Part shown: piece by piece, positions 1 to 32,945 of the stretch
Layout of the letters: every line of letters begins with the position of its first letter
Numbering within the stretch: the first letter of the stretch is position 1
Assembly (NCBI GenBank): GCA_013360215.1
Contig: JABWCP010000032.1
Location: 1 to 32,945, forward strand
Length of the DNA stretch: 32,945 bases
Direction of reading: 5' to 3'
Source: a bacterium
GTDB taxonomy: Bacteria; CLD3; SB21
Program-made: the position numbers and the translations under genes
The notes under the pieces: model-generated
Told to the model about the DNA's origin: nothing
The model's input: the letters and a program-made list of their open reading frames with translations, nothing else
The model's database searches: none

Positions 1-7
1 ATACTTG

Positions 8-14
8 CCTCCTT
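8..14 (-). promoter_or_regulatory. Possible ribosome binding site of a gene cut by the left edge
   Basis: On the minus strand the last bases before the edge read AAGGAGG, then CAAGT, then AT. If the next base outside the window is G, an ATG would follow a near-perfect Shine-Dalgarno sequence at a spacing of 5. The terminator at 195-226 lies upstream of it, so this would be a new transcription unit. The start codon itself is not visible, so confidence is low. Confidence 0.3.
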
Positions 15-194
15 CACTAGGAGACAATAATACGGCTTTCTAACACGACATTTCTACTTTGCTATATTAGGACATTATTACCTTGCCGAGATAGTTATTA
101 TTCCCTTGCAAATCCGCATACAAAAATAATATCCCCGTGCCTTTATATTTAATGTGTAACTCGTAATCATTATTAAGTCGTCTATCACATCACA

Positions 195-226
195 TAAAAA
201 AACCTCCGCTTCATACAGCGAAGGTT
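195..226 (-). terminator. Intrinsic terminator of the beta-helix protein gene
   Basis: On the minus strand AACCTTCGCT pairs with AGCGGAGGTT (10 bp with one G-T wobble) around a 6-nt loop, and a run of T follows at once. It lies about 50 bp past the stop codon at 278-280. This is a textbook rho-independent terminator. Confidence 0.9.
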
Positions 227-277
227 GATGATAATATGATTTTTGTTATGATGCTGGCCGGTGCGATCAAATGCAAT

Positions 278-2260
278 TTATAATGTTGCTGTAGTTACTT
301 TAGATGAGATTGTAAAGCTGCCTTTTTGCGTTCCACCGGAATAAGTGCCGCCGGAATACAATCCATTTGTCACGGTTGCTCCGGTACAATTACCGCCGGT
401 AAACACTTTGTAGGTCGCTCCATTTTGAAGAAGCGGTGATGAAAATACGAAGTAATAAGCAACCCTTATGGGTGCGTAGGTGACCAAACTATTTCCTTCG
501 GAATCCTGTATATTGAATAAACGGCCCGGCGATACATTGCTGTTTATTTTTATCAAAGCCGTGTATTGTGTAGATGTCGTACTCGTCGCTTCGATCATTG
601 GTCCGGCATTAGGTCCCGATGCAATGAGCAAACCTCCGGAAATGTTAAAATTTCCGTTACAATCAATAGCCACTTCCGGATATACCTTTGGCCCTTGCGC
701 GATCACCACACCGCCGGTCATTTCTATGTTTCCATTGGCATCGATCGCATCACCGTCCGATGAATTCAACGCTATCGTGCCTCCGGCAAAAGTTAACAAA
801 CTACCGTCAACCGCTTCGCCGCCGTTTCCATAGGTCGTATTGACTGCATCATCCGAAGCTGTAACCGATGCATTCCCGTTATTCATCGTCACAAAAGGCG
901 CTTCTAAACCTTCATAGGATTTTGTCACCGTAACTGTTCCGCCATTGATGGTCAACGCGGTTTCGGATTTTATCCCGTCATCGGCGGATGAAACCATGAT
1001 AGTACCGTCATTGATGGTTATTGCGCCATCGCATTTTATCGCTTTGGCTTCGCTCGTCAACGATCCATAGATATAGCCGGCACCGGTAGTGGTAACGCTG
1101 ATCGTCCCGTTATTCATCACCATCGTGCTGTCTATATTTATACCTTTACCCGCCGTACCGGAACTGGTAACGGTAACCGTCCCCTGTTCCATCAGAAAAT
1201 GGCCGTCGCAATCAATCCCCGATGAGGAAACAATATCCGAAGCCGATCCATCATAATAAGCATTACCACCGGTCGTGATCGTGATACTATTGTTGATCAA
1301 TGTAAGATTACCGCCGGTCTTGATACCTTTAGCACCCGGACCTAAAACCGTGAGTGTAATGGTTTCGTTACTATTGATAGTAGTGTGACTTTCGCTTTTT
1401 ATCGCATGTGCTTTAGTGCCGGATGTAGTGACATGGATCGTACCGCCGGTGATTTGTATGTACGGTGTGACGGATATATCTCCCTCTTCATACGACGCGG
1501 TGATGCCTTCGTCTATGGAGTTGACCGTGATGCGTCCGCCAAGGATAGCGATAAATCCTTCTTCGCATTCGATGCCGTCGCCGGAGGCAACAATATTGAG
1601 GTAACCGCTCTCCATAGCGAAATAATCATTGGCGTGCACACCATCGGAAGCCACGGCTACAATATCTATACTGCTCTCTTTGATATAAATATAATCATCA
1701 CTGGCAATGCCGTGTTTGTAATTCCCTTTCACTTTTAGTAAACCGGTACCGCTGAAACTAAGCTGCCCTTCGCTGAACAGCGCCGCTTTCTGATCCTCGG
1801 TCGTGGTAACATAGGACGCACCGTCTATCAATCGGTTATTGGTACCATAGACGATGTTGACCGAAACTTTTTTACTCGATTGCACATTTACAGCCGGCCC
1901 ATTATCATTAGTGATACTTACCCCGTTGAAAACCAAACCAAATTTGTAAGCGCTGTATATTTTGAATATTCCGTCGGAAATTTTTCCGGATAAGACATAC
2001 TGGATTTCCGTTCCCGTAATCGTGGAATTCACTACCACGTCACCGCCGTCTATAGAAATTGTGACACCTAACGTATCAAACGGATTACTAACCGAAATCG
2101 AAGAGTCGGAATACGCTATCGTAACAGCATGAGCAAAAGTGGTATCCAATGTATGACCAAAAAAGTCATCTTCGCTGCTGTTACGACTACGATGCTCATC
2201 ACAATTTTGTAATGCCGTTACTGTCAGAGCAAAAAAAATGATTACCAAAAGCCTCTGCAT
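278..2260 (-). CDS. Secreted Cthe_2159-like carbohydrate-binding beta-helix protein
   Basis: A 660-residue exported protein. The reading frame is open further upstream, but the ATG at 2260 puts a hydrophobic signal (MQRLLVIIFFALTVTALQNC) at the N-terminus, so I chose it. The Cys after ALQN may be a lipidation site, although Asn at -1 is unusual. The body is made of short repeated strands of the form ITINDGTI / LTINGGTV / DDGIKSE, typical of the Cthe_2159 (DUF4353) family of right-handed beta-helices. The founding member of that family binds polysaccharides. The C-terminal ~60 residues (INSNVSPGRLFNIQDSEGN onward) look like a separate beta domain. The gene stands alone, with its own terminator and divergent from the DUF2339 gene. 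Substrate unknown; it could be an adhesin or a polysaccharide-capture protein. Confidence 0.8.
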   Translation of the reverse strand: MQRLLVIIFFALTVTALQNCDEHRSRNSSEDDFFGHTLDTTFAHAVTIAYSDSSISVSNPFDTLGVTISIDGGDVVVNSTITGTEIQYVLSGKISDGIFKIYSAYKFGLVFNGVSITNDNGPAVNVQSSKKVSVNIVYGTNNRLIDGASYVTTTEDQKAALFSEGQLSFSGTGLLKVKGNYKHGIASDDYIYIKESSIDIVAVASDGVHANDYFAMESGYLNIVASGDGIECEEGFIAILGGRITVNSIDEGITASYEEGDISVTPYIQITGGTIHVTTSGTKAHAIKSESHTTINSNETITLTVLGPGAKGIKTGGNLTLINNSITITTGGNAYYDGSASDIVSSSGIDCDGHFLMEQGTVTVTSSGTAGKGINIDSTMVMNNGTISVTTTGAGYIYGSLTSEAKAIKCDGAITINDGTIMVSSADDGIKSETALTINGGTVTVTKSYEGLEAPFVTMNNGNASVTASDDAVNTTYGNGGEAVDGSLLTFAGGTIALNSSDGDAIDANGNIEMTGGVVIAQGPKVYPEVAIDCNGNFNISGGLLIASGPNAGPMIEATSTTSTQYTALIKINSNVSPGRLFNIQDSEGNSLVTYAPIRVAYYFVFSSPLLQNGATYKVFTGGNCTGATVTNGLYSGGTYSGGTQKGSFTISSKVTTATL

Positions 2261-2521
2261 GCGTACCACAGATTTCTCTTTTAATGCGTGAAAGGAAAGA
2301 ATATTTGAATCACCCGTGTTCATCATTCCGATGCTCGGTAAGTGAAGAAGTTTGATTTTTACGATTACTCTGACCGCTTCGTCCCGTCGGCAATGTCTTA
2401 AGCTTAACACAAATTTCCAAACAAAATAAACACAGACATTGCCCGTTCACATAACTAAATATTGAGGCGATGTAATTTTTTTTGTACGTTGGATGATTCA
2501 CATTCAATCCGGAATACCATC

Positions 2522-4852
2522 ATGGCTGATCCCAAATCTCTTGAAGCGTTAGAACAACGGCTCAATCATATCACGCATACACTTATCGCAGCCCAACAAG
2601 AAATCGGAAGACTGCGCAGTGAAATACAAACACTACGTGCAGACGGTCATCCCGCGTCCTCACCGCTTACGGTTGAAGAAAAATCACATACCGTTTCACC
2701 AACTCCGGTTACAACGGCTTACACTATCGCCAAACCGGCCGTCTCGGAAATACCCAAACCCAAAATCCGCGCCGAAGAACCTAAAAAGAATATCGAAGCT
2801 TTTATCGGCGGCAAACTTCTGACGATCATCGGTATTGTCGTATTGGTTATCGGATTGGGCATATTGGTGATCGCCGCCATAGAAGCTGACATGATCGGAC
2901 CCATTGGGCGTGTCATGATCGGGATTTTGTCCGGACTCGGTTTATTGGTCGTCGCAAAAAAACTCAAACGCACGTACGAATTGTTTTCTGCGGCTTTGTT
3001 GAGCGGCGGCATGGCAACGCTTTATTTTAGCGTGTTTGCAGCCTTTTCTTTTTACGCTCTGATTCCTCAATGGGCGGCTTTCGTGATGATGCTTATGCTC
3101 ACGATCTTTACCGTACTGGCGGCTACACGCTATGATCGCCAGATCATCGGCGTGATGGGCCTTGTCGGCGCCTACGGCGTGCCTTTTTTGATAAGCACCC
3201 AAAGCGGACAAATTTTAATTCTGCTTTCATACATCACTTTGGTCAATGCCGGTATTTTGATACTTGGTTTTCGTAAAAACTGGCGCATCATGAATCATAC
3301 GGCATTTGTTTTGACATGGGCTATTTTTACGGCGTGGTTGGTTGATCGTTATGACGAAAAAACACAACTCCCTATCGCGTTGGGATTCAGCACATTATTT
3401 TATATCAAATTTTATTTACTCTTTATTGCATACAAAATCCGCTCCAAAGAACCTTTCGCGGCATACGATATCATCCGTCTGCTGGGAAATAGTTTTGTTT
3501 ATTATGGCGTCGGATACGGTATTTTGGATTCGGTATCACACGGTGCATATCAGGGATTATTTACGATGGGCATCGCGACGACACATATCGCATTTGGTTA
3601 TTATTTACGAAAAACCCAAAACGGAGAGCGCGCTTTGGTGCTCGCCGTAGCAGGTATGACGCTTATTTTTACGGCTATAGCTATTGTCGTTCAGTTAGAA
3701 GGACATTGGGTAACCATGCTCTGGCTCGCCGTCGCATCGGTTGTTTTTTGGATGGGTCGTTCACAAAACGAGGTCTGGTATGTACGCATGGCCGTCCTAT
3801 TATACGGCATCGGATTCATTAGTTTTATTCATGATCAGCAGCATGTGGTTTTGGTTAATGCCGATCTTGTCGTCGTATGGAAACCCGTTTTCAATCTCAA
3901 TTTCCTGAGTGCACTGTGGGCCATCGGTGCGTTTGCTTTTTCCCAATACATTATTTTTCATCCGTCATACGTCACCAAGAATGCAGCCCCATCCCAAATA
4001 GATCGTATCGGTTTGATGATAATTTCTGGTTTAACAGCGCTGACCGTGTTTTTTGCTTTTGCGTATGAAATTCATTTTTATTTCCAATCGCTATACCGAC
4101 AAACATACACCGATTGGCATGATATCGCCCGTGCCGACATTTCGTTCTTATATTACAATACGGCATGGATTAGTTTATACGCCGGATTGTTTTTATATGC
4201 CTTCACGGTTTTGAGCCGTCGTTTTTATAAGGACTGGAAAGGCTTTATCGTGGCGTCCGTTTTAGCGGGCTTTTATCTTATCCTTGTGTTGACACAGACG
4301 GTAGACGCCATGGGCGCACTGAGAAGCTTTTATATTGCTCCGCCCGGTGAATATCCTTTTGTCGTCGGCTTCTCTTCGATGCTTATCCGGTTTGGCGTCT
4401 GGTCTGCCGTAGGATTACTTTTATACGGAATATCATCCTATGCCAAAGCGGCAGAACCCAAGTTTAGCGAACCCTTGCACGTCATCATCAACATCTGCGT
4501 GATTATCATCTTGTCCGTCGAATTAAAAAATGCCTGGCTCGTAACCCATGCGGATGATATTTCACTACTTGAAACACAAGTATATCGCATCGGATTTACC
4601 ATATTATTCGGCATCTACTCTCTGACGTTGATCGCTATCGGTATATGGAAACGCCACCGTATGATGCGTTATTTCGCGATCGCTTTATTTGCACTCACGC
4701 TCGTCAAAATTTATACTTACGACATGCAAAACCTTAGTTCGTTTAACCGAATTCTTCTTTTTATTCCTCTGGGGCTTATCTTGTTATTGGTTTCCTTCTT
4801 ATATCAAAAATTCAAACACATTATCACGGGCGATGAAAAAACAAATGCGTAG
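2522..4852 (+). CDS. DUF2339 family polytopic membrane protein
   Basis: A 776-residue membrane protein of unknown function. Residues 1-60 are a hydrophilic heptad-like segment (LEALEQRLNHITHTLIAAQ), then a Pro-rich linker. From about residue 95 (IEAFIGGKLLTIIGIVVLVI) it is a near-continuous series of probably about twenty transmembrane helices, with the family's GVMGLVGAYGVPFLIS segment and the terminal VKIYTYDMQNLSSFNRI signature. I chose the ATG at 2522 rather than 2462 because the conserved N-terminus MADPKSLEALEQRL begins there and GGAA lies about 11 bases upstream. It overlaps the start of the next gene. DUF2339 and DUF3999 genes are adjacent in many bacteria, which suggests a joint envelope role, but none is established. 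Confidence 0.85.
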   Translation: MADPKSLEALEQRLNHITHTLIAAQQEIGRLRSEIQTLRADGHPASSPLTVEEKSHTVSPTPVTTAYTIAKPAVSEIPKPKIRAEEPKKNIEAFIGGKLLTIIGIVVLVIGLGILVIAAIEADMIGPIGRVMIGILSGLGLLVVAKKLKRTYELFSAALLSGGMATLYFSVFAAFSFYALIPQWAAFVMMLMLTIFTVLAATRYDRQIIGVMGLVGAYGVPFLISTQSGQILILLSYITLVNAGILILGFRKNWRIMNHTAFVLTWAIFTAWLVDRYDEKTQLPIALGFSTLFYIKFYLLFIAYKIRSKEPFAAYDIIRLLGNSFVYYGVGYGILDSVSHGAYQGLFTMGIATTHIAFGYYLRKTQNGERALVLAVAGMTLIFTAIAIVVQLEGHWVTMLWLAVASVVFWMGRSQNEVWYVRMAVLLYGIGFISFIHDQQHVVLVNADLVVVWKPVFNLNFLSALWAIGAFAFSQYIIFHPSYVTKNAAPSQIDRIGLMIISGLTALTVFFAFAYEIHFYFQSLYRQTYTDWHDIARADISFLYYNTAWISLYAGLFLYAFTVLSRRFYKDWKGFIVASVLAGFYLILVLTQTVDAMGALRSFYIAPPGEYPFVVGFSSMLIRFGVWSAVGLLLYGISSYAKAAEPKFSEPLHVIINICVIIILSVELKNAWLVTHADDISLLETQVYRIGFTILFGIYSLTLIAIGIWKRHRMMRYFAIALFALTLVKIYTYDMQNLSSFNRILLFIPLGLILLLVSFLYQKFKHIITGDEKTNA

Positions 4853-6065
4853 ATTGTTCCTTTTTTTATTAATCGTGTCCGGCACTACAGCGTACGGACA
4901 ATTTTCCTCCTACCGCATGGCCGCTGATTTGGACTCCGTTCGGCAAAACGGCTGGCATCATTTGCACATTTTACCTTCGTGGCTAGCACAGATGCGCGGG
5001 GACAAAGCCGACGTAAGGCTGTTTTCTTTTCGCAAAAATGATACGCTGGAGACACCGTACTTGGTGCACAAAAGTGAAGATCGTATGCGTACCAAAGAAA
5101 TTCCGGTTCACACTATCAATCGCGGCATTTCGGGCCGTACACTTTTTCTCACGCTGTCACAACCTTCAAAAAAGATCATCAATACTCTGACGTTTTCACC
5201 GGAAGCAATTAATTTTAACTGTGGCGTTATCATCGAAGGCAGCGATGATCAAAAAAACTGGATACGTCTCGCGACGGATGAACCGCAACGTATTTTCGGA
5301 ATTCAAAATTCAGATATTTCATATCGCTATACCACACTTCGTTTTACAGAAACCAATTTTCGGTATTTACGATTACAACTGAGTGACGCGAGCCAACTCG
5401 GTACGGTCCATGTTGAAGCTACCGAGAATACCGTGGATTGGGCCGAATTGGACACCTTACGTATAACCTCGACAACGACAACAGAAAGCCATACCGCCCA
5501 TACGACGGAAATGATTATGGAATTTGAAAATCCATCGTCGGTAGATCGCTTACAATTACGTTTTTCCAACACGGGAGACTTTTATCGGTCGGTGGATGTA
5601 CTGGCGCGCGGCGACAGTATCGGCGGTCGTAACAGAAACAACGCCTGGTGGTACCCTGTTTCATCCGGTGTAGTCAGTTCTTTGGAACCGGCCATCCTGC
5701 GCAACTTGTCAGTACGCGCTTCCGCGATAAAGCTTATCATCCACAATCACAACGATCAACCTTTGAAAATTACGAACGCGATTGCATTAGCCGAACGAAC
5801 CTACTTAGCCGCTAAGTTGGAGAAAAACACACGCTACGTTTTGACCTTTGGAAAAAAGAATGATCAAGCCCCGCGTTATGATGTCGTTTATTTTCAGGAA
5901 ACGATACCTTCGGTTTTACCGATAATTTCTGCCGGTGTAAGTTATAGCCTGCAAAGTGCGAACAACGTAACAACGTTTGGTCAAAACTGGTGGATATGGC
6001 TATTACTTATCGTAGCCGCGGTAATACTCGGATGGATGGCGATGGGTTTGATCAAGGAGAAATAA
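4833..6065 (+). CDS. DUF3999-like periplasmic protein with C-terminal anchor
   Basis: About 410 residues. The start overlaps the end of the DUF2339 gene by 20 bp, pointing to translational coupling; a second ATG at 4845 is equally possible. The signal peptide is MRRLFLFLLIVSGTTAYG, cut before Q. The mature part is beta-rich and includes a discoidin-like stretch (VIIEGSDDQKNWIRLATDE ... FRYLRLQLSD). One hydrophobic helix near the C-terminus (WWIWLLLIVAAVILGWMAMG) is followed by a short basic tail, so most of the protein is periplasmic. The DUF3999 assignment rests on architecture and on pairing with DUF2339, not on a search. The 3' end converges on the receptor gene with only 10 bp between stop codons. 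Confidence 0.65.
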   Translation: MKKQMRRLFLFLLIVSGTTAYGQFSSYRMAADLDSVRQNGWHHLHILPSWLAQMRGDKADVRLFSFRKNDTLETPYLVHKSEDRMRTKEIPVHTINRGISGRTLFLTLSQPSKKIINTLTFSPEAINFNCGVIIEGSDDQKNWIRLATDEPQRIFGIQNSDISYRYTTLRFTETNFRYLRLQLSDASQLGTVHVEATENTVDWAELDTLRITSTTTTESHTAHTTEMIMEFENPSSVDRLQLRFSNTGDFYRSVDVLARGDSIGGRNRNNAWWYPVSSGVVSSLEPAILRNLSVRASAIKLIIHNHNDQPLKITNAIALAERTYLAAKLEKNTRYVLTFGKKNDQAPRYDVVYFQETIPSVLPIISAGVSYSLQSANNVTTFGQNWWIWLLLIVAAVILGWMAMGLIKEK

Positions 6066-6075
6066 AAACCGGTTT

Positions 6076-8313
6076 TCACTTAGCCCAATGATTCCACTGT
6101 AGTGTCAAATATGCATTTCTTCCGCGTCCCGGCATTTTTTGAATGTTGGCATGTTCACGGTAATCGGTATCCAAAACATTTTCTACACCCCATTGCAATT
6201 CCGCGTGTTTATTCACTTTTATACCGCCTCGGATTGTAAATAAGGTAAAACCGTGCGTGCGATGTTCAACCGCCTGTTGTTTGGCAAAACGGTTTTGTGA
6301 AGCGGCCGTTTTATTAGACAATTCAAACCAATACGAACCCGGCACCCAACGCACACTGTTTAAAACTTCAAGCGGCGCCATACCGGGCATCGGTTCATCC
6401 CATGCACTTACGCGGCTGTAACGGTATGAGGCTGTAATCTGCCATGCGATGGTATTGGTAATACTTCGAAAATGCGACGCTTCGATACCGGCAAGATCCG
6501 CGTGATGGACGTTTTCAATTTGTTTGAACAGCGTATCGGTGGTAATACCTGCGATATAGCGATCAATCCGTGTGTAAAAAATCTGCGCTTTGGAAATATG
6601 CTTATCCGTTTTGTATTCGTACGACAGTTCCGATTGATAACTGATCTCGGGTTTGAGATTGGGATTGCCTGTATAAATAAATCCATCGGACACATTATAA
6701 AAATAAAAACCATAGTTCTCGATATGCGTCGGCGTACGCGCCGTCCGTGCGAGCGCTAATCGCAATTTTTGATCGGCCATCATTTGCCATTCCGCAGCCG
6801 CACTGGCGCTAAAAGTTATGTATGATGTATTGAGGTGCGTCCGGTTCCAATATCCTTCCAACTCCCGGCGACCGATATCATCATGCAGGGAACGAACGGA
6901 ATAATCCAAACGGAATGATGATTTGAAAACAATTTTTTCCGTTAACAAACGACGGTATTCGGCGGCGGCGGCGTAGTTATAAACATGCGTTGACCCGATA
7001 TTGACGAGGTACATCGGCGAAACCTCGGGATCCAAACTTTGCATATCCATATCGGCAAACGCCGTCATACGATAAAAATCCACAACCCATTTGATGCCTT
7101 GAATATTGTCGCCGGTATAGAGATTGCTCGAAAAACCGATCGTACGCGTATTGCCGTACATCGGCATATACATATTCGGCATAAAATCACGTGCCGTGAC
7201 ATCTCTGTCGTAGTCATCCATATCATGATCCACCATGTTAAAATACACTTTGGTATTCAAAAACGATGCATGATGCCAAGGTTGTCTCCACTGGTGTTCA
7301 AGACCAAAAATATTGGCCACTGCGCGGCGGGTATCCATCAGCAAAACGGGATAACCGGCATCGGTTGCAACATCGCGAATATACGATGCCGTCCAGGTAT
7401 GATTACCGTTTTGGTGCGCAATATCCGTTTTAACGTTGGATTTATTATATCCTGAATTATGCATCAAACGGCCGTCACCGGCACGGAAATCATCGGACTT
7501 GCGAAGCGAAACGCCCGCGCGTGCGGCCCATGCACCGCCGGACCAATTGGTGGTCGAGCGCACAAAACGCAAATGAGATACGTTTTCATATCCGGTTTGT
7601 ACGCCGATGGCAAAGGGTACGGAAAAATCGGGTTTGCCCGTTCTGAGATTGAGTGATCCACCGATCGTCTGCCCGGCGCTCATATCGAAACCGCCTTTAG
7701 CAACTTCGATTTTTTCGAGATTATCTATTTCGACGTACGACGTGACGGGATCCATTTTGTCAATGCACGCGCCAAAAATTTTCATATCATCCACAAGCAC
7801 CTGAATTTGGCCGCCGCTTAGCCCCCGGATGGCCGGTTCTAATCCGAAATTGCCGCGACGAATCAGGGAAAGGCCGTCTGTTTTTTCAAGAATGTCGTCC
7901 GTGGTGTTGAGTTTCTTTTCAAGATAATACGATTCCTGCTGTTGCTCGATCCACGGGGCTGAAACAATGACTTCTTCTTCAAAACGAATCGCATTGCTGC
8001 GAAGAAAAACAGGCATGATTCTTTTTTCGCTAAAATGGTCCACGCTCACCCATGCGGTTTGGTACCCGACGCACGAAATGCGCAGTTTGTATTTGCCGTG
8101 ATGACGCGGAAGATGAAAGTAACCGGCGCTGTCGGCTATCGTACCTTCTTCCGTGCTGTCCATCCGTATATGCGCATAACGCACGGCTTCGCGGGTTTCT
8201 TCATCCACGATACGACCATGCACCATCGTAGCGTGTTCCTGAGCTTGTACGGATAGGGTTACCAAAACAACTAACCCTGTACAGTATTTGATGATCATTA
8301 ACATAGGTTTCAT
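6076..8313 (-). CDS. TonB-dependent outer-membrane receptor, OprC/NosA-like copper importer
   Basis: A 745-residue receptor. A signal peptide (MLMIIKYCTGLVVLVTLSVQAQ) leads into a carboxypeptidase-regulatory-like domain (about 30-105), a plug domain (about 120-225) and a 22-strand-type barrel ending GRNAYLTLQWNHWAK. The plug contains FGACIDKMDP, a CxxxM motif at C183 and M187. The barrel contains VDHDMDDYD, an HxM motif at H363 and M365. These are the ligand motifs reported for the copper importer OprC and its relative NosA, and the MDPxTSY context also matches. I infer uptake of copper for NosZ. The frame extends to a TTG at 8352; I prefer the ATG at 8313 because it gives a normal signal peptide, though no strong ribosome binding site is visible. 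It lies downstream of the Met/His lipoprotein gene. Confidence 0.85.
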   Translation of the reverse strand: MKPMLMIIKYCTGLVVLVTLSVQAQEHATMVHGRIVDEETREAVRYAHIRMDSTEEGTIADSAGYFHLPRHHGKYKLRISCVGYQTAWVSVDHFSEKRIMPVFLRSNAIRFEEEVIVSAPWIEQQQESYYLEKKLNTTDDILEKTDGLSLIRRGNFGLEPAIRGLSGGQIQVLVDDMKIFGACIDKMDPVTSYVEIDNLEKIEVAKGGFDMSAGQTIGGSLNLRTGKPDFSVPFAIGVQTGYENVSHLRFVRSTTNWSGGAWAARAGVSLRKSDDFRAGDGRLMHNSGYNKSNVKTDIAHQNGNHTWTASYIRDVATDAGYPVLLMDTRRAVANIFGLEHQWRQPWHHASFLNTKVYFNMVDHDMDDYDRDVTARDFMPNMYMPMYGNTRTIGFSSNLYTGDNIQGIKWVVDFYRMTAFADMDMQSLDPEVSPMYLVNIGSTHVYNYAAAAEYRRLLTEKIVFKSSFRLDYSVRSLHDDIGRRELEGYWNRTHLNTSYITFSASAAAEWQMMADQKLRLALARTARTPTHIENYGFYFYNVSDGFIYTGNPNLKPEISYQSELSYEYKTDKHISKAQIFYTRIDRYIAGITTDTLFKQIENVHHADLAGIEASHFRSITNTIAWQITASYRYSRVSAWDEPMPGMAPLEVLNSVRWVPGSYWFELSNKTAASQNRFAKQQAVEHRTHGFTLFTIRGGIKVNKHAELQWGVENVLDTDYREHANIQKMPGRGRNAYLTLQWNHWAK

Positions 8314-8354
8314 ATTTACACTCAATGAATTAGCGAAACTTTTTACTTTCAAAT

Positions 8355-8390
8355 CATGCGGCTTCCGGGAGGCTCTCCGAAAGCCGCATG
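8355..8390 (-). promoter_or_regulatory. Long hairpin between lipoprotein and receptor genes
   Basis: CATGCGGCTT on the left pairs with AAGCCGCATG on the right and the stem continues inward, giving 14 bp with one G-T wobble around an 8-nt loop. No T-run follows on either strand, so it is not a standard terminator. It sits just after the lipoprotein stop codon and 42 bases before the receptor ATG. Protection of the upstream mRNA or control of receptor expression would fit. Confidence 0.6.
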
Positions 8391-8401
8391 GACTCTACAT
8401 A

Positions 8402-9193
8402 CTAATCAACGGTAACATCAAAATGCGTTTCCACAACGGTTGCCGCATTGCGGGTAATGCTGACATCCACTTGCCAATCGCCGGTCATCGTAAAATTGAC
8501 TTTTCCGCGATATACGGCGCCGCTAACATACACCGGATCTACGTTATTAGGCGATCCGTGTCCCATAGACGGCATCGTCGGTTCGATCGCAAGAGTCGCA
8601 TCGGTCACATCGGGAAATGACATCATGGATACGCGCTCATGCACCATCAGCTCCAATGTGTTCAAACCGACTTCCGGTACACGCGGTTTTTTCCATGAAA
8701 GAATGTACGACTTCGCATCCGTTCCCGTTACGACTTTACAACGATTGGAAGATTTGACCTTGGGTTCGATCATCACCGAACCTTCTTTACCGCTGTGGTG
8801 ATCGTGAAATTCCACTTCCAATTCCCAATACTCCATGTCATTGCCCGGCATTTGAAATACGACATACCCTTCAAATAATCCTTCTTCCGCTTCTTCACTT
8901 TCCGGATTACCGTACGGTGCGGCATGTGTCATTTCCGTCATATGCATCACCGGTGACAAGTGAATATGCCCTTCGTCAAGTATTTCTCCGCTCGCCGAAT
9001 CCTGCAAACGCGTATAGATCGCGTTATATCCGGTAGTCAACGTATCTTCGGAATACACCGAAACCAAAACACCTTGATCGTATCCTTGACCTATCAAAAC
9101 CATATCGTTGACGGGATCGGACGAATTTTTGTCTTTTTCACAAGACGAAATAAAAACAACCGTCATGATGATAATTGCTAACCAACGTAACAT
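8402..9193 (-). CDS. Met/His-rich lipoprotein with YtkA/FixH-like C-terminal domain
   Basis: A 263-residue lipoprotein with signal MLRWLAIIIMTVVFISSC (lipobox ISSC). The ATG at 9193 follows GGGAG at a spacing of 8, better than the TTG at 9208. Two beta domains are visible. The first (about 35-150) carries EGHIHLSPVMHMTEMTH and later HDHHSGKEG. The second (about 165-263) contains MPSMGHGSPNNVDPVYVSG and GKVNFTMTGDWQVDVSI, resembling YtkA-like domains. Clustered Met and His in an exported protein, immediately upstream of a receptor with copper ligands, suggest periplasmic copper binding or transfer. Direct proof is absent, and the N-terminal domain is not one I recognise. Confidence 0.7.
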   Translation of the reverse strand: MLRWLAIIIMTVVFISSCEKDKNSSDPVNDMVLIGQGYDQGVLVSVYSEDTLTTGYNAIYTRLQDSASGEILDEGHIHLSPVMHMTEMTHAAPYGNPESEEAEEGLFEGYVVFQMPGNDMEYWELEVEFHDHHSGKEGSVMIEPKVKSSNRCKVVTGTDAKSYILSWKKPRVPEVGLNTLELMVHERVSMMSFPDVTDATLAIEPTMPSMGHGSPNNVDPVYVSGAVYRGKVNFTMTGDWQVDVSITRNAATVVETHFDVTVD

Positions 9194-9445
9194 GATAAAC
9201 GCTCCCAATTTTTTTTTGATATACTTCGCACACGCGTCGCTCCAAACTTCTTTTTTTGAAGCTTAACTGCAGGGCGCATAAAATTTGACCTGTCATCGTG
9301 ACGATACACCACACTCCGGTACGTAACTGACGGTCGTACTCAGAGCATTGTCATTGTATCTGTTCGATGATCCCATTGAACTAACCGGATGTCTCACATC
9401 ATTGCAAAGCACGATGCACCGAGCATCCGTTGTTTGGAAAAGAGT
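9194..9445 (-). other. Gene-free gap of 252 bp inside the minus-strand block
   Basis: No convincing reading frame on either strand. It probably holds the promoter of the lipoprotein-receptor pair: on the minus strand TTTGGA and TATATC are 17 bases apart, but both hexamers match the consensus poorly. Two small hairpins lie close together (GATGT-CTC-ACATC at 9388-9400 and GATGC-ACCGA-GCATC at 9413-9427), just after the Cys-rich gene. Neither is followed by a T-run. Confidence 0.4.
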
Positions 9446-9817
9446 TTAGGCACGCGGCGGGTGAAAAATATCGGAAGGCGTTTTTGAAATGAAAATCGGT
9501 TGCGTGAAAGAGGAAAGTATCGTCGTATAATGAAATTCGGCTATAATTATAGCCGGTCGGATATGAACCGCAATTAATGATTCGCGTTGCATTTCGCCGT
9601 TACCTTTGGTGCCGCAGCCTTCATTGCGTATCGAGCAGGCGTCCGCATCCGCTTGTGTGACATTTTTATGATCGCAGGTACATGCTTTGCCTTGCGACAA
9701 ACAGCAACACGTTTTGACGCTGCTTTCGCTAATAGCACGAAAAGCCTGCGGCAACCCTGCTGAAAATAGCGTTACGACTAAAAGAAATGCCGGTATTTTG
9801 ATTTTTAAAATACGCAT
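9446..9817 (-). CDS. Small secreted Cys-rich protein, probable metal binder
   Basis: A 123-residue protein with signal segment MRILKIKIPAFLLVVTLFSAG. The mature N-terminal half holds seven cysteines at 37, 38, 39, 46, 48, 61 and 68 in the pattern CCC-x6-CxC-x12-C-x6-C, with a His two residues after C48. The second half has no Cys and is hydrophobic (RPAIIIAEFHYTTILSSF), ending FHPPRA. The ATG at 9817 lies one base past the CopD stop codon, so the two are probably coupled. I do not recognise a named family. Position at the end of a nos/copper operon and a thiol cluster suggest copper binding or redox handling in the periplasm; this is inference. Confidence 0.65.
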   Translation of the reverse strand: MRILKIKIPAFLLVVTLFSAGLPQAFRAISESSVKTCCCLSQGKACTCDHKNVTQADADACSIRNEGCGTKGNGEMQRESLIAVHIRPAIIIAEFHYTTILSSFTQPIFISKTPSDIFHPPRA

Positions 9818-9818
9818 A

Positions 9819-10328
9819 TCACCACGGGTTTCCACGAACTATCATGACGGCCAAAAAAACAATAATCAGACTGATTAGCAGATTTACGCGGCCGATCCAA
9901 GACGCCGCTTTGCGCAGTCCGGGTACCGACGGATGATCCGGGGTATCGCGCCACATACGGGTGGCTTTGGGTCCAAGCCAAAAATCATGCAAACCGCCAA
10001 GCACTAATAGCAGCATAAACAGCGTGATTTTAATTCCCAGTGTGTGCCCGAAATGGCTGTCATAAAATTCGGATTTAAAAAAATCACCCCAGGAATACCC
10101 TCGGGCAAATACATTATATAAACCGGTAGTGAGCAGCAAACCAAATACGATCCAGCCCCAAAAACGAAAACGTTCTCCGGCCCATAATACGATTTTCGGT
10201 GCCACATTTTTATAATCCGGATTGCGGAGAAGCGGAACAAACACAATCACAAAAAAAATCAAACCGCCCACCCAAATCATGGCACAAAGAATATGCAGAA
10301 ATACGGATATAAAATAACCGGTCAACAT
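9819..10328 (-). CDS. CopD-family membrane protein
   Basis: A 169-residue integral membrane protein with four predicted helices (about 5-30, 55-75, 95-115, 145-165). The first helix, FLHILCAMIWVGGLIFFVIVF, is the conserved His/Trp-Gly signature of the CopD / DUF4149-like family. Members are linked to copper passage or resistance at the inner membrane. The ATG at 10328 begins 3 bases after the nosY stop codon, and the next gene follows with a 1-bp gap, so it is clearly part of the nos transcript. A role in copper handling for NosZ is likely from context. Transport direction cannot be read from sequence. Confidence 0.8.
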   Translation of the reverse strand: MLTGYFISVFLHILCAMIWVGGLIFFVIVFVPLLRNPDYKNVAPKIVLWAGERFRFWGWIVFGLLLTTGLYNVFARGYSWGDFFKSEFYDSHFGHTLGIKITLFMLLLVLGGLHDFWLGPKATRMWRDTPDHPSVPGLRKAASWIGRVNLLISLIIVFLAVMIVRGNPW

Positions 10329-10331
10329 GAT

Positions 10332-11123
10332 TTAGAAATCCTTTTTTAAAAAGTGTCGCTTGGCAACAAATAACGGTATCACAGCCCATCCTACCAAGGC
10401 CGCCAAAGATACAATAACACCGAGAGAACCGCCAAAGAATTTTTTAAACGCAGCCCCTGTATAACCCATCATCGCGGCAACATCCATTTTCATCAGTATC
10501 ATCGAGCGCGCAATATTGATGGGATTGAGCATACTGATGCCGATCAGCGGTTTTTCCAACGGATAGTCGGCGAAGGCATACACGATGTATAACACCATGC
10601 CATCAAAAAGTAACGCCAGAGCGAACCACAGGCCTAGAGCAAAACCGATGCCTTTGAGTTTGTCATCTGTGCGCATTGCAATACCAAAAGCCAGCGCGCT
10701 AAAAATCAGCGTTAGCAATAAACCTGTCCCCAGCAACATTACAGGGATTCGCCAATCCGGTATCGAGTTATAACCGAACATCAGTATCGGAACACCTGCG
10801 CCGACGACAAACCCTCCTGCCAGCGGCAGCGCCATTCCGAGATACACGCCCCAAAATAGTTTGCTGCGACGTATCGGTTGGCACAGAAGAATTTCAATAA
10901 ATTCGCGCGAGTGATATACATGCATGGCGCCGAATATCATACTTACCAGCGGTACGATAAGAAGCAAAATCTGCGTCATCGTCAGAAATACGCGACTTGC
11001 ATCCCCTTGCAATTGAAACAACCCGAAGGTCAGCACAAAGAAAAAAGCCGTGTACAAAATGATCCATTTATTACGGATCTGATCGTACCATTCGAATTTT
11101 AGTATTTTTTGGAGAGCGTCCAC
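10332..11123 (-). CDS. nosY: NosY, ABC transporter permease for NosZ maturation
   Basis: A 263-residue permease with six hydrophobic segments, beginning at a GTG (11123) preceded by AAAGGA. It overlaps the end of nosF by 25 bp. The motif YHSREFIEILLCQPIRRSKLFWG after the second helix and the LNPINIARSMILMKMD stretch are typical of NosY. The family forms the membrane part of the NosDFY complex, which couples ATP hydrolysis to assembly of the CuZ site of nitrous oxide reductase, probably by moving a sulfur species or a conformational signal. Gene order D-F-Y is the standard one. Confidence 0.92.
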   Translation of the reverse strand: MDALQKILKFEWYDQIRNKWIILYTAFFFVLTFGLFQLQGDASRVFLTMTQILLLIVPLVSMIFGAMHVYHSREFIEILLCQPIRRSKLFWGVYLGMALPLAGGFVVGAGVPILMFGYNSIPDWRIPVMLLGTGLLLTLIFSALAFGIAMRTDDKLKGIGFALGLWFALALLFDGMVLYIVYAFADYPLEKPLIGISMLNPINIARSMILMKMDVAAMMGYTGAAFKKFFGGSLGVIVSLAALVGWAVIPLFVAKRHFLKKDF

Positions 11124-11833
11124 AGTCCAAGTCCTTTCATCAAATGTGCGATGGATCGTTCGAGCCGTTCTTCGCCGGTCTTTTGACGCAGATCTTCGAT
11201 CGTACCTTCAAAATTGACGCACCCTTCATTTAAAAACAAAACACGATCGGTGATTTCTTCCAATTCACTCATCACATGCGACGTAATGATCACCGTGCGA
11301 CCGTTATTTTTTTCTTTGAGAATTTTATCCTTGAGTAACGTACTCGATACGGGATCAAGCCCGGCGGTGGGTTCATCCAATATCAGTACATCCGGCCGAA
11401 AAAGAAAAGCGAGGTACGCATTCACTTTTTGTTTGGTTCCGCCGGAGAGGTGTTTGAGTGCTTTACTGATTTCCCTTTCGAGCTGCAGTGAACGCATCAA
11501 CTCTTCATCGCGATCCGTAACCATATCGCGAAGATCGGCCATAAGCGATAATAGTTCGTGCACTTTCATGTTTTCGGGAAACCGCGCGGTCTGTGGCATA
11601 TATCCGATACGCCGACGGTATTCGGCATCCTGTGGTGCTATCGCTTTGCCGTCCAGCGTGATCAAACCGCTGTCGGGTGTTACCAAACCGAGTATGGATT
11701 TGATAAGCGTGGATTTGCCGGAACCGTTAGGTCCGATGATGGCTGTGACTTTTCCGGTATCAAACGAAGCGTTGACGCGATTGAGCACGCGCTGTTCGCC
11801 AAAATTTTTGATTAGTGATTGGATTGTTATCAT
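11099..11833 (-). CDS. nosF: NosF, ABC transporter ATPase for NosZ maturation
   Basis: A 244-residue ATPase. Walker A is GPNGSGKST (about 34-42), the signature is LSGGTKQK, Walker B is VLILDEPTAGLDP and the switch His is in ITSHVMSE. The start is the ATG at 11833, which shares the ATGA overlap with the nosD stop; a GTG two codons upstream is possible but less likely. It acts in the cytoplasm as the motor of NosDFY. The overlaps with both neighbours point to translational coupling and equal amounts of the subunits. Confidence 0.93.
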   Translation of the reverse strand: MITIQSLIKNFGEQRVLNRVNASFDTGKVTAIIGPNGSGKSTLIKSILGLVTPDSGLITLDGKAIAPQDAEYRRRIGYMPQTARFPENMKVHELLSLMADLRDMVTDRDEELMRSLQLEREISKALKHLSGGTKQKVNAYLAFLFRPDVLILDEPTAGLDPVSSTLLKDKILKEKNNGRTVIITSHVMSELEEITDRVLFLNEGCVNFEGTIEDLRQKTGEERLERSIAHLMKGLGLWTLSKKY

Positions 11834-13065
11834 AAGCACCGCCCCATTTTGGGTTTGTCGTCCATGAGCGCCGCCGGTGTAAGCGACGGAATAATGCGCT
11901 CGACCAGATCGAGGGCGACGATCGTGAGGCTGCGCATGAGGATCATCGCTTCCGTATGCTGTTCGGAAATCACGGAAAAAAGACTTACGGGGCGATACGG
12001 CTCATCACCGACTCCGTCGCGATCCAGATCATAACCGCTGTAATTGGACCAATAGTTCATCGAAAACGTATTGCGGTTACTGCGCGAATTGGTCGCTACG
12101 TCAAACGCATTATTCTCAAAATCGTTTTCCGTAAAAAAATTATCTGTACAGTTTCCTAAAAGCCGCAACGCCCAGCCGTTGTGTACAAAACGGTTCCTCC
12201 GCATCGTCATACGATTGGACCCTTCCATGTGCACGCCGGCGGTATTGTTCTCGAACACATTATCACGAATATCACTGTCGGTAATATCTTTGAGCAATAT
12301 CCCATACGATGCCGGACCCCAGTTACGGCGAAATGTATTACCGTACATCGCAATATACCGTGTGTACATCACGGCCACACCGGCCGAGTTTTCTTCAAAT
12401 GTATTACCCGTGTATGTACAACTGTCAGAAAACATGAAATGCAGCCCGTAGCGCAGATTACCTAAACTGTGATTATTGCGAATGATGCTGGATTTGACAA
12501 ATTCGAAATAAATACCGTCACGATGTCCGTTGATAGCATTATTTTCGATCGTGATCGCGCGGCAATACCAGAGATGAATGCCGTTACCGGACGAGGATTC
12601 TGTTTTGCCGTCGCTGGATATAAAATTATTTCGCACCAAGCAAAAACTGCTTTTGGCGAGATAGATCGCAAAAAAATTCTTTTCAAACCGATTATCTTCG
12701 ATCGTCACAAAACGTGCGTCGTTGACTTTGACGGCGGCATTTTCCTGCGTGTAACTTATACCTGCACGGACAAATACAAATCCGCGTACAGTCACATACG
12801 ACGCTTCGATGCGCCAGATTTCCGATGTAGCGAGACCGTCCATCACGGGCCAATCCACGCCGATCAGTACGACTTGTTTTTGGATCCAAAGCGGTCCCTC
12901 GGCATAACGTCCTTTGTGAACAAAGATCGTGTCTGTATTTTTCGCCGCTTCCAATGCCGATCGCACGGACGAATACGAAAATCCTTCTCCGACGTGCAAG
13001 GCTTTGGCAAAAACCGTCGTACCCAGCATCACGGCCAACAAACTATGTATGATCCATTTTCGCAT
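11830..13065 (-). CDS. nosD: NosD, periplasmic beta-helix maturation factor
   Basis: A 411-residue exported protein (signal MRKWIIHSLLAVMLGTTVFA) made of parallel beta-helix coils: ITIENNAINGHRDGIYFEF, IIRNNHSLGNLRYGLHFMF and IRDNVFENNTAGVHMEGS. This is the CASH/NosD fold. The C-terminus has the family's NYWSNYSGYDLDRDGVGDEPYRP stretch and then a hydrophobic segment that contacts NosY in known complexes. The ATG at 13065 is one base after the tryptophanase stop codon; an upstream TTG at 13080 would overlap that gene. NosD receives apo-NosZ and NosL-delivered copper on the periplasmic side. Normal family length. Confidence 0.93.
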   Translation of the reverse strand: MRKWIIHSLLAVMLGTTVFAKALHVGEGFSYSSVRSALEAAKNTDTIFVHKGRYAEGPLWIQKQVVLIGVDWPVMDGLATSEIWRIEASYVTVRGFVFVRAGISYTQENAAVKVNDARFVTIEDNRFEKNFFAIYLAKSSFCLVRNNFISSDGKTESSSGNGIHLWYCRAITIENNAINGHRDGIYFEFVKSSIIRNNHSLGNLRYGLHFMFSDSCTYTGNTFEENSAGVAVMYTRYIAMYGNTFRRNWGPASYGILLKDITDSDIRDNVFENNTAGVHMEGSNRMTMRRNRFVHNGWALRLLGNCTDNFFTENDFENNAFDVATNSRSNRNTFSMNYWSNYSGYDLDRDGVGDEPYRPVSLFSVISEQHTEAMILMRSLTIVALDLVERIIPSLTPAALMDDKPKMGRCL

Positions 13066-13066
13066 A

Positions 13067-14443
13067 TCAGAGTTTTTCAAAATGCGCCGTAAAATGACGC
13101 AAAAATTTCGGTTCGTAGGTGATTTTATAGCCGCGCACTTTTTCTTTATTCTTTACGATTTCATCGAAAACTTCGATCACATAATCCACGTGGCTTTGCG
13201 TATATACACGTCGCGGAATCGCAAGGCGTACGAGTTCCATCGGCGAAGGAATCAATTTTCCGGACGCTTCGTATTTGCCAAACATCACTGAGCCCACTTC
13301 CACGCAACGAATACCGCCGACTTTGTAAAGTTCGCAAACAAGCGCTTGCCCGGGGTATTGATCCACGGGAATATGCGGATACAGGTCTTTGGCATTGATA
13401 TACACCGCATGACCGCCGACGGGTAGCATGATCGGTACGCCGAGCGCGTTGATTTTTTCACCGAGATACTGCGTGCTGCGAATGCGATACTTGAGATAAT
13501 CTGCGTCAAAAACTTCCTGCAAACCCACGGCCATAGCGTCCATATCACGACCGGCTAGTCCGCCGTATGTGGTAAAACCTTCGGTAATGATCAAAAGATT
13601 GGTACAAGCTGCGGCGATCGCATCGTCACGCAATGCCAGAAATCCGCCGATATTGACAAGCCCATCTTTTTTGGCGCTCATCACACAACCATCGGCAAGA
13701 TCAAACATGGCCTGCGCAATTTCTTTATATGAAAGATGCGCACACTCCGCTTCGCCATGTTTGATAAAGTATGCATTTTCTGCGACGCGGCAGGCATCTA
13801 TGATAAACAAAATTTTGTACTTCGCGCAGAGTTCACTCAAAGCACGGGCATTGGCAAGGCTCACGGGTTGGCCGCCGCCGGTATTATTGGTAACGGTCAG
13901 GATAACGGCAGCGATATTTTCAGCGTTGTATTTTTTAATCCAATACTCGACCTGTACCAAATCAATATTACCTTTGAAAGGGTGTGGCTTACCGGGCTCC
14001 AGCGCCTCGGGGATGGGGCAATCGATCGCCGTGGCGCCGGAAAATTCGATATTGGCCCGGGTTGTGTCAAAGTGCGTATTACTCAAAAAAACTTTACCTT
14101 TGCCGCCCAGATGGCCGTACAGAATGCGTTCGGCTGCGCGCCCCTGATGCGTCGGCAGAATGTGAGGATATCCGGTAAGGTCTTTGACGACGGACTCCAG
14201 ACGTTCCCAACTTTGTGCGCCGGCATAGGATTCGTCACCGCTGATCATAGCGGCCCATTGTTTATGACTCATAGCCGACGTACCGCTGTCCGTCAAAAAA
14301 TCAATCAGCACATGCTCGGATTTGAGCAAAAAAGGATTGTAGTGCGCTTGATGCAAAAGTTGTTGACGTTCCTCTTCGCTCGTCATATAAATGGGTTCAA
14401 CCATTTTGATACGAAAAGGTTCAATAATAACATTGTGTTTCAT
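13067..14443 (-). CDS. tnaA: Tryptophanase-type PLP beta-lyase inside the nos operon
   Basis: A 458-residue PLP enzyme of the tryptophanase / tyrosine phenol-lyase family, cleaving L-tryptophan to indole, pyruvate and ammonia if the assignment holds. Start ATG 14443 has AGGA 8 bases upstream. The PLP lysine is in SAKKDG (K259), with IDACR (D216, R219) and TNN (186-187). Three positions that separate the enzymes are tryptophanase-like: D126 (Thr124 in Citrobacter tyrosine phenol-lyase), V383 (Arg381) and H450 (Phe448). The rest of the chain (TDSGTSAMSHKQWAAM, GLVNIGGF, GLAGRDMDAMAVGL) is closer to tyrosine phenol-lyase. No signal peptide, so it is cytoplasmic. It lies 83 bp after nosL and 1 bp before nosD. 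Such enzymes can also eliminate sulfide from cysteine, which may be the link to CuZ. Confidence 0.85.
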   Translation of the reverse strand: MKHNVIIEPFRIKMVEPIYMTSEEERQQLLHQAHYNPFLLKSEHVLIDFLTDSGTSAMSHKQWAAMISGDESYAGAQSWERLESVVKDLTGYPHILPTHQGRAAERILYGHLGGKGKVFLSNTHFDTTRANIEFSGATAIDCPIPEALEPGKPHPFKGNIDLVQVEYWIKKYNAENIAAVILTVTNNTGGGQPVSLANARALSELCAKYKILFIIDACRVAENAYFIKHGEAECAHLSYKEIAQAMFDLADGCVMSAKKDGLVNIGGFLALRDDAIAAACTNLLIITEGFTTYGGLAGRDMDAMAVGLQEVFDADYLKYRIRSTQYLGEKINALGVPIMLPVGGHAVYINAKDLYPHIPVDQYPGQALVCELYKVGGIRCVEVGSVMFGKYEASGKLIPSPMELVRLAIPRRVYTQSHVDYVIEVFDEIVKNKEKVRGYKITYEPKFLRHFTAHFEKL

Positions 14444-14526
14444 TGTCGTTTTCCTGATAGTTTTTCGGTTACAATGGACACAATATAAATTTTCATGCTT
14501 CTTTTTTTTCTGACAAAAGTCATATT

Positions 14527-14985
14527 TTAAAAACGATTTTCTTTTTCTATGTAAGCTTTGAGTTGTTCCCAACTCATAATGTCGCCGCTGTTTTCTTTCT
14601 GTGCATTTTCGACGGCTATATTCCCGTTATAAGCGGAGAGAAACAAACCCATCGGGCTGGGTCTTTTTTCGCTGCGCAGATAGCGCGCATCTTTGGCCGG
14701 AATAAACGTTTCGGGCTGATCAAAGGTCGTCACCCAGATCGTACCTTGATCGTTGGCTGATTTTTGTTGATGATAATACTTCACCAAACATTCGATGGAA
14801 TCAAATTTGTAAATTTTTCCTTTTTCGGTTACCCACTCGCTGCCAAAACGGCGATCCGTAATGCCCATACGGCAATGGGCGCACTCGTCTTGTCCATAGG
14901 CGATGGGTTCGGGCCCGGACGTACAAGACCATACCAGTAATGATAACAGGCTAAGCAGCGCCGGGAATCGGTTTGACCGCAACAT
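14527..14985 (-). CDS. nosL: NosL, copper chaperone lipoprotein
   Basis: A 152-residue lipoprotein with lipobox VWSC (C21). Just after it comes DECAHCRMGITDRRFGSE, the NosL metal-site motif (C35, C38, M40). The family binds Cu(I) on the periplasmic side and hands it to NosD for building CuZ. The ATG at 14985 lies inside the last codons of the preceding gene and has a strong GGAGG 9 bases upstream. A longer frame to 15036 would give no signal peptide. Length and motif are normal for the family. Confidence 0.93.
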   Translation of the reverse strand: MLRSNRFPALLSLLSLLVWSCTSGPEPIAYGQDECAHCRMGITDRRFGSEWVTEKGKIYKFDSIECLVKYYHQQKSANDQGTIWVTTFDQPETFIPAKDARYLRSEKRPSPMGLFLSAYNGNIAVENAQKENSGDIMSWEQLKAYIEKENRF

Positions 14986-15577
14986 GGTTTTTTTCCTCCG
15001 TGATGGACGTGTTTTTACGTGATACGAAAAGAACATACAACGTGATCAAAAATGATAATCCTGCCAGAATGCCTCCGATACTCGGTAGCGATGTCGTATG
15101 CATATTCAGAAGCTGTTTGCTTCCGATAAGCGGCGGTTGATAGCTCATACCGGGAATTTTGATCGCCGCATGCGGGTTGAGATTATGACCGTAGTCGTAT
15201 TCCCACAAATAAAAATCCACCAAACCTGCGATCAAAATCGCCAAAAATAAAAACGCCCATACGCCAAGGATTTTTCGTTTTCCAATCCACGCCGCTAAAA
15301 GCCCCGTTAGAATCAAAAAACCTACAAAATAGGGCATGATTTTAAGTTCGGGTATGGATTCGGGCGTAATTTCTTTCATGCCGATATAGTGATTGAGACC
15401 ATTGATAGTTCTGAGGTCGTGCTGATTTTCGCCGCTGATTTTATTGACCCAAATATAGAGACCGAGCCCTTCGGGATATTGCGGCGCATCAAGCGTGATT
15501 TTCCAAAGCGGCGTAAAATATATACCGGTCAGTATAAGCGAAGCCACCGCAATCAGTATTTTTTGTCGTTTATTCAT
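14951..15577 (-). CDS. NosB-like membrane protein of clade II nos clusters
   Basis: A 208-residue protein with four predicted membrane helices: about 5-24, 78-97, 103-123 and 172-195. The loop between helices 1 and 2 contains a conserved-looking IWVNKISGENQHDLRTINGL ... NHYIGMKEI stretch. The loop before helix 4 contains MHTTSLPS. The ATG at 15577 has AAGG at a spacing of 8. Clade II nosZ genes are usually followed by a small membrane-protein gene called nosB, of unknown function. I call this NosB-like from position and topology, not from proven homology. It overlaps nosL by 35 bp and sits just below a terminator, so it is probably made only by read-through. Confidence 0.7.
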   Translation of the reverse strand: MNKRQKILIAVASLILTGIYFTPLWKITLDAPQYPEGLGLYIWVNKISGENQHDLRTINGLNHYIGMKEITPESIPELKIMPYFVGFLILTGLLAAWIGKRKILGVWAFLFLAILIAGLVDFYLWEYDYGHNLNPHAAIKIPGMSYQPPLIGSKQLLNMHTTSLPSIGGILAGLSFLITLYVLFVSRKNTSITEEKNHVAVKPIPGAA

Positions 15578-15587
15578 AACACACCTT

Positions 15588-15625
15588 ACAAAGAAAATAA
15601 AGGGGAGGTTTTTTGAGCCTCCCCC
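15588..15625 (-). terminator. Intrinsic terminator directly after nosZ, inside the operon
   Basis: On the minus strand GGGGAGG (15624-15618) pairs with CCTCCCC (15608-15602) around a 9-nt loop, with one extra G-U pair at the base. The T-rich stretch TTTATTTTCTTT follows. It starts 12 bases past the nosZ stop codon and ends just before the ribosome binding site of the next gene. Partial termination would make nosZ mRNA more abundant than the maturation genes. Confidence 0.78.
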
Positions 15626-15636
15626 AAAATTCAAAC

Positions 15637-17601
15637 TTATTTACCTGTGCTAAATGTCAGCGCGGTATTGGAACCGGCAGCCGAAACGCGAACGTAACCT
15701 TGCATTTCCTGATGCAATGCGGAGCAGAAATCCGTGCAATACATCGGATAAACGCCGGGTGTCTTCGGTTCCCAACGTACGGTAGCGGTTTCACCGGGCA
15801 TGATCAGAAGTTCCGCATTGTTATTGCCTTTGATGGCAAATCCGTGCGGCACATCCCAATCTTGTTCGAGATTGGTTACATGGAAATAAACCACATCACC
15901 GACCTTGACGCCTTCGATATTGTCCGGCGCAAAGTGAGAGCGCGAAGCGGTCATATACACATGCACTTCTTTGCCTTCACGAACGACTTTGGCATCTTTT
16001 TCGCTCTTGGTCGCATACTTATGTTCGTTTTTATTGATGTCAAAAATTTTGACTTCATGTTTGCGAACGAGATCCGCCGCAATACCTTGAGCATAGTGCG
16101 GTTCGCCTATCGTCGGGAAATCCGACAACATGCGCATTTTGTCGCCGCTTATATCGATCAACTGAGCGGATTGCGTGAGCTCCGGACCCGTCGGAAGATA
16201 ACGGTCTTTGGTGATTTTATTCATCGCCAATACATATTTGCCCCACGGTTGTTTACTGTCGCCGCCGGGGATCATGAGGTGACCGATCGAATAGTAGGTC
16301 GGCATGCGGTCAACGACTTCCCACGTACCGAGTTTCCATTTGACAACTTCCGATGATACGAAGTGGGACGTATACGCATAACCTTTACCGTCAAATTCGG
16401 TATGGAGCGGTCCGAGGCCCGGTTCTTGTACTTCACCGGCCAATACGGCATCGTATTTGAGAACAGGAATACCATCGCGATCGCCGTCAAACGCTTTGCC
16501 TTCGATGGCTTTGATCATCTTGCTGAAAGAAAATACGGGAATAACTGTAGCCAGCTTTCCGCCACCGACGATGTATTCGCCGGACGGATCCACGTCAGCG
16601 CCATGCGGAGATTTCGGGCAAGGCATCAGATACAACATATCGGGACAATCTTTGGGATCCAGCATCATCACTTGTTTTTTCTTTTCGGAAATCGTGGTGT
16701 GCTTATTGTCATCATAACGGTTGATATAATATTCCGAAGCCCAAGGTTTCGCTTTGCCCTGTTTGATATATTCTTCGGCTTTCTTCCAGTTTACCGCCAT
16801 GATGAAATCTTTATCATTCTGGCTGGCATTGACTTCAAGCAACGTATGCGCTTGTTCCGTATTGTACGTGGAGAAGAAGAACCATCCATGAGACGGACCT
16901 TTACCGGCATGGCTCAGATCATAGTTGAAACCCGGCACCAGTATCTGGAACGCGAGATCCATGTGGCCTTCTTTAGGATCAACTTTGACAAATGAAATCG
17001 CGCCTTTGAAATTTTGTTTGTACGAATTGATCGCTACGTCGGCTTGCGGTGTCGGCACGCTAAAACGTGTCGCCGATACGACGTACTCCGTATTGATCGT
17101 CGTGAACGGCGAAGCGTGGCTGCCGCCGCTATTGGGAATTTCGATGATTTCTTCGGTACGGAATGTACCCAAATCAATACGCGCGATACGCGGCGAATTA
17201 TTGGCATTGATAAAAAGCCAACGTCCGTCCGGAGTACCGTCGGTCATGGATAATTCAGGATGGTGGCTGTCGTCCCAGGGAATGAAGCCGTCCGTCGTCT
17301 GAAGCATACCTTTGGTTTCTTCATTGAAGCCCCAGCCGTTTTCAGGGTTTACGGCAAAAACAGGGATCGTTTTGAAAAGGCGACCGCTTGGCAGACCATA
17401 GACAGACACCTGACCACTAAAGCCGCCGGAGAGAAATGCATAGAACTCATCATAACTTCCGGGTGGAACAAACACTTTGGATGCGGCATCACCGCTACCG
17501 ATCGTTGCCTCTTTTTTTGCAGGGCACCCGATCCAGACCGCGGCTAATGCGAGCACAACCAACGACGCATAAACTATGCGTGCGGATGGTTTTCGGAACA
17601 T
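15637..17601 (-). CDS. nosZ: NosZ, clade II nitrous oxide reductase with lipoprotein-type signal
   Basis: A 654-residue periplasmic copper enzyme reducing N2O to N2. The signal (MFRKPSARIVYASLVVLALAAVWIGC) has no twin-arginine motif, so it is Sec-exported as in clade II, and ends in a lipobox (WIGC), so it may be lipid-anchored. The beta-propeller holds the CuZ histidine motifs DDSHHPELS, GGSHASPF, SPHGADVDPSG, GPLHTEFDGKGYAYTSHF and GEPHYAQ. The C-terminal cupredoxin domain has the CuA ligands H586 (VPHGF) and CTDFCSALHQEM (C622, C626, H630, M633). ATG 17601 follows GAGGAGG at a spacing of 5, so I prefer it to the GTG at 17619. All key residues are present. The cytochrome c gene upstream is the likely electron donor. 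Confidence 0.97.
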   Translation of the reverse strand: MFRKPSARIVYASLVVLALAAVWIGCPAKKEATIGSGDAASKVFVPPGSYDEFYAFLSGGFSGQVSVYGLPSGRLFKTIPVFAVNPENGWGFNEETKGMLQTTDGFIPWDDSHHPELSMTDGTPDGRWLFINANNSPRIARIDLGTFRTEEIIEIPNSGGSHASPFTTINTEYVVSATRFSVPTPQADVAINSYKQNFKGAISFVKVDPKEGHMDLAFQILVPGFNYDLSHAGKGPSHGWFFFSTYNTEQAHTLLEVNASQNDKDFIMAVNWKKAEEYIKQGKAKPWASEYYINRYDDNKHTTISEKKKQVMMLDPKDCPDMLYLMPCPKSPHGADVDPSGEYIVGGGKLATVIPVFSFSKMIKAIEGKAFDGDRDGIPVLKYDAVLAGEVQEPGLGPLHTEFDGKGYAYTSHFVSSEVVKWKLGTWEVVDRMPTYYSIGHLMIPGGDSKQPWGKYVLAMNKITKDRYLPTGPELTQSAQLIDISGDKMRMLSDFPTIGEPHYAQGIAADLVRKHEVKIFDINKNEHKYATKSEKDAKVVREGKEVHVYMTASRSHFAPDNIEGVKVGDVVYFHVTNLEQDWDVPHGFAIKGNNNAELLIMPGETATVRWEPKTPGVYPMYCTDFCSALHQEMQGYVRVSAAGSNTALTFSTGK

Positions 17602-17670
17602 AAGAGCCTCCTCGATCACTCAGATCGTTTTTTTGTTTTATGTAAACGATGGTATAAGCCATCGAAATCA
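17602..17670 (-). promoter_or_regulatory. nosZ leader with competing hairpins before the ribosome binding site
   Basis: The 69-base gap holds four complementary segments in mRNA order: CGATGG (17664-17659), CCATCGTTT (17652-17644), AAACGATC (17630-17623) and GATCG (17617-17613). Segment 1 pairs with 2 (6 bp), 2 with 3 (7 bp) and 3 with 4 (5 bp), so neighbouring pairings exclude each other. Segment 4 runs into the GAGGAGG of nosZ. This has the layout of an attenuation or translational switch, but each stem is short and AT-rich in part. Confidence 0.45.
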
Positions 17671-18174
17671 TCACGAAGGTTTTTTCGCGTTTTCATTAGC
17701 ATGGCGCAGATACTCTAAGATGGCACGGCATTCGTCCATCGTGAGATTCTGATTGGCCATCGGAATCAAAAATTGTGCGAATAATTTTTTGGCATCCGGA
17801 TGATTCTTGATCATACCTTCCGGATTGAGCATCATATTCATCACGTATTCCGGTTTTCGGATTTTGAGTACATCCTGGAGCGGCGGGCCGACCAGTTTGG
17901 TATCCAAACGATGGCAGGCGTAGCACTTGGTTTCAAAGGCTTTTTCGCCCTTTTTGACCAGTGTCGTATTGATGGCTTCCAATTTCAGTTCCTCTTTGAC
18001 CGGGCCGATACCGTGTTCTTTTTCAAATGCCGTCAATCCGGCATACGGGTCCGGTTTGGCAGGTTTATTGGCGGCTTCTCCCCAAGAAGCTTTGGCTTCT
18101 TCATTGGATGAACCGCAAGCTGTCATAGATATGGCGGCCGCGAAAATGGCGAGCGCTAACACATAGGATTTCAT
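17671..18174 (-). CDS. Lipoprotein cytochrome c, probable electron donor to NosZ
   Basis: A 167-residue lipoprotein (signal MKSYVLALAIFAAAISMTAC, lipid Cys20). One class I heme site is present: CYACH at 84-88. It is followed by LVGPPLQDV and a likely axial methionine at M139 (LIPMANQNLT), then a typical C-terminal helix DECRAILEYLRHA. The residues between lipid anchor and heme domain are a charged, Pro/Lys-rich tether. ATG 18174 has AAAGGA at a good spacing. It is immediately upstream of nosZ and downstream of ric, so it likely carries electrons from the quinol-oxidising complexes to the CuA site. Both partners appear lipid-anchored. No partner complex is encoded in the window. Confidence 0.9.
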   Translation of the reverse strand: MKSYVLALAIFAAAISMTACGSSNEEAKASWGEAANKPAKPDPYAGLTAFEKEHGIGPVKEELKLEAINTTLVKKGEKAFETKCYACHRLDTKLVGPPLQDVLKIRKPEYVMNMMLNPEGMIKNHPDAKKLFAQFLIPMANQNLTMDECRAILEYLRHANENAKKPS

Positions 18175-18199
18175 GATATTTTCCTTTGAGGTTTATGAA

Positions 18200-18946
18200 T
18201 TAATTGTGTGTGGTTTTGTCGAAAATTTGTTTTTCCATCATGACGGCCTTGGGAAACAAAACATTGTTTTCGAGGTGCACATGTTTATGAAGGTCTTGTT
18301 CAAACTCTTGCAACTCATGCAGAAGCAGACGGTAGGTCGTACAAGCATCCACAGGAACATGGTAATCGGCCGTCAACGTGCGGATTTTTTCCATCTGCTG
18401 TCCCGCAAACGCATGTTCATGTTCCATGACATGGATCGGATTGAGCACGGTGCCAAACCCATTGGGACGGATCGGCGCGTGATGCGTGATGTAATTTTCC
18501 AATTCGCAGACGTAGGGAAAAAGAATCACTTCTTCTTTTTGCAAATGCAATTTGAGCTCGGATGATAGCGCTTCAAACGCTTCACGAACGGTTACCATTT
18601 CCGGATGGTGATCGCCATGAACCTGTGCCACTTTATTAAGGTGACGTTCGATCAGTGGAATCGCGTGGCGCATGTAGGTATGATGATTGCTTTGAATATA
18701 TTCGACTATAAATCCCGCTGGTTGTTCATGGATCGGCTTAGGTTGTTGACCTTGAGAGGGTGATTGAATAGCTTTTTCGATATCACGGCATACATCCGCC
18801 AGCGCGATATCTTTATCACGGCAAGCGTCGGATAAAATTTTTTTCCCGCCACAACAAAAATCCAAACGATAGTGTTCGAGAATTTCGGCTGAACGAGGGT
18901 ATTCCAATACGATTTGACCAAGAGGCATGTCTTCAAATGATTTCAT
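18200..18946 (-). CDS. ric: Ric (ScdA/YtfE/DnrN) di-iron Fe-S cluster repair protein
   Basis: A 248-residue cytoplasmic protein. Residues 1-60 form the DUF542 domain with the diagnostic CCGG (C31, C32). The remainder is a hemerythrin-like four-helix bundle with iron-ligand motifs SNHHTYMRHAIP, LHLQKEEVILFPY, MEHEHAFAG and HKHVHLENNVLFP. The family restores iron-sulfur clusters after nitric oxide or oxidative damage. ATG 18946 follows AAAGGA at a spacing of 7. It is 63 bp after the Rrf2 gene and 25 bp before the cytochrome c gene, so it probably shares their transcript. Its place here suggests that the cell meets nitric oxide while respiring N2O. Confidence 0.92.
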   Translation of the reverse strand: MKSFEDMPLGQIVLEYPRSAEILEHYRLDFCCGGKKILSDACRDKDIALADVCRDIEKAIQSPSQGQQPKPIHEQPAGFIVEYIQSNHHTYMRHAIPLIERHLNKVAQVHGDHHPEMVTVREAFEALSSELKLHLQKEEVILFPYVCELENYITHHAPIRPNGFGTVLNPIHVMEHEHAFAGQQMEKIRTLTADYHVPVDACTTYRLLLHELQEFEQDLHKHVHLENNVLFPKAVMMEKQIFDKTTHN

Positions 18947-19009
18947 TTTTAATCCTTTAGAAGATTTAAGAGTATTTTATCTTTAATATGAATAAAAAAA
19001 TTCCCCGCT

Positions 19010-19474
19010 TCACTTCGGTTGTTTTTTTTCTTCCTCATATCCTTCGTCGGCGATTCGGAAATTGAACGTATTGATTTTATCCGCCAGTGTATTGAGTGTA
19101 GCATTTTCAAACATCGCATTTATCTTCTCACGGTGTTTGGCCCATTCACTATGCAAGGGGCAAGGCGCAAGATTGCCACAGCCGGGCAATCCAAAAATAC
19201 ATTGATCAAAAATATTAGGACCGTCTATGGCTTCGACAATATCCGTAAGTGAAATATCTTTGGGGTCGCGCGCCAAGGCCACTCCGCCTTTGGGTCCGCG
19301 GTAGGATATCATGATATTATTTTCCGTTAGCTGCTGTAAAATCTTGGTCAAGAAGTGAAATGATATATTGAGGTTTTCAGAAATCTGCTGAATCGGCACA
19401 TATTCTTTATGACCAAGAGACGCCACATACATCGCGGCACGAATTCCGTATAAACAACTTTTAGTTAGTAGCAT
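19010..19474 (-). CDS. Rrf2-family transcriptional regulator with three cysteines
   Basis: A 154-residue winged-helix regulator. The N-terminal helix-turn-helix (VPIQQISENLNISFHFLTKI) and wing (YRGPKGGVALARDP) are typical of Rrf2 proteins. The Fe-S ligand loop has C92, C99 and C105 (C-x6-C-x5-C), one residue wider in the first interval than IscR (x5) and two wider than E. coli NsrR (x4). The family includes NO sensors (NsrR) and Fe-S sensors (IscR), and coupling to ric and nosZ favours an NO or cluster-status signal. First gene of the block, behind a good promoter. The C-terminus is a charged tail (GYEEEKKQPK). Its ribosome binding site is weak. Confidence 0.9.
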   Translation of the reverse strand: MLLTKSCLYGIRAAMYVASLGHKEYVPIQQISENLNISFHFLTKILQQLTENNIMISYRGPKGGVALARDPKDISLTDIVEAIDGPNIFDQCIFGLPGCGNLAPCPLHSEWAKHREKINAMFENATLNTLADKINTFNFRIADEGYEEEKKQPK

Positions 19475-19537
19475 GGTAATATTTTCTTTTCCGGATAAAT
19501 CTTTGCTCTATTCCTGTATTTCAGAGTCTTTTGTCTT

Positions 19538-19566
19538 AAAATAAGGTATTCGACCTCATTTGTCAA
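19538..19566 (-). promoter_or_regulatory. Sigma-70-type promoter of the Rrf2-ric-nos block
   Basis: On the minus strand TTGACA (19566-19561) and TATTTT (19543-19538) are separated by 17 bases. The -35 box is perfect and the -10 matches 4 of 6. A start site would fall near 19531, about 57 bases before the Rrf2 ATG. The flanking GAATACC / GGTAT-like bases may form part of an autoregulatory operator, but I cannot define it. Confidence 0.65.
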
Positions 19567-19685
19567 GTATTTTGGTATGGTTTTTCAATTTTTTTTTGAA
19601 AATAAAAAAATTCGGGGGTGGCGTCATTTTATTGACGAATTTTCGAAATTTTTTTCTAAAACCTACACACTTATGTAGCCTCATT

Positions 19686-19701
19686 TGTGAGCTAAATCAC
19701 A
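19686..19701. promoter_or_regulatory. CRP-type palindrome TGTGA-N6-TCACA
   Basis: The exact consensus half-sites of the Crp/Fnr family occur with the standard 6-base spacer (GCTAAA). The site is 122 bp upstream of the giant protein start and 212 bp upstream of the Rrf2 start. By a rough equal-base estimate the pattern is expected about 0.03 times in a window this size. Which family member binds, and which gene it controls, is not visible. Confidence 0.5.
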
Positions 19702-19822
19702 CGATATTGTGCCGAGTAGACGTACCCTAAATTTGATTAAAAATAAACAATTATACCTCTGTTTGAGGGAACCTTTCACCGTTCACATAACGTCATGTTT
19801 TTAGCATGCTTTTGAGGTAATT

Positions 19823-22800
19823 ATGAAAACCTTGCTCACGATGATCGCTTTGATTTTTTTTGCAAGCGATATGTATTCACAAACTGCGCTTACCGGCGGT
19901 ATTACACAGTCCGGTAATTTTACGGCCGCCGGCCAAACAGCCACCTACTCCTACAACCAATCGGTTAGTTACTGGAGTGTGGTGGGTATCCGGCCGCCAT
20001 CAACATCCGACTTTGACATCGAACTTAGCGCCAACACCAATTTCAGTCCTATACTCGCCAGTAGTACACTGGGTACCGGCAAAGTAGATTTCATCGTAGC
20101 CGATTATAACCATTCACCTACGGGTGCACAATACGTTCGCCTCAAAGACTATAGCGGCGCAGGTACGTACTACGTCGAATATGAGAGCGGCGCACATACA
20201 TTAGGTGTTCCATCCAATAGCGGTACACTATCCTGGACATCCAACGAAATCGTCAAAGTTTGGGACGTGTATCTGCAGGCCGGTGTGACTTATACATTTA
20301 AGCTCCGCACACTTTCCGGTCTTCAGGATTATGGCATATCGCTTTACAAATCCAATGCTGCCGCCTATTATGCAGGCCGCAGTTCGGCTGCCGCCACATC
20401 CGATATTGCCGCCAGCGGTACGGACGAATACTTTTCCTATACACCGAGCGTTACGGATTATTACGGCTTCGTCGTATGGTCCAATGATAATTACGGCACA
20501 AGCGGAACCTACGACATTACGGTATCAACATTGGCCACCAATAACCCGCTATCCAGCGCGGCTTCGCCGGGTCAATTTTCATATTATCAAACAAATACCA
20601 ATTGGTCCGTTGTCGCCTTACGCTCAGGTAGCGGCGCCAATGACAATCTCTCGCTTTATACCAATTCGTCCTATACGACTTTAGCTGCGCAAAGCGCATT
20701 AGCCTCGGGTGTCGAAATTATTGCCACTGAAAATGATACCATCACACAAGGTTACTTCCGTTATCCTAAGGTGGATCGCACCGGAGGCACTTCACAATAT
20801 ACTTTGGAGTGGGACGAATCCAGCGGATATATCGGTTTGGGAAGTTATACGACGACGTCATGGAACGCTAACACGGTCGCTAAAGTGTATAACCTGTCCA
20901 TGGCGCAAGGTGCTAAATACCGCATTAAATTGCATACCGTTTCAGGTAGTGTGGATGCAGGCCTTCTTCTTTTCAAACCCAATGGTTCACTGAGTTCCCA
21001 AGCGCGATCGGCCGCACTGCAATCGGCCGATGCCAATGGCGCCGGACTGAACGAAGAGATCATACTCACCGCGCCGGTTTCCGGATGGTATGCATTGGTC
21101 GTTTACAGCAATACGGCTACCGCCGGTTCTTTTGATTTGTCGTTCAATCAGGAAATTCTCGCCGCTTCCAACGTGTACGGGCAAGGCATCAAACATTATG
21201 CCTTCGATCAACAAAATGCCGCATGGTCCGTAGTCGGCGTGCGCCCGCCATCCAACGCGAATACCGATATCGTTTTGTATAATAATCATACGTACACCAC
21301 GCCTTTAGCGACCAGCAATACAGCCGGCACAGGCCAGGTGGATTTTGTCGTCGGCGATCAGCATCACACGGCCAAAGGCATTTACTACGTCAGCACGGAC
21401 GATCCCTTGAATCCGAGTCGCGTAAATTATACCACGCAATGGGAAGGCGGTAATGAATCGTTAACGGCGCCCGGAACAAATACCGGCTACGCCTGGGCCA
21501 AAACGGATGTCGTAAAAATATGGGATGTACAATTGGTGTCCGGAATCAATTATACATTTAATCTGAGCGTAAGCGGCGGTACACCCAATCTCGGCATGGC
21601 GATATTCCGCTCTTCGTCTACTACGGAATCATTTTATTTTGGCCGCTCCGGAGCGGCCGCGATCGCCGATGTGAACGGGAACGGGGGAGGCGAATCGTTT
21701 TCCTATACACCGAGCGGCGCATTAGGCACACTCGATCATTACGGTATTGTCGTTTGGAGCAATGATACCACATCCGCCGGAAGCGTCCGCATTGACATCG
21801 CCCAACCGCTTATGACCAGTGCGACACCCGTTTCCGCCAGCAGTTCTCCCGGGCTTTACGCGTTCAATCAATCCGTCTCCGGATGGGGCGTCATCGCATT
21901 ACGGCCGCAGTCTTTCGAAGATTTTGATTTAGAATTGCACGGCGCTTCCGATTACAACAATCTTTTGGCTCAAAGCACGTTGGGAACAGGCGCTGTAGAG
22001 TTTATCGCGGGCGATTTTCGTGCCGGACACGCCCCGCTTAAAACCTATTTCACAAAAGCCGTACAAAACAGCGGCAAAGGCCCTTATGCGATCGAATGGG
22101 AAGGCACCAACGAAACCCTACCCGTCGAAGGTAATTCCGGTACGATCAGCTGGGGTACCACGGCTATCGCTAAAGTATACAATGTGCCCCTGGTCGGCGG
22201 ACGCACTTACAAAATCAAATTGGATTTTCTGACCAATGCCTTCGATGCCGGAATGGCGTTATTCCAACCGTCAACAGGTAATAATTATTTTCCACGCGGT
22301 TCGCAGGCCATGCTCGCCGATGTAGCCGGCGCAGGCAATGAATCTATGACATTTACGGCGCCCATGACGGATACCTACGGCCTTGTGGTTTGGGGCAACA
22401 CACAACCGGCTTCGGCCGCCACGTTTGCCATAGACATCAATCAGCCGCCCGTAGTGAGCGTACCGATTCCCGACGTAAATTTTTCAGAAGATCAAGGCAG
22501 CGGACTTGTGGCCAATTCTAACCTCAACGGAAATTTTTCCGATATACAACCTTTAAGCTATTCGGCATCCGTACTCAAAGGCGGCGGTATCACGGTCAGC
22601 GTGGCGGGCAGTACACTCAAAGTCAGCACGGTTTCTGATTCCGTCGGCCAATATCCCGTCGTCGTGACGGCCAATGACGGAACTTTTTTTACCAGTGATA
22701 CACTCATTGTTACTTTGGCGCCGGTGAATGATCTTCCATACCGCTCCGCGCTGATACCAGATCCTAAAATCGCCGAAGATGAACAGTCTTTTTTTGCATC

Positions 22801-25800
22801 AAAACTCAGCGGTTATTTTACAGATATTGATAATCCCGTTCTTTCCTTTGGCGTTACCGCACTAAACAGCGGGGTCTCAGCTTATGTGTCCAACGATTCA
22901 CTGTACCTGAGCGGTCAGCAAGATTTTAACGGCAATGCTAATTTACGAATTTCAGCGACAGACGGATCTTTTAGCGTCTATGATACGATCAATGTGACTG
23001 TAACACCCGTCAACGACGTAGTGGTATTATCGCAAACGATTGCCGACACCACGTTGCCCGAAGATTTTAGCGGATTGGTTTTCATCCGTAAATTATCGAA
23101 TATTTTTCAGGATATCGATAATGATTCGATCGCCTTCCGCGCAACGGTTACCGGCGGCGCGATCGGCGCGGTGATACAGCACGACAGTTTGTATGTCGCA
23201 AGCAGTCCTGATTTTTACGGTCAATCTACCATCTCTATCCTGGCTAGCGACGGTTCCTCACGTGACGGATTGGGAAAACTCAGTGATTATTTCAGCGAGA
23301 GTGCCAATACGGTCGAAACATCGTTTCGCGTTACCCAATCACCCGTCAATGATCCGCCGATGCGATCCAACCCGATCGTAGATAAAACGTATGCCGAAAA
23401 CTTCAACAAAGTATTGGTACAAAAACTATCTCTCGTTTTCACGGATATTGATAATAGTTCACCGACCTATGGTGTCTCCACGATCTCCAAAGATCAGGAT
23501 GTTTTCGGTTTTATAAGCAACGACAGCTTGTATGTATTGAGCAGTAAAGACTCCAACGGCGTGGATAGTATTCGCGTCACGGCTAGCGACGGCATGTTTA
23601 CCGCAGCCGATACGTTTCGTGTCAATGTAACCAATGTGAATACGGCGCCTACGGTCACTTCCGCCATCAACAATGTGACGGTCAGCGAAGACTTCGGAAA
23701 AAACTTTGTCCGCCTTTTAACTACGGTGTTTTCGGATATAGATGGTAACGCGTTATCCTACAGCGTTTCCGTATTACCGGGTGACAATGATGTAACCGCC
23801 ATGATCAGCAATGATTCATTATACATTCTTTCCTCTGTGGACTCATCCGGCGGAGACACTCTCCGCGTCACAGCAAGCGACGGTCAATATTCCGTCCAGA
23901 CGCAATTTACGGTTACTGTCAATCCCGTAAACGACGGACCTAAAATTATTTCAGCCTTACGTGATACGACCTACAATGAGGATTTTCCAAAAACTTTAGT
24001 TCGCCGTTTATCGTCAGTTTTTCTGGACGCCGATCATCCCTCATTGACGTATGCGGCATCCGTATTGTCGGGCGGTGCATCGGTTGTTGTTTCAAATGAC
24101 AGTTTGTATGCAACCGGAACACTGAATGCCAACGGCACTGCGGCGATTCGGGTAAGCGCTACGGACGGCGCACTTAGTGTAGCGGATACATTTCAGATCA
24201 GCATCAAACCTGTCAACGATGCACCCGTGTTTTCTAAAACCGTCGCGGATACCAGTCTCTTGGAAGATTTCGGAAAAGTTTTTTATCGCAAACTGAGTAC
24301 GCATGTCTCGGATGTAGACAATGCTTCATTAACCTACAATGCGTACGTATTAAGCGGCACTATACAAGTTCAGATATCAACCGATTCGATTTCACTAATT
24401 TCCCAAGCCGATTATTACGGCGCGGCAACCATCCGCTGGGCCGCAAGCGACGGATCGTATACACTGGCCGATACTTTTACAGTCAATATCGCTAACGTAA
24501 ATGACGGCCCGGTTCGCGTAACCGCTTTACGTGACACCGCTTTCAGCGAAGACTTCGGCCACGTATTTGTCCGACAACTTGGTACGGTGTTTTCTGATGT
24601 AGACAATGCGACGCTCACTTATACGGCAACGGTCTTATCGGGAAATGCAACAACAGCAATCCCATCAGGCAAAGACAGTTTGTATATTCAGAGCAGTACG
24701 GATTTTAACGGAGATCTGATTATTCGCGCAACCGCTTCCGATGGCGCTTTGTCGGTCAGCGACACATTTACCGTTACCGTATCCCCGCTTAATGACGGGC
24801 CTTATCGCACCGTTAATATTTCCGATATTTCGGTACAAGAAGAATTTTCCAAAACCTATATTGCGAAACTTAGCCAGCATTTCAGTGACAACGACGACGC
24901 TTCGCTGAGTTACGCTGTTATCAACAATCCATCATCATTTGATGCGATGATCAGCGGTGACACGCTTTCCATCACAAGTCGCCCGGACAGTAACGGTGTA
25001 TATAGTTTGGTTGTACGAACCAAAGACGCCTCCTTATCAGCCTATGATACACTCACCGTTACTATTAACAATGTAAATGACGCACCGTTTGTTGCAACGC
25101 CGTTGTCGGATACGGATGTGGATGAAGATTTTGAAAAGTACTTCGTAACCGACCTCAAACAAATTTTCAGCGATATAGACAATAGCACGCTCGCGTATTC
25201 AGTTACTTCATTGACGCCCTCCGTAGTCCAGGCGCAAGTTTCAGGTGACTCGCTTTACCTTATCAGTGAGCCTGCCGTATATGGATCCGGACAGATTCGC
25301 GTGTCCGCCGACGACGGACAAACCTCCGCGGCCGACACGATCACCGTAACCGTAAACAATATCAATAATTCGCCCTATGTCGCCAATGCGTTGCGCGACA
25401 CGGTTTTACAAGAAGATTTTGGAAAAGTCTTTTTAGTAACGCTTTCCTCGCATTTCTCGGATATTGATAATGTATCTCTACAATATGCGGCACGTGCTTT
25501 ACAAAACGGACTAAAAACGCAGATCCATCAAGACAGTTTGTACGTGCTCAGTGATGCGGATTACTATGGAATCGTCGAAATAGAAATCACAGCCACCGAC
25601 GGATCATTGGCATCTCTTGATACGATGCAGATTGTTTTGACCAATACCAATGACGCGCCGTACATGGCGGCATCCGCACCGGATATCGTTTTGAATGAGG
25701 ATTTCGGTATATGGACTTACGGCAACGCCGGAACTTATTTTGCCGACATAGACAATGCGTTGACATACGGCGTTGAAGTTTTGAGTGCCGGAGTAAATGC

Positions 25801-28078
25801 CGCTGTGTTTGGAGACACCATAAAACTTTACAGTACCTCTCGTTTTTATGGAACCTCTCAAATTCGTTTATATGCGACCGACGGGCAATTTACAATTTCA
25901 GACACGACGACGGTACAAATAAGCAATGTGAATAACGCTCCGTATGTAGTGACCTCCGTTCCGGATACAACGATCCTCGAAGATTTCGGTTATACTTGGA
26001 TACGTACACTTAGCCCGTATTTTCAGGATTACGATAATGCTACGTTGACATTTGCTGCTACAGCACTAACTCCCGGTGTAAGTGTCGAAACAGGTCATGA
26101 TACGCTGTACATCCAAAGCCAATCCGACTTTTTCGGCTCGGTCGCAATTAAGTTAACAGCGGGAGATGGTGAATATACAACTACAGACACGATGGCTATC
26201 GCCATACAAAATGTTAACGATAGCCCGACGCTTTCCCACCCGATGCGCGATACAAGTCTTGCAGAAGATTTCGGTAAAACTGCTTTATACCAATTGACCG
26301 GCATTTTTTCTGATATAGATAATGTATCTTTGTCATACGGCAGTGAAGCACTGATAGCCGGAGTTACAGGTAGCATAAGCGGTGATACACTCTATGTCCA
26401 CAGCACACCGTATTTCAACGGAGATGCGTACGTACGAATTTTTGCAACGGACGGAGAATATCAAGTTTCTGATACGATCCGGATCGCGGTCACCGGTGTG
26501 AATAACGCGCCTTATCGTCTTGCCGCATTGCCGGACACATCACTTCCTGAAGACTTTGGAAAGATGCCTTACCGCGTTGTATCGCAATTCTTCAGCGATG
26601 TAGATAATATGACGCTCACGTATTCAGCGCAAGTGCTCCAAGGCCAGATCGGCGTGCAAACCGTCAACGATAGTCTTTATTTCATATCCGTACAGGATTT
26701 CAACGGTGCCGCATCCGTCAAAGTAACCGCTTCGGATGGATTTTTTACTGTGCATGACACATTGGTACTGACGGTGACGCCTATGAACGATGCGCCCGCG
26801 GCGGCTTTACCTTTGCAGCCCGGTCCGTCGGTGTTGACCAATAACCTGCGCCCGACATTTAATTGGCACACTTCGAAAGATATTGACGGCGATGCGATCG
26901 TCTACACATTAACCGTTGCGCGTGACAACGCCTTCAGCGATGTGATTTTAACTCAGCAAAGCACCGACACCGTTGTGACCGCTTCGGCCGACATGGATAC
27001 GACAGCCGTACTCTTCTGGCGCATCAAAGCCGATGATAATCATGGCGGCGTAGTGATCGGACCGGCAACAAGTTTTAGCACCGATGCCCGCAAGGCCGTT
27101 TTTCAAATCGGCGTTCTGGCCAATACTGTAAGCCCTCTGCACGTAGGTCTATATGTGCGCAGCACCAAACAGCTAAACGGGAACCCTGCCGGCCAGTTTG
27201 AACTTTCAGAAAACGGCAATTTAATTTCTGCACACAATGATACGTTTGAAAAATTAACAGCGCATACCGAACCTACTTATTATACCAACTATGTGATCCG
27301 GCAATCCGGAACTCTTAAGATTGCTGTTACGGGAACGGATATGGTAGGTAACGTTACCGTCGCACAGCGTAATTATACCGTAGATGTACTTGCACGCAAT
27401 AAACCATTCGCTACAGTTTCCGACGGTATTGTTTGGTCAGGCACGGCGATGTCCGAAGGTATGACCGCTATCACGCGTGAAGACGCAGACGCCGGGCAAA
27501 TGAATAAAAATACAAGCGCCTCCTTGTACACGGACGAAGCGGTCAGTCCCGTTTACGAAATGATCGTTACGGCGGATGTCAAAGGCAAACTAACCCTCAC
27601 TTACAGTGAAGATGCGATTTCGAACTTACATCGTATTTTTGCCGGTGAAGTGGATGAGCGATTGATCGGAATTTATACTGAAGAAAACGGGCAATGGGTT
27701 TATATCGGCGGTCAAGGGAAAAACGGATCCGTGACGACGTCATGGAACAAATCGGGTAAAATCATGGCCCGGTATAATCCGGCTCACACGATCATTCCGG
27801 ATCATGTTGAGTTATTGCAAAACTACCCCAACCCGTTTAACCCGTCCACGACGATTCGTTTCGGATTACCTGAAAACGGCATGCTGCGTTTGACGGTGTA
27901 TAATCTTCTCGGACAAAAAGTAAAAACTTTGGTGCAGCAGCACGTGACCGCCGGATATCATACTATCGTATGGAACGGACGCAACGAATCCGGTCATGCC
28001 GTATCCAGCGGCGTGTACCTGTATCGTCTTGAAATACAAGGTCATGTCGTAACAAAGAAAATGATGTTTTTGAAATAA
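19823..28078 (+). CDS. Giant T9SS-exported repeat protein, 2751 residues
   Basis: A surface or secreted protein. The signal peptide MKTLLTMIALIFFASDMYS is cut before Q. Residues about 22-873 are four repeats of about 215 residues with the shared core SYNQSVSYWSVVGIRPPS ... VDFIVADY ... GLVVWSN, perhaps related to pre-peptidase C-terminal domains. Residues 874-2321 are 15 cadherin/Ig-like repeats of about 96 residues (EDFGK ... FSDIDN ... NDSLYV ... ASDG ... VTVNNVNDAP), whose DxDN motifs may bind calcium. A fibronectin III-like domain (about 2322-2425) and a further beta region follow. The last 92 residues are a FlgD-like type A sorting domain (NYPNPFNPSTTI). GAGGT five bases before the ATG supports the start. 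No catalytic domain is recognised; an adhesin or matrix protein is likely. Confidence 0.9.
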   Translation: MKTLLTMIALIFFASDMYSQTALTGGITQSGNFTAAGQTATYSYNQSVSYWSVVGIRPPSTSDFDIELSANTNFSPILASSTLGTGKVDFIVADYNHSPTGAQYVRLKDYSGAGTYYVEYESGAHTLGVPSNSGTLSWTSNEIVKVWDVYLQAGVTYTFKLRTLSGLQDYGISLYKSNAAAYYAGRSSAAATSDIAASGTDEYFSYTPSVTDYYGFVVWSNDNYGTSGTYDITVSTLATNNPLSSAASPGQFSYYQTNTNWSVVALRSGSGANDNLSLYTNSSYTTLAAQSALASGVEIIATENDTITQGYFRYPKVDRTGGTSQYTLEWDESSGYIGLGSYTTTSWNANTVAKVYNLSMAQGAKYRIKLHTVSGSVDAGLLLFKPNGSLSSQARSAALQSADANGAGLNEEIILTAPVSGWYALVVYSNTATAGSFDLSFNQEILAASNVYGQGIKHYAFDQQNAAWSVVGVRPPSNANTDIVLYNNHTYTTPLATSNTAGTGQVDFVVGDQHHTAKGIYYVSTDDPLNPSRVNYTTQWEGGNESLTAPGTNTGYAWAKTDVVKIWDVQLVSGINYTFNLSVSGGTPNLGMAIFRSSSTTESFYFGRSGAAAIADVNGNGGGESFSYTPSGALGTLDHYGIVVWSNDTTSAGSVRIDIAQPLMTSATPVSASSSPGLYAFNQSVSGWGVIALRPQSFEDFDLELHGASDYNNLLAQSTLGTGAVEFIAGDFRAGHAPLKTYFTKAVQNSGKGPYAIEWEGTNETLPVEGNSGTISWGTTAIAKVYNVPLVGGRTYKIKLDFLTNAFDAGMALFQPSTGNNYFPRGSQAMLADVAGAGNESMTFTAPMTDTYGLVVWGNTQPASAATFAIDINQPPVVSVPIPDVNFSEDQGSGLVANSNLNGNFSDIQPLSYSASVLKGGGITVSVAGSTLKVSTVSDSVGQYPVVVTANDGTFFTSDTLIVTLAPVNDLPYRSALIPDPKIAEDEQSFFASKLSGYFTDIDNPVLSFGVTALNSGVSAYVSNDSLYLSGQQDFNGNANLRISATDGSFSVYDTINVTVTPVNDVVVLSQTIADTTLPEDFSGLVFIRKLSNIFQDIDNDSIAFRATVTGGAIGAVIQHDSLYVASSPDFYGQSTISILASDGSSRDGLGKLSDYFSESANTVETSFRVTQSPVNDPPMRSNPIVDKTYAENFNKVLVQKLSLVFTDIDNSSPTYGVSTISKDQDVFGFISNDSLYVLSSKDSNGVDSIRVTASDGMFTAADTFRVNVTNVNTAPTVTSAINNVTVSEDFGKNFVRLLTTVFSDIDGNALSYSVSVLPGDNDVTAMISNDSLYILSSVDSSGGDTLRVTASDGQYSVQTQFTVTVNPVNDGPKIISALRDTTYNEDFPKTLVRRLSSVFLDADHPSLTYAASVLSGGASVVVSNDSLYATGTLNANGTAAIRVSATDGALSVADTFQISIKPVNDAPVFSKTVADTSLLEDFGKVFYRKLSTHVSDVDNASLTYNAYVLSGTIQVQISTDSISLISQADYYGAATIRWAASDGSYTLADTFTVNIANVNDGPVRVTALRDTAFSEDFGHVFVRQLGTVFSDVDNATLTYTATVLSGNATTAIPSGKDSLYIQSSTDFNGDLIIRATASDGALSVSDTFTVTVSPLNDGPYRTVNISDISVQEEFSKTYIAKLSQHFSDNDDASLSYAVINNPSSFDAMISGDTLSITSRPDSNGVYSLVVRTKDASLSAYDTLTVTINNVNDAPFVATPLSDTDVDEDFEKYFVTDLKQIFSDIDNSTLAYSVTSLTPSVVQAQVSGDSLYLISEPAVYGSGQIRVSADDGQTSAADTITVTVNNINNSPYVANALRDTVLQEDFGKVFLVTLSSHFSDIDNVSLQYAARALQNGLKTQIHQDSLYVLSDADYYGIVEIEITATDGSLASLDTMQIVLTNTNDAPYMAASAPDIVLNEDFGIWTYGNAGTYFADIDNALTYGVEVLSAGVNAAVFGDTIKLYSTSRFYGTSQIRLYATDGQFTISDTTTVQISNVNNAPYVVTSVPDTTILEDFGYTWIRTLSPYFQDYDNATLTFAATALTPGVSVETGHDTLYIQSQSDFFGSVAIKLTAGDGEYTTTDTMAIAIQNVNDSPTLSHPMRDTSLAEDFGKTALYQLTGIFSDIDNVSLSYGSEALIAGVTGSISGDTLYVHSTPYFNGDAYVRIFATDGEYQVSDTIRIAVTGVNNAPYRLAALPDTSLPEDFGKMPYRVVSQFFSDVDNMTLTYSAQVLQGQIGVQTVNDSLYFISVQDFNGAASVKVTASDGFFTVHDTLVLTVTPMNDAPAAALPLQPGPSVLTNNLRPTFNWHTSKDIDGDAIVYTLTVARDNAFSDVILTQQSTDTVVTASADMDTTAVLFWRIKADDNHGGVVIGPATSFSTDARKAVFQIGVLANTVSPLHVGLYVRSTKQLNGNPAGQFELSENGNLISAHNDTFEKLTAHTEPTYYTNYVIRQSGTLKIAVTGTDMVGNVTVAQRNYTVDVLARNKPFATVSDGIVWSGTAMSEGMTAITREDADAGQMNKNTSASLYTDEAVSPVYEMIVTADVKGKLTLTYSEDAISNLHRIFAGEVDERLIGIYTEENGQWVYIGGQGKNGSVTTSWNKSGKIMARYNPAHTIIPDHVELLQNYPNPFNPSTTIRFGLPENGMLRLTVYNLLGQKVKTLVQQHVTAGYHTIVWNGRNESGHAVSSGVYLYRLEIQGHVVTKKMMFLK
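19886..22441 (+). repeat. Four N-terminal repeats of about 215 codons
   Basis: Units start near 19886, 20540, 21149 and 21802. Shared landmarks are a W-S-V-V-x-x-R-P-P strand, an L-A-x-S-x-L-G-T-G / VDFIV segment, a V-K-V-W-D-V strand and a closing Y-G-x-V-V-W-S-N. The units are diverged at the DNA level, so the duplication is old and should not cause recombination. Confidence 0.85.
22442..26785 (+). repeat. Fifteen cadherin-like repeats of about 290 bp
   Basis: 4344 bp divided by 15 gives about 290 bp per unit. Unit boundaries fall at the linkers of the form NDGP, NDAP, NNAP or NTAP. Nearly every unit has E-D-F near residue 15, D-I-D-N or D-V-D-N near 30, and A-S/T-D-G near 78. These match the tandem-95 / cadherin-like class of extracellular repeats. 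Confidence 0.88.
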
Positions 28079-28098
28079 AAATTTAAGGATACATGTCT

Positions 28099-28641
28099 AT
28101 GCAACGCATAAAATTAGGATTAACGCTGGCGCTTCTCTCGTTTTTGATCGCATGCGAAGAAGATCCGGCAACACAAGTCGAACGCGGATGGCAATTATTT
28201 GAAAGCGGCGATTTTCTGGAAGCCCGTTCGGCATTTATGAATGCCGCGACCAGCGGAAGCACCGATGCTTACAACGGACTCGGGTGGTCTTATCTACGAC
28301 TGGATTCGATTTCGGAAGCGCGTATCGCGTTCGCTTTTGCATCATCGGATTCCAATCCGGAAATTTACGCCGGTTGGTCATCAGCCAACGTATTGTCGGA
28401 AGATTTTCAAAAGGCTCTTGAAAAATCAGCGGTCGTACTCAGGCAGGATGCTAATTTTGTTTTTTCACATGATACCGACGTGGACTATAAAGATATGATC
28501 TGGCAGCGCGCCTATTGTTATTATCATCTTGGACAATACGCCCTGAGTCTTCAGGAGATTCAAAAAATAAGCCCGGATTTCAATTCCGCCAACCCTGCGG
28601 ATATTCTGAATAAACTAGAATCCCTGTCGAACGAACTGTAA
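28099..28641 (+). CDS. TPR-containing lipoprotein
   Basis: A 180-residue lipoprotein with signal MQRIKLGLTLALLSFLIAC (lipobox LIAC). The mature part holds degenerate tetratricopeptide helices: WQLFESGDFLEARSAFMNAA (about 33-53), AYNGLGWSYLRLDSISEARI (about 58-78) and a later AYCYYHLGQYALSLQEIQKI. Two ATGs are possible; AAGGA lies 9 bases before the one at 28099 but only 3-4 before the one at 28093. It follows the giant protein by about 20 bp and precedes a terminator, so the two form one transcript. It may help to export, anchor or assemble the giant protein; its function is otherwise unknown. Confidence 0.82.
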   Translation: MQRIKLGLTLALLSFLIACEEDPATQVERGWQLFESGDFLEARSAFMNAATSGSTDAYNGLGWSYLRLDSISEARIAFAFASSDSNPEIYAGWSSANVLSEDFQKALEKSAVVLRQDANFVFSHDTDVDYKDMIWQRAYCYYHLGQYALSLQEIQKISPDFNSANPADILNKLESLSNEL

Positions 28642-28652
28642 TATTATTTTAG

Positions 28653-28711
28653 AAACCGGTAATTTGATGCTTTGGAGATCAACCCTCGGGCCCAAATTAC
28701 CGGTTTTTTTT
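28653..28711 (+). terminator. Intrinsic terminator after the surface-protein operon
   Basis: AAACCGGTAATTTG (28653-28666) pairs perfectly with CAAATTACCGGTTT (28693-28706), and the T-run continues to 28710. The 14-bp stem closes a 26-nt loop, which is long for a terminator. It starts 12 bases past the TPR gene stop codon. Confidence 0.88.
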
Positions 28712-28815
28712 CTATGATACGCCCTATCGGCTCATTCCGCACAGATTATAAAATCCCTTGAAATGAAGGCTCGTTATCTTTAGTTTGCGCCGGTCTAACT
28801 AAAAGCAGGTACCCC
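28712..28815 (+). promoter_or_regulatory. Short promoter region of the carB operon
   Basis: About 100 bp between the terminator and the carB start. TTGAAA (28758-28763) and TAGTTT (28781-28786) are 17 bases apart, a weak sigma-70-type match. AGG lies 6 bases before the TTG start at 28816. An in-frame stop at 28759-28761 rules out a longer carB frame. Confidence 0.35.
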
Positions 28816-30621
28816 TTGACATCTCTTGAAATATTGATCCAAAAAATCTCCCGCGCGCTTCTGATCGAAGCCAAACAAAAAGGATTTTCCGATCGTCAGT
28901 TGGCACACATCTGGGAAACGGACGAAAAAACCGTTCGCCGGTTGCGGCACGAATTGAAGGTGTTTCCCGTATACAAAACCGTAGATACCTGCGCAGCAGA
29001 ATTTGAAGCGGAGACCCCTTACTTTTATTCCACCTACGATCAGGAAACAGAAAACGCGCCGTCGGATAAAAAGAAAGTGATCATACTTGGCGGCGGACCC
29101 AACCGTATCGGACAAGGTATCGAGTTTGACTATTGTTGTGTACACGGTGTATATGCATTGCAGGAAGAAGGTTACGAAGTTATCATGGTCAACTGCAATC
29201 CGGAAACTGTAAGCACGGATTACGATACATCGGATCGTTTGTATTTTGAGCCGCTGACATTTGAAGATGTGATGAATATTATCGAATCCGAAAAGCCCGA
29301 CGGTGTGATAGTGCAGTTTGGCGGACAGACGCCGCTCAAGTTGGCCATACCTCTGATGCAAGCCGGTGTAAAAATTCTTGGTACATCACCGGAAGATATT
29401 GATGTTGCCGAAGACCGTAAAAAATTCGGCGCCTTACTCAATCGTCTAAACATCAAATGCCCGGATTACGGCACGGCGTCTTCGTTTGAAGATGCCCGCA
29501 CGATCGCCCATCGCATCGGCTACCCCGTATTAGTCCGGCCTTCGTATGTTCTCGGCGGTCGTGCTATGGAAATCGTTTATGATGATACCGCACTGGAAAA
29601 CTACATGGCACGAGCCATCAACGTGTCGCCGGAGCATCCGATTCTCGTAGATAAATTTCTGGTAGACGCGTACGAATTTGACGTGGATGCCATTTCCGAC
29701 GGAAAAACCGTAGTGATCGGCGGCATCATGCAGCATATCGAAGAAGCCGGCATTCATTCCGGTGACAGCTCCTGCGTTCTACCGCCGTATTCGGCTTCGG
29801 ACGAAGTACTGGCCAAACTGAGAGCCTACACAGTTCAGCTCGCACGCGAATTGAATGTCATCGGACTGATCAATATCCAATACGCACTCAAAGGTGAAGA
29901 AGTATATGTATTGGAAGTTAATCCGCGTGCTTCACGTACCGTACCCTTTGTCAGTAAAGCGATCGGCGTACCCTTGGCTAAACTAGCCGCGAAAGTGATG
30001 GTTGGAAAAACGTTAGAATCATTAAATTACACAAACGAAATTATTCCGCCGTTTACCTCCGTCAAAGATCCGGTCTTTCCTTTTGCCAAGTTCCCCGGTA
30101 TTCGCATGTACCTGAGCCCGGAAATGCGTTCCACCGGCGAGGTAATGGGAATTGCCGAAACTTTTCCTCAAGCCTTAGCTAAAGCGCACATTGCCGCCGG
30201 TATGCAAATGCCTACGTCGGGCGGAGTTTTTGTCACTGTCAACGACCGGGACAAATCTAAAATTTCTCTGATTGCCAAAGAATTCATGGATCTGGGATTC
30301 ACGATTTATGCCACCGAAGGCACGGGCAAAGTTCTGGAACAATCAGGCATCGAATGTAAACATGTATTCAAAATTCATGAAGGCCGGCCCAACGTCGTTG
30401 ACCGCATCAAAAACAAAGAAATTCATATCGTCATCAATACACCGACGGGCAAAGCCGCAAAATTAGACGAACGCTACATCGGCGAAGCGGCCATGCTGTA
30501 CAAAATACCGATGATCACGACTTTGCCGGGCGCTCTGGGGCTTGTCAAAGGATTGCGCGCCATCAAAGAACAAAAACTCGATGTACGCAGCATCCAAGAA
30601 CATCATATGGCGCTGGTATGA
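28816..30621 (+). CDS. carB: Carbamoyl-phosphate synthase large chain, C-terminal half only
   Basis: A 601-residue protein matching the second half of CarB (normally about 1070 residues). Residues 1-75 match the end of the oligomerisation domain, leading into HPVYK-type [14 protein letters not shown]. Residues about 85-455 are the second ATP-grasp unit ([51 protein letters not shown]), which uses ATP to phosphorylate carbamate. Residues about 465-600 are the MGS allosteric domain ([24 protein letters not shown]). The start is TTG with AGG upstream; no ATG is available. An in-frame stop and a terminator lie upstream, so the N-terminal half must be encoded elsewhere, as in organisms with split carB. 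Catalytic motifs are intact, so it is not a decayed fragment. Confidence 0.88.
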
Positions 30622-31019
30622 AGCCGGACTCCGGGCCGATCGTTTTTTTTGATGGGGTATGTAATTTGTGCAATCATGCTGTGGATTTTATAATCAGGCA
30701 CGACACACCGCATCGCATTCGGTATGCTTCCCTGCAAGGCGAAACGGCGGCATCACATCTACCAGCGGAAATACGATCCTCGCTTTCGACTTTGGTTTTA
30801 TTTCACAAAGAACAAATATTCACACATTCTACGGCCGTTATCAATATTGCCCGTTTGATGGGTTGGCCGTGGAATATGGCGATCGTGTTTTTTATAGTCC
30901 CACGTTTTTTGCGTGACGCACTCTATACGGTCATCGCACGCCATCGTTACCGGTGGTGGGGGCGTCGCCCAACATGCAGGATACCGTCGGTCGAAGAACG
31001 TCTATTATTTCTACCTTGA
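30618..31019 (+). CDS. DCC-family (DUF393) thiol-disulfide oxidoreductase-like protein
   Basis: A 133-residue protein. The N-terminal [20 protein letters not shown] contains the DGxCxxC motif that defines the DCC family. The rest has the usual [14 protein letters not shown] and [21 protein letters not shown] segments, including one amphipathic or membrane-associated helix. A redox role is proposed for the family but not well shown. The ATG overlaps the carB stop codon (ATGA), so translation is coupled to carB, with no obvious functional link. Length is normal. Confidence 0.88.
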
Positions 31020-31026
31020 GTCATAC

Positions 31027-32103
31027 ATGCGATTTGAAGTATTACCTGCCCATAATCCTGCCGTACGTGAACGATGGAACATTTTCGCATCATCGGTTGA
31101 CGGTTCGTCCGTTTTACAAAGTTACGAATGGGGTGAGGTAAAACGCGGTTTATGGCAACCGTTTTATACGGCGGTTACTGATGAGACCGGCCAGATTATC
31201 CTTGCGGCACTGATACTCAAACGCCAAATGCCGCTTGTCGGTCGCGCCATATTTTATGCACCGCGCGGACCGCTTTTTAGAGAATTAAACGCCGCACTTC
31301 TAAAAACATTCGCCGACGGTGTCCGCGCTTTAGCTAAGAAAGAAAATGTTTTTGCATTGCGATGTGATCCTGAAATCGAAGAAACCGACACGTCGATCTT
31401 ATCTGTTTTTCAAAATGCAGGATTTTCAAGAAACCCGGAGAATATCCAACCGCGCGGTACGATTCTTCTCGATATTCGCCCCGGTGAAGACGATCTGCTC
31501 AAATCCTTTCATCACAAGACACGATACAATATCAAATTAGCGGAAAAAAAAGGCGTTACGGTTGAAGAGATGAATTCCTCCGCCGGCATTGATATCTTTT
31601 ACGATTTATTTGAGATCACCAGTGCGCGGGACAAATTTATGATACTTCGGCGTTCGTATTTCCAACACTTACATAAAACACTTTCCGATAGCAGCTTAAG
31701 TACTGTGTTTGTTGCCAAGTACGACGGTAAACCTTTAGGCGCTGTGATTTTGACTACCTTCGGAAAACGCATGGTTTATTTATACGGCGCTTCATCCAAT
31801 GAGCATCGCAACCTTATGCCTAATCATTTATTGCATTGGCGCGCGATTCTTTGGGCTAAAGAGCACGGGTTGACGACATACGATTTCTGGGGTGTTCCGG
31901 CCAATCCGACAGAAACCAGCCCGCTGTGGGGTGTGTACCGTTTTAAAAAAGGATTCAACGAAACGGAGACGCGCTGGATGGGTACGTACGAATTGGTCTT
32001 TAACCGATTTTGGTATTTTGTCTTTGAAAAAGCTACCGTGGCATTCAAAACCGCCATTCGATTTTTGAAAACCGGAAAAATAAAATCTTCGGTCGGGGAT
32101 TAA
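31027..32103 (+). CDS. FemABX-type aminoacyl/peptidyl transferase
   Basis: A 358-residue protein with tandem GNAT-like folds. Family landmarks are SSVLQSYEWGEVKRG near residue 30, IFYAPRGPL near 80, FHHKTRYNIKLAEKKGV near 165, and the C-terminal VYLYGASSNEHRNLMPNHLLHW ... YDFWGVP ... GVYRFKKGFNE. FemABX enzymes attach amino acids from tRNA to lipid II peptides to build the cell-wall cross-bridge; some relatives act in exopolysaccharide loci, so the substrate is open. The ATG at 31027 begins 7 bases after the DCC stop codon; the frame extends upstream inside that gene, but the conserved part starts here. The 3' end converges on the Fur gene with a 9-bp gap. Confidence 0.87.
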   Translation: MRFEVLPAHNPAVRERWNIFASSVDGSSVLQSYEWGEVKRGLWQPFYTAVTDETGQIILAALILKRQMPLVGRAIFYAPRGPLFRELNAALLKTFADGVRALAKKENVFALRCDPEIEETDTSILSVFQNAGFSRNPENIQPRGTILLDIRPGEDDLLKSFHHKTRYNIKLAEKKGVTVEEMNSSAGIDIFYDLFEITSARDKFMILRRSYFQHLHKTLSDSSLSTVFVAKYDGKPLGAVILTTFGKRMVYLYGASSNEHRNLMPNHLLHWRAILWAKEHGLTTYDFWGVPANPTETSPLWGVYRFKKGFNETETRWMGTYELVFNRFWYFVFEKATVAFKTAIRFLKTGKIKSSVGD

Positions 32104-32112
32104 AAAAACGTT

Positions 32113-32610
32113 TTATTTAACGGTGAGTTCGGAAAGTTTGGTTTGTTTGGGCTTGCGATCCGGCGATTGTTGACACTCTTCACAGATACCGAATAGATGC
32201 AAAATATGATGCGTCATTTTGAAATTATATTGACGGCAAATCACATCCTGTAATTTTTCGATCTCTTCCGATTCAAATTCGATCACGCGACCGCACGACG
32301 TACACTTCATGTGCTCATGGTGGTGGCGCCCGTAAGTATGTTCATAATACGCTTTGGTATCGCCTAACTTGGCTTTGCGTATCAATCCGCATTTTTCTAG
32401 AAGCTCTAAGGTCCGATATATCGTTGCACGCGAAGCCATGCTATTTTTTTTTCGCATCCGCATTAAGATGTCATCGGCATCAAAATGGAAATTGGTAGCG
32501 TATATCTCATCTAAGATCGCGAAACGTTCGGGCGTAGCTTTTAATGAATGCGAAATCAGGTAGGAACGAAACGCTTTGTGAATTTCGTCTTTTTTAGGTT
32601 CTTCTGTCAT
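32113..32610 (-). CDS. Fur-family metalloregulator
   Basis: A 165-residue regulator. The N-terminal winged helix (about 12-85) contains LKATPERFAILDEIY and SRATIYRTLELLEKCGLI. The dimerisation domain has HHHEHMKCTSCGRVIEFE with metal ligands around H96-H100 and a structural zinc site made by C103-x2-C106 and C143-x2-C146. Fur, PerR and Zur cannot be told apart with certainty. The N-terminus is longer than in typical PerR, and the C-terminus is a basic tail. The ATG at 32610 is chosen over the TTG at 32709 because the conserved domain begins soon after it. Its own promoter is visible upstream. Confidence 0.9.
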   Translation of the reverse strand: MTEEPKKDEIHKAFRSYLISHSLKATPERFAILDEIYATNFHFDADDILMRMRKKNSMASRATIYRTLELLEKCGLIRKAKLGDTKAYYEHTYGRHHHEHMKCTSCGRVIEFESEEIEKLQDVICRQYNFKMTHHILHLFGICEECQQSPDRKPKQTKLSELTVK

Positions 32611-32680
32611 ATGCACGATGAATGACGCTTTCTTGTCTGATTCTCGTATCGCGTTTGATATTATACCCGTAACATACCCT

Positions 32681-32709
32681 TTTATAATAATTTTTCCGCA
32701 ATAGTTCAA
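32681..32709 (-). promoter_or_regulatory. Sigma-70-type promoter of the Fur-family gene
   Basis: On the minus strand TTGAAC (32709-32704) and TATAAA (32686-32681) are separated by 17 bases, predicting a start near 32674 and a leader of about 64 bases. A second TATAAT-like box lies at 32660-32665. The AT-rich -10 region could contain an operator for the regulator itself, but I see only half of a PerR/Fur-type palindrome. Confidence 0.6.
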
Positions 32710-32845
32710 TACCGGTTCGTGGTTTTTTCCGCTTATTACTGGCTCTACAATTTTTGGATACGAGGCCTTTCAAAGCGTCATCGGGTAAAAAAATGAACGT
32801 GTTGCCGATTTTTTAAGACCCCGTGAGACGATTTTATCTTAAAAT

Positions 32846-32945
32846 TTAGGGATACTGAATAAGATCATACCCCCTTTGGCTGTTGTTTTCAAGTTTGAAT
32901 TTCCAGAGCAGGTCGAGATTGAATGTAGGAAGCGTAGCAATTTTC
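32846..32945 (-). CDS. 3' end of a gene cut by the right edge
   Basis: On the minus strand an open frame enters from outside the window and ends with TAA at 32848-32846. The visible 32 residues begin KIATLPTFNLDLLWKFKLEN and end in GYDLIQYP. The composition is protein-like and the stop is followed by a non-coding AT-rich stretch before the Fur promoter. The family cannot be judged from so few residues. Confidence 0.5.
   Translation of the reverse strand, partial: KIATLPTFNLDLLWKFKLENNSQRGYDLIQYP

Follow-up and report, generated by a model that had tools for sequence, protein, structure and literature searches.

A 32,945-nucleotide stretch of bacterial DNA (the window) encodes an OprC-type TonB-dependent receptor that, together with a methionine-rich lipoprotein and the small cysteine-containing leader gene that usually accompanies them, suggests a three-part copper-uptake cassette (Table 1). 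The best reading is that this receptor belongs to a distinct clade of lipoprotein-coupled OprC-type importers in the FCB group. This clade would be a new variant, the novelty of which lies in a near-obligate lipoprotein partner and in a leader-like ORF at many of its loci. The proposal as a whole, which joins an OprC-like importer, a lipoprotein partner, a leader and the supply of copper to NosZ, is on balance probable. It is based on homology, ligand conservation, gene order, export-signal statistics and motif spacing.

Table 1. Features of the receptor gene and the adjoining nos genes in the window (aa, residues of the receptor)
Feature	Coordinates	Strand	Basis or remark
OprC-type TonB-dependent copper receptor	6076..8313	-	ATG at 8313, stop at 6076; 745 aa, frame intact
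M422xM424 pair	7042..7050	-	invariant in 50
M381-Y-M383-P-M385, aligned with OprC methionine track	7159..7173	-	M383 and M385 invariant in 50
H363xM365, counterparts of OprC H323/M325	7219..7227	-	alignment and conservation
Plug domain, aa 134-219	7657..7914	-	Pfam
C183xxxM187, counterparts of OprC C143/M147	7753..7767	-	alignment and conservation
CarbopepD_reg_2 domain, aa 31-114	7972..8223	-	Pfam, E 1.5e-14
Two-domain YtkA-like lipoprotein, Met/His-rich, Cys18 lipobox then EKDKNSS	8402..9193	-	Pfam YtkA; upstream of receptor
252-nt gap, small ORF to lipoprotein gene; GGGAG before ATG	9194..9445	-	not more structured than controls
Small exported Cys-cluster ORF ending IFHPPRA, probable copper-sensing leader	9446..9817	-	123 aa
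CopD-like membrane protein	9819..10328	-	Pfam CopD; also in family relatives
NosY-type ABC membrane protein	10332..11123	-	ABC2_membrane_2 and position
NosF-type ABC ATPase	11099..11839	-	family match and position
NosD	11830..13080	-	TIGR04247, 417 bits
NosL	14527..15036	-	Pfam NosL
NosB-like membrane protein	14951..15634	-	no family match; position conserved
Clade II (Sec-dependent) NosZ, probable copper client	15637..17619	-	TIGR04246, 953 bits

The assignment of the receptor as an OprC-type copper importer, as the initial annotation had proposed for an FCB organism, is well supported by sequence, profile and fold comparisons, from which copper binding is predicted. OprC (6fok) is the top PDB match by phmmer (E = 8e-19, residues 140-734), and the alignment places GACIDKMD over GACPNRMD and DHDMDDY over DHIMDNF of OprC. 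In the OprC crystal structure, C143, M147, H323 and M325 are the four copper ligands (PMC8610252). The annotation had recognized the same OprC/NosA ligand pattern in C183/M187 and H363/M365, and these residues are present, in register with Pseudomonas aeruginosa OprC and invariant among 50 relatives. Their alignment with OprC suggests that they converge on a single copper site. A profile built from the 50 relatives scores OprC at 215 bits across the entire plug and barrel; the second solved receptor, PhuR, reaches 106 bits over the C-terminal half only. In a Foldseek comparison, the AF2 model of the receptor (mean pLDDT 90, pTM 0.80) matches OprC in each of the 28 leading positions, with TM to target of 0.80-0.85 and rmsd of 3.2-4.2; ZnuD and PhuR come next. 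The best curated model is TIGR01778, the NCBIfam equivalog for TonB copper receptors, at 129 bits. This is far below its cut-off of 472, and the receptor is therefore filed with a sister clade rather than as an OprC equivalog.

Eight residues of the receptor are invariant in an alignment (A2) of 50 sequences that are 26-40% identical to it: C183, M187, H363, M365, M383, M385, M422 and M424. Because MDP and YP..MD were among the peptide patterns used to gather the relatives, M187 was partly selected for; the patterns did not select for the Cys, the HxM or the Met pairs. M383 and M385 belong to the stretch of the receptor that the OprC alignment pairs with the methionine track. A profile search across 198 whole genomes from the phylum of genome G069 found 22 strong receptor loci in 21 genomes, with a score threshold for a strong receptor that was chosen after a gap in the scores was seen; at least four of these loci repeat earlier sequences (L052/L125, L056/L124, L058/L126 and L013/L132). 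The four copper ligands are kept in all 22. The same search returned a second Bacteroidota receptor group (300-394 bits) that has CPNRMDP and HxM and lacks the extra methionine pairs, and a third group in which the Cys is replaced (GPARMD). In a tree made by a quick method, the CxDxMDP group that includes the window receptor forms one side of a branch (73 rows, SH-aLRT 95). Receptors at four loci (L153, L154, L156 and L157) carry GPARMD or GPLRMD instead of the Cys motif and keep HxM, and a Cys-containing ORF that ends in PP is retained upstream of three of them (L153, L154 and L157). These receptors possibly recognize a different metal or copper state.

The window receptor has in common with OprC and with NosA of P. 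stutzeri (PMC8610252) the TonB-dependent barrel and plug, the CxxxM-HxM ligands and a methionine-rich segment at the position of the OprC track. It differs in being about 20% identical, in its score below the TIGR01778 cut-off and in having CxDxM rather than CPNRM. Its clade also differs from OprC and NosA in its additional invariant Met pairs, its near-obligate YtkA-like lipoprotein and, in part of the clade, a regulatory-like domain at the N terminus. This last feature had been put forward as an added carboxypeptidase-regulatory domain that adapts a copper importer to the FCB group. The domain itself is real, and the adaptation is rejected: CarbopepD_reg_2 occurs in about 20 of the 50 relatives, is missing from most clade members and is also present on non-copper receptors of the same genome.

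A homologue of the YtkA-like lipoprotein adjoins the receptor in 80 of 80 loci (at 1.35 kb in L048) and in all 22 strong loci of the profile search. It is found at none of the 11 loci of the sister CPNRMDP clade (L142-L152). In the window's genome, this lipoprotein contains the single YtkA domain that scores over the cut-off. Its AF2 model (pLDDT 95.6) is nearly all-beta past the signal peptide, and Helicobacter pylori CrdA is both its sole copper-related fold match by Foldseek and its sole clear sequence-profile match. Each half of the protein shows strong conservation of Met and His, with the motifs P.M.M..M.H..P and P.MPSMGH. The conserved residues are M88, M90, M93, H95 and M120, then M212, M215, H217 and M241, in a 268-residue numbering, and an invariant Met precedes the C-terminal GxW. 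A YtkA-like fold is shared with CrdA (PDB 9ll2), as judged by Foldseek and profile, and with Bacillus subtilis YtkA/CtaK (PMC13344008), as judged by the Pfam family name. The window lipoprotein differs from both in having two domains with Met/His motifs in each half, and in always occurring beside a TonB receptor. The literature searched contained no matching paper on a YtkA lipoprotein next to a copper TonB receptor, and the function of such a partner is undescribed in those papers.

The pairing of a TonB receptor with a surface lipoprotein is familiar from the SusCD and BtuG systems. In Bacteroidota, an acidic signal after the lipidated cysteine marks surface lipoproteins (PMC5080379), and we tested for a signal of the K-(D/E)2 type or rich in S and D at positions +2 to +6. 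At least two acidic residues occur in this interval in 97% of 32 Bacteroidota partners with a lipobox, compared with 16% of other lipobox genes from the same loci (P = 6e-14). Over all loci, the mean number of acidic residues is 2.11 for the partner, 0.36 for NosL and 0.38 for NosZ lipoproteins. The cytochrome c lipoprotein averages 1.71, so that acidity by itself is no proof of surface export. In FCB loci outside Bacteroidota, which is the group of the window organism, the signal is weaker (61% versus 32%, P = 0.02). In the window protein the sequence is CEKDKNSS, a partial acidic signal under a rule that comes from Bacteroidota and may not hold in the group of this organism. Surface exposure of the lipoprotein is thus likely in Bacteroidota and less sure in the window organism. 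The SusCD/BtuG-type pairs of Bacteroidota (PMC5080379, PMC6143338) similarly combine a TonB receptor with a cognate lipoprotein bearing an acidic export signal. Their lipoproteins differ from the partner described here, which is a YtkA-like Met/His protein whose ligand would be copper and whose complex with the receptor is hypothetical.

The small ORF upstream of the lipoprotein gene is probably a copper-sensing leader, as judged from its motifs, spacing and position. It has an N-terminal hydrophobic stretch (judged by eye), the cysteine cluster segment CCCLSQGKACTC and the C terminus listed in Table 1. A same-strand upstream ORF with at least two Cys and a PP in the last 14 residues is present at 68 of the 75 loci with sufficient upstream sequence; among the other genes of these loci, a PP within the last 14 residues, with Cys not required, occurs in about 16 of 1,035. 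The profile-search set has the ORF in 16 of 22 clade members. These leader-like ORFs are 110-150 residues long, and the distance from CxxxC to PP is 61-71 residues (median 67, n = 57) with variable sequence in between. The window ORF has 71 residues from the last Cys of its cluster to PP, and relative to its counterpart in the family genome G004 it shows offsetting indels (-5, -2 and +6) between the cluster and PP. All 11 loci of the CPNRMDP clade, which lack the lipoprotein, also have a PP-ended Cys ORF, and the Cys-to-PP spacing is 64-69 in 8 of these 11.

Two types of copper-responsive leader provide precedents for this ORF. CruR, the copper-sensing leader encoded upstream of a Bordetella copper TonB receptor, has a CXXC motif, 45 residues to RAPP and a DUF2946 domain, and a cruR homologue has been reported upstream of oprC (PMC9426467). 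The B. pertussis CruR-CrtA(BfrG) system (PMC9426467, PMC12914433) shares with the window the small Cys-motif ORF, the C-terminal PP, the copper TonB receptor below it and a long intergenic gap. CrtA is from a different receptor family and is a reported importer of chelated Cu(II), whereas the window receptor is OprC-type; in place of CXXC and 45 residues, the window clade has CxxxC or a CCC..CxC cluster and about 67. The window ORF matches neither the DUF2946 profile nor any Pfam family, and its membership in DUF2946 is rejected. The filters that define CutF-like leaders ask for a length below 150 residues, an export signal at the N terminus, metal-binding residues, a PP among the final 15 residues and a same-strand gene within 1000 nt (PMC9973294). 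The 123 residues, hydrophobic N terminus, Cys cluster, IFHPPRA terminus and 252-nt gap of the window ORF all fall within these limits, and most ORFs of the clade share CxxxC with CutF. Since Bacteroidota CutF-like proteins and their TonB-type neighbours have already been counted (PMC9973294), the leader itself is of a known kind.

In the case of CutF, a stem-loop mediates the control of a multicopper oxidase (PMC9973294), whereas the gaps of the window clade contain no excess structure. These gaps between the small ORF and the lipoprotein gene are longer than usual (median 112 versus 44 nt), and their mean z score is -1.36 compared with -2.12 in control gaps, which lends no support to a CutF-type stem-loop at this position. 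A search of the window for Rfam elements gave no match. In the window, the small ORF is internal to a long gene run and is not its first gene.

The nos genes are arranged on one strand in the order NosZ, membrane protein, NosL, NosD, NosF, NosY, small ORF, lipoprotein and receptor in the window and in three other genomes of its family (G003, G004 and G005). We call the membrane protein after NosZ NosB-like, a name taken from clade II nos clusters and applied by position only. The nos run is contiguous with the receptor cassette in all four of these genomes, and the CopD gene is found ahead of the small ORF in two of them (the window and G004) and beyond the receptor in the other two (G003 and G005). 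The initial annotation had tied the receptor to a nos cluster. This link is strict within the family and does not extend to the clade in general, as NosZ or NosD is encoded near 28 of 80 related receptors (21 of 48 among loci with full flanks). NosZ is present in 14 of the 21 strong-receptor genomes and absent from 7, compared with its presence in 60 of 177 others (odds ratio 3.9, P = 0.007, for 198 genomes uncorrected for kinship), and the 60 genomes that have NosZ and lack the receptor indicate that the receptor is not required for NosZ. Some NosZ clusters appear to have recruited the cassette as a copper supply, and it does not look like a part restricted to nos. A search for copper nitrite reductase in the window's genome gave weak sub-cut-off matches only, and the literature searched contained no matching paper on TonB copper receptors in FCB nos clusters.

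Several other genes of the window may be recorded here. A tryptophanase/tyrosine phenol-lyase-like gene (13067-14572, minus strand; PRK13238, 681 bits) lies between nosL and nosD; it has a homologue at the same place in G003 and G005, not in G004, and its presence among nos genes has no evident explanation. Genes for an Rrf2-family regulator (19010-19474) and a RIC-type di-iron repair protein (18200-18946), both on the minus strand, head the run above a cytochrome gene and nosZ, and both recur near receptors in several Flavobacteria. On the plus strand, a 2751-residue secreted protein (19823-28078) has many repeats of the SEDFGK..FSDIDN type and a C-terminal tail (YPNPFNPST...) that resembles a type IX secretion sorting domain. 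A further plus-strand gene (28816-30621) encodes the C-terminal half only of the carbamoyl-phosphate synthase large subunit (model positions 477-1057); the gene before it is an unrelated TPR gene, so that carB is split or displaced here.

If the cassette functions as proposed, copper would pass along the row of methionines to the site formed by the Cys-Met pair of the plug and the His-Met pair of the barrel, and TonB would then pull the plug and release copper into the periplasm as in OprC. The most likely role of the lipoprotein is to bind Cu(I) and to pass copper on to the receptor. This transfer would start at the cell surface in Bacteroidota and, with less certainty, in the window organism. 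The small ORF is most likely a nascent-chain copper sensor that controls the lipoprotein and receptor genes in the manner of CruR. In the window's family, the cassette stands last in the nos run, and clade II NosZ most likely obtains copper from it and would be its main client. A bolder form of this proposal is more tentative. It envisages a two-protein outer-membrane copper machine of the FCB group, made up of an OprC-type receptor and a surface Met/His lipoprotein that captures Cu(I) outside the cell. An exported nascent-chain sensor would switch this machine, and the distance of about 67 residues between Cys and PP in the sensor (45 in CruR) would be set to read copper beyond the inner membrane.

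The lipoprotein could act on the other side of the membrane, as a periplasmic chaperone that accepts copper from the receptor for delivery to NosZ or other cuproenzymes. This arrangement deserves serious thought even if it is not the one that we favor, as B. subtilis YtkA/CtaK has been linked to CuA assembly (PMC13344008), the nearest solved fold is that of the copper resistance determinant CrdA, the window signal (CEKDKN) is only partly acidic, and the signal is weaker outside Bacteroidota. The strongly acidic partners of Bacteroidota argue for a surface lipoprotein instead, particularly since the periplasmic NosL and NosZ lipoproteins from the same loci are without the signal. A similar question arises for the small ORF, which would not be a leader at all if it were an ordinary exported copper-binding protein acting in trans. 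Its conserved Cys cluster, its export-type N terminus, the lack of excess RNA structure 3' of it and its internal position in the window gene run are compatible with such a role. We nevertheless find it doubtful, given that the frequent C-terminal PP and the fixed Cys-to-PP distance despite variable sequence fit arrest peptides, for which CruR and CutF are precedents (PMC9426467, PMC9973294), and we retain the leader as the preferred interpretation.

It is unlikely that the receptor is a nos-dedicated OprC/NosA orthologue with NosZ metallation as its sole role. The contiguity with an entire nos cluster throughout the family and the enrichment of NosZ in receptor genomes would agree with this role, but most related receptors have neither NosZ nor NosD nearby, a third of the receptor genomes lack NosZ, the TIGR01778 score falls short of equivalog status, and NosZ of one P. 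stutzeri strain was unaffected when nosA was deleted (PMC8610252). Far less probable still is that the protein takes up siderophores, haem, zinc or vitamin B12 and owes its motif to descent. The C-terminal barrel does weakly match haem, siderophore and B12 models, and ZnuD and PhuR come next in the fold ranking. Such receptors rank far below OprC in sequence, profile and fold, however, and the copper ligands and Met pairs are invariant and the neighbors are copper genes.

Uptake of free copper by Gram-negative bacteria is known mainly from Proteobacteria (OprC and CrtA). The clade described here would add Bacteroidota, Ignavibacteriota, Balneolota, Calditrichota, Marinimicrobia and a Gemmatimonadota bin to the bacteria that probably import ionic copper. 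The fixed spacing between Cys and PP makes it testable where the nascent chain senses copper. In the window's family, the cassette lies inside the gene run of clade II NosZ, the copper enzyme that removes the greenhouse gas N2O, and it therefore provides a direct genetic handle on the copper supply of this enzyme.
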